Origin: a virus
Length of the DNA stretch: 46,900 nucleotides
Virus record (IMG/VR): IMGVR_UViG_3300018067_000009
Coordinates: 1-46,900 of that record
Strand: one strand, 5' to 3'
This document shows, in pieces, positions 1 through 46,900 of this stretch (position 1 is its first letter; each line of letters opens with the position of its first letter). The position numbers were made by a program, and so were the translations under genes. The notes beneath the pieces are model-generated. The model did no database searches, was not told where the DNA came from, and worked only from the letters and a program-made list of their open reading frames with translations.

Positions 1-123
1 CGAGGAAATGAACAAAAAGAACAAAGAGTTCCATCAGAACAATAATCAAATGTTCAATGATAGGCAAACACAAGCTACTAAAGAAAGGGAAACTAAAAAG
101 CAAACTAGCGCATTATTAACGAA
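1..123. repeat. Terminal direct repeat, left copy
   Basis: The first 123 bases are identical to bases 46778-46900. Both copies lie in the same reading frame of the tape-measure gene, so the repeat is where a circular or circularly permuted genome was cut open. It is not a promoter or packaging site visible as such. The unit genome is then about 46,777 bp. An exact short overlap is most often an assembly artefact of circular contigs. Confidence 0.95.
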
Positions 124-3106
124 AGAGCAGGCAGACCAAAAGGTTGCTAATAAGTTGCACAATGACCAAATGATAAAAAGTGCTCAATTAGATAATGAAA
201 TATTCCAAAAGAAACTAGCTCAAACAGAAAAAGAAAAAGAAGCTGCTAAAGAAAAAACCAGACTACAAAGAGAAGGAGACCAACAAAAAAAGTCAGAACT
301 AAAAACTATACAAGACAGTAGCAATGCCCTTTTGGTTCTAAAAAGAAATGCCAATGAAGCTGCAACTGCTTATGCTAACGCTGTTAAAAGTTCTGGAAGC
401 AAGGATAGTCCAGAAGCTGTAGCAGCATTGGATAAATTTAATAGAGCTAACAAAGACCTCAATGAAATGAATGTTTCATTAGGACGGGCTAGCAGCAATG
501 TGCAATTGTTCGGAGGCGGTCTAAATACCGCCTTTAACTATATGCGTCAGATGGCGTACATTCTACCTGGATTAGGTATTGCAGGTATATTCAATCTTGC
601 ATTTGAAGCTATTGGTAAGATAATTAGTGCTTTGGGTTTATTCAATGATAAACAAACTGAAATATATGAAGCTAGTCAAAAAATAGCTGAGTCATATAAA
701 GAGCAATTAGCTATTATGGAGGAGTTGAGGGATACTACTCAAGAGCTATGGAATACTTATTCGCAGTCACCGGAAGGTCTAAATAGAATGAATGAAGAGC
801 TAAAAGCTAGAGGTCATGCGCTTGACGAAATATTCCCAAAGGAAATAGATTATCTTAAAAAAGCGACAGAAGAGTCTAAGAAAGCTGCTCAAGGTGTAGC
901 TGGTTCATATGAAGGTAATGTAGATGAAATGGTAGTAACACTAGAACACGAGCTTTTTGCAATTGATGAAATGCAGAAAAAGATACAAGAGCTAACAAGA
1001 AATAGAGACCTATTATTAGGAAAAAAAGCAGGTACAGTTAGTCAAGATGACTTTAATAATCAATTTGATTATCCAAAATATGGAGAGTTTGACATTTTAG
1101 CTTTTAACCAAGCTATAAAATCAGCACAAGATAGTAGAGATATACAAAAGACAATTTACGACCAGGCTTTTTCAACAGTCAAAACCTATGCTGATAACAA
1201 AAAGGCTCTACTAGAAAAAATGGCAGAGTATGAAAGGTTCTTAGATGATGAAGAAAGGAGAAGGAAGTTAGAGTTTGCTAAATCAGAGATATCTGTAGAG
1301 CAAGACAAGCAAGGTAAAATCCTGGCCGCTGAAATAAGTAGCCATGAGCAAAAGAAAAAAGCATTGCTAGAAGAGAAAAGATTGCAGGAGGAACTAACTG
1401 AGGCTCAAAACCAAAACGTACAAACAAATATAAATGCTACGGCAGTAGATAAGAAAATAGCTACACAAAATCGTAACGACCAAATGAAGATTATTAGTGC
1501 TCAATACAGCACTGATAGAGCTAAACTTGACGAGGAATATAGGCAAAGGTTGCTTAGTGCACAGGAAAAAATAGATAAGGATAGGGTTGACTCTGTAGCT
1601 ATCGCTAATGAAAAAGTGTTCCGGAATGAGCAGCAAAGTCTAGAGAAAAGGCTTGAGGCTTACGATGTTTATATAGACAAGAAGCAGGAGCTACAAGATA
1701 TTGAGTACGCTAGAGCAATTGAGCACGCCTACTTGAAAGCAGAAGGGCCAGTTCCTACAGCTGAACTAGAGGCCATCGAGTCTAACAAAGTTAAGCAGAA
1801 GGCAAGCATACAAGCTGATGTAGAGAACCAAGTGTACACTATAGTTAAGCAATCGTATGAAAGGCAGATGCACGCCTTAGAGCTAAAAATAAATCAAGAA
1901 GACCAGCTACAATTAAATGCTTATACTAAAGAATTAAAAGACCTTACTGACTCTTTCTTAAAGAAAGAAATTAGTTATAGGAAGTACAGAGAGAATATAA
2001 CTAAGATTTCTAAACAGTATGGAACTAATGTATTGGTTGAAAGGTACGCTGACGAAGGTAAAGATTTAGGCGAACTTACTGGTTTTAGAGACCAGCAAAT
2101 AACAAGCCTGGCCAAAGCAAGAACCAGTTTAGCTGCTGCACAGTCAAGATATGACTTAGCTGTAAAGGGCGGAAATAAAGAAAGCATACAGGAAGCTAAA
2201 CAATTCTTAGATTCAGCGCAAGGCAAAGTTACAGGATTTGAGGATACAGTAGCTGCATCACAAAGTAAAATAGAAACTCTACAAAAGACTCATAACAAAA
2301 CAGCTAATGAAATACAGCAATCAAGGATACTAACCGAGGAGGAAAAGGAAAAGGAAGCGGATAGGAAACGTAAGGAACGCCTACAGGCTATCAAGCAGAT
2401 GGAGCAAGCCATTTACCAGGCTACAAAAGAAATCGTTGACCGCCGCTACGAGGAAAAAGCAAGAAGGCTACAGGAAGAAAACGATTTAATCCAAAAGAAT
2501 TTAGAGCTACAACTTGCTGCTGTACAGAAATCTAGTTTGTCAGAGAAAGAAAAGAATGCTTTAGACGCACAGCTATCTGCCGAGAAGAATGAGCGTGATA
2601 GACAAGCTGCTGCCGAGCAGAAAAAGATTAAACACGACCAAGCTGTATTTGACAAGAAGTTAGCTTTAATGCACATAACATTTTCAACTGCAATAGCTGT
2701 AGCAGAACTAATCGGTACACCTTGGTTGGCTGTTGCTGCTGGTGTAGTTGGTGCTGCACAGTTCGCAACAGTAGCTTCACAAGAGATACCAAGCTACGCA
2801 GAAGGTACTAAGGGCCACAAAGGTGGCTGGGCCAGGTTTGGTGAGGCCGGTGCGGAAGTAGTCAAAGAACCGTACAGGTCGCCATACCTTGTCTACCAGG
2901 ATACGATTGGTTATCTACCAAAGGGTACAGAGGTTATACCTATTGGAGATAGTCCTAACTTTGATGGCAGAGATAATACGTCATGGGAGCAAACTAAGTG
3001 GCTTGCTAAACAACTGAAACCTCAAAAAGAAAAGTCAAAGAATGTCAATATTATTAATATAGACTTAGGCTTTGAAAGTCATAAGCGTAAGATTTTAGGT
3101 TACTAA
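1..3106 (+). CDS. Tape measure protein, C-terminal part (gene continues across the genome join)
   Basis: This is the main part of the tail tape-measure protein, which sets tail length and is packed inside the tail tube. The frame is open from base 2. Joined to the N-terminal piece at 46458 it gives about 1141 residues; the ATG at base 8 is internal, not the start. The protein is rich in Lys, Glu, Gln and Ala with long heptad-like coiled-coil stretches. A hydrophobic segment lies near base 550-640 (YILPGLGIAGIFNLAFEAIG), and another (AVAELIGTPWLAVAAGVVGA) near base 2690-2760. The C-terminal block with GEAGAEVV and GYLPKGTEVIP is typical of tape-measure C termini. It follows tail tube and tail assembly genes and precedes a tail-tip protein, the usual order. 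Confidence 0.9.
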   Translation, partial: EEMNKKNKEFHQNNNQMFNDRQTQATKERETKKQTSALLTKEQADQKVANKLHNDQMIKSAQLDNEIFQKKLAQTEKEKEAAKEKTRLQREGDQQKKSELKTIQDSSNALLVLKRNANEAATAYANAVKSSGSKDSPEAVAALDKFNRANKDLNEMNVSLGRASSNVQLFGGGLNTAFNYMRQMAYILPGLGIAGIFNLAFEAIGKIISALGLFNDKQTEIYEASQKIAESYKEQLAIMEELRDTTQELWNTYSQSPEGLNRMNEELKARGHALDEIFPKEIDYLKKATEESKKAAQGVAGSYEGNVDEMVVTLEHELFAIDEMQKKIQELTRNRDLLLGKKAGTVSQDDFNNQFDYPKYGEFDILAFNQAIKSAQDSRDIQKTIYDQAFSTVKTYADNKKALLEKMAEYERFLDDEERRRKLEFAKSEISVEQDKQGKILAAEISSHEQKKKALLEEKRLQEELTEAQNQNVQTNINATAVDKKIATQNRNDQMKIISAQYSTDRAKLDEEYRQRLLSAQEKIDKDRVDSVAIANEKVFRNEQQSLEKRLEAYDVYIDKKQELQDIEYARAIEHAYLKAEGPVPTAELEAIESNKVKQKASIQADVENQVYTIVKQSYERQMHALELKINQEDQLQLNAYTKELKDLTDSFLKKEISYRKYRENITKISKQYGTNVLVERYADEGKDLGELTGFRDQQITSLAKARTSLAAAQSRYDLAVKGGNKESIQEAKQFLDSAQGKVTGFEDTVAASQSKIETLQKTHNKTANEIQQSRILTEEEKEKEADRKRKERLQAIKQMEQAIYQATKEIVDRRYEEKARRLQEENDLIQKNLELQLAAVQKSSLSEKEKNALDAQLSAEKNERDRQAAAEQKKIKHDQAVFDKKLALMHITFSTAIAVAELIGTPWLAVAAGVVGAAQFATVASQEIPSYAEGTKGHKGGWARFGEAGAEVVKEPYRSPYLVYQDTIGYLPKGTEVIPIGDSPNFDGRDNTSWEQTKWLAKQLKPQKEKSKNVNIINIDLGFESHKRKILGY

Positions 3107-3120
3107 TAAAAACAATCATT

Positions 3121-3291
3121 ATGACAACTTTCATTACAGTAGTATTTGTCCTTATCGTTATAGGCGTTGTCCTATACCTGATTAACACGAAGGTTCCTAT
3201 GGATGGAACAATCAAGACTATTATCAACGTAGTAGTCGTACTTGGAGTAATTGCCTGGCTTCTTAACTATCTTGGAGTATTAGCAAAGTAA
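3121..3291 (+). CDS. Small two-TM membrane protein, Thivi_2564-like, holin candidate
   Basis: A 56-residue protein starting MTTFITVV. It has two hydrophobic segments, roughly residues 3-21 and 34-54, separated by a short loop containing VPMDGTIKTI. This resembles the small phage Thivi_2564 family, where a similar PMD..IK.I.N pattern sits between two membrane helices; that match is from memory. Its stop overlaps the start of the next gene by one base (TAATG), so it is translated within the tail operon. Small two-helix phage proteins are often holins, but no endolysin lies next to it, so the lysis role is inference. Confidence 0.7.
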   Translation: MTTFITVVFVLIVIGVVLYLINTKVPMDGTIKTIINVVVVLGVIAWLLNYLGVLAK

Positions 3292-6200
3292 TGGATACTA
3301 AATATATATATACACTATTGTTTGACGAGAACCAAAAGTTCTTAACTGCTACGCAGAACGTCAATGGTGACTATATTATATCTAGGAATAACCAGCCAAA
3401 TTATTTAACTTACAATCCTGCCAATGTCGCAAAGATAGCATTTGAACTTGCAACGAATAGAAAGTATAATAGCTTAGCCCGCTCTATATCATACCCCCTA
3501 GAATTCATTAAAGATGGCGCAGCTATACTACGGGAACTATACTTTAACGGCAAGGGGACTGAGGCCTACTGTGGTATTAAAATAATGAATTGGGATGGCT
3601 TTAGGCACTCGCTACTTTACGATGGCAGGATTGATTTTAATGCTAAGACCGAAGACCCTAAATCCGGCAAGTTTACTGTACCAATTGTAGACGACTCTGT
3701 GTGGTCTGACATTGCCAGGAATGATAGCGTCCAATACTCCATAGAGTGTAACGAATCTAATCCTGATGCTATCAAGGTTATGTTCGATGGCATAAACATG
3801 CGTGTTAAGTTTATCTATGAAACTGTAAGGGGAACCTATAGGATATCGTTCAAGGACTTTGACGAAGCAGAGCCTAATGGTACACAGCATAGTGCATGGA
3901 TGATGCCATTGGTTAAGATTGACACAGAGGGAGATAGTGTTGGCATAATAACTAAGGATAACATTGAAATGTTTTCCATTACTAGCGGAGTGCCGCTAAG
4001 GAAAAAAGAGTGGGTTATAAAAAATCAAAACAACGTATCTAATATAGACATAGCAGGAGTTTTTACTTTCTCATGGAAGGAGTCACGTCCTAGCTATATT
4101 GATTTAAAAGTACATGGACAGTATAGTGATAGTGAAGATGCTCAATGGGTAAGAGCAGTAGGAAGATTAGACCAATCTGAATTTCCACAACCTGATGTAC
4201 AGTATAGCATACCATTTACTTTCCATGAGTATGCAGCCTACCCTGGGGTAGAATACAGTCTTATAATAACTACATTAGCTTTACATGAGTATATTAACGA
4301 TGATAAGAAATCTTATCTAACTATATACCCAACAAAAGTAACATTTAGTTCCATAACTAGAGTTGAACAGAGAATTATATATGCCATCAGGCCGTTAGAC
4401 CTTATCAAACAACTTGTACAGAAAGCTACTGATGGGAAAAGAACTATCAGTAGTTCTTTCTTTACTACCAACAATAAACAAGTAGTCACATGCGGTGATG
4501 CTATCAGAGGCTTTGACAATGCGAAGATATATACCTCTATAGAGGATTTCTTCAAGACGTACAACAGCTTATTCTACATGGCATTAAGGAGCGTAGCCGG
4601 ACAGCTTCAAATGGAACTGGCTACAGAGGTTTACCGCCAGGACAGCCAGTTGTTTGACATTGGAGAGTGTATAGACCTCAAGCTAAATACAGCAGAGGAC
4701 TGGATTGTGAATGAAGTCCAGGTAGGCTCACCAAAGGTAGACATGCGTCACCCTGATGGTAGACTGGAATTCAATTCAACTAACACATTCTCATTGCCTA
4801 TCAAGAACAGCGATGGCAAATATGAGATTATAACAAAGTATAGAACTGGATGCTATGATATAACTTTTTTATTGTTAGACTATGTTCAAGGCTCCACTAA
4901 GGACAACACTGGTGATAAGACTTGCTACGTCTTAGACATTACTGATGTACAAGGTGGAGGCTCTGACATAGTCGAAAACTTCGAGGAGTTTACTGTAAAC
5001 AATAATCCTTTAGCTCCATACATAAGTTCCCCTAACCAAGACGATATAATTACTAATGATAAGCCTACGATAAAAGGTGTTGCTCCGGTAGGCAGCACAG
5101 TAAACATATATGCTGATGGAGTATTAGATGGTAGCACATTACCTGATAGCGTAGGCAATTGGTCTTATACACTAATTAATCCACTATCATCCTATGAAGA
5201 AGGTATTCCAACGGCTACGGGACAGCATCTTATTCAAGCCAGCTTTACTGATTTGGCTGCCACTACTTCTAATCTTAACATTGTTATTGATACTAATATA
5301 TCAACGGAAATACGGATAATATATCCTGCTACTGGAGATACATTATACAATAATCAATTCTTAATTAAAGGAGTAGCACAAGCTGGTACAGCATTTACGC
5401 TAACGCTGGATGGAATATTCAGTGCTCCTATAGTTGCAGATGGTTCATGCACATGGGAGTACAAGCTAAACGCTCCATTGAATAATGCCAATCATACTCT
5501 ACAGGCTGGTACACATACAATAGTATTTACAGTAAATAACAGAGTAGAACATCCTATTATAACATATATAGGCCAAGAACTAAATGCCGGTGTACCATTA
5601 ATAGATAATACTCCATTGGTTATGGGTGTAGCTATGCCAGGAACTGTCGTGGAATTATTCCTTAACTACGACTCCCATTCGATTGGTTCTGCCATAGCCG
5701 ACTCGCTTGGGAACTGGACTTTCCAGACAGTTCCGTTTAGCTATCCTGATGTAGCAACTGGAGTACCAGTTATGATAGTTCCTATCAGAAATGGGGATAA
5801 CATAATGTCTACCAGCATGAGGATTGAGACTGTAGAAATAGGTATAACTGGTTTCATGCTAAACAGGCCACCTTACTCTGTCATAACAGGAGTAGAGGAT
5901 AACACAGTATTCAACGTAGAGCTATCCCCAAAAAGAATGTTGCAGCATCATTATCCATACTTAGCAAGTGTAATGGATAAGCTACCACAGGAAGTCATAG
6001 AGTTCCAGACTGCCGACAAGAACCCTAACCTGGCCACAGTGCTGGATGGTGTAGCTACAATTGAAAGGGCTGACGTTCCTACTTCTTCTTTGGGGGAACC
6101 GCTGTTTAGATTGGAAAAGGCTATTGTTAAGACTCCTACAAGAATACCATTTGACAAGGCTCTAGCCTTATTTAATAATGGTGGAGTTATACGAGCTACA

Positions 6201-7286
6201 TATAGAGGTGCAGAACTATTCTTCCTGCCTGTTGGTAGCATGAAGATGGAGACTATAACAAGTGCAGTCCAAGACTGGACGCTTATATTCTCGCCTATGA
6301 CTCCGTTCTCTACATTAATTAATCTATACAAGGATGGCACAACCATTAACATCATGGCAAACTCATTGTTTCATTCGGACTATAATAGCCTCCACTTTGT
6401 ATCTTACGATTTCAAGGATATAAAAAGCTATAACTTCAAGACAATCTACAGCGATTGGTTTGAGAATAGGAATGAAGCGTGGATGTATAATCCACACTAT
6501 ATGCAGAAGTACCAAAAGACAGAAACTATAAGAGACCAAATCATTAGCAATGGTGCTGGCGATTTGAAGCTACATATATTCAGATGCGAAACAGCTATGC
6601 TGGTTGGGACTATACCTTATTCTCCAGTTGACCCTAATCCTACTCCTGCTCCATACATAGTATTTGAAGCTGCAATCGACCTGTCTACATTGCCCGAAGA
6701 CCAGTACTTTTTTGTAATTGAAGCTAACGGTAAGTACTGTGCTATATCAGAGCGAATACACGTTATGGACAAATGGCTTGGCACTATACTCATTGAGTCT
6801 ACCAACTCAATCAATAAGACTACATTCTTTTACTCCACAGGTATTAGAACTGTGCTAAGGTTGGAAGGATTGGTTAAGAAGATACAGCCTAACATCTTCA
6901 CAGATGTATCTGTAGACGAAAGTGGTGGTAGCACATTGTTATACTCTACAACAAATAAGAAAAGGACTATACGTTTCGGTACAGCTTACGGTTTGCCAGA
7001 CTACCTATATATAAAGGTAGCCAATGCTATTATCAATGACGCTTGGACTTGCGAAGGTGTCAAGTATACTATAGAAGATGGCGAAAAGATAGACGCAGCA
7101 AGCGAAACTGACGGCCATCCATTGTACTACTATAATGTAAGAGTTCTGGTAGCACTTAACGAGAATGGAGCTACATTCGTAACTGAAACACTTAGAGAAG
7201 ATAACAGCGTAGTCCTTGTTGTGGATGCAGAAGCTATGGGAATACCTCTACCATCATTAACTGATATTGGTCTACAAAACGAATAA
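3291..7286 (+). CDS. Large tail-tip / baseplate protein with Ig-like repeats
   Basis: A 1331-residue protein directly downstream of the tape measure, the position of distal tail or tail-tip (Tal-like) proteins. The N-terminal 550 residues look like a mixed beta domain. From about residue 570 three successive Ig-like modules can be seen. Each has a T.KGVA..G..V/F pattern followed by G.W.Y/F (for example near residues 590-670, 680-750 and 765-830). The C-terminal third (residues 850-1331) is beta-rich without a family I recognise. Ig modules on tail proteins commonly bind surface carbohydrate weakly. Coupling TAATG with the small membrane gene upstream supports the start. The exact baseplate position is inferred from gene order. 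Confidence 0.65.
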   Translation: MDTKYIYTLLFDENQKFLTATQNVNGDYIISRNNQPNYLTYNPANVAKIAFELATNRKYNSLARSISYPLEFIKDGAAILRELYFNGKGTEAYCGIKIMNWDGFRHSLLYDGRIDFNAKTEDPKSGKFTVPIVDDSVWSDIARNDSVQYSIECNESNPDAIKVMFDGINMRVKFIYETVRGTYRISFKDFDEAEPNGTQHSAWMMPLVKIDTEGDSVGIITKDNIEMFSITSGVPLRKKEWVIKNQNNVSNIDIAGVFTFSWKESRPSYIDLKVHGQYSDSEDAQWVRAVGRLDQSEFPQPDVQYSIPFTFHEYAAYPGVEYSLIITTLALHEYINDDKKSYLTIYPTKVTFSSITRVEQRIIYAIRPLDLIKQLVQKATDGKRTISSSFFTTNNKQVVTCGDAIRGFDNAKIYTSIEDFFKTYNSLFYMALRSVAGQLQMELATEVYRQDSQLFDIGECIDLKLNTAEDWIVNEVQVGSPKVDMRHPDGRLEFNSTNTFSLPIKNSDGKYEIITKYRTGCYDITFLLLDYVQGSTKDNTGDKTCYVLDITDVQGGGSDIVENFEEFTVNNNPLAPYISSPNQDDIITNDKPTIKGVAPVGSTVNIYADGVLDGSTLPDSVGNWSYTLINPLSSYEEGIPTATGQHLIQASFTDLAATTSNLNIVIDTNISTEIRIIYPATGDTLYNNQFLIKGVAQAGTAFTLTLDGIFSAPIVADGSCTWEYKLNAPLNNANHTLQAGTHTIVFTVNNRVEHPIITYIGQELNAGVPLIDNTPLVMGVAMPGTVVELFLNYDSHSIGSAIADSLGNWTFQTVPFSYPDVATGVPVMIVPIRNGDNIMSTSMRIETVEIGITGFMLNRPPYSVITGVEDNTVFNVELSPKRMLQHHYPYLASVMDKLPQEVIEFQTADKNPNLATVLDGVATIERADVPTSSLGEPLFRLEKAIVKTPTRIPFDKALALFNNGGVIRATYRGAELFFLPVGSMKMETITSAVQDWTLIFSPMTPFSTLINLYKDGTTINIMANSLFHSDYNSLHFVSYDFKDIKSYNFKTIYSDWFENRNEAWMYNPHYMQKYQKTETIRDQIISNGAGDLKLHIFRCETAMLVGTIPYSPVDPNPTPAPYIVFEAAIDLSTLPEDQYFFVIEANGKYCAISERIHVMDKWLGTILIESTNSINKTTFFYSTGIRTVLRLEGLVKKIQPNIFTDVSVDESGGSTLLYSTTNKKRTIRFGTAYGLPDYLYIKVANAIINDAWTCEGVKYTIEDGEKIDAASETDGHPLYYYNVRVLVALNENGATFVTETLREDNSVVLVVDAEAMGIPLPSLTDIGLQNE

Positions 7287-7288
7287 CA

Positions 7289-7537
7289 ATGACAACTTTT
7301 ACTAAAGAAGTAACTGGACTAGTAACTACAGTCCACAATGGAGAGACATTCTCCGAGTATCCTGAAAAGTATAAAGTATCTATAGATGATTATAATGATA
7401 TAGGTTTTATTTGCACTATAGATGTAAACAGAAAAGTATTTGGAATAGTCCCTATGGCTGATTCTAAGTTTGGAGCAACTACTCCTACTACAAGGGCGCA
7501 ACTTGAAGGTTTTATAAACCAATTTTTCTATAAATAA
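7289..7537 (+). CDS. Small tail-region protein, unknown
   Basis: An 82-residue soluble-looking protein starting 3 bases after the tail-tip gene and ending 2 bases before the collar-domain gene, so it belongs to the tail operon. It contains SEYPEKYKVSIDDYNDIGF and ends in a short amphipathic helix (AQLEGFINQFFYK). There is no signal peptide or membrane segment. I do not recognise the family. A minor tail or chaperone role is possible from position only. Confidence 0.7.
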   Translation: MTTFTKEVTGLVTTVHNGETFSEYPEKYKVSIDDYNDIGFICTIDVNRKVFGIVPMADSKFGATTPTTRAQLEGFINQFFYK

Positions 7538-7538
7538 T

Positions 7539-8939
7539 ATGCCAACATTAGTATTAAACGCATATTCGATAGCATATCCTCTTATAACTAATCGTATAAG
7601 GGCATCCATATACTATCAGAAAACTCCAGCGGCAATAGTATCCAGTATAATAGATACTACCATAGGCCATCCAGAAAAGGTATGGACATTCTCCGGTTTG
7701 CCTAGAGAGAACTATGGGTTCTTACTGGAGGAGATTAATAGCACAGGTGCTGCCGTCAGGAACTTAGCTAAGTTTGATGTAGTACCAGGAGAACTGGAAG
7801 GTTCGCTAAACAGGGCTGACGAGCAGTTCACAGTAGACGTTACACCTGGCGTAGTATCCGGTGTGAACACACTTTTATTTAATGGAGTAGCAGGCATACC
7901 AAACTACATTGGATGGGATATAGTTCCTTCTCAACTAAATGGTAGAGGGATACTATCCAAGCGTCTTGACTATACTTGGAACAAGACAACCGGAGAACTA
8001 AAGCTGGTGCAGGCCGATGATGTGTTCGAGGCTATGACAGACTGGAACATACACTTTGTTCCAGTTAGCCAACCAGCAGGTAACAGCTACCCTTCTATAA
8101 ACGACTTCCAGATTAGTGTTAAGACAGCAAACTATATTGCAACGGCAGATGATTTTGGTAGCAAGATTATATGTGAACCTGTTAGCGGGTACATGGAGCT
8201 AAAGCTGCCTGATATAGCGCTGGTTCCTCAAGGAAGAAAACTGATGATAGAGGTGCAGGCTAATTATGATTGCAGCGTTAAGCTAGTAACATTTGGCCCT
8301 GAACCTATTAAGTTTGGAAAAGGTACTCTTATAGCATTAAGGAATGAAAGGTTTTCTGTCTATAAGTATCTAAGAGGAGCCGCACCCGAATGGAGAATAG
8401 ACGACCAGTACGGCAACTTTATTCTTTGCGGGACTATCATATCCACAGACTCTATTCAATTCGACACGCTAAATGCTAGGCTTTTGGATGGTTCTTCTCT
8501 AAGCAAGTTTACATACGCAAGGCTATATGATTATGTTCTGACCTTACCTGCTGCCCAGGTAGTAAACTTTGACGACTGGACTACCAACAAGACATATTAT
8601 TCATACGCTAATTCATTGTCAGGTGGAAGTGTAAATCTATTCAGGATACCAGATAGGCGTGGCCTGTTTGAGCGTAGTATTATTGCAGGTAAAGCTGGTG
8701 ACTATGTAAATGATAGTCTAAAGTCACATGCTCATAATTTTCCTGCTGACGATAATGTAGAGAACTGGAACCAAGACCCTACGGCTTGGATTCCACGTTT
8801 AGCATCAACTACTCGCAGGGGTGGTGACTTTGACTATAACAACAGCGAGCTAGGCCATAAAATATATTTGACAGGAGATACAGGAGGTTCAGAAACACAG
8901 CCTAAACATTATTTAATTAATAGATACGTATTGCTATGA
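7539..8939 (+). CDS. Tail protein with C-terminal collar-type domain
   Basis: A 466-residue structural protein. The C-terminal half carries the phage tail-collar pattern: RIPDRRGLFERS near residue 370, then LKSHAHNF, then GGSETQPKHYLINRYVLL at the extreme C terminus. In collar-family proteins these segments form the trimeric distal head of short or side tail fibres, and the conserved His residues are part of it. The N-terminal half is beta-rich and probably attaches to the tail. It ends in an ATGA overlap with the giant fibre gene, so the two are likely made together and may form one host-recognition apparatus. Confidence 0.75.
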   Translation: MPTLVLNAYSIAYPLITNRIRASIYYQKTPAAIVSSIIDTTIGHPEKVWTFSGLPRENYGFLLEEINSTGAAVRNLAKFDVVPGELEGSLNRADEQFTVDVTPGVVSGVNTLLFNGVAGIPNYIGWDIVPSQLNGRGILSKRLDYTWNKTTGELKLVQADDVFEAMTDWNIHFVPVSQPAGNSYPSINDFQISVKTANYIATADDFGSKIICEPVSGYMELKLPDIALVPQGRKLMIEVQANYDCSVKLVTFGPEPIKFGKGTLIALRNERFSVYKYLRGAAPEWRIDDQYGNFILCGTIISTDSIQFDTLNARLLDGSSLSKFTYARLYDYVLTLPAAQVVNFDDWTTNKTYYSYANSLSGGSVNLFRIPDRRGLFERSIIAGKAGDYVNDSLKSHAHNFPADDNVENWNQDPTAWIPRLASTTRRGGDFDYNNSELGHKIYLTGDTGGSETQPKHYLINRYVLL

Positions 8940-11900
8940 GCATATACAATCCAGCAGCACCAGCAGTCTATGGACACAAGTTCAATAGGATAAAACCTGA
9001 ACAGGTGCTACATGTGCCGGAAGGAAATACGGCACCTAATACTACTGATACCTCTCCACAGCTAAGAGTAATTCATGGACAGTTAAGTCTATACCTTGAA
9101 GGCGAATGGATTAATATTGGTGGAGCAGAAACGCCTAATGTTAGGAACGGTGTTCAGATAGATGGAGAGGGCTATATAACCTGGGGTGGCGATGTTAATG
9201 CAGATGTGACATTGAAACTAGCGCAGGACAAGCAGTTTAAGATGTACATGAATGATGGTACTATAAATGGTACTAGCATAACAATGGCTCTTAGCTATGC
9301 TCAACTTCAAGGTTCAGGAAATGCAGGGTCTATAAATTATGATAGTACTGTTAATGCTACTATGTATCAAGGATATATAAGAACTACAGTTACAAACACA
9401 AGCAATGTAGTACAAGCTATATCAAATATATTTTCAAGTGGATATACAGCCTACATGGACGTTGCTACGAGTGTTTTATCTACTGTTCCTAAGATGAGAT
9501 TTGAAGTAGGAGGAAACTACTTTACATTTAAGAGGATGCGCGTATCTGACGATAGCGAACAGCCTATGGAAATGTATTTCAAGAATTTAGTTACTGGTAC
9601 TGCAACAAAAATATTACACTACAATCCAACTACCGGACAGGTTACAGCAGGTGACCCGCCTACAGGTGGTGGAGTAATGACAGCGTCTAATGGCTTAACG
9701 CTATCTGGAACCGATGTTAAATGGGGTGGAACGCTAACTGGTAATACCACTATCAATGCTGGAAATTTTACTACAACAATAAACAGTACAACAACTGCTT
9801 CCTCTGTAATGACAATTACTGGTAGTCAAGCCAGTTCAAATGTGTTATATCTTAGCACTACCAATGGACTTAATACATATGTTCTAGGAGTGAATGCTAA
9901 CTTTGGTGGAGGCATCAGTATATCTGCAACTAACGCAACAAGATACGCATTAGACGCAAGCAACCTTTCAGGTGTAGCAATATACGCAAGGACTCAAACT
10001 AGCGGAGCAGGCTCTGCCAGGAATGTACTTGAATTAGTTAATCAGGCCAGCGGTTCAGTTAGTACTGCCGTTGCACCTGGGTTAGCATTCAAAATGAATG
10101 TTACTAGTGGAGAGATTGTAGAGAATGGCAAGATATATGTACAGTATGTTTCCAATGTTACACTAGCTGCTAGAGATAGCAAGATGGTGTTCTCTATATA
10201 CAATGCCGGTGCAGAAATAACAGCAATGACGCTACTTAATACCGGCAAGCTACAGCTACACAAATATGGTATAAATACTTTTGCCGGAACAGCGGCATTT
10301 GGATTAGGCGTAGATGCTTCCGGTAATGTAGTTGAAACAGCAGCAGGTGGAGCTACTGCAACTGCATCTAATGGTTTGACTAAAGTAGTTAATGATATAC
10401 AATTAGGTGGAACACTTACAGCAGCTACTGTAATAAATCAATCATCTACATTTGGATTGAAGTTATTGAGTTCAGCTATGACAGCAAATGCACTTCATTT
10501 GGAATCTTCTATACCAAGTGGTTTACAAGTTTTATATGTTAAGAATAGTTCTGCTACTGGTGGATATGGAATGAGGGTTGATATGGCTGGTAGTAGCGGT
10601 GGCGCAGCTATAATTGTAAGTTATCCATCCACAACAGGAACTAACATTGGTATAAGTGCAACTGCTACAGCCATAGCTGTTCAAGCGGTTTGTTCTGCTG
10701 GTAGTGCATCTAATAATTCTGCCGTATCTGCCAATAATCAATCTACTGTTCAAGGATTTGGTGTATATGCCATTGGTGGAATGATAGCATCGAAAGGACT
10801 TATTAGTGGAGCAAATTCAGGAACAACTAGAATAGCAGGTAGCTTTGAAACACAGTCAAGTACAGAAAGCAATACTATACATACTGCATTGGAGATAGTT
10901 CATTCAACAAGTGGAACACAATCATTAGCAGGATTTGGAGTAGGTATGAACTTTGCATATATGTATCCTGGTACTAATACTAATAAGAATAATGCTAGAA
11001 TACAATCAAAATTTGAAACAGTAAATGGTATAAATTCTGGAACAACATTAGATTTTCTTGTAAATCTAGATGGAACTAACGCATTGGCAACAACACTTAC
11101 TCTACTTAGTAATGGTCAGGCAAAGCTAAACAAATACGGTATCAACACATTTGCAGGGACGCCAGCTTATTCTTTGGGGGTAGACGCTTTGGGTAATCTA
11201 GTTGAGTATGTCTATGCAGCCGGTGGCGGTGGCGGACAAACAGAAGTTTTCAACTGGAAGTACCAAACTAATACATCACCAGCAGACCCTGGCAATGGCT
11301 TCTTTAGAGGAAATAATGCAACAGCATCATCAGTTACTAATCTATATATAGATGAATTAACTACTGAAATAATTTATGATATTTCGGCATTGTTTGGCAA
11401 GATGAAGGGTGATTGGCTAATACATATACAGCAATTTAATGACGCTAATAGATTTATACAATTCAATCTGAATGGAGACCCTATAGATAATGGAGGTTAC
11501 TGGACTCTACCAGTATCATTTATCCAGGCTAGCGGTTCGCCTCTGCTAAATCTAGAAAGATGCTCATTTGTATTTGTCAATCAGAATGTTGCTCCGACTA
11601 TAACAGGTAATATATACACACAGGATGGAACTATAACAAGCCCAACTAGGTCTGTAAATCTGGATGGAAAGGCTTTAGTATTTGATTGGCTAGGTGACGG
11701 TGTTAGTACAATGTCACTTAATACAGCAGGGCCTAATCCTACAATGCAAATATTGCTTGTTAATGGCACTAATAATAGTGGCTTTGTAATGTACCCTGAC
11801 GGCTACCAAATTACAACAACAAATGGAACTAATACAAGTGCAATTATACTAGCACCTACAGGAACCACAATCAACTGTGGTAACGGAACTGATGTTGCTA

Positions 11901-13633
11901 CTATATATTTAGCTGGAAATGGAGATATGATATTAAATGCTCCTAATGTAAATCTTAGTGTTCCAGGGCTATTTGAATTAAACGCTGGTACTATATGGAT
12001 GGCAGGAGCTACCGGCCCAGGTTATGTGCTTACAGATGTAGCCGGTGATGGAATACTTAGCCTACAGGCTCCTACTGGTGGAGGCGGTGGAGTTAGTACA
12101 GGCAATAGAGCATACTATGTTTCTCCGTCAGGCGATGATGCTAATGATGGTCTATCTCCACTTACAGCATGGAAGACTATTGCTAAGGTAAACTCGTTCA
12201 CATTCGCAGGAGGGGATACTATTCTTTTTGAGGGAGGAAAGGTATTTAATGATGCTATACTACATTGTAAAAGCGGAACTGCCGGCAATAGAATTACATA
12301 TGGAAGCTACGGTGGAAGCAGAGCAACTATTCAATCTAATAACGCATACTGCATAACAATTGACGATGTAAGCTATGTTGTTGTAAGAGATTTAATAGTA
12401 CAAGGAACAAATCAAGTAGAGGAATATTGGGGGCCGGATGGTGTTAGTATAGGTGTTGGGTATGGTTCAAGTACTACTATTGCCTGCACAGATATAAACT
12501 TAATAAATCTAAAAATAAATGGATACGCTGGTGGCAGTGGTATAGGAATTTGGAGTTATGCTGCAACGTCTACAATATCAAATATACTAATAGAAGGTTG
12601 CGAAATTTCAGGATGCTGTAATGGGATATGGGCGACTTTAGCAGAGACTGGAAATACTAATACATATACTGGAATAACAGTAAGGAATTGTAAAGCCTAT
12701 AATAACTTCGGTGTATATAATTATTCAGATAATTGGAGTGGCTCGGGTATAGTACTAGCAGGGTGTAACAATTCTCTTATTGAGGAATGCGAAGCCTATG
12801 GTAATGGATGGAGTAATGGTAGCGGCTTTGGTGGCCCTCATGGTATATGGATGGCAGAGTGTTCTAATTGTGTTATTAGAAACTGTGAGTCACATCATAA
12901 CGGTACTGGAACAGTAGGAGCTAGAAGATTAGATGGTGGCGGATTTGACATAGATGGTGGATGCCAAAACTGTGTTGTTGAATATTGCTACAGTCACGAC
13001 AATGCTGGTTGTGGCTATGCTCTGTTTGAATACGGTTCTCCTAGAGCAGCTTTTACTGGTAATGTTATTAGGTATTGTATATCGGTAGCTGACTGTAGAT
13101 TATCAGCAATGGGTGGTATTTCTATATGGACAGTAGAAGCTGGATTTACTAATAATAGAATACATAACAACTTGGTTATTATTGATAGCAATAAGATTGT
13201 AGCTGGTACTGTTTCTGCTGTGAAATTTATGGGTGGAACCTACAATACTTTAAATATAGTAAACAACATTTTTATTGTGGATGGCTCTGGAATAACTCTA
13301 ACTATCGGTACTGTTGGAGGTACTTGGGCAAACAATATAACATATGCTACCAATGGCGCTACTCTTAATTACGCTACAGGTTGTACTGTGGCTAATCCTC
13401 TACTTGTTAATCATGCTATGGAACCGCCAACAGTAGGAGCATATGCACAAAAAGGAGTTAGAGGTTCTGCCTGGAATTATCAGTTATCTGCAAATTCTCC
13501 AGCTATAAATTCAGGAACAAGTACTATATCTGGATATACATTTCCAACTAAAGATTTTTGGGGATTAGAAGCTACAGGTACTAGTGCTGGAACTAGAAAT
13601 ATAGGCCCTCATGAATTGCTAATACCATCTTAA
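8936..13633 (+). CDS. Giant tail fibre / tailspike with repeated middle domain and parallel beta-helix
   Basis: A 1565-residue protein, the largest in the genome. Two related middle units can be seen. Each starts with TASNGLT..., about residues 245 and 473, and ends with KYGINTFAGT..(Y/F).LGVDA.GN, about residues 430-460 and 722-750. From about residue 1056 (YYVSPSGDDANDGLSP, then AWKTI) to near the C terminus it reads as a right-handed parallel beta-helix with repeated N/C-rich turns such as NCVIRNCESHHNG. That module is common in tailspikes and polysaccharide-degrading enzymes. It probably binds, and may cleave, a host surface glycan. No catalytic residues can be assigned with confidence. 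It is rich in Gly, Thr, Asn and Ser. Confidence 0.75.
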   Translation: MSIYNPAAPAVYGHKFNRIKPEQVLHVPEGNTAPNTTDTSPQLRVIHGQLSLYLEGEWINIGGAETPNVRNGVQIDGEGYITWGGDVNADVTLKLAQDKQFKMYMNDGTINGTSITMALSYAQLQGSGNAGSINYDSTVNATMYQGYIRTTVTNTSNVVQAISNIFSSGYTAYMDVATSVLSTVPKMRFEVGGNYFTFKRMRVSDDSEQPMEMYFKNLVTGTATKILHYNPTTGQVTAGDPPTGGGVMTASNGLTLSGTDVKWGGTLTGNTTINAGNFTTTINSTTTASSVMTITGSQASSNVLYLSTTNGLNTYVLGVNANFGGGISISATNATRYALDASNLSGVAIYARTQTSGAGSARNVLELVNQASGSVSTAVAPGLAFKMNVTSGEIVENGKIYVQYVSNVTLAARDSKMVFSIYNAGAEITAMTLLNTGKLQLHKYGINTFAGTAAFGLGVDASGNVVETAAGGATATASNGLTKVVNDIQLGGTLTAATVINQSSTFGLKLLSSAMTANALHLESSIPSGLQVLYVKNSSATGGYGMRVDMAGSSGGAAIIVSYPSTTGTNIGISATATAIAVQAVCSAGSASNNSAVSANNQSTVQGFGVYAIGGMIASKGLISGANSGTTRIAGSFETQSSTESNTIHTALEIVHSTSGTQSLAGFGVGMNFAYMYPGTNTNKNNARIQSKFETVNGINSGTTLDFLVNLDGTNALATTLTLLSNGQAKLNKYGINTFAGTPAYSLGVDALGNLVEYVYAAGGGGGQTEVFNWKYQTNTSPADPGNGFFRGNNATASSVTNLYIDELTTEIIYDISALFGKMKGDWLIHIQQFNDANRFIQFNLNGDPIDNGGYWTLPVSFIQASGSPLLNLERCSFVFVNQNVAPTITGNIYTQDGTITSPTRSVNLDGKALVFDWLGDGVSTMSLNTAGPNPTMQILLVNGTNNSGFVMYPDGYQITTTNGTNTSAIILAPTGTTINCGNGTDVATIYLAGNGDMILNAPNVNLSVPGLFELNAGTIWMAGATGPGYVLTDVAGDGILSLQAPTGGGGGVSTGNRAYYVSPSGDDANDGLSPLTAWKTIAKVNSFTFAGGDTILFEGGKVFNDAILHCKSGTAGNRITYGSYGGSRATIQSNNAYCITIDDVSYVVVRDLIVQGTNQVEEYWGPDGVSIGVGYGSSTTIACTDINLINLKINGYAGGSGIGIWSYAATSTISNILIEGCEISGCCNGIWATLAETGNTNTYTGITVRNCKAYNNFGVYNYSDNWSGSGIVLAGCNNSLIEECEAYGNGWSNGSGFGGPHGIWMAECSNCVIRNCESHHNGTGTVGARRLDGGGFDIDGGCQNCVVEYCYSHDNAGCGYALFEYGSPRAAFTGNVIRYCISVADCRLSAMGGISIWTVEAGFTNNRIHNNLVIIDSNKIVAGTVSAVKFMGGTYNTLNIVNNIFIVDGSGITLTIGTVGGTWANNITYATNGATLNYATGCTVANPLLVNHAMEPPTVGAYAQKGVRGSAWNYQLSANSPAINSGTSTISGYTFPTKDFWGLEATGTSAGTRNIGPHELLIPS

Positions 13634-13634
13634 A

Positions 13635-14339
13635 ATGCTAACAGATTATAAACAAATACTATTTGTTCCCGACACAGCGGCATTAGCCTCAAAAAGAAAA
13701 GAGGATGCCTTGCAGATATTAGTGTTCAATGTAGGAACATTCGAGTGGTCTACTACTGGCCCTGCTAATGGTTCAACTATCTTTGCAGCGTCCGGTTCTG
13801 GCTATTGGACTAGGAAAGTAAATGGCTCTCCGGCAACCGGTGGCCAGGCATCTATACAGTTCAAGGATGAAGGTACTAATATAGGTACAGCAGGTGCTAT
13901 AACAGAGATTAACTATACTGGAGCAGGTATATCGGCTAGTGTTACAGGTACAGTACTAACTGTAAATGTGACAGGTGGCGGAGGTGGAGGTGGAGGTGCT
14001 AATGAAAGTAAAGGTATAGTTCTGGACGGTCAAGGTTCAGTAATTATAGCATCTAATACATCATATGGATATAGTATAATCCCATATGCAGCTACTTTAA
14101 CTGGATGGGACGTACAGGCAGATGTATCAGGTAGTATATTATTTGACATAAAGATTGGTGGAACATCTATAATAGGAGCAGGTAATAAACCAACATTAGT
14201 TTCTCAACAAACTAATGCAGAAGCTGCTTCTGGATGGACTGATACAGCAATAGCTGAAGATGATAAGATTGAATATATAGCTGTATCGGCTACAACTGTA
14301 ACAAGAGTAACATTAACTTTATTTTTAACTAGAGTATAA
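13635..14339 (+). CDS. Tail-associated protein with glycine hinge
   Basis: A 234-residue protein. An N-terminal domain (residues 1-115) is followed by a run of eight glycines near residues 115-122 and then a compact beta domain containing GWDVQADVSGSILFDIKIGG and TALITEDD-like turns. A C-terminal domain of this sort recurs in phage fibre accessory proteins, from memory. It starts 2 bases after the giant fibre stop and its stop shares a base with the next start (TAATG). The likely role is adhesin or fibre decoration; inferred. Confidence 0.6.
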   Translation: MLTDYKQILFVPDTAALASKRKEDALQILVFNVGTFEWSTTGPANGSTIFAASGSGYWTRKVNGSPATGGQASIQFKDEGTNIGTAGAITEINYTGAGISASVTGTVLTVNVTGGGGGGGGANESKGIVLDGQGSVIIASNTSYGYSIIPYAATLTGWDVQADVSGSILFDIKIGGTSIIGAGNKPTLVSQQTNAEAASGWTDTAIAEDDKIEYIAVSATTVTRVTLTLFLTRV

Positions 14340-15187
14340 TGGCAAATAGATATTGGGTAGGTGGCGGAAGTAGCACTAACTGGGCTGCAACAAGTAATAC
14401 AAATTGGGCAACTACATCAGGTGGTGCTAATAATGCAAGTGTTCCTACAAGTGCCGATGCAGTAATATTTGACGGAGTTGGAGCATTTGCTAATGGCACT
14501 AGTGTAATTGGAGCTATCATAACTGTATTATCTGTTACTATAACATCAGGATTTACTGGTACTATAAATCATAGTCAAGCATTAACTATAGCAGGAAATT
14601 TGACTCTTGGAGCAAACTATACAATTACTGGTGCAGGAAATATAAGTATTAGTGCTAATGCAGTATTAACTTCAAATGGTAAAACGTGGCCTAATGCTTT
14701 ATCCCTTACTGGTGGTACAACAAAAACATTTGCGGATAGCTGGAATATATTAGGTTCATTTAATGTTGCTACTCCTTCAACTGTTACAATAAATTCAGTA
14801 TTAACATCAGCTACAATATCTACTACATCTACAACAGCAGCTACTTTTACAGGTACTGCTGGATGGATATGTACAGCTTTTGGAGCAAACCAAACAGCAG
14901 CAGCTACAATAACATTACAAGATGGAATAGAATATATTATTAATGGTTCTTTAGCATCATCTGCAAGCAGAGTAGGAACTCCAGTTTTATTTACTTCTAG
15001 TAGTGCAACATTAAAAGCTAAGATAACATTAGATGAAGCAGCAACTTGTACAACTAATGCTTTCTTCACAAGAATAGATGCTAGTGGTGGTAGACCAATA
15101 AATACATGGAATGGTACAGTGACAGATTGTATAAACGTCAATAGATTTACAGATACAGTTGTTAAAACTACAGCATATACTTTTTAA
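14339..15187 (+). CDS. Beta-rich adhesion-type tail protein
   Basis: A 282-residue protein with an N terminus of the ANRYWVGGGSSTNWAATSNT type. The strongly repetitive Thr/Ser/Ala/Ile beta-strand body (GNLTLGANYTITGAGNISIS) suggests a solenoid or stacked sheet. It has few charged residues and no signal peptide. Sequences starting N.YWVGG.G.W... occur in phage and Bacteroidota surface proteins. Position among fibre genes suggests a virion surface or receptor-binding part. No enzyme motif was seen. Confidence 0.6.
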   Translation: MANRYWVGGGSSTNWAATSNTNWATTSGGANNASVPTSADAVIFDGVGAFANGTSVIGAIITVLSVTITSGFTGTINHSQALTIAGNLTLGANYTITGAGNISISANAVLTSNGKTWPNALSLTGGTTKTFADSWNILGSFNVATPSTVTINSVLTSATISTTSTTAATFTGTAGWICTAFGANQTAAATITLQDGIEYIINGSLASSASRVGTPVLFTSSSATLKAKITLDEAATCTTNAFFTRIDASGGRPINTWNGTVTDCINVNRFTDTVVKTTAYTF

Positions 15188-15195
15188 ACTAATTT

Positions 15196-15561
15196 ATGGA
15201 AAAAAAGACACTAACACTCTCAGAAGTCCTCAAGTTAAATGAAGAATTAGATGGTCTAATCAAAGAAAGATTGCCAGTCTATGTTAAGTTTTGGGTACAC
15301 AAGCTAAAGAAAAGTATTATGCCGGACGTAGACTCAGCGCAGGTTAGCCAGAAAGAACTGTTCGACAAGTATGGCTATCAAGAAAATGGCCTGTTTAAAA
15401 TTAAAACCGATGGAGAAGGATATAAAATCTACATGGAAGAGACTGACAAGATGATGAAGCAACCTATAGAGATTGAGTATAATCCTTTTAAGATTTCCTC
15501 AATAGAAAATATTGAAACAAATGTTCCCTTAGACATATTTTTTAAACTAGTAACAGAATAG
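15196..15561 (+). CDS. Small phage protein, DUF1617-like
   Basis: A 121-residue charged, largely helical protein (LSEVLKLNEELDGLIKERLPV...). The pattern of an N-terminal helix pair, a middle KYGY segment and a C-terminal EIEYNPFKISSIENI resembles the DUF1617-type tail-region proteins of other siphoviruses; this is a weak recollection. It sits between fibre genes and the Pro-rich protein, so a tail assembly role is possible. Function unknown. Confidence 0.6.
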   Translation: MEKKTLTLSEVLKLNEELDGLIKERLPVYVKFWVHKLKKSIMPDVDSAQVSQKELFDKYGYQENGLFKIKTDGEGYKIYMEETDKMMKQPIEIEYNPFKISSIENIETNVPLDIFFKLVTE

Positions 15562-15597
15562 AGTATTTATATTTTTTCATTTTTTAAACAAACAAGT

Positions 15598-16224
15598 ATG
15601 GAACCGTACAAAGCTATTATCGTTCCGTTAGATGAACCTCCGGTGCTACCGCCAGGAGCAGGTGGAGAGCCTCCACGTCCAGACAACAGTCTACCGCTAT
15701 TTCCTTTTCATCCAATCGTAGTCCCTCCAGGTGGTACATGGCCAGGAGAGCCACCTCCTATAGGTGGTGGTGGAACAGACCCGTATCCTGACAATACGCT
15801 ACCCGGCGACCTACCAGGTAGCGGTGGTGGTGGAGAACAGCCGCCTAGGCCGGACATTGATTTGCCATTGTTCCCATTCCATCCTATCGTAGTACCTCCA
15901 GGTGGAAATTGGCCAAGCCAGCCGCCTACAGGTGGTGCGCCTAGGCCGGAGCATCCAATTTACTATCCGCCAGGAACCGAGCCACCAGTAGAGCCGCCTA
16001 CAACCGAGCCTCCGTATCCTGACAATACGCTACCTGGCGAGTTGCCTGGTGGTGGTCAACCGCCTATTCCTCCTACAGGTGGTGGTAGCGGCAACAGACC
16101 TAGCCATCCTATCAACCTTCCTCCTAACGACAGCGGATACTGGATATTCGTGTACGTCTATGGACTTGGTTGGGTATGGGTAGCTGTGCCTCCACAGAGG
16201 TCAGTTAAAGTAGCTAAGAAGTAA
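15598..16224 (+). CDS. Proline/glycine-rich repeat protein
   Basis: A 208-residue low-complexity protein, mainly Pro and Gly. Two unit types alternate. One contains RPDNSLPLFPFHPIVVPPGG (also RPDIDLPLFPFHPIVVPPGG); the other is PYPDNTLPG(D/E)LPG. The C terminus switches to an aromatic block, YWIFVYVYGLGWVWV, followed by a basic tail. The repeats are also visible in the DNA and could change copy number by recombination. Similar aromatic ends on Pro-rich proteins occur in Bacteroidota phages. It may be a flexible virion spacer. A hairpin terminator follows directly. Confidence 0.7.
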   Translation: MEPYKAIIVPLDEPPVLPPGAGGEPPRPDNSLPLFPFHPIVVPPGGTWPGEPPPIGGGGTDPYPDNTLPGDLPGSGGGGEQPPRPDIDLPLFPFHPIVVPPGGNWPSQPPTGGAPRPEHPIYYPPGTEPPVEPPTTEPPYPDNTLPGELPGGGQPPIPPTGGGSGNRPSHPINLPPNDSGYWIFVYVYGLGWVWVAVPPQRSVKVAKK

Positions 16225-16235
16225 CCTTTAAAATT

Positions 16236-16270
16236 AAGTAGTCAAGGTATCGGGCCTTGACTACTTTCTA
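16236..16270 (+). terminator. Hairpin terminator after the Pro-rich gene
   Basis: A perfect 12-bp stem (AAGTAGTCAAGG at 16236-16247 with CCTTGACTACTT at 16255-16266) closes a 7-base loop. The T-tract after it is short, so termination may be partial and allow read-through into the lyase gene 14 bases later. Confidence 0.65.
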
Positions 16271-16280
16271 AATTTAACAA

Positions 16281-17753
16281 ATGATAAAAATCAACGGATG
16301 GGCTACACAAAATGGTGGTACTACCGGAGGCAAAGGTGGAACTACTGTAACCGTTTCCAACGAAAATGATTTTCTAAATGCCATAAAAGGAACTGACCCT
16401 AAAATAATTTATGTAAAAGGTAAATTTGAAATTGGCTATGCGATGGTAGGTTCAAACAAGACGATAGTAGGTCTTGGCTATGATGCTGCTACGATAGGCT
16501 GCATTAGATTAGAAGGGTCTAAGAATGTTATCATCAAGAATATTAGCTGTAGCAATCCTGGCGGCGATGGTATAGCTGCTGCTGGAGCTACAAACTTTTT
16601 CATTAGTCATTGCACGCCTAACAACTGTGCTGACGGTTGTATAGACATAACCAAAGGCTCTGACTACTACACAGTCGAGTGGTGCAAGTTCTTTTACGAC
16701 AAGGACTTAGGCCACAACTTCCCGAACCTTGTAGGTAGTAGCGATACTGACCCTGACCAAGGAAAGCTAAAGGGAACATTCCATCACAACTACTACTGGA
16801 AGTATTGCACAGACCGTATGCCTAGAGTTAGGTTTGGTCGTGAGCATGTATATAATAACTACTATGACCCTGCTGTAGACCAAAAGGTTAGTGCCTTGAT
16901 AACAGCAGCTATCGGGTCAGAGGTATTAGCCGAGAATAATCATTTCGAGTCAGGAGATGATGCCTTTGAGATTAGAGAAGATGGAAAGTTAGCAGGCAGA
17001 GGTAGCACATATGGGTCTAAGTACATTGGCGACAGGGGAAATGGAAATGTTAGTACTGTGTTTATTCCTCCATATCCTTATAGCCTGCAAGACGCATCTA
17101 CCCTGGGTGCTACTGTGAGAGTGACAGCAGGAGTAGACGGTGACAGCGACCTGACAGAAGATGGAGGTAGCACAGAGCCACCAATCCCGCCTAACCCAGG
17201 TACAACGCTTAAGGTTAGTGCCGGCGATGATATCATCGTAGACATGCCAAAGGATTTCACCAGCTTTACTGTAGCCATTACAGGATTAGCGAATGGCTCT
17301 TACACAGGCAAAGTAGTCATAACCGGCAATGGCCAGGAAGTCCAGGACACGATGACTATATTGGTACGAGATACAACTACTCCACCGATACCGCCACCAT
17401 CCCTTAGCCCAATCGAGGAGTTCGTGCTAATCAATGCCGGAACTGACAGGGACGTAGCTTTTCTTCTTGAGGGAAATAGCTACTCCATTGCAGAGTTTGG
17501 GCCGAAACTAAACATCAGGGCTAATGCAACCGGAGCGGCATCCAAAGTTAAGTTTGTGCTAACAGGTGCTGAAAACAAAATCTATACTGACAATACAAGG
17601 CCGTTCGCATTGCATGGCAATAGCGGAACCAACTACTTTTATGGTACATGGAACCCGCCACCTAAAGGACAGATGAAGCTTGTGGCTATACCATATGACA
17701 GTGCAGGAGCGGAGCTACCCTCAAAAGAAATAAACTTCACCTTCATAGCATGA
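16281..17753 (+). CDS. Family 1 pectate lyase-like protein with two C-terminal accessory domains
   Basis: A 490-residue protein. Residues 1-255 match the polysaccharide lyase family 1 fold: INGWATQNGGTTGGKGG at the N terminus, DGCIDITKGSDYYTVEW near 118-134, then FHHNYY and DRMPRVRFG at 178-186, followed by HVYNNYYDP. The R.P..R.G segment holds the conserved arginines of PL1 enzymes, which cleave polygalacturonate by beta-elimination with Ca2+. Residues 300-365 look like an Ig-type domain. Residues 375-490 form a further beta domain often attached to secreted Bacteroidota carbohydrate enzymes. There is no signal peptide, so it is probably virion-borne or released at lysis. It may cut a uronic-acid-containing capsule or exopolysaccharide. 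Confidence 0.85.
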   Translation: MIKINGWATQNGGTTGGKGGTTVTVSNENDFLNAIKGTDPKIIYVKGKFEIGYAMVGSNKTIVGLGYDAATIGCIRLEGSKNVIIKNISCSNPGGDGIAAAGATNFFISHCTPNNCADGCIDITKGSDYYTVEWCKFFYDKDLGHNFPNLVGSSDTDPDQGKLKGTFHHNYYWKYCTDRMPRVRFGREHVYNNYYDPAVDQKVSALITAAIGSEVLAENNHFESGDDAFEIREDGKLAGRGSTYGSKYIGDRGNGNVSTVFIPPYPYSLQDASTLGATVRVTAGVDGDSDLTEDGGSTEPPIPPNPGTTLKVSAGDDIIVDMPKDFTSFTVAITGLANGSYTGKVVITGNGQEVQDTMTILVRDTTTPPIPPPSLSPIEEFVLINAGTDRDVAFLLEGNSYSIAEFGPKLNIRANATGAASKVKFVLTGAENKIYTDNTRPFALHGNSGTNYFYGTWNPPPKGQMKLVAIPYDSAGAELPSKEINFTFIA

Positions 17754-17836
17754 AAGAAGCGTTTATTTTAATGATTGTAGTTGTTGCCATAATGATAGCC
17801 GCTGCCGCCGACCAAGATTATGATAGTGACGAATAA
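17750..17836 (+). CDS. 28-residue membrane peptide
   Basis: A tiny ORF (MKEAFILMIVVVAIMIAAAA followed by DQDYDSDE). One hydrophobic helix is followed by a very acidic tail. Its ATGA overlaps the lyase stop, which implies coupled translation as the last gene of the late operon. It may be a lysis or membrane-associated peptide, or a lipid-facing anchor; no family is recognised. Confidence 0.55.
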   Translation: MKEAFILMIVVVAIMIAAAADQDYDSDE

Positions 17837-17875
17837 CTAACTAATGACAGTTTGTACTCTGTCTGTTGTTGGTGG

Positions 17876-17906
17876 GCCTGGCTAACTAGTTTAGCTGGGC
17901 TTTTTT
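17876..17906 (+). terminator. Rho-independent terminator closing the late operon
   Basis: A ten-pair stem with two G-T pairs (GCCTGGCTAA with TTAGCTGGGC) and a 5-base loop is followed by TTTTTT. It lies after the last tail-region gene and immediately before the early promoter region. Confidence 0.85.
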
Positions 17907-18078
17907 GTCCCTGCCGGATAATAAGCTATAATAAGGTAACAGGCGTGCGTACAAAAATTTTCTGACATAACCAAATATAGTTATCCACAACTTATCCACA
18001 TTTGTACTGTTAACGTCTTTTAACATCTTGTTAACAGTTAATTGCATACCTTTACCATTCACCGAAAAGTATTTAGAC
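17907..18078 (+). promoter_or_regulatory. Early promoter region 1 with two DnaA-box-like sites
   Basis: Two exact TTATCCACA sites (17981-17989, 17992-18000) are followed by several GTTAA/TTAAC half-sites. Then come the palindrome TTAACAGTTAA (18031-18041) and TACCTTTA (18047-18054), which fits a Bacteroidota -7 element. A start of transcription about 18060 would leave a short leader before the ATG at 18079. The block from 18020 to 18054 matches 28594-28628 at about 27 of 35 positions, with identical spacing of palindrome and -7 box. The palindrome would suit a phage repressor or activator; the protein is unknown. Confidence 0.65.
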
Positions 18079-18231
18079 ATGGCTACGACTATAGACCTGG
18101 AAAAAGATATACACGAGCTAAAACAAAAGCTGGTTACAGGCACGACTAACAACCAAGAAGTTAAAGAGGCTATCAAAAAGCTGGAAGAAAAGAAAAGTAG
18201 AGTGTACATTCAAGAATGGCTAGCACAATAA
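18079..18231 (+). CDS. Small coiled-coil protein, first early gene
   Basis: A 50-residue charged helical protein (MATTIDLEKDIHELKQKLVT...). I chose the ATG at 18079 rather than upstream in-frame codons because the proposed -7 element lies at 18047-18054 and the context TTTAGACATGG resembles the start of the gene at 28671 (TATAGACATGG). Nothing catalytic is visible. First position behind the early promoter suggests a host-takeover or regulatory role, by inference. Confidence 0.6.
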   Translation: MATTIDLEKDIHELKQKLVTGTTNNQEVKEAIKKLEEKKSRVYIQEWLAQ

Positions 18232-18239
18232 CTAAAACT

Positions 18240-18350
18240 ATGGAAAAGGTAAAGGAACTTGTAGAGCAAGGCGTCATTACAATAGACGAGATAATAGAGT
18301 ACTTAAACTCTATTGATGGTTATGAAGTTATAGACCATTGGAACGAATAA
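18240..18350 (+). CDS. 36-residue acidic peptide
   Basis: A short ORF (MEKVKELVEQGVITIDEII...WNE) with two helix-forming stretches and an A-rich start context (AACTAAAACTATGG). The spacing of 8 bases from the previous gene and 17 bases to the next fits the operon. No family recognised. Confidence 0.5.
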   Translation: MEKVKELVEQGVITIDEIIEYLNSIDGYEVIDHWNE

Positions 18351-18367
18351 ATCTAAAACCAAACAAT

Positions 18368-18607
18368 ATGACAGAAGAAAAGCTACAAGAATTAATGATG
18401 CTAGACAAGTGCATCAAGCAGCTAGAAGTTGACAGGAGAATGTGGCAACAAGCTACAGAATTCAGGTCTATTACTTTAACAACTGGAAATTTTAGCAGAG
18501 AGCTAAACTATCCGTTCTTTGAAGATTTTGAAGCACTAAGGTCTATGGCTCTTGAGTACATTGACGACAGGCTAAGAGACTTACGTTACCAATTTGATTC
18601 ACTATAA
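18368..18607 (+). CDS. Small hypothetical early protein
   Basis: A 79-residue soluble protein (MTEEKLQELMMLDKCIKQLE...). Helical at both ends, with a middle ITLTTGNFSRELNYPFFEDF. The ATG at 18368 has the usual CCAAACAAT context; the longer frame would need a non-ATG start inside the previous gene. It lies 15 bases before the annealing-protein gene. Function unknown. Confidence 0.65.
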   Translation: MTEEKLQELMMLDKCIKQLEVDRRMWQQATEFRSITLTTGNFSRELNYPFFEDFEALRSMALEYIDDRLRDLRYQFDSL

Positions 18608-18622
18608 AAACCAAAGGAAACC

Positions 18623-19567
18623 ATGAATGACGATTTCGAATTAGTCGAAGCGGTCGAGGTAGGCACCAACAACATGCAAGTCTACCAGCAGGACAAGGCT
18701 ACCATTGACATGCAGATATCTACTGCAAAGCGGTGGCCGAGAAACATTAAGAAAGTTGTAGACAATTGCGTTGCCATCATTAGCCTGGATGCCGAGTTCG
18801 CAGACGATTGTACCTACACGCTAAAGAAAGGTGGCAAAGTTATTGCCGGCCCATCAGTCTACCTGGCAAGGCTTATCTGTCAGCAGATGGGAAACATTAG
18901 AGCAGAGAACAGGGTAGTCGGCTACAGCGACACACACGTTACAGTTGAAGCTACCTGCTTTGACCTTGAAACCAACTTCGCTATGAGGACACAGATTAAG
19001 AAGTCCATTGTCGGTAGCTCAGGCAAGTATAGCGAGGATATGCAGGTCATTACTGGCAATGCTGCCAATGCTATTGCTTTGAGGAACGCTATTTTTGCAG
19101 TTGTACCACAGGCTATAACCAAGAAGGTTTATGATGCTGCAAAGAAAGCTATTGCCGGTGACTTGAGTGACTCCACCAAGCTAATGGCAAAGCGTACCAA
19201 GCTGTTTGAATATCTAATCGGTGCCTATGGTATAACCGAAATGGAAATCCTGAAATCAGTAGGCAAAGCTACTGCTGACCACATTACACCTGATGATATC
19301 GTAGCCATCATTGGTTATGACAAGTCTATCAAGGAGGGTGAAATGAAGGTAGCCGATATCTTCCGGACGGATACTCTAAACGTCCGTTTCATCAACAAGC
19401 CTAAGACTCCTGAACTTGACAGGCTTAAAGCATTAATTGCTAATGCCAAGAAGGTTGAAGACCTTACTAAACTGCAATCATTTGTAGTAAATTATCCCGA
19501 AGTTACAGAACAGTTTGACAAAAAATTTAACGAACTAAAAATTCAAAATCCAGATGGACAAGTATAG
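18623..19567 (+). CDS. Candidate single-strand annealing protein
   Basis: A 314-residue protein. Residues 30-165 carry a pattern I associate with a phage recombinase / annealing-protein family: MQISTAKRWPRNIKKV, then a Cys-containing YTLKKGGKVIAGPSVYLARL, then GNAANAIALRNAIFAVVP. In related phages this gene sits beside a PD-(D/E)XK exonuclease and SSB, as here (nuclease at 20006, SSB at 23111). Annealing proteins pair complementary single strands during phage recombination and genome concatemer formation. The C-terminal 100 residues are more variable. Family assignment is from memory of motifs. Confidence 0.65.
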   Translation: MNDDFELVEAVEVGTNNMQVYQQDKATIDMQISTAKRWPRNIKKVVDNCVAIISLDAEFADDCTYTLKKGGKVIAGPSVYLARLICQQMGNIRAENRVVGYSDTHVTVEATCFDLETNFAMRTQIKKSIVGSSGKYSEDMQVITGNAANAIALRNAIFAVVPQAITKKVYDAAKKAIAGDLSDSTKLMAKRTKLFEYLIGAYGITEMEILKSVGKATADHITPDDIVAIIGYDKSIKEGEMKVADIFRTDTLNVRFINKPKTPELDRLKALIANAKKVEDLTKLQSFVVNYPEVTEQFDKKFNELKIQNPDGQV

Positions 19568-19727
19568 CTGGTTTGAAAACCACGAAGGAGAGCTATCATA
19601 TAGTATTGAACACAATGAAGATGATGTTACAACTATGATAGCTGTAACTGATACAGCAGAAAAGGCAGATTTTATTGCTAAGGCATGCAACCATTTTAGT
19701 GAAACAATAAACAAAGAAACCAAATAA
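19554..19727 (+). CDS. 57-residue hypothetical protein
   Basis: A short ORF overlapping the end of the annealing-protein gene by 14 bases in another frame (MDKYSWFENHEGELSYSIEH...). It is acidic and soluble, with no known motif. Gene spacing and codon choice match the operon. Confidence 0.55.
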   Translation: MDKYSWFENHEGELSYSIEHNEDDVTTMIAVTDTAEKADFIAKACNHFSETINKETK

Positions 19728-19730
19728 GTT

Positions 19731-20009
19731 ATGGCAATTACACCGAAAAAACTATCGAAAGCGGGCTACATAGTCCTGAAAAATGGCAAGATTAAAGGCA
19801 AGAATGTACAATACATGAAGCCTGTATTAGACACCGGAGGATTTTATTCTGCTAGCTTTGCATTAGGAAGAGGAGGCGACAGGACTAAAGATTACTTCCA
19901 TCGTGTTGTAGCAAAAGTCTACGTTCCGAACCCTGAAAAGCTACGCAGGGTAACGCATATTAATGGTGACAAATCTGATAACCGTGCTATAAACTTAAGG
20001 TGGATATGA
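19731..20009 (+). CDS. Small HNH-type nuclease-like protein
   Basis: A 92-residue protein. The C-terminal part, FHRVVAKVYVPNPEKLRRVTH followed by INGDKSDNRAINLRW, matches the HNH_3 type found in phage homing endonucleases (HR.VA..F.PNP....V.HI.GD..NN...NL.W). The first HNH position reads THING where most have NHIDG, but the His and the later Asn-Arg-NL-W are present. It lacks the NUMOD4 part, so it is a minimal version. Inserted between annealing protein and nuclease, it could be a homing element or a domesticated nuclease. Confidence 0.7.
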   Translation: MAITPKKLSKAGYIVLKNGKIKGKNVQYMKPVLDTGGFYSASFALGRGGDRTKDYFHRVVAKVYVPNPEKLRRVTHINGDKSDNRAINLRWI

Positions 20010-20896
20010 TAGACAACTTCGATAACTACTTATTCCGTGCCCATGCCGTAGGCAAGATAATGACAGACCCGAAAGGAAAGCATCCTAAGATAGCCGCAGA
20101 AGAGGCTAGGGAAGTATTCAGAAAGAAACTGTACACATACCAGGAAACTAAGAACAAAGAGACAGAGACAGCTAAGAAGCTATTGAAATCAATGGACGCT
20201 CTGTCTGCAAAGATAGACAAATTCGATGCGCTGGCAGACCAGCCCTGGCTATCAGGTACTTGCAAGGCACATCTGGCTAACCTGTTCGTTGCTGCTGTCT
20301 ATGACAGGCATGAGGATTTCTTCAACAAGTATATGACTAAGGGTCTAATGGTGGAGGAGGATGTGATTACACAGTATTGCCTATTGACTAGCAACATGGC
20401 TGTAAAGAACACAGTCCGTCTAAAGAATGAATTTGTTGAAGGAGAGAATGATTTTATGATAGACGATGTGGTTCTGGATGCCAAAGCCAAGTGGTCTATC
20501 TTCCAGTTTACAAGGGACAGGGTTGTACCAATAGACCCGATATACCACTGGCAGTTGGACTGCTATATGTGGTTGTTCAACAAGCCAAAAGCCAGGCTTG
20601 TGCAGGGTTTAGTTAACACACCGGAAAAGCTAATCCTCAAAGAAGAAAAGGAATTGTTGTATAAGTTCATAGGCACAGAAGAGGACTATAAGGCAGCGTG
20701 CGCAGAGCTAAGAAGAAACCATACCTATGATGATATTCCGCTTGACAAGAAAATGAACTGGATAGATGTCAAGCGTAGCGACGAAAGGATTGAGCTAATA
20801 AAAGCAAGGGTAACCGAGTGCCGAAATTATATGAATGGCCTATTAACTAACAATTTAAAACTAACCTTCGAGGAGGACACAGAAGATGAGACTTAA
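20006..20896 (+). CDS. PD-(D/E)XK-like nuclease (RecB/Cas4-type), recombination partner
   Basis: A 296-residue protein starting at the ATGA overlap with the HNH gene (a GTG two codons earlier is also possible). After a helical N terminus the region EGENDFMIDDVVLDAKAKWSI reads like the core of phage RecB/Cas4-type exonucleases (G..D....D.V.D.K..W). The E/D and the D.K pair are the likely metal-binding and catalytic residues, and a HWQLDCYMWLF helix follows, as usual. With the annealing protein upstream it would make 3' single-stranded ends for strand annealing. Sequence identity to well-known enzymes is low; family call is inference. Confidence 0.65.
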   Translation: MIDNFDNYLFRAHAVGKIMTDPKGKHPKIAAEEAREVFRKKLYTYQETKNKETETAKKLLKSMDALSAKIDKFDALADQPWLSGTCKAHLANLFVAAVYDRHEDFFNKYMTKGLMVEEDVITQYCLLTSNMAVKNTVRLKNEFVEGENDFMIDDVVLDAKAKWSIFQFTRDRVVPIDPIYHWQLDCYMWLFNKPKARLVQGLVNTPEKLILKEEKELLYKFIGTEEDYKAACAELRRNHTYDDIPLDKKMNWIDVKRSDERIELIKARVTECRNYMNGLLTNNLKLTFEEDTEDET

Positions 20897-21113
20897 AGTA
20901 GACGGCGATTTTATCTACGCCGAAGATGGGACAATAGTTGCTGTGGTCACCGACCATTGCAGCGACGAGCTAAAGCGGGAGATAGAGTTTGGCTCCGAGG
21001 CATTGCCTATTGTCAGGGAGTTTATCTCCAACACCAATAGCGGTTCGCTACGGCCCAGGACAACAGTAAAACGGTTTGAAACTTTACTAAACAAATACGA
21101 GCTAACAACATGA
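20886..21113 (+). CDS. 75-residue hypothetical protein
   Basis: A small protein overlapping the nuclease gene by 11 bases and the methyltransferase start by 4 (ATGA). It starts MRLKVDGDFIYAEDGTIVAVV and then is helical and basic. No domain recognised. Tight coupling on both sides supports it being real. Confidence 0.65.
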   Translation: MRLKVDGDFIYAEDGTIVAVVTDHCSDELKREIEFGSEALPIVREFISNTNSGSLRPRTTVKRFETLLNKYELTT

Positions 21114-21829
21114 CAGAACACATTGAACAGATGCTAAAGGACGGTGTAATATGGGAACATACTAAGGTTGGCACCGTAGACTTTATACACGCAGACAACA
21201 TGCCATTCCTTAGATGGTGCAAGGAGAACATGCTATGGAAGTACTTCCACGTTGTCATAGCCGACCCGCCGTATGGTATAGATGTTACTAATATGAACAT
21301 GGGTACTGACAAGAAGATGCGTGAAGCATTAGAGGCTAAGTACGAAATGGGAGATTGGGACGGAGAGATACCAACTAAAGAATACTTTGAACTCCTTGAC
21401 TACGTAGCAAGGCAGCAGATTATATGGGGTGCCAACTACTTCACCGAACACCTGTCATGGTCTGGCCGTAGCTTTTGTGTGTGGGACAAGATGCTAAGTT
21501 ATACAGCGTTCTCCCATGCTGAATTAGCACTGACAACCTACGATCAAAACGCTGTGATTGTACCCTATGCCAGGGGAAGACTTGAGAAGCAGGACGAAGG
21601 CCGTAGACACCGGACACAGAAGCCAGTCTACCTGTATGACTACCTGCACCTGACGTATGTGCAGAAAGGTCAGAGGATATTAGACACTCATGGTGGTTCG
21701 TTCAGTCATGCCATAGCTGCTATCAAGAACGGAAATCATTTAATCATAATGGACAAGCAGAAAAGCTACTATGATGCCGGTATTGCTGCTGCTAAAGAAA
21801 CTTTAAAAACGCCGAGGTTGGCATTCTAA
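21110..21829 (+). CDS. DNA methyltransferase, N6-adenine/N4-cytosine beta-class type
   Basis: A 239-residue enzyme. Catalytic motif IV DPPYG is at residues 52-56. The AdoMet-binding part follows later, with RTQKPVYLYDYL and then ILDTHGGSFSHAIAA as a motif-I-like segment. Catalytic motif before AdoMet motif is the beta-class order. Such enzymes transfer a methyl group to an exocyclic amino group of A (or C) in a short target. No partner restriction gene is present, so it is an orphan, probably protecting phage DNA. The target is unknown; the rarity of GATC in this genome makes its relation to that site worth testing. Confidence 0.88.
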   Translation: MTEHIEQMLKDGVIWEHTKVGTVDFIHADNMPFLRWCKENMLWKYFHVVIADPPYGIDVTNMNMGTDKKMREALEAKYEMGDWDGEIPTKEYFELLDYVARQQIIWGANYFTEHLSWSGRSFCVWDKMLSYTAFSHAELALTTYDQNAVIVPYARGRLEKQDEGRRHRTQKPVYLYDYLHLTYVQKGQRILDTHGGSFSHAIAAIKNGNHLIIMDKQKSYYDAGIAAAKETLKTPRLAF

Positions 21830-21831
21830 AC

Positions 21832-22020
21832 ATGGACAAACGGTTTGTACGATTTAAAGTTGCTATTGAAATCCTTGAAGATAAGCTAATGTTTATGAAG
21901 ATATTAGAAATGGAATGTAAGAAGTACGGAATAGATGTAGACAAACCATATACTTATGACATTGGTTTCACCGGCAATGACTATATAATGAATACAAGAA
22001 CCATAGTCGTAATACAATAA
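21832..22020 (+). CDS. 62-residue hypothetical protein
   Basis: A small protein 2 bases after the methyltransferase (MDKRFVRFKVAIEILEDKLM...). One helix is followed by a beta strand pair ending NTRTIVVIQ. It may be ferredoxin-like. No known function. Confidence 0.6.
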   Translation: MDKRFVRFKVAIEILEDKLMFMKILEMECKKYGIDVDKPYTYDIGFTGNDYIMNTRTIVVIQ

Positions 22021-22021
22021 C

Positions 22022-22267
22022 ATGGAAACATACTATTTTACGTTCACGCACAAGCAGGAGACAGTAGACGGTCTTCCTATGCATGGCAGATGGGTCAGGG
22101 TGATAGCTAAAAGCTTTCCAGATGCCCGTAGACACTTTGTCCTTCACTTTTCTTCTTTGAGGATGCCTACTCCAATGAGTTTCGCTATGCAATATGACGA
22201 GACAAGGTTCCAGCCTAAGTATTATCCGGACGGAGAGCTAATGTGCATAAAACAGGAGGAGGAATAA
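22022..22267 (+). CDS. 81-residue hypothetical protein
   Basis: A small basic protein (METYYFTFTHKQETVDGLPMHGRWVRVIAKSF...). The middle SSLRMPT is encoded over one of the TCCTCAAAG words (reverse orientation, 22155-22163). It ends sharing one base with the next ORF (TAATGG). Function unknown. Confidence 0.6.
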   Translation: METYYFTFTHKQETVDGLPMHGRWVRVIAKSFPDARRHFVLHFSSLRMPTPMSFAMQYDETRFQPKYYPDGELMCIKQEEE

Positions 22268-22371
22268 TGGAAAGACAGAAGTATATATTCTACCTGGCAA
22301 TTGCTGCCGCAGCCTTGTTTGTTGCAGCATCTTTAGTACAAATAATGATTTATTACAATGAATATAGATAG
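22267..22371 (+). CDS. 34-residue membrane peptide
   Basis: A tiny ORF, MERQKYIFYLAIAAAALFVA continuing ASLVQIMIYYNEYR. One clear TM helix with a short basic N terminus and a C-terminal tail; TAATG coupling to the gene upstream. It is immediately followed by a second such peptide, so the pair may act together at the membrane. No family recognised. Confidence 0.55.
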   Translation: MERQKYIFYLAIAAAALFVAASLVQIMIYYNEYR

Positions 22372-22468
22372 AGGAAACAAAATTGCATTGATACTTGCGA
22401 TAGTATCCGTTATAGTATCTTTAATTGCAGTAATAATACAAATTGTAGACAATGCTAGAACGCAGTAA
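22358..22468 (+). CDS. 36-residue membrane peptide
   Basis: A tiny ORF, MNIDRGNKIALILAIVSVIV continuing SLIAVIIQIVDNARTQ. A single TM helix between charged ends. It overlaps the previous peptide by 14 bases and the next gene by 17. The two neighbouring one-helix peptides are of similar size; they may be a lysis or membrane-takeover pair, but that is a guess from form. Confidence 0.55.
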   Translation: MNIDRGNKIALILAIVSVIVSLIAVIIQIVDNARTQ

Positions 22469-23114
22469 AATAAGAATACTCGTAGCTTGCGAGGAGTCTA
22501 ACGCAGTAAGCGGCAGGTTTAATGATGCTGGTTTTGATAGCTGGAGTTGTGACTTACAATATAGCTCTGACATTTTTAACAAGAAGCATTATAGATGTAG
22601 CGTGTTTGACATAATAAACGATGGCTGGCATTGCCTTATAGCGTTTCCACCTTGTACTCATTTAGCAGTTACTGGAGCTAAACATTTCCTCAAGAAAGAA
22701 AAGGATGGCAGACAGGCTGCGGCAATAGAGTTCTTCATGGCTATGGTTAATGCTCCGATACACAGGATTGCTATTGAAAATCCAGTTGGTATAATGAGTG
22801 GTCTACATAAGCCGCCTACGCAGATTGTTGAACCTTATTATTTTGGGGACAAAGCAACCAAGAAAACGTGTCTATGGCTGAAAAACTTGCCTCCACTATT
22901 TCATAATGCTAAACCTGATTTATTTAATCCGACCGCCACCCATGTAGACCGGGGCCGAGAGAAAGTCTACGGCGATGGGTCTAAGTTCTCCAAGTGGTAT
23001 GCTGAAACATCTAACTTGCCACATTCAGAACGTAGCAAGGCCAGGTCAAAGACCTTCAATGGTATAGCCGATGCAATGGTAGATCAGTGGTCACCTATAA
23101 TTGAAAGAGTATGA
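22452..23114 (+). CDS. DNA cytosine-5 methyltransferase-like protein
   Basis: A 220-residue protein of a phage family related to C5 methyltransferases. An N-terminal RILVACEESNAVSGRF segment resembles the AdoMet-binding start, PPCTH (residues 66-70) carries the catalytic-type PC pair, and IAIENP (106-111) is the ENP motif. The later KKTCLWLKNLPPL and SERSKARSKTFNGIADAM are characteristic of this family. It is much shorter than typical C5 enzymes and has no obvious target-recognition domain, so activity on a defined site is uncertain. It lies in the replication module, apart from the adenine-type enzyme at 21110. Confidence 0.75.
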   Translation: MLERSKIRILVACEESNAVSGRFNDAGFDSWSCDLQYSSDIFNKKHYRCSVFDIINDGWHCLIAFPPCTHLAVTGAKHFLKKEKDGRQAAAIEFFMAMVNAPIHRIAIENPVGIMSGLHKPPTQIVEPYYFGDKATKKTCLWLKNLPPLFHNAKPDLFNPTATHVDRGREKVYGDGSKFSKWYAETSNLPHSERSKARSKTFNGIADAMVDQWSPIIERV

Positions 23115-23650
23115 TACTAGAATGGCCAGAGTCCAGTCTGATAGCTGGAAGCGAGTACGATGTAGACAAGTGTGAGCTAACGATACACTTCAAGAAATAC
23201 TATATTGAACAGGAGACATATTATGTCGAGCCTGAAACTTACATAGCCTTCTGTAAGGCTAAGTCGAAGGGAAAGTTTTATTTAAATTTCATCAAGCCTA
23301 AAAAAACAAAACAAATGGCAGATTTAATTATCAAGTGCAAAATCGATGTGACTAAGCTACTTAAAGAGTGGCTGTTTAGTGGAACCAAAGGAACGTATCT
23401 AAATTGTACTGTATTGTACAATGCCGAGAAAGATGCCTATGGAAACAATGGTATGATTACGCAGGACGTGCCTACCGAAGTGTATAAGAAAGACAAGGCA
23501 AAGCGTGGGCCAATCTTAGGCAACTGCAAAGTGTTTGAGAAAGGTGTAGACAACATTGAACAACAGCCTGGCCAAGAGAAAGGACTAACAATGGTCGGAG
23601 ATGCTACCTCTCCAGAAGCTAAAGCCGCTTGGGACGATTTACCATTTTAA
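23111..23650 (+). CDS. KTSC domain fused to a phage single-strand DNA-binding protein
   Basis: A 179-residue frame. Residues 1-66 resemble a KTSC domain (a CELTIHFK strand, YYVEPETYIAF, then KGKFYLNFIKP). Residues 69-179 resemble SSB-like proteins of Bacteroidota phages: MADLIIKCKIDVTKLLK, KGTYLNCTVLYN, YGNNGMITQ. They end in the acidic WDDLPF tail that SSBs use to recruit partner proteins. An internal in-frame ATG at 23315 has a strong local start context (AAAAACAAAACAAATGG), so SSB alone may also be made from it. The start at 23111 overlaps the upstream stop by 4 bases. The SSB would coat single strands for the replication and annealing proteins. Confidence 0.7.
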   Translation: MILEWPESSLIAGSEYDVDKCELTIHFKKYYIEQETYYVEPETYIAFCKAKSKGKFYLNFIKPKKTKQMADLIIKCKIDVTKLLKEWLFSGTKGTYLNCTVLYNAEKDAYGNNGMITQDVPTEVYKKDKAKRGPILGNCKVFEKGVDNIEQQPGQEKGLTMVGDATSPEAKAAWDDLPF

Positions 23651-23664
23651 TTAACAAATTAAAC

Positions 23665-23690
23665 AGGGGAGCTAATACTCCCCTTATTCT
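23665..23690 (+). terminator. Hairpin after the SSB gene
   Basis: A perfect 7-bp stem (AGGGGAG at 23665-23671 with CTCCCCT at 23678-23684), a 6-base loop, then TATTCT. It abuts the next ATG at 23691, so it could be a weak terminator or a translation-control hairpin. Confidence 0.55.
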
Positions 23691-24044
23691 ATGACTTATC
23701 AAGAGACTACAGTAGATATTAAGTTCGTTGAGGTTGAAGGAACCTCTAAAGTTATCCAATACGCTAAATCATTTATGAAAAATTGTGGATTAATCTTATT
23801 GTCACATTCAGACAGCAAGCTAAGAAAAAGATTTGTGGTAAAAGGGTTTGTAGGAAGCGGGTTTATTGACATTACATTAGACTTAACCGGAAATATAGCT
23901 AAAGATGTTAATGCAATATACGATTGTGTCAATTCCAACAAAGAACTAAACGAACATGCAATATTCAATGGATGCAGAGTAGCTACAAGAGACAACAAAA
24001 TCTCTGCTAGGCTATATTATTCTGAAAAACTTAATCTAAATTGA
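23691..24044 (+). CDS. 117-residue hypothetical protein
   Basis: A soluble alpha/beta protein (MTYQETTVDIKFVEVEG...). Alternating strands and helices, with a Lys-rich KLRKRFVVKGFVGSGFIDIT middle. The ATG directly follows a hairpin. I do not recognise the family; location beside SSB and helicase suggests a role in DNA metabolism. Confidence 0.65.
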   Translation: MTYQETTVDIKFVEVEGTSKVIQYAKSFMKNCGLILLSHSDSKLRKRFVVKGFVGSGFIDITLDLTGNIAKDVNAIYDCVNSNKELNEHAIFNGCRVATRDNKISARLYYSEKLNLN

Positions 24045-24233
24045 GAACGCAGTTTTAGCCAACTCAAGCTCAACCGTAAAAAACGCATTTTAAGCCCTTT
24101 TACGGCCCTGTTTTTACCTTCAAGCGGTAACCCAATTTTATTGTCTAAAGCCCGCAAAATGGCGGCAAGGTGGCTCTGTCACCCATTTAACAAACCATTA
24201 TCCAACCAAATTTTTTTCCAAAATTCGAGTCTA
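24045..24233. promoter_or_regulatory. Intergenic region with inverted repeat
   Basis: A 189-base spacer without a convincing gene. An 8-bp inverted repeat, CCGTAAAA (24074-24081) and TTTTACGG (24098-24105), could form a hairpin with a 16-base loop or be an operator. Later there is TTTTACCTTC and a T-rich stretch CCAAATTTTTTTCC before the next start. I see no confident promoter, but a spacer this long inside a tightly packed operon suggests regulation. Confidence 0.4.
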
Positions 24234-24512
24234 ATGTCTAAACCTTACGAAACTACCGGCCATTGGTCTGCAACAGCATACGACCTAAGAGGCGTTGAAA
24301 AGCCATACTATGTAGTATTTGATGGCGAGAAAAGCGAAAAAACTCTTCATAGGCACATACTACCGGCTATGAGAGAAGCGCAGGAAATACGAGAAACTGG
24401 TAGACCTGCTGGAGTATTAAAAATCCATCCTGAGCTAACCCAGGTAGTTGTATCAATGTCACCGAAAATTCAACCTGATTATTCACCTTTAGAATTCGCA
24501 ACAATCCTATGA
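24234..24512 (+). CDS. 92-residue hypothetical protein
   Basis: The ATG at 24234 begins MSKPYETTGHWSATAYDLRG. The frame is open further upstream, but that part reads unlike neighbouring proteins and has no good start. Contains FDGEKSEKTLHRHILPAMRE and a C-terminal strand set. It overlaps the next start by 4 bases. Function unknown. Confidence 0.6.
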   Translation: MSKPYETTGHWSATAYDLRGVEKPYYVVFDGEKSEKTLHRHILPAMREAQEIRETGRPAGVLKIHPELTQVVVSMSPKIQPDYSPLEFATIL

Positions 24513-24808
24513 GCAAGCAAATCAAAGTAGCCTTCAATGGCTGGAACTGTGTTTTAGTTAAACACAAGTATGAAAAGGGCGGAGGCGTAGCCCTAGAACT
24601 GGTAGACGAAATTGATGGAGAGTCGGTAGCAATGGCTACTGTAAACCTGCCGGAAGTCGTGCTAGACCATGACGTTGTGCTAATAAAAGACTGGTCAGAG
24701 AACGAAGGGATGCTGGACTGCTTAGTCAAACATAACATCGTAAGCTATACAGGAAAGGATGTAAGAACAGGAATGGTAAGAGCTAACATTTGTAAACTAC
24801 TCGTATAA
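24509..24808 (+). CDS. DUF4313-like small protein
   Basis: A 99-residue protein (MSKQIKVAFNGWNCVLVKHK...). Its C-terminal segment, ENEGMLDCLVKHNIV followed by TGKDVRTGMVRANICKL, resembles the NEG..D.LV..GIV...G..V.TG.V...I..L pattern of the DUF4313 family, from memory. Of unknown role but frequent beside phage replication genes. It shares one base with the helicase start. Confidence 0.6.
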   Translation: MSKQIKVAFNGWNCVLVKHKYEKGGGVALELVDEIDGESVAMATVNLPEVVLDHDVVLIKDWSENEGMLDCLVKHNIVSYTGKDVRTGMVRANICKLLV

Positions 24809-26379
24809 TGGAAGAAAGACTGTATCAAGAAGATTTAATTGATAGCCTTATAGAACTGGCTACCTCAAAGAGAAAAGTACTCGGCCAATTGCCTACTGGT
24901 GGCGGTAAAACTGTCATATTCGCTAAGATTTCAAGACGCTATTTCGTTAAACATGGCAAAGCTGTGCTAATCCTGGTACACAGAGAGGAATTGCTACGTC
25001 AGGCTCATAAGGCTGTCAAAGAGGTCTGTGGCATTGATGCTACCTTGATTACGTCTGAAACCAAACGTACTTATGCTAACAGGGTCTATATTGGCATGGT
25101 TGAGTCGGTTATGAACCGGCTACACAACTTTATCAATGTAGGCCTTGTTATTATAGATGAAGGTCATGTTGCTAACTTTAATAAAGTACATCAGTTCTTT
25201 CTTGAGGAAATAATCATAGCATTTTCGGCTACTCCAATCGCGGCAAGCAAAAAAGAACCTCTGAATAAATACTATAACGAGATTTGTACCGGCCCGCAGA
25301 TATCCTGGCTAATCAAGAACGGATATTTGGCACAAAATATGACAAGGTGTCCAAAGGACATTGTAGACTCGACAAAGCTGGAAGTTGACAGCCTAAAAGG
25401 TGATTTTAAGGAACGGGCGATGGCAGCAGAGTTTAGCAAGCCCAGGTATTTAATGGAAACGCTAAGGTCTTATCATAAGATAGCACATGGCACAAAAGCA
25501 ATCATATTCAATGTTACTAAAGAACATTCCAAAGCAGTTACTAAGCTATTTAAAGATTTTGGTTATCCATGTGAGCATCTGGACTCCGATACGACTATGG
25601 AGAATAGGCGCGAAATTTTGGCATGGTTTAAGGCTACGCCAGGAGCAATCCTCTGCAACGTGATGATAGCCACAGTTGGCTTTGACGAGCCTACGGTGGA
25701 GACTATCGTGTTGAACTTTTCAACCCTGTCTTTGCCTAAGTTCATCCAGTGTTCTGGCCGTGGTAGCCGTCCGATTGGACAGTATTTCATAGACAAGCAT
25801 CAGCATGAGTATCCATACAAGTTAGAGGAGAAGCAACACTTCAATATCATAGACCTGGGTGGGAACTGCATTAGATTTGGCGACTGGAATGACGATAGAG
25901 ATTGGGCCGATCTATTCCACAATCCGCATAAACCAGCCGGAGGTTTAGCTCCTGTCAAGACTTGTCCAGAATGTGATGCTTTAGTTTATGCATCGGCTAG
26001 AATTTGTCCATATTGCGAATTTGAGTTTCCTCAAAAAGAAAGGGAACCGGAGAAAGAATTTGAGGAGATAGTATTAGTGACTAGGAATATTGATATGGAC
26101 AGGCTAATCGTAAAACATGCCTTTAAGTATGAATATTATACGTTTGATGAATTAGCAAAGACTGTTGTTGAGAATTTGATAGAACAGTATCCTAACCCAA
26201 ATGAGAAGCAACGTCTAAAGTTCTTTGACATTTACTTTGGCTTATGTGTAGACTGGTATAAGAAAGTAATGGCCGGACGGAATGGCAATATACCTGACAT
26301 ATCTAATAGTACATGGCATAAGAACAAGGCGAAATATAATTTCGACCAACTACTTAAAAAAGAGCAATGCCTAGAGTAA
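24808..26379 (+). CDS. Superfamily 2 DNA helicase (DEAD/DEAH type) with C-terminal zinc motif
   Basis: A 523-residue ATP-dependent helicase or translocase. Walker A is LPTGGGKT at residues 28-35; motif II is IIDEGH near 112-117; motif III is FSATPI; motif VI is QCSGRGSRP near residue 315. Two Cys pairs (CPEC and CPYC, about residues 389-411) suggest a zinc ribbon following the helicase core, and a helical tail follows. Related phage proteins unwind branched DNA during recombination or replication restart. It overlaps the primase-helicase start by 13 bases, so the two are made together. Confidence 0.88.
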   Translation: MEERLYQEDLIDSLIELATSKRKVLGQLPTGGGKTVIFAKISRRYFVKHGKAVLILVHREELLRQAHKAVKEVCGIDATLITSETKRTYANRVYIGMVESVMNRLHNFINVGLVIIDEGHVANFNKVHQFFLEEIIIAFSATPIAASKKEPLNKYYNEICTGPQISWLIKNGYLAQNMTRCPKDIVDSTKLEVDSLKGDFKERAMAAEFSKPRYLMETLRSYHKIAHGTKAIIFNVTKEHSKAVTKLFKDFGYPCEHLDSDTTMENRREILAWFKATPGAILCNVMIATVGFDEPTVETIVLNFSTLSLPKFIQCSGRGSRPIGQYFIDKHQHEYPYKLEEKQHFNIIDLGGNCIRFGDWNDDRDWADLFHNPHKPAGGLAPVKTCPECDALVYASARICPYCEFEFPQKEREPEKEFEEIVLVTRNIDMDRLIVKHAFKYEYYTFDELAKTVVENLIEQYPNPNEKQRLKFFDIYFGLCVDWYKKVMAGRNGNIPDISNSTWHKNKAKYNFDQLLKKEQCLE

Positions 26380-28550
26380 GTATATTTCAAAATGTAAGGG
26401 AGGTAGACAATCCTGTGTTAATGGATTTAGTTACCTATCTAGAAAAAATAAGGGATGGAGAATGGGAAGATTTAGTTACAGAGTGTAGACTCATAAAAGA
26501 CATTAAGCTAAGAAACGAATTTAAACGGACTCGGATGCCTACGACTAGTATGTCGGGCATCTTCTCCAGAAGGGACGATAGCAGTCTAGTCACGCACAGT
26601 GGTTATATTGCTATCGACCTTGACCATGTTGAGAACATGGCACACGTTAGGAACCTGCTAGTCCAGGATATATTTGTACACTCACTGTTCATGTCTACGT
26701 CAGGCGATGGCCTACGAGTCTTGTTCAAGATAAAGACTAACAAACATGTAGACTCATTCAGAGGGATACAAGAATATCTATTTGGCAAGTATGAGCTAAA
26801 CTGTGACCCGAATGGTAGCAATGTCAGCAAGCCATATATCGTTAGCTGGGACCCCGCTATGTATTATGACTTCGATGGCAGGAAGCAGTTATTCTGCTAC
26901 TTCCCGAAGGAGATAACAGTAAAGCCGATTATAGACTTCGCACACACACCGGCAGATTTCCAAGATGTACTAAAGCAGATAACGGAACGTAGCCTGAACA
27001 TATGTGATGGATACCAAGAATGGTTGAAGGTAGCATTTGCCCTTGTCTCCACATTTGGTGAAGAGGGTAGAGCCTATTTTCATGAGATAAGTAGACAATC
27101 ACAGAAGTACCACCCCAGGCTAACAGACAAGCAATACACATACTGTCTAAAGCGTGGGCAGAGTGGTATAAACATCAGTACGTTTTACTACCTTGCAAAG
27201 CAAGCTGGAGCAGATGTAGTATCCGAGACAACAAGATTGATAGTCAGGACTACAAAGAATGGCAAGCGAGCGGGACTAAACAAGCAACAGATACTGGACA
27301 ATCTGCTAAAGTTTCAGAACATAACTGGAGCAGATAAGATAGTAGAACAGGTCTTGTCCTCAAAGGATGAATGGGTAGACGAGAAGGATAACACGTCTAT
27401 ACTCCAGCAACTTGAAATGTTTATAGGTGCCAACTACTCCATGCGAATGAATGAAGTAACTGGCTACCTGGAAAATGGCAAGGTGCAACAGCAGCCGTCA
27501 GAGTTGAACAGTATATTTATAGCTGCAAAGAAAGCTATACCTGTACTGGACTACCACTTGATGATACGACTGCTAAAGTCAGACTTCATACCTGTGTTCA
27601 ATCCATTCTTTGAATTTTTTGGTAGCGATGGAGTTCCATATAGACTTCCTGCCATACCGGAAGATGATACTAAGGTATGGGATAGCCCATTGATACAGCA
27701 GTTGTCTAATTGTATCATAAACGACAGCCAAACGTACACATTTTACTTTTTGAGGAAATGGCTCGTAGGCGTTGTATCCGCTATGCACAAAGTTCACTGC
27801 CCATTACTCCTGGCGCTGCTAGGGCCACAGAATACCGGCAAAACTGAATTCTTTAGACGGCTTTTGCCACATGAGTTAATTGGCTATTATGCTGAGAGCA
27901 AATTGGATAAAGAAACTGACGACGAGCTATTGATGTGCGAGAACATAATCATTATGGACGATGAGCTAAGCGGTAAGTCTAAGAAGGATACTCTAAAGCT
28001 GAACGCAATATGCTCGAAGCAGCACTTCTATCTAAGGCGACCGTATGGCGATCATAACGAAAAGTTGCTAAGATTGGCTGTGTTGTGCGGGACGTCAAAC
28101 TACCTGGAAATTATATCAGACCCGACAGGTAATAGACGTGTCATACCAATAAAGGTTGATAATATAGACAGGGTCGGCTACAATGCCATTGACAAGAAGG
28201 AGCTATGGAAAGAAGCATTTGCTTTGTACAAGGCCGGCTTTGACTGGCGAATAGACAACAAGGATATACCATTACTAAACAAGGATAAAGAAAAATTTGA
28301 AACTACCGTGAAAGAAAGAGAGCTAATACAAAAGTACTTCATGCCAGGCGAAGAAGTCTATTTAACAACAACTGAAATGCTGGTGGAAGTGGAACGACTA
28401 ACCAATCAGAGATTGCTAATGTCGGTTTTCGGGGCGGAACTGCCCAGGCTAAAGTTTGTCAAGACAAGTACAAGAGAAAAAGATGGCAGCACCTTAAAGA
28501 AATGGGGATGCGTCAGAACCAATAGGCCTAACGTATTTGAGTCAAATTGA
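26367..28550 (+). CDS. Primase-helicase (BT4734/VirE type)
   Basis: A 727-residue replication protein. The N-terminal 200 residues match the BT4734/VirE N-terminal type associated with primases: MSGIFSRRDDSSLVTHSGYI, then AIDLDHVEN, then FMSTSGDGLRVLFKI. The C-terminal half is a VirE/VapE-like P-loop ATPase with LGPQNTGKTEFF at about 485-496, IIIMDDELSGKSK as Walker B, a YLRRPYG segment and SDPTGNRRVIPI. It probably primes synthesis and unwinds at the fork, acting with the candidate origin at 33.7-34.2 kb. It is the last gene before regulatory region 2. Confidence 0.82.
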   Translation: MPRVSIFQNVREVDNPVLMDLVTYLEKIRDGEWEDLVTECRLIKDIKLRNEFKRTRMPTTSMSGIFSRRDDSSLVTHSGYIAIDLDHVENMAHVRNLLVQDIFVHSLFMSTSGDGLRVLFKIKTNKHVDSFRGIQEYLFGKYELNCDPNGSNVSKPYIVSWDPAMYYDFDGRKQLFCYFPKEITVKPIIDFAHTPADFQDVLKQITERSLNICDGYQEWLKVAFALVSTFGEEGRAYFHEISRQSQKYHPRLTDKQYTYCLKRGQSGINISTFYYLAKQAGADVVSETTRLIVRTTKNGKRAGLNKQQILDNLLKFQNITGADKIVEQVLSSKDEWVDEKDNTSILQQLEMFIGANYSMRMNEVTGYLENGKVQQQPSELNSIFIAAKKAIPVLDYHLMIRLLKSDFIPVFNPFFEFFGSDGVPYRLPAIPEDDTKVWDSPLIQQLSNCIINDSQTYTFYFLRKWLVGVVSAMHKVHCPLLLALLGPQNTGKTEFFRRLLPHELIGYYAESKLDKETDDELLMCENIIIMDDELSGKSKKDTLKLNAICSKQHFYLRRPYGDHNEKLLRLAVLCGTSNYLEIISDPTGNRRVIPIKVDNIDRVGYNAIDKKELWKEAFALYKAGFDWRIDNKDIPLLNKDKEKFETTVKERELIQKYFMPGEEVYLTTTEMLVEVERLTNQRLLMSVFGAELPRLKFVKTSTREKDGSTLKKWGCVRTNRPNVFESN

Positions 28551-28670
28551 CCGCTTTAGATGTGGATAACTTGTTAATAACTTTTAAGGGACGTTAACAT
28601 TTTTTTAACAGTTAAAATGCGACCTTTATTGCTGCTGCAAGATAAACCAAACCGGCAGCTAACTATAGAC
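28551..28670 (+). promoter_or_regulatory. Promoter region 2 (DnaA box, TTAACAGTTAA palindrome, -7 element)
   Basis: TGTGGATAA at 28561-28569 is the reverse complement of TTATCCACA. The palindrome TTAACAGTTAA lies at 28605-28615 and GACCTTTA at 28621-28628, in the same relative positions as in region 1. Downstream, GCTGCTGCAAGATAAACCA (28631-28649) nearly repeats at 35534-35555 in region 3, so part of the leader is also shared. It should drive the cluster of small genes from 28671. Confidence 0.65.
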
Positions 28671-28931
28671 ATGGCAATGACAAAAAGAGACTTTAGCAAC
28701 ATGATGGACAAATCGGCTACAACACAAAGGAATGTACGCCTGACAACTAAACACGTTCGTCCAGTTTTTGGCAGGTTTGTACAACTTGCTGATGCAGCCG
28801 AATTAGCCAACAAAGGTTGGTATCGTTTCGTATTAGCTTGCAGGGAGGACGACTTCCAGGCTAACCCTGTTGCAGCTAACACCAAGATGTACAATGTAGA
28901 CTCTGTAATTTTTATCGAATTCTTTAACTAA
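28671..28931 (+). CDS. 86-residue basic hypothetical protein
   Basis: First gene of the small-gene cluster. I start it at 28671 (TATAGACATGG) because the in-frame ATG at 28617 lies inside the proposed promoter. Contains TTKHVRPVFGRFVQLADAAE and a C-terminal VDSVIFIEFF strand. No domain recognised. A leading position behind a dedicated promoter suggests high early expression. Confidence 0.6.
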   Translation: MAMTKRDFSNMMDKSATTQRNVRLTTKHVRPVFGRFVQLADAAELANKGWYRFVLACREDDFQANPVAANTKMYNVDSVIFIEFFN

Positions 28932-28936
28932 TATCC

Positions 28937-29227
28937 ATGACGCCTAACGCACGCCTACTTATATCGGTTAAAACCGAATTATTGCCTACCGTATTTAAAG
29001 ACGAATGGGCTATGTTTGTGGACAATGATATTAGCCTGGAGCTAGACCATATAACTACAGAGAACGAAATGACAGATACCTATTGGCACGCTTGGAACAA
29101 TATAGTCGAAATGGCTATCTTAGAGTTCCAAGGTGAGAAGTTCGAACTATTCGAGGACGACAAAGGTCTATGGGCTGTGCCGGTCAACGAAGTCTATCTT
29201 TTATTCAAAAAAACCAATATGTTATGA
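28937..29227 (+). CDS. Small protein, first of a tandem paralogous pair
   Basis: A 96-residue acidic protein. Its C-terminal half, YWHAWNNIVEMAILEFQGEK followed by DDKGLWAVPVNEV, is clearly related to the next gene (YWESWDMLLDNAKLKFGDKL then NDGDLWAVPVDEL). The N-terminal halves are more different but similar in length. The pair looks like a tandem duplication. No known function; the conserved LWAVPV is the best handle for a search. Confidence 0.65.
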   Translation: MTPNARLLISVKTELLPTVFKDEWAMFVDNDISLELDHITTENEMTDTYWHAWNNIVEMAILEFQGEKFELFEDDKGLWAVPVNEVYLLFKKTNML

Positions 29228-29544
29228 CAGCAAATTCAGTATTTTTAGTCAACAATGCCTATGGCATCTATGTTCCGCAAATTTTCGCTAAGAACTTTAT
29301 CCATGTAATTGCTAACAGAAGCGATATGGACACGTATTTAGACGACCTATTGTATGGCCCAGACAACGAGCTATATTGGGAGTCTTGGGATATGCTACTT
29401 GACAATGCTAAACTTAAGTTTGGCGACAAGCTCTATGAGCTACACCAAAATGATGGAGACCTTTGGGCTGTGCCGGTTGACGAGTTAGACCAGCTAAGTG
29501 ACTCCGAATTTGAAGGACTTGCAAACTACGCCAATGAAGACTAA
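29224..29544 (+). CDS. Small protein, second of a tandem paralogous pair
   Basis: A 106-residue paralogue of the preceding gene, starting at the ATGA overlap (MTANSVFLVNNAYGIYVP). Shares the YW..W....A.L.F....ELH..D..LWAVPV pattern and adds an acidic tail (DSEFEGLANYANED). Function unknown. Confidence 0.65.
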   Translation: MTANSVFLVNNAYGIYVPQIFAKNFIHVIANRSDMDTYLDDLLYGPDNELYWESWDMLLDNAKLKFGDKLYELHQNDGDLWAVPVDELDQLSDSEFEGLANYANED

Positions 29545-29794
29545 AGCCGAAATGCTTAGCATGATGACTAAGCGCAATGCCGAAATGGTCAAGCAGTGCA
29601 TACTTGTAGTCGAGACTATGCCTCCGGCGGTTATCCTCAAAGAAAAAGGGCAGATACTATACGATATTAAGCTAATGGAGGACAGAGGCAAGCAGTATTA
29701 CAAGGATGAGCTAAAGGACTTAAAAAGGAAACTAAAGTATTTAAGATTTATAACTGCCCGCACCAGGGCTAAAAACACGAGGAAGAAACTATAA
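29534..29794 (+). CDS. 86-residue basic helical protein
   Basis: ATG at 29534, overlapping the previous gene by 11 bases (MKTKAEMLSMMTKRNAEMVK...). Mainly alpha-helical with a strongly basic C terminus (KLKYLRFITARTRAKNTRKK), which may bind nucleic acid. The stretch VILKEK is encoded over a TCCTCAAAG word at 29634-29642. Ends in TAATG overlap with a membrane peptide. Confidence 0.6.
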   Translation: MKTKAEMLSMMTKRNAEMVKQCILVVETMPPAVILKEKGQILYDIKLMEDRGKQYYKDELKDLKRKLKYLRFITARTRAKNTRKKL

Positions 29795-29949
29795 TGCAAA
29801 ATGAACAAATTGCTAGCGTTGCGTATGATATATTCTGCGTATTCGTATTATACTTTGTAATTAAATGGGCTGTACAAGCTGCTACTAAAGACCTTTATGA
29901 TGATATTAAAGATGCTGTTAAGGCAGCTATAAAGGAGACCAAAAAATGA
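29794..29949 (+). CDS. 51-residue membrane peptide
   Basis: A small ORF: N-terminal MQNEQIASVAYDIF, a hydrophobic helix CVFVLYFVIKWAVQAA, then an amphipathic DLYDDIKDAVKAAIKETKK tail. Coupled by one- and four-base overlaps to both neighbours. A single-pass membrane protein with a cytoplasmic helix; role unknown. Confidence 0.6.
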   Translation: MQNEQIASVAYDIFCVFVLYFVIKWAVQAATKDLYDDIKDAVKAAIKETKK

Positions 29950-30263
29950 CATACATAACGAAGGAAGTTCTACCTGGGCTGGAGGTAGAGTTTATGGGCC
30001 AACCATCCTGGCAAGACCAAGGAATAGGCGCATATGAATGCCACGGCTACAAAGGTTATGACAGACAGATTGTAGCTGTAATGGAGGATGATATAGAGTG
30101 GAATAAGAAGCTATACGATGCTGACCAAAATGCCATGCTTGAAGCCTACGTAGACCACAACTACGATACACTGGCAAGAGAAATGGAAGAAAACTATGCA
30201 GAAAACTATGATGGGCCGGACGAACCGGATTATGACCCTGACGACTACGACGAGTACGACTAA
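29946..30263 (+). CDS. 105-residue acidic-tailed protein
   Basis: A small protein with a globular N-terminal part (MTYITKEVLPGLEVEFMGQP, HGYKGYDRQIVAVMEDDIEW) and an extremely acidic Asp/Glu/Tyr tail (DGPDEPDYDPDDYDEYD). Such tails can mimic DNA or recruit basic partners. That it is a DNA mimic is speculation. A hairpin follows. Confidence 0.6.
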   Translation: MTYITKEVLPGLEVEFMGQPSWQDQGIGAYECHGYKGYDRQIVAVMEDDIEWNKKLYDADQNAMLEAYVDHNYDTLAREMEENYAENYDGPDEPDYDPDDYDEYD

Positions 30264-30269
30264 GTCATA

Positions 30270-30292
30270 AGGCGGCTCGCTACCGCCTCTCA
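30270..30292 (+). terminator. Small GC-rich hairpin
   Basis: AGGCGG (30270-30275) pairs with CCGCCT (30283-30288) across a 7-base loop and is followed by CTCATCGCTC rather than a T-run. Probably an attenuating hairpin or an RNA-processing point more than a full terminator. Confidence 0.4.
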
Positions 30293-30318
30293 TCGCTCAC
30301 CAATTTAACAACAAGTCT

Positions 30319-30594
30319 ATGGAAACCACCATTGCAGGTCTAATTAGAGACGACAGAACGCTTGCAGAGATTAAGAAAAGTATAGCCGAAATGCAGGAAA
30401 AGCGTGACGCACAAAAGCTATTGTTCCATCAACACGCTGGCTATCTGAGTGGCAAATGCTACTTAAGGAATGACATTCCGCAGGATATTGTGGATGCTAT
30501 TGCCCATCTAAGGGAACTGGCATTTGCCGACATTAATTCACTAACAATAGAACAACTAAAAGAAAAGTATGAGCCCAGAGCAACTAAGGGATGA
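30319..30594 (+). CDS. 91-residue hypothetical protein
   Basis: A helical protein (METTIAGLIRDDRTLAEIKK...). The start has the context AACAACAAGTCTATGG. It overlaps the following gene by 26 bases. No domain recognised. Confidence 0.6.
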   Translation: METTIAGLIRDDRTLAEIKKSIAEMQEKRDAQKLLFHQHAGYLSGKCYLRNDIPQDIVDAIAHLRELAFADINSLTIEQLKEKYEPRATKG

Positions 30595-30913
30595 TTTATC
30601 CCAACAAATCCGTGCAGCCGGCTATTCCGGCTTTATTATGATAGCATTTCCTAAGTCTGACGACAAAGGTGTGCAAATAACCAGTGCTACTTCCAGAGTG
30701 TATGACAGTCCGGAAGGTGCTATGGTTATAGATGAGGACAGAAACTTGTACATTAAGCCTGATGCTACAGAGGATGAGGCTAATGTCACCAACTCATTGC
30801 TACTATCCATTGCAAAGAAACTGGCTAATGAGTCTGACTTCGCACTCAGCAGGATAGACGAGGACTTCTTAATTACTAACGTCGACCAGATACTAAAAAA
30901 CCTTGATTCATGA
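30569..30913 (+). CDS. 114-residue hypothetical protein
   Basis: Soluble alpha/beta protein (MSPEQLRDDLSQQIRAAGYS...). A mid-portion PEGAMVIDEDRNLYIKPDAT and a C-terminal helical segment. Overlaps neighbours at both ends (26 and 4 bases). No family recognised. Confidence 0.6.
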   Translation: MSPEQLRDDLSQQIRAAGYSGFIMIAFPKSDDKGVQITSATSRVYDSPEGAMVIDEDRNLYIKPDATEDEANVTNSLLLSIAKKLANESDFALSRIDEDFLITNVDQILKNLDS

Positions 30914-31179
30914 TTGACTACGATAAAATCAAAAGCGTTGTTGATAGACACGAATGGCTATCCGAACAACTGAGCATTGCTAAGGATATGAAACTGGTAC
31001 AAAACCTTGTTGTCTACACAGACGATGAAGGAACATTCAAGGAGAGTATAGACCCTGTGTTCGTTGACGTACCCAGGCTACAGGAACAGATTATAAGCCA
31101 AATTGAAACCAATCTAAAAAACATTGACAATGAACTTAGGAGACTCGTTGCACCAACCAAACCCGAATTCATTAGCTGA
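30910..31179 (+). CDS. 89-residue hypothetical protein
   Basis: Charged, mainly helical (MIDYDKIKSVVDRHEWLSEQ...), with a coiled-coil C-terminal half (LQEQIISQIETNLKNIDNEL). ATGA-type overlap with the gene before. Function unknown. Confidence 0.6.
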   Translation: MIDYDKIKSVVDRHEWLSEQLSIAKDMKLVQNLVVYTDDEGTFKESIDPVFVDVPRLQEQIISQIETNLKNIDNELRRLVAPTKPEFIS

Positions 31180-31516
31180 CAGTTATTTCGCTGATTGGCT
31201 AACGAAAAACAAGCCATTACTGATGCACTACAACAAGGAAGAAAGGCATGACGCCTACAAGCTACTGAAAAGTTTTATGATGGATCGCTATGAGAGGGGA
31301 TTTATCCATGGCTTCTGCTACTCATTGTCAATTCTAACAGGTTTCACATGGATTGAGAATGACATAGGCGAGGAGTATCCAGAGTTGATAGCCAAGAAAC
31401 CTGACCCTGACCTGCTATACTGGTATCCTTGTGACGAGGAAGGTCACCAGGCTAGAATGATTATTCTTGACAAATGTATTGAAGAAACAGCTAACAATGA
31501 ATCCGAAGATTATTAA
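31130..31516 (+). CDS. 128-residue hypothetical protein
   Basis: I start at the ATG at 31130; it overlaps the previous gene by 50 bases. Contains a helical KEERHDAYKLLKSFMMDRYE and an aromatic GFIHGFCYSLSILTGFTW, then an acidic tail. No membrane helix is certain. No family recognised. Confidence 0.55.
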   Translation: MNLGDSLHQPNPNSLADSYFADWLTKNKPLLMHYNKEERHDAYKLLKSFMMDRYERGFIHGFCYSLSILTGFTWIENDIGEEYPELIAKKPDPDLLYWYPCDEEGHQARMIILDKCIEETANNESEDY

Positions 31517-32012
31517 CAAACTACGTTTACGGCCTACCCAATATCTGGTAGGCCAATCGTTTGCTAACGCCATTCAAGTCTTTTCTTTTGAGGATGGCAT
31601 TTTAGTAGCACATTGCGACCATTCAGGCCAGCCAACGCCAGGCAAACTAATGTTCTGGACACGCTCTGCATGGGTAGCATATGACGAGGCCTATATCCTG
31701 GCAGCTTCATATAAAGCTATTAAGGCTTGCCTTGAATGTAATCTAAAGATTTTCCTCAAAGGAGATAAGAACATGGACAATCAGGAATACTATGAACAGT
31801 GCAAACTGTTAGTCATCAACGGTCTTGAGAATATAGACTGGGAGAACGACCACATTGACGTTGAGCTACTGTCCAAAGAATATCTAAAGATGATTCAGGT
31901 CTATGCCGACAAGGAGGACTATGAAGCTGCGAGAGCAGTTAAGGATGGCCTAAGAGAATTTCTAAACAACCACGGACACAATATACCTAAAGACGCAACA
32001 GTAAAACTATAA
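31497..32012 (+). CDS. 171-residue hypothetical protein with UVR-like C terminus
   Basis: ATG at 31497, 20 bases inside the previous gene. N-terminal half is beta-rich (QYLVGQSFANAIQVFSFEDG...). The C-terminal part, YADKEDYEAARAVKDGLREF near residues 140-160, resembles the UvrB/UvrC helical hairpin motif (L..A...EDYE.AA..RD.I). An internal ATG at 31772 could yield the second half alone, a possible two-gene arrangement. IFLKGD is encoded over a TCCTCAAAG word. Confidence 0.55.
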   Translation: MNPKIINKLRLRPTQYLVGQSFANAIQVFSFEDGILVAHCDHSGQPTPGKLMFWTRSAWVAYDEAYILAASYKAIKACLECNLKIFLKGDKNMDNQEYYEQCKLLVINGLENIDWENDHIDVELLSKEYLKMIQVYADKEDYEAARAVKDGLREFLNNHGHNIPKDATVKL

Positions 32013-32029
32013 ACACCCCTCTCGTATCT

Positions 32030-32413
32030 ATGAAAATCAGAATCACAGACAGTCTATGCGGAGTGCCAGTTGGCACAATTTTGCCAGTAATCGTAACAGA
32101 GAAATCTACTTGGTGGGTCTATTATGAAGGCAAGGAGCACATGGTAGCTCCTTGGGAAGGTGTTGTTATAGACAATATGAAATCGGAGACCAGGCTACTG
32201 GCAAAGATTGAAGAACTCGAAACACTAAAGGAAGCGGCCATTAACCTTGCTACCATCAGCGAGAACCAGTATTTAGTCAGGAACGCTCATGTGTGGCAGC
32301 GTAGCCTTGAGGCCAGGATTAACCTCTTAAAATGGGTGCTACAACCCGATGAGCATGAAATCAACAAGAGCAAACCTCTTAGCCTTAAAATTGGCGGAGG
32401 AACTGAAAACTAA
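32030..32413 (+). CDS. 127-residue hypothetical protein
   Basis: N terminus forms an SH3-like beta unit (MKIRITDSLCGVPVGTILPV, TWWVYYEGKEHMVAPWEGVV), followed by two helices. SH3-like small proteins with this GVP.G....V....WWV pattern are common in phage small-gene clusters. A role in binding a partner is inferred. Confidence 0.6.
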   Translation: MKIRITDSLCGVPVGTILPVIVTEKSTWWVYYEGKEHMVAPWEGVVIDNMKSETRLLAKIEELETLKEAAINLATISENQYLVRNAHVWQRSLEARINLLKWVLQPDEHEINKSKPLSLKIGGGTEN

Positions 32414-32558
32414 AGTTATCCCCAAAGAAGAACCGAAGGCAGATAGACCAGTTATCGGTTTAGCTGCTGGCAATTTTGCCGATTACGTTGAAAACTACAG
32501 AGACAATGTCCTCCCCAACTACAGAAAGCCAGGAACTACAGGAAATCAAAGCGATTAG
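32349..32558 (+). CDS. 69-residue hypothetical protein
   Basis: Overlaps the previous gene by 65 bases and the next by about 53 in other frames (MSMKSTRANLLALKLAEELK...). N-terminal helix, then a flexible segment. Unusually long overlaps on both sides lower confidence, though compression is characteristic of this cluster. Confidence 0.45.
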   Translation: MSMKSTRANLLALKLAEELKTKVIPKEEPKADRPVIGLAAGNFADYVENYRDNVLPNYRKPGTTGNQSD

Positions 32559-32895
32559 ACTTAAACACGAAAAGCTAATCAAAGAAGATGGATGCATCGG
32601 CATATCCATAGTAATGAAAAACAAAAAGTCGGCTACGACCAGGGTGTTCATCACCAATGTCGAATCCATCCCTGAGACTAAAGAAGCCGTTGTCGAGACT
32701 ATGATTGACATGCTTGTTATCCGAGACAGCCTAAAGCAGGAGATAAAGCTAATCGACGAGAACCTTGAACGTGTTGGCGTGCTACTCGGCATGAGCGATA
32801 TCCTCAAAGAAATAATGGGCGATGCAGTCTTAGACAACTTATTCAAAGAAGCCAAAGCAGCAACAATAGCAAAGCATGCAAATAAAAATATATAA
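32506..32895 (+). CDS. 129-residue helical protein
   Basis: ATG at 32506 (MSSPTTESQELQEIKAIRLK...). Long helices, with a beta core GISIVMKNKKSATTRVFITN. The stretch MSDILKEIMG is encoded over a TCCTCAAAG word (32801-32809). Ends 20 bases into the next gene. No family recognised. Confidence 0.55.
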   Translation: MSSPTTESQELQEIKAIRLKHEKLIKEDGCIGISIVMKNKKSATTRVFITNVESIPETKEAVVETMIDMLVIRDSLKQEIKLIDENLERVGVLLGMSDILKEIMGDAVLDNLFKEAKAATIAKHANKNI

Positions 32896-33658
32896 CTCCG
32901 ACACAAACGAAGTCGTTTCCATAGCCATTGAACTACCGTTCAGTGGTTATGGCACTAAGGTGTATTACCAAGAGAACACTGGCCTCTATTTCCTTGAGGC
33001 TAACAACGACCTTATTAAGAACGCTGACTATCATGTACTTGAGAGGTATTCTGAAATCATAGCCCTCTCGCTTCAGCGCAAGAATAGATTAAATGTCCCT
33101 CCAAAGCCACGAGTAGTTAAACCACAACGACCTAAGCATCACATCGCTCCGGACTGTGGATTTAAGCTACTTCCAGGCCACAGGATATTGACAGTACAGG
33201 TAGACTTATACAGACAGAGACTGCCTAATCTAAAGCCATCCTCCAATCCTCCGGAATATTTCACATACGAGCTACGAGCAGGAGAACTACAAGATGATAG
33301 GCAGAACAACCTCATTGTGGCATATGCAGACGAGAACAATGTTCTGTACTTCGTAGACGTGTACCAGTATAATAAACGGATACTATCAGAGCCATGCCAG
33401 GACGAGGAGGAAGCTATACGATTGTTCGACGCATTATCGACAGCAGCCACAATGGTTCTGTACGGCATAGGTAAAAGGAAGAGCGAACTAACTGGCCAAC
33501 GCTTGCAACCGCAATATGGATTGTATTATCCAATAGACTGGAAGCACTTGCCGGTCTATGGGCCATTATTCAGAGATAAAGTAGTCGAAAAACCTGTTCC
33601 TCAAAAAGAAGAGATTGACAGAGAGGCATACTACAGGCGTAAGTTAGGCATGCTTTAG
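32876..33658 (+). CDS. 260-residue hypothetical protein ahead of the candidate origin
   Basis: The largest gene of the cluster. N-terminal domain (residues 1-70) begins MQIKIYNSDTNEVVSIAIEL. A Pro/Arg/Lys linker, NVPPKPRVVKPQRPKHH, leads to a second domain (residues 95-235) containing YFTYELRAGELQDDRQNNLI. The C terminus is basic. Its place just before the iteron region would suit an origin-binding or accessory replication protein, but no helix-turn-helix or nuclease motif is clear. Confidence 0.6.
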   Translation: MQIKIYNSDTNEVVSIAIELPFSGYGTKVYYQENTGLYFLEANNDLIKNADYHVLERYSEIIALSLQRKNRLNVPPKPRVVKPQRPKHHIAPDCGFKLLPGHRILTVQVDLYRQRLPNLKPSSNPPEYFTYELRAGELQDDRQNNLIVAYADENNVLYFVDVYQYNKRILSEPCQDEEEAIRLFDALSTAATMVLYGIGKRKSELTGQRLQPQYGLYYPIDWKHLPVYGPLFRDKVVEKPVPQKEEIDREAYYRRKLGML

Positions 33659-34236
33659 ACACGCACAGCAGCTAAATTCATAACTCATTGATTATCAACC
33701 AAATTTAAATTGTGGTCAGGTCTTTTGGTGCTAGGTATGACCACAGTGATGATAGTCAATGAGTTAAGGTCAATTTGTGGTCAAGCCTCAGACACCCATT
33801 TTTAGGTCGAGACAATTGACCACAAACCTTTGACCACATATTGACAATCAATTGGTTATCCCTCTAAAGTTACCAAATGTGGTTAAACCTAAGACCTGAA
33901 TGAAAAAACTGAACACTTTATGGAAAAAAAATATTTTTTTTAAATCATCAATCTACGGTAGGTAGTGTGGCATAGATAGGGCTACACTAAATATAGTATC
34001 ACATCATTACGATTTTTTATTTATTTTCCAGTAACTATGGAACACATGCCGACCACGTCCTAGACCTGACCACAAAAATGTCGTTAGACACTGATTTTCA
34101 ATGAATTACAACTTTTTTTACCCCCTGAGACCTGACCACAAAAAGTGCCTTTAGACAACATAAAACAATGATTTTCAACACAATAATACAAAAAGGGTTG
34201 ACCACAACGAGTAGCATGATCTACTAAAAATATAGT
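33659..34236. other. Candidate replication origin with TGACCACA iterons
   Basis: A 578-base non-coding region. Eight exact octamers TGACCACA (or reverse TGTGGTCA) start at 33711, 33738, 33776, 33817, 33831, 34067, 34133 and 34199, plus near copies at 33888 and 34050. The last three lie exactly 66 bases apart and carry extended repeats: GACCTGACCACAAAAA, then TTAGACA, then TGATTTTCAA. Between the two groups is a very AT-rich stretch (A8-T-A-T8 type, about 33924-33946) that could melt easily. Iterons flanking an AT-rich unwinding element are the layout of phage and plasmid origins. No gene and no DnaA box were seen inside. Confidence 0.7.
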
Positions 34237-34512
34237 ATGGAAAATTACAGACAGCTAGCCAGAGATTTCTGGGAGCAAGCGACTATCGGTCAGTCAGTAC
34301 TAATCAAAGGTCAAGCAGCCGGCGAGGACGTGTTATCGGAGTTAGCCAAATGTGACCTGGCAGAGAATTTGGTTGATGATGGCAAGGGACTTAGGCGACG
34401 GCGAGAACGACCTAAGAACTGTATAGGCGGATATAATGCACAGAAACAATTTCGGTATCAAGTAGATACTAGGGACGCAATTAAACACTACACTATATGG
34501 AGAGTTCAATGA
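34237..34512 (+). CDS. 91-residue basic hypothetical protein
   Basis: First gene after the iteron region (MENYRQLARDFWEQATIGQS...). The middle GKGLRRRRERPKNCIGGYNA is strongly basic and ends in a small beta unit. Its small size and position next to the iterons make it a candidate DNA-binding protein, by inference only. Confidence 0.6.
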   Translation: MENYRQLARDFWEQATIGQSVLIKGQAAGEDVLSELAKCDLAENLVDDGKGLRRRRERPKNCIGGYNAQKQFRYQVDTRDAIKHYTIWRVQ

Positions 34513-34856
34513 TGTATGAAGACCAGCTACAACAAGCATGTATCATGTGGTGGACTAACGTAGCCACAAGAGGCCATTCTTCTTCTTTGAGGAAACGCCT
34601 ACACTGCAACAATAACAATTCACATAATCGGGTAGCAGGGAACAGGGCTAAAGCCATGGGTGTGCAACCTGGGGTAGCAGACCTTGAGTTGATGCTACGG
34701 GATGGGAGGACTTGCTTCATAGAGTTGAAGCGGCCAGGAGGAGTGCAGTCTAAAGACCAGCATGAGTTTGAGATACTATGTAAGGAGTTAGGCCATGAGT
34801 ACCATCTGGTCTATAATATTGAACAATTTAAAACTATTATCAATGGAAGATTATAA
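34497..34856 (+). CDS. VRR-NUC domain nuclease
   Basis: A 119-residue PD-(D/E)XK enzyme of the VRR-NUC type. Key segment: GVQPGVADLELMLRDGRTCF then IELKRPGG. The G..D and E.K residues are the metal-binding catalytic set, followed by QSKDQHEFEILCKELGHEY with the conserved Q and the final helix. Family members cut branched DNA such as Holliday junctions. A phage one next to the small terminase would resolve branches before packaging. It overlaps the upstream gene by 16 bases; SSSLRKR is encoded over a TCCTCAAAG word. Confidence 0.85.
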   Translation: MESSMMYEDQLQQACIMWWTNVATRGHSSSLRKRLHCNNNNSHNRVAGNRAKAMGVQPGVADLELMLRDGRTCFIELKRPGGVQSKDQHEFEILCKELGHEYHLVYNIEQFKTIINGRL

Positions 34857-35313
34857 ACATCACTGGCAGGTAGTCAACCGAGGCCAGGTAGTTGCCATCA
34901 ACAGTCCGGAGGACTTGTGGTTCATAGCATGTGCCTACTTCAAGTGGTGCGATGAGCATCCGCTACAAGGTACAATACGGCCGTATAATATAAAGGGGCT
35001 ATGTCTACATGGCGGGTTCTCCGAGGAATATCTAAAAGACCTGCGGAACATGAAGGACAGGGATAGCTTATGGTGGCATGTGGTGGCCAGGATAGTGTAT
35101 GTGATACACCTACAGAACATTGAACTGGCTACAATCGGCTCGTACAATGCCGTATTCATTAGCAAACTCTACAAAATGGACACAGAAGAGCCCCAAGAAG
35201 GGGCTATAAAGATAGAAATGGTAACAAATGTGCCCAAGCTATCGGCTAATGAGAACGAGATTTTGACGAAAATGAATTTGGAAAATGACATTTTAGGCAA
35301 TGCAAAAAGCTAA
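34843..35313 (+). CDS. Candidate terminase small subunit
   Basis: A 156-residue protein starting at 34843 (MEDYKHHWQVVNRGQVVAIN). The segment SPEDLWFIACAYFKWCDEHP, then YNIKGLCLHGGFSEEYLKDL, resembles small terminases of the GP3-type packaging family (F..WC...P..I.GL....G.S...), which bind the packaging site and deliver DNA to the large subunit. The C terminus is variable. In many phages the large subunit follows directly; here 2.9 kb of unusual sequence separates them. Assignment by motif memory and position. Confidence 0.65.
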   Translation: MEDYKHHWQVVNRGQVVAINSPEDLWFIACAYFKWCDEHPLQGTIRPYNIKGLCLHGGFSEEYLKDLRNMKDRDSLWWHVVARIVYVIHLQNIELATIGSYNAVFISKLYKMDTEEPQEGAIKIEMVTNVPKLSANENEILTKMNLENDILGNAKS

Positions 35314-35328
35314 AAAACACGAAAGAGC

Positions 35329-35350
35329 ATTTTGGATTTCCAAAATTTTT
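35329..35350 (+). terminator. AT-rich hairpin terminator after the small terminase
   Basis: ATTTTGG (35329-35335) pairs with CCAAAAT (35340-35346) across a 4-base loop and is followed by TTTT. It ends the transcription unit and begins the unusual islet. Confidence 0.65.
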
Positions 35351-35427
35351 AGCCCATCCTGCGATGGCCGATAGTGCCTCATCGACGATGACCTTCGTAG
35401 TCCACCAGGTTAGTGTACTTGTACTTT

Positions 35428-35450
35428 GGCATGGTATTTGTAGCCATGCC
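35428..35450. promoter_or_regulatory. 7-bp hairpin upstream of promoter region 3
   Basis: GGCATGG (35428-35434) and CCATGCC (35444-35450) are perfect complements around a 9-base loop, 10 bases upstream of the DnaA-like site. Operator or structured end of the upstream transcript. Confidence 0.4.
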
Positions 35451-35454
35451 AGGT

Positions 35455-35600
35455 TGTCAGTGGATAACTTGTGTATAAACTTATTTGGTAATGTCATATA
35501 AAACCCCTATAGCGACCAAATTACATACCTTTGGCTGCTGTATCAAGATAAACCATTAACTGTTAAAATTTTGTTAATGGATAAAATAAATTTTGTGGTT
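35455..35600 (+). promoter_or_regulatory. Promoter region 3 at the islet edge
   Basis: AGTGGATAA at 35459-35468 is one base off a DnaA box. TACCTTTG (35526-35533) is a full match to the Bacteroidota -7 consensus TAnnTTTG. GCTGCTG at 35534-35540 and CAAGATAAACCA at 35544-35555 repeat the leader of region 2. TTAACTGTTAA at 35556-35566 is the shared palindrome, here downstream of the -7 element. It sits inside a larger inverted repeat, CCATTAAC (35553-35560) and GTTAATGG (35573-35580). A repressor there would block elongation or initiation. Confidence 0.6.
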
Positions 35601-35913
35601 TGAGCTAAAATGCTTATGAGCGCAAAACAGCCAAAGCAGCCAACAAAATAAATTTGGCAGTATTGCGCAAAATATGTATTGCATCCGCCAAAGCAGCCAA
35701 AGCAGCCAATTTGTACAAAAGTTGCAAAAATAAATTTGGCGGATTGAACAAAAATACAGGGTGTCTATATATATAAAAAAAGTATAATACTAAATCGCAG
35801 CATTGGCATTTTAAGGCGCCTTCCTGCCCGTCAAATATTTTTGGGCATCTTTGTACACCTGCGTAATTATCTGCCAAATTTGGGCAAATTCGATTTATTA
35901 TAAAAAAATATAT

Positions 35914-36003
35914 ATGTCTAAAAATTTGGTTTGTTGGTTTTATTGTTGTACGCGCGCGCGCCTTCCTTTATACATTGCCAAAGCAGCCAAACCCAGGATT
36001 TAA
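35914..36003 (+). CDS. 29-residue peptide (possible)
   Basis: A short ORF beginning MSKNLVCWFYCCTRARLPLY and ending in AKAAKPRI. The AKAAK is encoded by the nonamer repeat. The start context ATATATATGTC is shared with the ORF at 36095, which also begins MSK. Its stop lies in the left arm of the palindrome. Cys- and aromatic-rich, possibly membrane-active. May not be translated. Confidence 0.3.
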   Translation: MSKNLVCWFYCCTRARLPLYIAKAAKPRI

Positions 36004-36027
36004 GTACACTAAATTAGTGTACTTAAA
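35999..36027. promoter_or_regulatory. Perfect 29-bp palindrome
   Basis: TTTAAGTACACTAA (35999-36012) and TTAGTGTACTTAAA (36014-36027) are exact reverse complements around one base. The two-fold symmetry suits a dimeric DNA-binding protein; an RNA hairpin with no usable loop is less likely. Confidence 0.75.
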
Positions 36028-36094
36028 ATACCCTGGCAACCTGGCAACAAGTCAAAGCAGCCAAAGCAGCCAAAAAAACGTGTATATTATATAT

Positions 36095-36295
36095 ATGTCC
36101 AAAGCAGCCAAAAAAATAAATAAAAAATATTTTGGTTGTTTTGTACTTTGTATTGGTACAACATATATCTTTGTATCTCACAAAACAAAAAAGCCAACAC
36201 ATGGAAACAGTAATCTTTATTTCAGCAGTTATCGCAGTAATTTTACTTATTACAGTTATTGCCACAAAAGCCAACACGTCCAACCCTCACAATGA
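36095..36295 (+). CDS. 66-residue small protein with one hydrophobic segment (possible)
   Basis: ORF MSKAAKKINKKYFGCFVLCI...; a basic N terminus precedes a hydrophobic helix (FGCFVLCIGTTYIFV) and a Ser/Tyr/His-rich tail. The tail overlaps, in another frame, the membrane ORF at 36201, so one of the two C-terminal parts may be spurious. The KAAKK start is encoded by the nonamer repeat. Unknown function. Confidence 0.4.
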   Translation: MSKAAKKINKKYFGCFVLCIGTTYIFVSHKTKKPTHGNSNLYFSSYRSNFTYYSYCHKSQHVQPSQ

Positions 36296-36305
36296 CGTGT
36301 ATTAA
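36201..36305 (+). CDS. 34-residue membrane peptide
   Basis: METVIFISAVIAVILLITVI followed by ATKANTSNPHNDVY: one TM helix and a polar tail. Good start context (CCAACACATGG). Codon choice (no CTA, few AGG) is that of the islet. Overlaps the ORF at 36095. Confidence 0.45.
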   Translation: METVIFISAVIAVILLITVIATKANTSNPHNDVY

Positions 36306-36306
36306 T

Positions 36307-36324
36307 CCAAAGCAGCCAAAAAAA
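36307..36324. repeat. CCAAAGCAG repeat followed by A-tract
   Basis: Same CCAAAGCAGCC plus A7 arrangement as at 36061-36078 and 36099-36116. It lies in the leader of the ORF at 36358. The recurring A-tract suggests an expression role (AT-rich translation initiation) or a copied unit. Confidence 0.7.
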
Positions 36325-36357
36325 CCAAATTAACCAACCACAAAAAACCAAAGAACA

Positions 36358-36567
36358 ATGAAACACATTTTAATTTTAATCGACATTTGCCTTTTGCCTT
36401 TATTCATTACAGCAATATTCACTTTGGCAATATCTTACAGTTGCTCTTATAACTGCTTCAAAACTCCATTACCTTACTTTGTATTTTTCATTTCAATGTT
36501 TGGATATGTTTGTTTTGTTGCTGAAGAGAAACAAAAAGCCAAAGCAGCCAAAAAAAGCAGGTATTAA
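36358..36567 (+). CDS. 69-residue two-TM protein with repeat-encoded basic tail
   Basis: MKHILILIDICLLPLFITAI begins the first hydrophobic helix; the second is PYFVFFISMFGYVCFVA. Cysteines lie between them. The tail EEKQKAKAAKKSRY is encoded by the nonamer repeat, so the repeat appears to have extended the gene. Size and topology fit a holin or a small membrane effector. Its codon usage differs from the phage's core genes. No family recognised. Confidence 0.55.
   Translation: MKHILILIDICLLPLFITAIFTLAISYSCSYNCFKTPLPYFVFFISMFGYVCFVAEEKQKAKAAKKSRY
36539..36560. repeat. CCAAAGCAG repeat at the end of the two-TM gene
   Basis: CCAAAGCAG followed by CC, A7 and GCAG. It encodes the C-terminal AKAAKK of the preceding protein and lies just before the AT-rich leader of the next gene. 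Confidence 0.7.
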
Positions 36568-36639
36568 TTTTGTTTATTCGTTTATTTATTTGTATATTCA
36601 TTTTTTATTAAAAAGCCGGAAGGCACAAAAAAACCAGTT

Positions 36640-37404
36640 ATGACAGAGATTAATGTTATCAACCCGCTCAGCCTTGTTACCGAAAACAATCGTGTTAACC
36701 TTGACAATGGCACAGAAGCCACAGAAGCAGCAGAAGCAGCAGCAGCAGCCAAAGCAGAAGCAGAAGCAGCAGAAGCAGAAGCAGAAGCAGAAATTTGGAG
36801 TGACAAGTACACAAATGAAGCATTGGTTAAACTGCGCACAGAAGCAGAAGCAGCAGCAGCCAAAGGACAAACCTTCAAATTTGGCACAAAAGGATACATG
36901 CAATCCTTTGAAGCAGTACAAGCCATAACAGCCAAAATAAAGGCTGAAATTGCAGGGATTAAAAAGCAGGAAATCGAAGCAGCCAAAGCAGCCAAAGTAC
37001 AAGCAATTAACGACCAATTTGAAGCAGTTGCAGAAGCATTTGAAGCACTTGGAGTCAGCAAAGCCAATGGAGTACCGGCAGAGGTTTATGATGCAGAGAA
37101 AGCAGCAGCAACTGCACTTTTGGACGGCTGCAAAAACCTTGTGTTGGGAGCGCCAAAGCAGCCAACAGCCACAGCAGCCAACAGCGACCAAAGCAGCCAA
37201 AGCAGCAGCAATGGTGCATCACATGGCAATGTTAATTCTGCCATAATAAGCGAATATGTTGAACTGCGCAAAGGTATGAACCACACAGAAGCAGTCAAAG
37301 CCTTACAATCTGCACCATACAACAATGGCGAAGGCTTTAAACGTGGTTCTGTCAATACATATACCCGCAATTATCGTTTGAGTATTGGCGAGATAACTGA
37401 ATAA
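36640..37404 (+). CDS. Ala/Glu/Lys-rich repeat protein with possible C-terminal DNA-binding domain
   Basis: A 254-residue protein. Residues 24-52 are an almost pure A/E/K/T tract encoded by GCA/GAA/AAA repeats; 53-165 are long helices with further AAKAAK units; 166-200 form a Gln/Ser/Asn linker. Residues 200-254 are a compact domain containing ISEYVELRKGMNHTEAVKAL and FKRGSVNTYTRNYRL, which could be a helix-turn-helix or similar (inference). All Arg codons seen are CGN and no Leu is CTA, in contrast with the neighbouring phage genes, suggesting separate origin. Possible regulator or structural DNA-binding protein of the islet. Confidence 0.6.
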   Translation: MTEINVINPLSLVTENNRVNLDNGTEATEAAEAAAAAKAEAEAAEAEAEAEIWSDKYTNEALVKLRTEAEAAAAKGQTFKFGTKGYMQSFEAVQAITAKIKAEIAGIKKQEIEAAKAAKVQAINDQFEAVAEAFEALGVSKANGVPAEVYDAEKAAATALLDGCKNLVLGAPKQPTATAANSDQSSQSSSNGASHGNVNSAIISEYVELRKGMNHTEAVKALQSAPYNNGEGFKRGSVNTYTRNYRLSIGEITE

Positions 37405-37435
37405 GCTAAAACGGCCAAATTGGCAGAGCGGATAT

Positions 37436-37463
37436 AGTTGGGGAAAAATTTCCCCAACTTTTT
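37436..37463 (+). terminator. Strong rho-independent terminator
   Basis: AGTTGGGGAAA (37436-37446) and TTTCCCCAACT (37449-37459) form an 11-bp stem with at most a few unpaired A/T bases in the loop, directly followed by a T-run to 37463. It closes the islet transcript. Confidence 0.9.
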
Positions 37464-37649
37464 CCTGGCCCCTACCTATCCTCACAAATTTTTTCTCAAT
37501 TTTTAGGTCTAAACTTTCCTTATGAAGCAGTCCTTAAGAGTAGAATAGCCGGATTAAGTCTCCTTTGCCTGGAAGTAGGTCAATGTATCACTCGATGGCT
37601 TAGCTGGAGCATCCCTCTCTATTCTCTTTGAGGAAACCAAACTATTATT
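37464..37649. other. Spacer between islet terminator and small membrane ORF
   Basis: No gene was found. It contains T-rich stretches (TTTTTTCTCAATTTTTAGG) and one intergenic copy of the TCCTCAAAG word in reverse orientation at 37626-37634, 16 bases before the next ATG. A promoter is plausible but not identified. Confidence 0.4.
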
Positions 37650-37760
37650 ATGGAAGACCGCATCAAAGCCTTAGAATTCGCAGTAGCCGTGATTGCAATT
37701 GTTGCACTCATAGCATTATCAGGAAGTATCCTAGCGTTAGCTGGCGTGCAAACCACTTAG
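37650..37760 (+). CDS. 36-residue membrane peptide
   Basis: MEDRIKALEFAVAVIAIVAL followed by IALSGSILALAGVQTT: a short charged N terminus and one long hydrophobic helix. Start context ACTATTATTATGG. No family. Possible lysis or membrane peptide; its position just ahead of the terminase operon is notable. Confidence 0.5.
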   Translation: MEDRIKALEFAVAVIAIVALIALSGSILALAGVQTT

Positions 37761-37763
37761 TTT

Positions 37764-37877
37764 TACCGGTTTTGAAAAGCCATTGCCTAAACCCCTTAGT
37801 TTTTACCGGTTTTGAGTTATTCACCTGTTGAGCTTGCCTATCCGTCTGTTAGCATACCGGTTTTGAGTTATTCACCT
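37764..37877. repeat. Three direct repeats of TACCGGTTTTGA
   Basis: TACCGGTTTTGA starts at 37764, 37804 and 37855. Copies 2 and 3 extend identically through GTTATTCACCT (to 37826 and 37877), and copies 1 and 2 share CTTAGTTTT just before. Spacing is 40 and 51 bases. They precede DnaA box 37890 and promoter region 4, so they could be activator sites for the late operon. Confidence 0.8.
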
Positions 37878-37972
37878 CAACAGTAAAAATGTGGATAACT
37901 TTTTTTGGAAGCGTGACAGTAGCTAACCACCTTTACAGGGCAGATACCTTATCCTTTTCCTAGCTATCTATC
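37878..37972 (+). promoter_or_regulatory. Promoter region 4 ahead of the packaging genes
   Basis: TGTGGATAA (37890-37898) is an exact DnaA box on the minus strand. ACCTTTA (37929-37935) is the same element as in regions 1 and 2. The TTAACAGTTAA palindrome is absent; instead the TACCGGTTTTGA repeats lie upstream. That difference would fit late rather than early control. Confidence 0.55.
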
Positions 37973-38182
37973 GTGGTTGTATTAGCTAATACCGCTGATC
38001 TAACTGAATCTCAGTTACATGCCTTGATGGAAGTTATAAAGGCTATAGTAGCGGCAGCGGTTACAATCTGGATACTAATACGGCGTAAACGCAAAGATAA
38101 GAAGCGGCAAAAGCAGATAGACAGGATTGAGAATCAGACCCGCCCTAGGGTAGACAGCATACCACCACTAAAAGACCAGTAA
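37973..38182 (+). CDS. Small single-TM protein with basic tail
   Basis: Up to 69 residues if a GTG at 37973 is used (MVVLANTADLTESQLHALME); the first ATG is 38027, giving 51 residues. One TM helix (IKAIVAAAVTIWILI) is followed by RRKRKDKKRQKQIDRIENQT, then a Pro-rich end. Positive-inside topology puts the tail in the cytoplasm. It ends 9 bases before the terminase. A holin or anchor role is possible; unproven. Confidence 0.55.
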   Translation: MVVLANTADLTESQLHALMEVIKAIVAAAVTIWILIRRKRKDKKRQKQIDRIENQTRPRVDSIPPLKDQ

Positions 38183-38191
38183 TGATTAGAT

Positions 38192-39409
38192 ATGAAGTGT
38201 TCACCAATCTGGACAGAAACCGAGGCTTTACTAGCCAGTGGCGCTAGACGCATTATACACCAGGGCGGTCAGAATAGCGGTAAAACCGTGAATATTCTTG
38301 GAGCGCTAGCCAAAACATTGTCGGAGGAGAGGGAGCCTAGCGTAAATACAGTTACTTCACAGAGTTTTCCGCACCTAAAGGGTGGCGCACTAAGGGATTT
38401 TGAGACGTATATATATCCTACATTCAAGAGAGCAATTAGCAAGTATCACCGGACAGACCATTTGTTTACGTTTACTAGTGGCTCTATATTAGAGTTTAAG
38501 GTCTTTGAAACTGAAATGGCTGCGCATGGGCCTAAAAGAAAACGATTGTTTATAAACGAGGCTAACACTTTCCCATATCCAATCTTTTTTCAATTAGACA
38601 GTAGGAGTGACCAAACAATCATTGACTATAACCCTAGTTTGCAATTCTGGGCGCATGAAAAACTACATCACCAGGATGGCAACCATCTTCTCATTAGCGA
38701 TCATACGCATAACCCTTTTCTTAGTCCTAGTAAGCACCAAGAAATAGAGGATATTTGTATATTTGGCAGAGATGATGATGGTAAAATAATCTTTAATGAC
38801 AAGGGTGAACCACTGGTTATTAGAGGCGACTATGAATTATGGAAGGTTTACGCTAGGGGATTGACAGGTAATATACAAGGTATTATATTCCCTAAATGGC
38901 AGATGATAGACGAGTATGACTATCCTGAGGACACAGATAGCATATACAGTATTGACTTCGGTTATACTAACGACCCATCTGCGCTAATCAAACAGACCCT
39001 GGTAGGCAACACTCTATTCATCAAGGAATTGGCCTATGAAAGCCCGCTAAGTGCGAGAGAAATCGTCAGGCTACTGAGAGCCAATGATTTTTCCTTTGAG
39101 GAAAGCCCCCTCTACTGCGAACATGACCCCGATATGATTAGGGAGCTAAGAAAGTTCGGAGTTTACAATGCTCTCGCTGCCAGGAAAGGCGCCGGTAGCA
39201 TTAAGGCAGGTATCAGGCTACTAAACACCTTCGATGTACGTTACACCAATAATAGTAAGAACATCCACAAGGAGCGTAGCTTATACATATACGAATTTGA
39301 CAAAGTTTCAGGTAAATTTACTAATATACCAATCGAGTATAACAACCACGCTATGGACGCCATCCGATATGGTACCTATAGTCATTACTTGCGAGCAGAA
39401 GCAGCATAG
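38192..39409 (+). CDS. Terminase large subunit
   Basis: A 405-residue packaging motor. ATPase: Walker A GGQNSGKT at residues 25-32 and Walker B RLFINEAN near 116-123. Nuclease: SIDFGYTNDPSA near 252-263 and NNHAMDAIRYG near the C terminus carry the metal-binding Asp residues. Type is Terminase_3 (RNase H-like nuclease). It cuts concatemers and drives DNA into the prohead through the portal encoded next. The stretch FSFEES is encoded over a TCCTCAAAG word (39094-39102). Confidence 0.93.
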   Translation: MKCSPIWTETEALLASGARRIIHQGGQNSGKTVNILGALAKTLSEEREPSVNTVTSQSFPHLKGGALRDFETYIYPTFKRAISKYHRTDHLFTFTSGSILEFKVFETEMAAHGPKRKRLFINEANTFPYPIFFQLDSRSDQTIIDYNPSLQFWAHEKLHHQDGNHLLISDHTHNPFLSPSKHQEIEDICIFGRDDDGKIIFNDKGEPLVIRGDYELWKVYARGLTGNIQGIIFPKWQMIDEYDYPEDTDSIYSIDFGYTNDPSALIKQTLVGNTLFIKELAYESPLSAREIVRLLRANDFSFEESPLYCEHDPDMIRELRKFGVYNALAARKGAGSIKAGIRLLNTFDVRYTNNSKNIHKERSLYIYEFDKVSGKFTNIPIEYNNHAMDAIRYGTYSHYLRAEAA

Positions 39410-39489
39410 CGAATGGGAGGGTGGGGGCATTAACTAGTAAGCGAGTCCTGGGCAAGTCCGAACATTAGCCCTCATCGCCCGTTCGTTAT
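39406..39489 (+). ncRNA. GC-rich structured element between terminase and portal
   Basis: ATAGCGAATGGG (39406-39417) can pair with CCCGTTCGTTAT (39478-39489) in 12 pairs including two G-T. Inside, GAGGGT (39417-39422) can pair with GCCCTC (39468-39473) in a competing or stacked stem. The enclosed part is G/C-rich against a roughly 40 percent GC genome, and ATTTT follows the outer stem. It may be a terminator or a structured RNA. Its left arm overlaps the terminase stop codon. Confidence 0.45.
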
Positions 39490-39548
39490 TTTGGTTTCTT
39501 CCTTCGGCAATTAGGCCCGGCTAGTCTTAGTAGGGTAAATTTTTAATT

Positions 39549-39752
39549 ATGAAGTTAGATATTGTAACAAACCAAGCTATTGAACAAACCACAGACAAAA
39601 TCATAGCGCTATCCCGAGTGTTAGAAATTGTCACTGACCCTAATAGAGTACTTCCAGTCGTAGCCCAAAGGCTAGCAGAAGTCTCTTGCGAAAAGCTATT
39701 AAACCTAATTAATGGAGTCAGCACTGCAACTACACAAGAGGGAAATCATTAA
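39549..39752 (+). CDS. 67-residue helical protein
   Basis: MKLDIVTNQAIEQTTDKIIA..., mostly helical, ending one base before the portal start. No family. Small helical genes here may encode head accessory proteins. Confidence 0.6.
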   Translation: MKLDIVTNQAIEQTTDKIIALSRVLEIVTDPNRVLPVVAQRLAEVSCEKLLNLINGVSTATTQEGNH

Positions 39753-39753
39753 G

Positions 39754-41187
39754 ATGCCTACACAAACGCTGGATTTAACCGGCGGCCTTTTTGGCACTAT
39801 TGCCAGGAAGCGTATTCCATTCCCTACTGGCAAAGATTTTATTCCACTAGATAATGATAGCAATGTCTTATATCTAACCAAGGATGGGCAACCACATTGG
39901 CTAGGCATGGACAAGAAAAACATGCAGTATTGGGCCTATCAATACTGCGCACCACTGGCCGGCGTAATAGACCGACTAGCGGAAGCCGATACTAACGGTC
40001 GTGTGAAGTTCTTGCATGACAAGGACATGAAGAAGGTAGACAATATTTCTAAGGTTCCAAAGCTGGCCCGGATAAACACATTGCTAAAGAACCCTAATCC
40101 TTTCCAAACATGGCAGGAGTTCAATAGCGAACAGATTGTCTACTGCAAAATATTCGGATACTGTCCGATATTTTGCGTAGGGCCAAAAGGTATGGACAAG
40201 AGCTATACAACTGGCATGTTCAACCTGAACCCTGTGTTCTGTAGCCCTACAAAGAAGGATGAAGTAGACATCTATTCTGATAAAATTAATCCTGTAGACT
40301 ACTGGGAGATTAAGATTTTCGGTCAGTCTATCAAGATACCTCCAGACGATATTTTAGTAGTTAAAGACGGATTCATAGACAACGATGGCGATGGCCTACC
40401 AATGTCTAAATTATGCGGTCTCGATTTTGCGATAAGCAATATTTGTGCAGCTATGGAAGCTGATAATGTGCTTTTACGCAAGAAGGGGCCGCTTGGCATT
40501 TTTAGTTATGACCCGAAGCCGGATAATGTAGCTGGCTATCTGCCAATGACTAATTCCTCAAAGGAAGAATTGCAGAATGAGCTATCCAGGTACGGTCTGT
40601 CTCTTAACATGCTACAGTATATAATTTCCAGGACTCCTATAAAGTGGAACCCTGTATCCTTCGATGCTACACAGTTAAAAACTAAGGAAACAATACAACA
40701 AGGAACTGACCAGATTTGCGATAGGCTAGGTTATCCGGCAGAGCTAATGTCCGGCAAGAACGCAACCTACGAGAATAGGCACACGTCAGAAAGATTCCTA
40801 TACCAAAACAACATCATTCCTTTTTCTTTGAGGAGAATGGCTCGCTACGATAAGTTCTTCGAGCTAGATGACTACACACTCATACAAGACTTCACACACA
40901 TAGCCGTCTTACAGGAGGATATCCAGAAGGCGGCCACAGCGTTTAAGGATAAGACTACAGGCTTAGACTTGATGTGGAAGTCTGGTCTTTTATCCTATAA
41001 CGAGTACAGGGTTGAATTGAAGATGGACAAGATAGCCGGCAAAGACGATTATTTTTACACTGATTATACTACAGAAAATGAAGTACCATCCGAAGATAGA
41101 GGAGGCAATGCGCCTGGCTCTACCAATAAACTACCGGACAGTAAAAACGGAAGTAAGCCAAAGCCAGTTGGACAAAAGAGTAGTTGA
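39754..41187 (+). CDS. Portal protein (HK97-type)
   Basis: A 477-residue dodecameric ring protein at the packaging vertex. I start at 39754 (MPTQTLDLTGGLFG), 2 bases after the previous stop, rather than at the upstream ATG inside the previous gene. Typical portal features include the wing/stem region ending TKETIQQGTDQICDRLGYPA, then ELMSGKNATYENRH, and an acidic, flexible Gly/Ser/Pro-rich C terminus. Order terminase-portal-protease-capsid supports the call. The 3' end overlaps the protease gene by about 110 bases. Confidence 0.88.
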   Translation: MPTQTLDLTGGLFGTIARKRIPFPTGKDFIPLDNDSNVLYLTKDGQPHWLGMDKKNMQYWAYQYCAPLAGVIDRLAEADTNGRVKFLHDKDMKKVDNISKVPKLARINTLLKNPNPFQTWQEFNSEQIVYCKIFGYCPIFCVGPKGMDKSYTTGMFNLNPVFCSPTKKDEVDIYSDKINPVDYWEIKIFGQSIKIPPDDILVVKDGFIDNDGDGLPMSKLCGLDFAISNICAAMEADNVLLRKKGPLGIFSYDPKPDNVAGYLPMTNSSKEELQNELSRYGLSLNMLQYIISRTPIKWNPVSFDATQLKTKETIQQGTDQICDRLGYPAELMSGKNATYENRHTSERFLYQNNIIPFSLRRMARYDKFFELDDYTLIQDFTHIAVLQEDIQKAATAFKDKTTGLDLMWKSGLLSYNEYRVELKMDKIAGKDDYFYTDYTTENEVPSEDRGGNAPGSTNKLPDSKNGSKPKPVGQKSS

Positions 41188-41791
41188 AGGCTATGGCAAT
41201 ATGTGGAGTTCTAAAAACGAGCATCATGAGAAGTTCGTCAAGGGCTGTTGGGCTAGGTCTATAAAAGAGAATGGCCCAGGTAGCAACTCAAACTATCAAA
41301 TCAAGTTCAGGGATAGGCATGCTCGTGCGTGTTCTCTATTCGATGCGCTGGAAGAAGATAGCCAAGGCTTGCACTTCCGCACCAAACCGTTAGACCCTGT
41401 ATCCTGGGCAGACGAATTGCTAGTACAGCTAAGGACTGGTACGATGAATAATTTCTCTAACGGTTTCAAGTTTAATTGGGACAAGGTAGAGTATGACGAC
41501 AAGGATGATTGTCTAGTAGTAATCGAGTCAAGACTATTTGAAATATCAGCCGTAGAGGTTCCGTCAGATATGGAAACATATGCAATGCGTAGCCTGGACA
41601 GGCTGGAACTAAACGACGAAATTGAAGGCTTCATAAACGACTTGTCTAAAAGCAAGCAGCTTGAAGCTAGAGACCTTATATCTAGATGTATGATGGCTGG
41701 TAGTAAAGAGCCGCTGGATAGAAAAGCACTCACTGAACGTAGCCGCTCTAAATCTGGATTGGATTATAATTTCCTAATTAAAAATCTCTAA
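41078..41791 (+). CDS. Prohead maturation protease (HK97 U35 type)
   Basis: A 237-residue serine protease that cleaves the capsid scaffold domain. Conserved-looking parts: VVEGYGNMWSSKNEHHEKFV, then IKFRDRHAR holding the likely catalytic His, then MNNFSNGFKF holding the likely catalytic Ser, then LFEISAVEVPSDMET. Start at 41078 or at ATG 41108; both lie inside the portal gene, and the first strand needs one of them, so the overlap of at least 80 bases is real. Translational coupling with portal is likely. Confidence 0.85.
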   Translation: MKYHPKIEEAMRLALPINYRTVKTEVSQSQLDKRVVEGYGNMWSSKNEHHEKFVKGCWARSIKENGPGSNSNYQIKFRDRHARACSLFDALEEDSQGLHFRTKPLDPVSWADELLVQLRTGTMNNFSNGFKFNWDKVEYDDKDDCLVVIESRLFEISAVEVPSDMETYAMRSLDRLELNDEIEGFINDLSKSKQLEARDLISRCMMAGSKEPLDRKALTERSRSKSGLDYNFLIKNL

Positions 41792-41795
41792 AAAG

Positions 41796-43382
41796 ATGAA
41801 AAAAACCTATTTCAATCCAGCGGCTATGCACTTTGTGCAGCACTTGCCTAAGATACAAAGCCGCCGGATGCCAGGGACAAGACTAGCTGCATATAAAAGT
41901 GATGCTAGCGACAATCCTTCTGACGATACGGCTACAGAGGAGGATTTGCTAAAGAAGATTGAGCAGCGTGTACAGGCTCAATTGAAAGATGTAGCCTCAA
42001 AAGAAGAATTAGAAGCCATCCGTAATAGCCAAACGGAGGGTCTTAAAGGGTTAAACATTGACCAATTGCGTAGTATTGCCGATGAAAAGACCGGCGTTTT
42101 AGCAATGATGACTCGTCAGGGCCTGGAAATGCAACGTCTTGAAACTAAGATGAATAGCATGAACAAGCAAGGTGAGGATATGTCTGTTAGGGCCCAGGTA
42201 GTACGTTGGATGGAAGAAAACAAAGGTGCTATCAAGCAGATACGTTCAGGCGAGGCAGCAGCTTCGCTAAAGCCTTTGGATTTGCAGATGCGCGTAGTAG
42301 CAAGTCCAATGACTGTTGCTACTGTCAATCCAAGCAATTCACAGTACATTACAAGGGTAGAAGTAGAGCCTGGTATTAATGATTTCCTTAGAGCTGCACC
42401 AACCTTTTGGGACTACCTTACAAAAGGCAAAACCAATGCGTCTACTTATGTATGGGTGAACAAAACTAATCCACAGGGCGCTGCTGCATGGATAGGGCCA
42501 GGCCAGTTGAAACCTGGTGTTAGCTTCGAAATGGTTACTGACATTAGCAATGCCAAAAAGATTGCTGACAGTGCAAAGGCCACTACGGAGCTACTCGAGG
42601 ACATTGACGGCATGGTGACTATGATTGAACAGGAGTTGCGCTACCAAGTTATGATAAAAGTGAACGCTACCCTGCTGAACAACGTAGGCTCTGCTACCAC
42701 CCCAACTGGTATCCGTCAGCTGTCTACGACTTATACGTTGACTACCATCAAGACTACGACTCCGAATATGGCTGATGCTATTCGTGCAGCGATAGCCCAA
42801 TTGCGTGGTGGTTTGCTAACCGGCGAAATCACAGTGTTCATTAATCCGGTAGATTCTGCAAATATGGATATGCAGAAAGCTACATCTTCCGGTGTCTATG
42901 TCCTGCCACCATTTATGACAGCAGACGGCAAAACTATTGCCGGTGCTAAAATCGTGGAAGAAGCCGGTGTGCCAGCAGGGTTTTTTCAGGCAGGATTTAT
43001 GCGTTTCTATAGAGTCCTGATTTACAAGCCATTTACCATTAGCTGGGGTTGGGAAAATGATGACTTCACTCACAACTTAGTTACAGTAGTTGGTGAGATG
43101 AGGCTACACCAGTTCTTCAACCAAATTCATACAGGCGCATTTATCTATGATAGCTACGCCCGTATCATCCCGCTAATAACAGCCTCTGGTACTCTACGTG
43201 AAGGCCCTGATGCTCCTCCAGAAGGTCAGCCTGACCCTCCTGGCTCTTATAGCCCTCATGACACTACTCATGGTGGTGGTGTAGATGAAGGGAATGTCAG
43301 GGAGCCTGGCAAGACTATGGGAATTAAACCTCCCGATATAGGCAGAGGCCCAGTAGAACCACCAAAACCTGAACAGAAATAA
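41796..43382 (+). CDS. Major capsid protein (HK97 fold)
   Basis: A 528-residue protein, 4 bases after the protease. Residues 45-125 are helical and charged (IEQRVQAQLKDVASKEELEA) and fit the cleavable delta/scaffold domain. Residues 170-455 fit the shell domain. The C terminus from about 460 is a Pro/Gly-rich extension (PDAPPEGQPDPPGS...), unusual for HK97 capsids and reminiscent of the Pro-rich protein at 15598. The extension could be exposed on the shell surface. Confidence 0.88.
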   Translation: MKKTYFNPAAMHFVQHLPKIQSRRMPGTRLAAYKSDASDNPSDDTATEEDLLKKIEQRVQAQLKDVASKEELEAIRNSQTEGLKGLNIDQLRSIADEKTGVLAMMTRQGLEMQRLETKMNSMNKQGEDMSVRAQVVRWMEENKGAIKQIRSGEAAASLKPLDLQMRVVASPMTVATVNPSNSQYITRVEVEPGINDFLRAAPTFWDYLTKGKTNASTYVWVNKTNPQGAAAWIGPGQLKPGVSFEMVTDISNAKKIADSAKATTELLEDIDGMVTMIEQELRYQVMIKVNATLLNNVGSATTPTGIRQLSTTYTLTTIKTTTPNMADAIRAAIAQLRGGLLTGEITVFINPVDSANMDMQKATSSGVYVLPPFMTADGKTIAGAKIVEEAGVPAGFFQAGFMRFYRVLIYKPFTISWGWENDDFTHNLVTVVGEMRLHQFFNQIHTGAFIYDSYARIIPLITASGTLREGPDAPPEGQPDPPGSYSPHDTTHGGGVDEGNVREPGKTMGIKPPDIGRGPVEPPKPEQK

Positions 43383-43384
43383 TC

Positions 43385-43912
43385 ATGGCTAATTTAATAG
43401 ACCCTTCGTTCTTCATTAGGGATATCAAAATCCCTAATGCAACGTATCCGAACATAGCTCAAAATATCGAGCAGTACATAGCCAAGTATGAGCCGCAATG
43501 TCTAAGGAGCATACTTGGCCATGATATGTACACTAAACTTATCTTGGAAATAGATACGCCAAGGATGCAGGATCTATTAAATGGCAAAGGGCCGTGGATG
43601 GGAATAGTGAACGACCCAGCTAAGGACAGTCTTATTGCTTATTACGTCTATTATTTCTTTGAGGAGTCAATGGCCACGCAATCTACAGGCGTAGCCACTT
43701 CGATTACAAAGGACGAGAGCGCAATGAACGTTAGTCCGGCTGACAAAATGATAGCCGCTTGGAACCAGTTTAGTTATCGTGTTACAGAAATGTACTACTT
43801 TATGACTGGAACTAAAGACATAGACGGCAATCCTATGTATCCTGAACTTACCTCTGATATGGTTTACTATGGTATGGAACAATCAAGGCCTATAAACTAC
43901 TTCGGTATATGA
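43385..43912 (+). CDS. Head-tail connector protein (DUF6712-like)
   Basis: A 175-residue protein directly after the capsid gene. N-terminal NIEQYIAKYEPQCLRSILGH and the helical body with IAYYVYYFFEES match the general form of Bacteroidota-phage connectors (DUF6712-type, from memory), comparable to gp6-like adaptor proteins binding the portal. FFEES is encoded over a TCCTCAAAG word. Overlaps the next gene by 4 bases. Confidence 0.65.
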   Translation: MANLIDPSFFIRDIKIPNATYPNIAQNIEQYIAKYEPQCLRSILGHDMYTKLILEIDTPRMQDLLNGKGPWMGIVNDPAKDSLIAYYVYYFFEESMATQSTGVATSITKDESAMNVSPADKMIAAWNQFSYRVTEMYYFMTGTKDIDGNPMYPELTSDMVYYGMEQSRPINYFGI

Positions 43913-44418
43913 TTGAAGGTCAAGTACTATATGACGTGTTCAAAAACGCTGTAGCCAAGATGAAAGTTCCTGGCTACGCCAGCGTGAACTTTGAAGGCGG
44001 TCGTAGCTATAACATAGTTAAAAGCCTAATAGAGAAGGATAATGTTCAGGTATTGCAATCACTAAAGTACCCGCTCGTAGCTGTTCTTATGCCAGTGTCC
44101 GAAAGTATTGGAACTGGTTTTCAGGTTGTTAGAGTAAATAGAATTGTCATAGCCCATTTGACTAATCCCGACATTGGGGTTGACCAACGCTACAGTTCTA
44201 CAGAAATTTTTAAAACAGTGTTGTACCCTTGTTATGTTGAACTACTGAGGCAACTAGCTTTTTCCACTGCTACTAGCATCGGAGACCCTTGGGCTATACC
44301 TCACAGTAAGTTCGACAATCCTTCTAGACAGCCTGTCGGTCAAGGTTTGCAGGACTATGTTGATACTATTGAAATTGGTAACTTGGAACTAATATTACAT
44401 CAAATTAAAACTTGTTAA
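43909..44418 (+). CDS. Head-closure / tail-completion protein
   Basis: A 169-residue protein between connector and tail tube. Beta-rich core (YPLVAVLMPVSESIGTGFQV, NRIVIAHLTNPD) with a helix, similar in layout to tail terminator proteins. Starts MIEGQVLYDVFKNAVAKMKV. Assignment rests on gene order. Confidence 0.6.
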   Translation: MIEGQVLYDVFKNAVAKMKVPGYASVNFEGGRSYNIVKSLIEKDNVQVLQSLKYPLVAVLMPVSESIGTGFQVVRVNRIVIAHLTNPDIGVDQRYSSTEIFKTVLYPCYVELLRQLAFSTATSIGDPWAIPHSKFDNPSRQPVGQGLQDYVDTIEIGNLELILHQIKTC

Positions 44419-44422
44419 TAAC

Positions 44423-45352
44423 ATGGGAGCTATAGTAAAAGCGTGCTCAGTAAATGTTACGGTAGGAAATACCGGCAAAGAGTGCGACACCGCAATGGCT
44501 GCTACTGCTATGTTGATTGCTCTGCACAGCACAGTTAAGTTCGACGATCAGGACTTAGCAGACCCTGTGCCTTGGATGCAGGAGCTAATACATAAGAGGG
44601 TAGCATTTCCGATATTTGGCCAGGAAGCGCCGATTAGAACTATCACCAACAATGCCGAGAGTGACGTCTTGGTTACGTTAGATGATGGTCTACAGGTGTT
44701 CCTCCGCTATGGAGTTTATAACCGCATCTTCGAAACTACTTCCGGTGGTTTCTGCTATGCAAAGTCACTCCAATCTTTCAACAAATCTGGCTACCGTATC
44801 CTTGAGTTAGACCAGACTGGTCAGATGCTGGCCAGGAAGAACAGCGATGGAACCTATAGCGGTTTCATAACTGACTTCATGTATGCGCCTTCTCCTATAT
44901 GGGCAGACTTCAAAAACACTCCGTACAAGAATAGGTTCCAGATTAGCTACAGCCCTGTGGAAGTAGTTAATAACGGTATCATCTTTCAGGGTGCAGAGGA
45001 GCTACTGTCTATGATGGGATTGATAGACGTAGAGCTTGTACTTGTTGGCACTCCTACTACCACAACCATCAAAGTGAATGTACGGACAGAATGTGCCGGC
45101 ACAGATTTAGTTACATTGTATGGAACTAAACTTGCTGAGCCAGGAATGTTCGTAGTAAGGGATGATACTGGTGCAGCTATTGCAACTGTGCAAACAGTTG
45201 ACGAAACTAACAAGCTGGTGACACTGTCAGGTACATATATTAGTGGCAAGGTTTACACAGTAGCTGGTGGTAGTCCTGAAATATGGTATGCAGAGGATGT
45301 AGATGGCTACGATGCTTCTACTGCTGGTATGCTGAATGTGACTATACCATAA
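44423..45352 (+). CDS. Major tail tube protein with C-terminal Ig-like domain
   Basis: A 309-residue protein at the tail-tube position. Residues 1-205 are beta-rich, with a loop VLVTLDDGLQVFLRYGVYNR. Residues 210-295 form an Ig-like domain (TTTIKVNVRTECAGTDLVTL, AAIATVQTVDETNKLVTLSG), an extension often displayed along the outside of siphovirus tails. A hairpin follows 40 bases after the stop. Confidence 0.72.
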   Translation: MGAIVKACSVNVTVGNTGKECDTAMAATAMLIALHSTVKFDDQDLADPVPWMQELIHKRVAFPIFGQEAPIRTITNNAESDVLVTLDDGLQVFLRYGVYNRIFETTSGGFCYAKSLQSFNKSGYRILELDQTGQMLARKNSDGTYSGFITDFMYAPSPIWADFKNTPYKNRFQISYSPVEVVNNGIIFQGAEELLSMMGLIDVELVLVGTPTTTTIKVNVRTECAGTDLVTLYGTKLAEPGMFVVRDDTGAAIATVQTVDETNKLVTLSGTYISGKVYTVAGGSPEIWYAEDVDGYDASTAGMLNVTIP

Positions 45353-45392
45353 GAATTTCATTCCCATACACTTCGTGTTCAAACAACGCACA

Positions 45393-45415
45393 ACCTGCTA
45401 TTCTTAGCGGGTTTT
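45393..45415 (+). terminator. Hairpin after the tail tube gene
   Basis: ACCTGCTA (45393-45400) pairs with TAGCGGGT (45405-45412) with one G-T pair and a 4-base loop; TTT follows. Probably a partial terminator lowering expression of downstream tail genes relative to the tube. Confidence 0.7.
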
Positions 45416-45425
45416 GCGGTTAGAA

Positions 45426-45905
45426 ATGGGCTTTGAAAAAACTATATCGTTCCTAAAAAGGCACATGAAAGGCGAAGCGCCTAGCGGTATGACTTTGCAG
45501 CAAAAGATAAACAAAATACTAAATGAGAACAGAGATTTCTTAGAAGAATTACTAAAGACTCAATTGGCAGAAGGCAGAGATAGATATGATAAGCCTGTGA
45601 CTATAACAGATGAAGATGGAGAAAGGACATTCTATAAGTACAGAACTATACTTAGAAAAGGAAGAGAAGGTACAGGACTAGGAGCACATATAGCCTGGAT
45701 TACAAACTATATGTCAGGTAGCTTTTATTCGTCTATCGAAGCAAGAGTCTATGGTACAAAGTTTTCGTTCTCAAGCGATGTTCCATACTATGATAAAATA
45801 GTATTTAGAAGTGGTGATAAGATAATGCACTTGAGTGACAGTAGCATGAAAATACTAATGGAAGAAATTATACGACCACAACTAATGGCAATGAACAATG
45901 TATGA
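45426..45905 (+). CDS. Tail assembly / completion protein
   Basis: A 159-residue protein. ATG at 45426 chosen; the frame extends 4 codons upstream into the terminator T-run through a TTG. The segment MSGSFYSSIEARVYGTKFSF, then YDKIVFRSGDKIMHL, resembles HK97 gp10-like or related neck proteins in its L..SI...V.G....F.S..PY pattern. It overlaps the next gene by 8 bases. Role in tail assembly is inferred from order. Confidence 0.6.
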   Translation: MGFEKTISFLKRHMKGEAPSGMTLQQKINKILNENRDFLEELLKTQLAEGRDRYDKPVTITDEDGERTFYKYRTILRKGREGTGLGAHIAWITNYMSGSFYSSIEARVYGTKFSFSSDVPYYDKIVFRSGDKIMHLSDSSMKILMEEIIRPQLMAMNNV

Positions 45906-46455
45906 AGACTATACTATCAGAGAGTTTATGGATGCGCTATTTAAAGGAAAGACAGATGTTATTAGTAAGGATGATTTAGAAATTATATATACAGAGTATA
46001 TAGATACTGCCGGACTGTATGACTTAGACGAATTCAATAAGGTAGGCTATGTACATTTTCTGAACAGTAGGATAAACACAGTTAAGTTAGCAATCGAACT
46101 ACAGACGTTATTCCTCAAAGAATTTAAACAACCGTATAAGCCTAACTTTACTTTCTTTAGAAAATATGGTTACAAGCTAGAATGGAATAATGATGAACTT
46201 GATTTCCTTGAACAGCTAGCATCTATACAGACAAGGGAACTGAAATTTGTTAGTCAGCTTGAAGTGAAAATGAAGGAGTTAGTCGATGATAGAAAAAAGA
46301 AAAGCAAAGGAGCTAAAGAAGATAACGCCAAAGAGAAAAGAGGTAGCTTCATCAAGACTCTTAATTCTTTGGGGAAAATCGGCTACAAGATTGATAACTA
46401 TAAGACGACTGTGGAAGAACTCGCTTATATGATTAAAGAACAAGTAGAACAATAG
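45898..46455 (+). CDS. Candidate tail assembly chaperone
   Basis: A 185-residue charged helical protein between the tail tube side and the tape measure, where tail chaperones lie. N-terminal MYEDYTIREFMDALFKGKTD; the C-terminal half has a Lys-rich linker DDRKKKSKGAKEDNAKEKRG. No typical frameshift extension was found. LFLKEF is encoded over a TCCTCAAAG word. Confidence 0.55.
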   Translation: MYEDYTIREFMDALFKGKTDVISKDDLEIIYTEYIDTAGLYDLDEFNKVGYVHFLNSRINTVKLAIELQTLFLKEFKQPYKPNFTFFRKYGYKLEWNNDELDFLEQLASIQTRELKFVSQLEVKMKELVDDRKKKSKGAKEDNAKEKRGSFIKTLNSLGKIGYKIDNYKTTVEELAYMIKEQVEQ

Positions 46456-46457
46456 CT

Positions 46458-46900
46458 ATGGACGATAATGACGTAATGAATGTCGCACTAAACATGGGAG
46501 GCGACTTCAATGAAGCTAGTCTGACCATGTTGCAAGAATTCGTGTTAGCTTTTGAAAACTTAAGTAAAGCTACGTCTGCCACTTTTAAGCCGGCAGGAGG
46601 GGGAGGTCTATCTGAATTTCAAACGTCACTACAAAATGTCAATACACAGCTACAGGCGTTAAACGCTAACCTTGAGAAAGTTAAAACAGGAACTGCCGGT
46701 GTAGGTACTGCTACTAAGAGTACCGCTGGTTCTGTAAAAGTGCTAACTGACGAGCAGATGGCGCTAAAAGTACAGAACGAGGAAATGAACAAAAAGAACA
46801 AAGAGTTCCATCAGAACAATAATCAAATGTTCAATGATAGGCAAACACAAGCTACTAAAGAAAGGGAAACTAAAAAGCAAACTAGCGCATTATTAACGAA
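46458..46900 (+). CDS. Tape measure protein, N-terminal part (continues at base 1)
   Basis: The gene starts at ATG 46458 (MDDNDVMNVALNMGGDFNEA), 2 bases after the previous stop. The frame is open to the window end and joins base 1 in phase: the internal ATG at 46785 corresponds to base 8, 327 bases downstream of the start. Residues 1-109 precede the part annotated at 1-3106. Confidence 0.92.
   Translation, partial: MDDNDVMNVALNMGGDFNEASLTMLQEFVLAFENLSKATSATFKPAGGGGLSEFQTSLQNVNTQLQALNANLEKVKTGTAGVGTATKSTAGSVKVLTDEQMALKVQNEEMNKKNKEFHQNNNQMFNDRQTQATKERETKKQTSALLT
46778..46900. repeat. Terminal direct repeat, right copy
   Basis: Exact copy of bases 1-123. Joining the two restores one continuous tape-measure gene. 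Confidence 0.95.

Follow-up and report, generated by a model that had tools for sequence, protein, structure and literature searches.

A locus between the terminase genes of related phages carries a short-word vocabulary private to each phage

What is the stretch of DNA that separates the small terminase gene (TerS) from the large one (TerL) in this virus, and what keeps its sequence so unlike that of its surroundings? The sequence-only reading of the window (the whole stretch of DNA that was analysed, 46,900 nt) had described an AT-rich accessory cassette bounded by terminators, possibly a moron, a satellite-like insertion or an anti-competitor unit. It had also called this islet the best candidate in the window for an undescribed system, and a good candidate it is.

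Layout and composition of the islet

The islet is real: a locus of about 2 kb lies between the genes for TerS (34795..35313, + strand; PF16677, E 1.1e-11; phrog_606, E 3.2e-18) and TerL (38192..39409, + strand; phrog_5653, E 2.2e-24). A non-coding leader (35330..36200, + strand) with dispersed CCAAAGCAGCC units comes first; over 35314-36200 the DNA is 92.8% identical to that of L001, which is the same genome opened elsewhere. The leader contains the direct repeat GTTAA-N6-GTTAA (35562..35577, + strand), a candidate regulator site that recurs in the gaps of relatives, a CG run recognised by eye (35951-35961) and a 29-bp palindrome, TTTAAGTACACTAAATTAGTGTACTTAAA (35999..36027), a candidate operator with 28/29 positions paired and arms of 14/14. 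Both the run and the palindrome had been reported before and were found again. A candidate Bacteroidota-type promoter (TTTG, 22-nt spacer, TATCTTTG; 36140..36173, + strand) was assigned by eye and missed by the regular-expression scan (spacer 17-21); promoter-like sites numbered 5, fewer than in shuffles (8.1). Three open reading frames follow on the + strand: a 34-aa ORF, hydrophobic by eye (36201..36305; 63.8% DNA identity to L001), the gene of a 69-aa putative membrane protein with hydrophobic stretches by eye (36358..36567; a 41% relative in L002) and isl (36640..37404), whose 254-aa product is predicted from its family and a model to consist of long helices and a C-terminal helix-turn-helix-like domain.

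The terminator claimed downstream of isl was recovered as an intrinsic terminator (37436..37463, + strand) with a 10-pair stem (37436-37459) and a T run. Its supposed counterpart at 35329 is absent from the scan output and is by eye an A+T-rich hairpin; terminator-like sites overall (4 vs a shuffle mean of 3.8) show no excess. Sequences upstream of TerL that had been considered as "DnaA boxes" were rejected, as by eye they resemble the arms of terminator-like hairpins. The islet has no Rfam match at the gathering threshold, RNA folding z-scores of its windows do not deviate consistently, and a nucleotide search of the phage collection gave no match. A 14-mer of the repeat was tried as a search probe and dropped as uninformative, at least 120 viral-contig stretches being matched.

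The dispersed repeats are specific to the gap. AGCAGCCAA is present there in 16 copies on the + strand and 1 reversed copy and is absent from the rest of the window, 13 of the 15 window copies of CCAAAGCAG fall inside the gap, and the commonest islet 9-mer has 16 copies, vs a maximum of 10 over 300 sequences from a first-order Markov model. The AT-richness holds for the spacer (34% GC) and not for the 36640 gene, i.e. isl (45%). The codons of this gene, said to be deviant, are so in part: CTA accounts for 0 of 13 Leu codons and CGN for 6 of 6 Arg codons, vs 31% elsewhere in each case, but codon likelihood overall is unremarkable (z -1.3). The islet does form a unit of its own composition, as had been proposed. 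When the record is ranked by tetranucleotide deviation, the top seven windows all come from the islet. AG-context divergence reaches 1.17 bits in the islet and at most 0.30 across 842 outside windows. A maximum-scoring segment of 109 nats, in which AG/CT dinucleotides stand in phage-private contexts, extends over 35529..37405; a composition model trained on L002 sets the bounds at 35414-37425. From 36016 to 37404 neither strand contains the start of a single CTA/TAG, where about 61 are expected from the record density.

The locus in relatives and its protein

All 16 relatives that carry TerS and TerL on one contig encode an Isl protein in the gap, 11 of the window's Isl family and 5 of a second family. 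Direct insertion into the terminase pair is ruled out by synteny. Two further loci are less complete: L009 has neither TerS nor isl within 2.97 kb upstream of TerL, and in L218 isl is present and TerS undetectable. Among the matches listed for TerL, the nearest from cultured phages belong to Bacteroides phages, at about 32-33%. A moron should be absent from close relatives and should differ in composition from the rest of its genome; the segment is in place in 16/16 loci, whereas its tetranucleotides and AG contexts are indeed deviant. The comparison with relatives speaks against a foreign segment, as these relatives share it, and against an ordinary one, as nearly all of them deviate in composition too. 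The unusual composition belongs to the locus within the group and does not mark a recent arrival.

Shared elements accompany the shared position. GTTAA-N6-GTTAA occurs at least once per gap in 16/16 loci tested, vs 5 copies in all their outside-gap DNA, and in 4/16 loci (L003, twice, L004, L140 and L145) it lies exactly 24 bp upstream of promoter-like boxes. GTACAC-type palindromes were also found in L001 and L002 and in 0/13 other loci compared. A DNA methyltransferase was considered as a possible reader of the words: PF01555 was detected in 4/9 virus records (G001, G006, G009 and G010) and, on other contigs, in MAG G007; it is missing from the records of L215, L221, L216, L217 and L225, which are fragments or incomplete.

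Isl is predicted to combine a helical part with a C-terminal helix-turn-helix. The window family is supported in 13 loci, and 6 more have the C-terminal domain in common with it via L140, the only member to join the two families (profile E 1.5e-26 and 8.8e-6; profile comparison 93%). The tie of the second family is weak and runs through the C-terminal domain only: the window-family profile retrieves no second-family Isl, and when the two profiles are aligned directly the probability is 34%, over 42 columns at the C-terminus. The model of the L145 protein shows a coiled-coil hairpin (pLDDT mostly 92-96) and a C-terminal winged helix (about 81-88). No known family was matched by more than 2 of the 18 members scanned, initiator families included; matches were single and weak, the best being PF03731 Ku_N (9.2e-5, one member). 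The structure search suggested for this protein returned no fold match at E <= 0.001, sequence comparison with solved structures gave two designed proteins (E ~2e-6) and otherwise weak matches, and tblastn of the window, L136 and L145 proteins against the phage collection gave no match at E up to 0.01. Isl is an undescribed protein that probably binds DNA. Its helix-turn-helix may nevertheless not be what reads the private word, because the putative recognition helices (by eye) of L145, L215 and L216 are nearly alike (NGT[AV]RTVIS) while their words differ (GTTAA, AGCT and CAGCC).

A private vocabulary and its maintenance

The repeats and the lack of CTA codons are traces of a wider pattern. 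Spacer and coding DNA of the islet draw on one restricted set of short words, and each phage has its own: the window uses GCAGCC, L215 AGCT, L010 AAGG, L145 GTTAA and L216 CAGCC. The words are found on both strands in L215, L010, L217 and L218 and are palindromic or unoriented in several phages; some phages flood a word instead of banning one. Sequence complexity is low in the islet loci, and in L003 the dialect is only poorly visible. The rules are approximately trinucleotide-sized and strongest for AG/CT, counted on both strands. This focus was picked post hoc from k-mer tables, for which the islet start of several loci had been placed manually, and AG/CT contexts were then compared with outside windows by one fixed statistic: in 17 of 18 loci the islet deviates more than every outside window. 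In the gap counts, the 5-mer tests included, the L145 gap was counted from 1345 (1700 in the k-mer tables) and thus includes most, or in the latter case part, of TerS (1331-1807); for L218, where no TerS was found, an arbitrary start (3900) was used. L007, whose contig begins 137 bp before isl, was excluded from this comparison and from the 5-mer tests.

The link between spacer and gene was evaluated by 5-mer usage, leaving out L001 as a near-copy of the window. Usage in the spacer best predicts the phage's own isl coding sequence, among 17, in 16/17 loci, a result met in 0 of 20,000 permutations. After exclusion also of L010, L140 and L145, which have little outside DNA, the mean self r between spacer and isl is 0.339 and 13 of 14 loci rank first, vs r 0.117 (maximum 0.164 of 60 sets) and 7.0 first ranks on average (at most 11) for random adjacent pairs elsewhere. 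In 10/10 segmented loci the dialect segment ends near the isl stop (-6 to +200 bp), and in 5 of them within 11 bp of it; these ends are not independent of the training choice, since the contexts were trained from the TerS end to the isl stop of the same locus.

The window and L001, with 95.6% identical TerL DNA, are the one genome pair in which new CTA/TAG could be counted. None of the 128 substitutions in the islet creates either word (16.9 expected), vs 14 (14.2 expected) in the capsid gene, 9 (11.9) in TerL and 3 (7.6) in the portal gene. The ban is maintained at present. To judge from the codons, isl is also under purifying selection, 35 substitutions lying in synonymous and 8 in nonsynonymous codons (16 and 2 in the 69-aa membrane protein gene). 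Repeat words inside isl differ at 0/65 sites and the remainder of the gene at 43/694. In the spacer the words are not significantly better conserved than the rest (5/110 vs 69/859 sites differ, p 0.25), and they contain gap columns more often (16/126 vs 24/883).

Possible readers of the words and known systems

What reads these words? Our preferred reading, to which we give roughly one chance in three, is that Isl reads the private words of its own locus and forms a nucleoprotein complex specific to it, making the islet a phage-specific centre of control, replication or packaging. It would be an ancestral control locus, placed where the early (replication) genes meet the late (structural) ones in phages whose host lineage is probably Bacteroidota. 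Its parts would be the non-coding leader with its candidate regulator sites, the small membrane-protein genes (one or a few) and isl. We infer that Isl oligomerises and, perhaps together with a partner, binds the many short word copies in spacer and coding DNA and assembles a local complex, which would act as a cis centre for its own phage only; this centre could be a late switch, an origin or the entry point for packaging. With the cognate word selected for and near-cognate AG/CT contexts selected against, every phage would come to have a dialect of its own, and private dialects would prevent cross-talk among co-infecting relatives. A counterpoint is that binding by itself offers no obvious reason to ban a 3-bp word.

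The islet could also be a replication origin or priming zone, which we consider rather unlikely: the primase-helicase would read a CT-centred trinucleotide, the site content of the islet would be controlled, and Isl would be an initiator whose iteron-like words lie within its gene and ahead of it. DnaG primases read a trinucleotide, and the rules found here have that size, are strongest for AG/CT and hold on both strands. Primase sites named in PMC5204125 include CTG, CTA, TTA and CCC. Of 12 records searched for a primase-helicase like that of the window (26367-28550), 8 have one (44-63% identity outside the window clade), with no match in the other 4, all fragments. CTA is enriched outside the islet, by factors of 1.28 in the window and 1.26 in L002, but among the loci compared only in the window clade. 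Repeated element-specific words are present at the locus, as in iteron-type origins; however, the private rule varies among phages with related primases, some of which flood rather than ban, the 18 Isl members scanned match no known initiator family and no origin evidence was found.

A pac region, in which TerS or Isl would recognise the private words so that headful packaging takes the right concatemer, is distinctly unlikely. The islet adjoins TerS, and the 123-bp terminal direct repeat of the window record and the different opening of L001 are what one would expect if the genome is complete and circularly permuted. The pac sites known so far are short, though, and TerS is far better conserved than the words (68% identity between the window and L002; 77% between L145 and L215, whose words differ).

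Quite improbable, too, is a local mutation process (slippage, template switching or transcription-linked editing) that simplifies the DNA without selection on words. Low complexity, a vocabulary that looks arbitrary and the excess of gap columns in words would all suit it, but copying alone would not prevent the substitutions to CTA/TAG that are absent from the islet; moreover, the words lie scattered, in several phages over both strands, and the segment stops at or near the isl stop codon. No PF00078 reverse transcriptase, as diversity-generating or other RT-based diversification would require, was found in 11/11 records searched, several of them fragments.

Evasion of a host nuclease or guide system is very unlikely. 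A cassette that lacks a 3-bp motif (e.g. a PAM) and carries many copies of a word protecting it in a particular host would survive and act on a partly destroyed genome, with an HTH protein closing the operon; short words missing on both strands, different in each phage, and small ORFs followed by an HTH-like gene agree with this, but the missing word is abundant in the rest of the genome, rules are many with no host known, and words are palindromic or unoriented in several phages. A recently acquired foreign cassette is scarcely credible: own composition, own terminator and small membrane ORFs are outweighed by the same place and an Isl protein in 16/16 relatives, a vocabulary that differs in most of them and the purifying selection on isl.

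Within the nucleoprotein-complex reading, the islet may, tentatively, represent a new kind of locus: a cis element of about 2 kb with a private short-word grammar over all bases, in which AG/CT is accepted chiefly in contexts particular to the phage, read by its own coiled-coil helix-turn-helix protein and serving as an identity tag by which a phage's own DNA is picked, and that of relatives ignored, at the switch from replication to packaging. Whichever the reader, its discrimination between DNAs relies on 3-5 bp, at high density. If it is Isl, the phages carry a self-recognition code beside their packaging genes; if it is a primase or host nuclease, the locus is a natural readout of that reader's specificity. 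Either way, self/non-self discrimination in phage replication or packaging becomes directly testable. A literature search outside bioRxiv found no description of such a locus, and to our knowledge banned or flooded words at one locus are explained neither by codon usage nor by restriction avoidance or any known repeat class.

Several known systems resemble the islet in part. Iteron-type origins that lie beside an initiator gene (lambda O, SPP1 gp38, SaPI rep/ori) likewise have short element-specific words and repeats reaching into the gene of the DNA-binding protein; they consist of few defined sites and have initiators, whereas the islet holds one vocabulary over about 2 kb, coding DNA included, avoids other contexts and encodes an Isl that matched no initiator family. 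The repressor/stoperator systems of cluster A mycobacteriophages and the SPBRE repeats of SPbeta also comprise many element-specific sites that differ among relatives, with a cognate DNA-binding protein (as Isl would be). Their sites are spread genome-wide and exceed in length the islet words, which have 4-6 bp and are concentrated at one locus, and the integrase PF00589 expected of temperate phages with such immunity is absent from the 10 virus records searched here, several of them fragments. Like acr-aca operons, in which small ORFs, an autoregulatory HTH gene and palindromes at the promoter are combined, the islet has small ORFs before an HTH-like gene (with a predicted C-terminal helix-turn-helix) and a palindrome (35999-36027) that may be an operator; in contrast, no similarity to known families was found, its first ORFs look membrane-type, and we know of no acr-aca case with a restricted DNA vocabulary. 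KfrA/MatP-type proteins of chromosomes or plasmids combine, as Isl is predicted to do, a coiled coil with a DNA-binding domain and act on one region, as Isl would, but the domain order of KfrA is different, no sequence or fold match was obtained and Isl sits in a phage terminase gap. Finally, HIP1 of cyanobacteria and DNA uptake sequences are short words over-represented in coding and non-coding DNA, as in the islet; theirs are genome- and species-wide, whereas the islet words belong to one locus and are private to each phage.

The terminase gap is a conserved position

The islet, the DNA between the genes for the small terminase TerS (34795..35313, + strand) and the large terminase TerL (38192..39409, +), had looked in the sequence-only reading like a foreign accessory cassette (a moron, a satellite-like insertion or an anti-competitor unit). 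Relatives recruited by TerL searches contradict an insertion: a gap of about 1.9–3.5 kb with an Isl protein, encoded in the window by the 254-aa ORF isl (36640..37404, +), is found at the same place in 16 of the 16 loci having TerS and TerL on one contig (first Isl family: the window, its near-copy L001, L002, L003, L004, L005, L010, L136, L140, L142 and L225; second family: L217, L215, L145, L221 and L216). isl is also present in L006 and L007, whose contigs begin within the gap, and in L218, where TerS is not detectable. Neither TerS nor isl was found within 2.97 kb upstream of TerL in L009. L008, L219 and L224, which begin at most 1.1 kb from TerL, and G010, which stops 57 bp past TerS, were left outside the count. 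TerS directly precedes TerL in the more distant L137 (TerL 45%), as does, by eye, a TerS-sized ORF in L011–L013 (TerL about 42%). The TerS frame of L145 (1331–1807) contains one in-frame stop, at a codon that is Gln in relatives, which may mean that the gene is broken, that the assembly is wrong or that the stop codon is recoded.

The window, which spans an entire IMG/VR virus record, is very probably a complete and circular assembly, because it carries a 123-bp terminal direct repeat and because L001 represents the same genome with the opening at a different point. Its gene order runs from large genes, probably virion genes, through replication genes (a helicase and a primase-helicase with PF05272, PF08707 and PF08800) and a VRR-NUC-like protein to TerS, the islet, TerL, portal, protease and capsid. 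In the phage collection TerL is matched best by a faecal record (35%), and Bacteroides phages make up 28 of the best 30 of 835 matching records (about 32–33%). Since relatives also carry promoter boxes of the Bacteroidota type, as defined by the promoter consensus of that phylum, the host lineage is probably Bacteroidota. One phage contig of this lineage, L136 (SSFP01000025.1), is part of a MAG that carries the label Polynucleobacter; as the relatives of TerL are Bacteroides phages, it may have been misbinned. A second, smaller composition outlier of higher GC (15400–16300; 5.0–5.6 MADs) adjoins a pectate-lyase-like beta-helix gene (16281–17753).

The Isl protein

A ten-member profile of the first family matches L225 (1.2e-36), L140 (1.5e-26) and L142 (3.2e-7). 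The second family also includes L218 and part of a protein in L220; its four-member profile matches L217, L218 and L220 (about 1e-13) and L140 (8.8e-6), and no other first-family member. Compared directly, the two family profiles match weakly (34% over 42 C-terminal columns, E 4.2e-4), and L140 compares better with the second family (93%, E 3.4e-7). Because L140 matches both, the families appear to share at least the C-terminal domain, together with place and architecture. Isl diverges fast (13–48% identity in alignments, near-copies excluded). At short range it is under purifying selection: of the substitutions relative to L001, 35 fall in synonymous codons and 8 in nonsynonymous ones. The preceding small membrane protein gene (36358–36567; 16 versus 2) is likewise constrained.

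AlphaFold2 models the window Isl as long helices with a three-helix domain at the C-terminus (mean pLDDT 71.5), and that of L145 as a coiled-coil hairpin (mostly 92–96) with a C-terminal winged helix (about 81–88). No Pfam, PHROGs or NCBIfam family was matched by more than two of 18 members; the top single match, Ku_N (9.2e-5, in one member), was taken as chance. Searches gave no convincing relative among PDB sequences, and fold comparison returned nothing at E ≤ 0.001.

Downstream of isl, near-copies of TTTTACCGGTTTTGAGTTATTCACC (37770–37900), fewer in L001, end by eye in a hairpin with a T run ahead of the late operon. The 69-aa ORF directly before TerL (37973–38182) weakly resembles phage holins/spanins (E 0.015–0.05); its identity to L001 is only 59% across 59 residues, although that of TerL is 100%.

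A private and restricted vocabulary

The repeats, the palindrome, the terminator at 37436 and the absence of CTA codons described from the sequence alone were all found in the islet. The seven copies of AGCAGCCAA starting within isl are spread over its three frames (5, 1 and 1), so this repeat is a DNA feature and not a protein repeat. A GTACAC-type palindrome is common to the window, L001 and L002. The direct repeat GTTAA-N6-GTTAA occurs in the gap of all 16 loci tested, with only five copies in all their DNA outside the gaps; it lies exactly 24 bp upstream of a TTTG-N-TANNTTTG promoter in L003 (twice), L004, L140 and L145, a spacing absent from the remaining loci.

Many islets contain long stretches without one short word, which differs by phage: CTA/TAG in the window (1391 bp, 61 expected), L001 (58) and L002 (56), AGA/TCT in L215 (1597 bp, 58), ATA/TAT in L145 (25), AGC/GCT in L010 (1421 bp, 22), CTC/GAG in L225 (22), and AGAT/ATCT and AACT/AGTT in L217 (20 each). 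The most unexpected word-free stretch of the record falls in the gap in 11 of 16 loci (outside it in L003, L006, L136, L216 and L218). The rule is strongest for AG/CT, whose contexts are the most altered of the ten dinucleotides (0.53 bits; next 0.36): C follows AG in 89% of cases in L215 and G in about 76% in L010, A precedes it in about 86% in L006, and T never does in 36016–37404 of the window. By this statistic the islet is unmatched by any outside window in 17 of 18 loci (the exception is L003; L004 passes narrowly). Relative to the isl stop codon, the AG/CT segment ends at 1, 4, 47, 69, 200, -3, 36, 11, -6 and 23 bp in the ten loci that were segmented.

A composition model trained on the L002 islet picks 35414–37425 in the window (97 nats; runner-up 6.9) and ranks a stretch of the gap first in L001, L003, L004, L005, L006, L007, L010, L136, L140, L142, L143, L144, L145 and L147 (weakly in L003, L142, L144 and L147). 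Private words include GCAGCC/CCAAAG in the window and L001, AAGG/AGGCA in L010, AGCT in L215 (85 versus 8.6 expected from the rest), CTTAA in L006, GTTAA in L145, CTAGC/CTAAC in L221, AGTAC in L217, CAGCC in L216 and CGCGA/ACTAT in L218 (L215, L217 and L221 are longer copies of L144, L143 and L147). They occupy both strands in L215, L010, L217 and L218, and mainly one in the window and L216. Repeated 8-mers are more numerous in the islet than in any outside window in 13 of 16 loci (the exceptions are L003, L004 and L007). The vocabulary is poor: in 12 of 14 loci (all but L003 and L005) the islet has fewer distinct 6-mers than any window outside it, with 564 in the window islet versus at least 672 across 418 outside windows.

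Coding and non-coding islet DNA have this vocabulary in common. With the group average removed, the spacer 5-mer profile correlates best with that of its own isl in 16 of the 17 loci, the exception being L136 (6th); mean r is 0.35 (0 of 20,000 permutations). For the 14 loci with sufficient flank, r is 0.339 with 13 first ranks, versus 0.117 (maximum 0.164 in 60 sets) and 7.0 first ranks on average (maximum 11) for random adjacent segments elsewhere.

Comparison with L001 shows that the absence of CTA/TAG from 36016–37404 is maintained now. None of the 128 substitutions there creates either word in either genome (16.9 expected, sd 3.6; 0 of 400 simulations reach zero). Such changes number 3 versus 7.0 expected in the spacer 35420–36015 (21/400), 14 versus 14.2 in the capsid gene, 9 versus 11.9 in TerL and 3 versus 7.6 in the portal, somewhat low too (15/400). 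The islet spacer is 92.8% identical to L001 and the spacers behind isl 83–86%, a weak comparison since identity varies along the genome, from 98.7% between TerL and portal to 69.9% at 33660–34236, a fast-changing stretch next to highly conserved genes. Repeat words differ at 0 of 65 sites within isl (rest 43/694), and in the spacer at 5 of 110 (rest 69/859; p 0.25, not significant).

Candidate readers of the words

The evidence points to the islet as a control centre, because it combines a position at the early/late gene junction, a leader containing candidate sites for a regulator, and Isl, which probably binds DNA. As the vocabulary is private, its reader would recognise 3–5-bp words at high density and be required not to read those of relatives. 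Our preferred candidate is Isl itself, reading the words of its own islet, yet three members have nearly the same putative recognition helix and different words. The targets of two DNA methyltransferases (PF01555; phrog_757) encoded in the replication block (21110–21829 and 22452–23114) might also bear on these words. The strongest candidate after Isl is the primase, because one primase-helicase type is common to 8 of the 12 records searched and the bacterial primase sites named in PMC5204125 are trinucleotides whose first two bases are pyrimidines.
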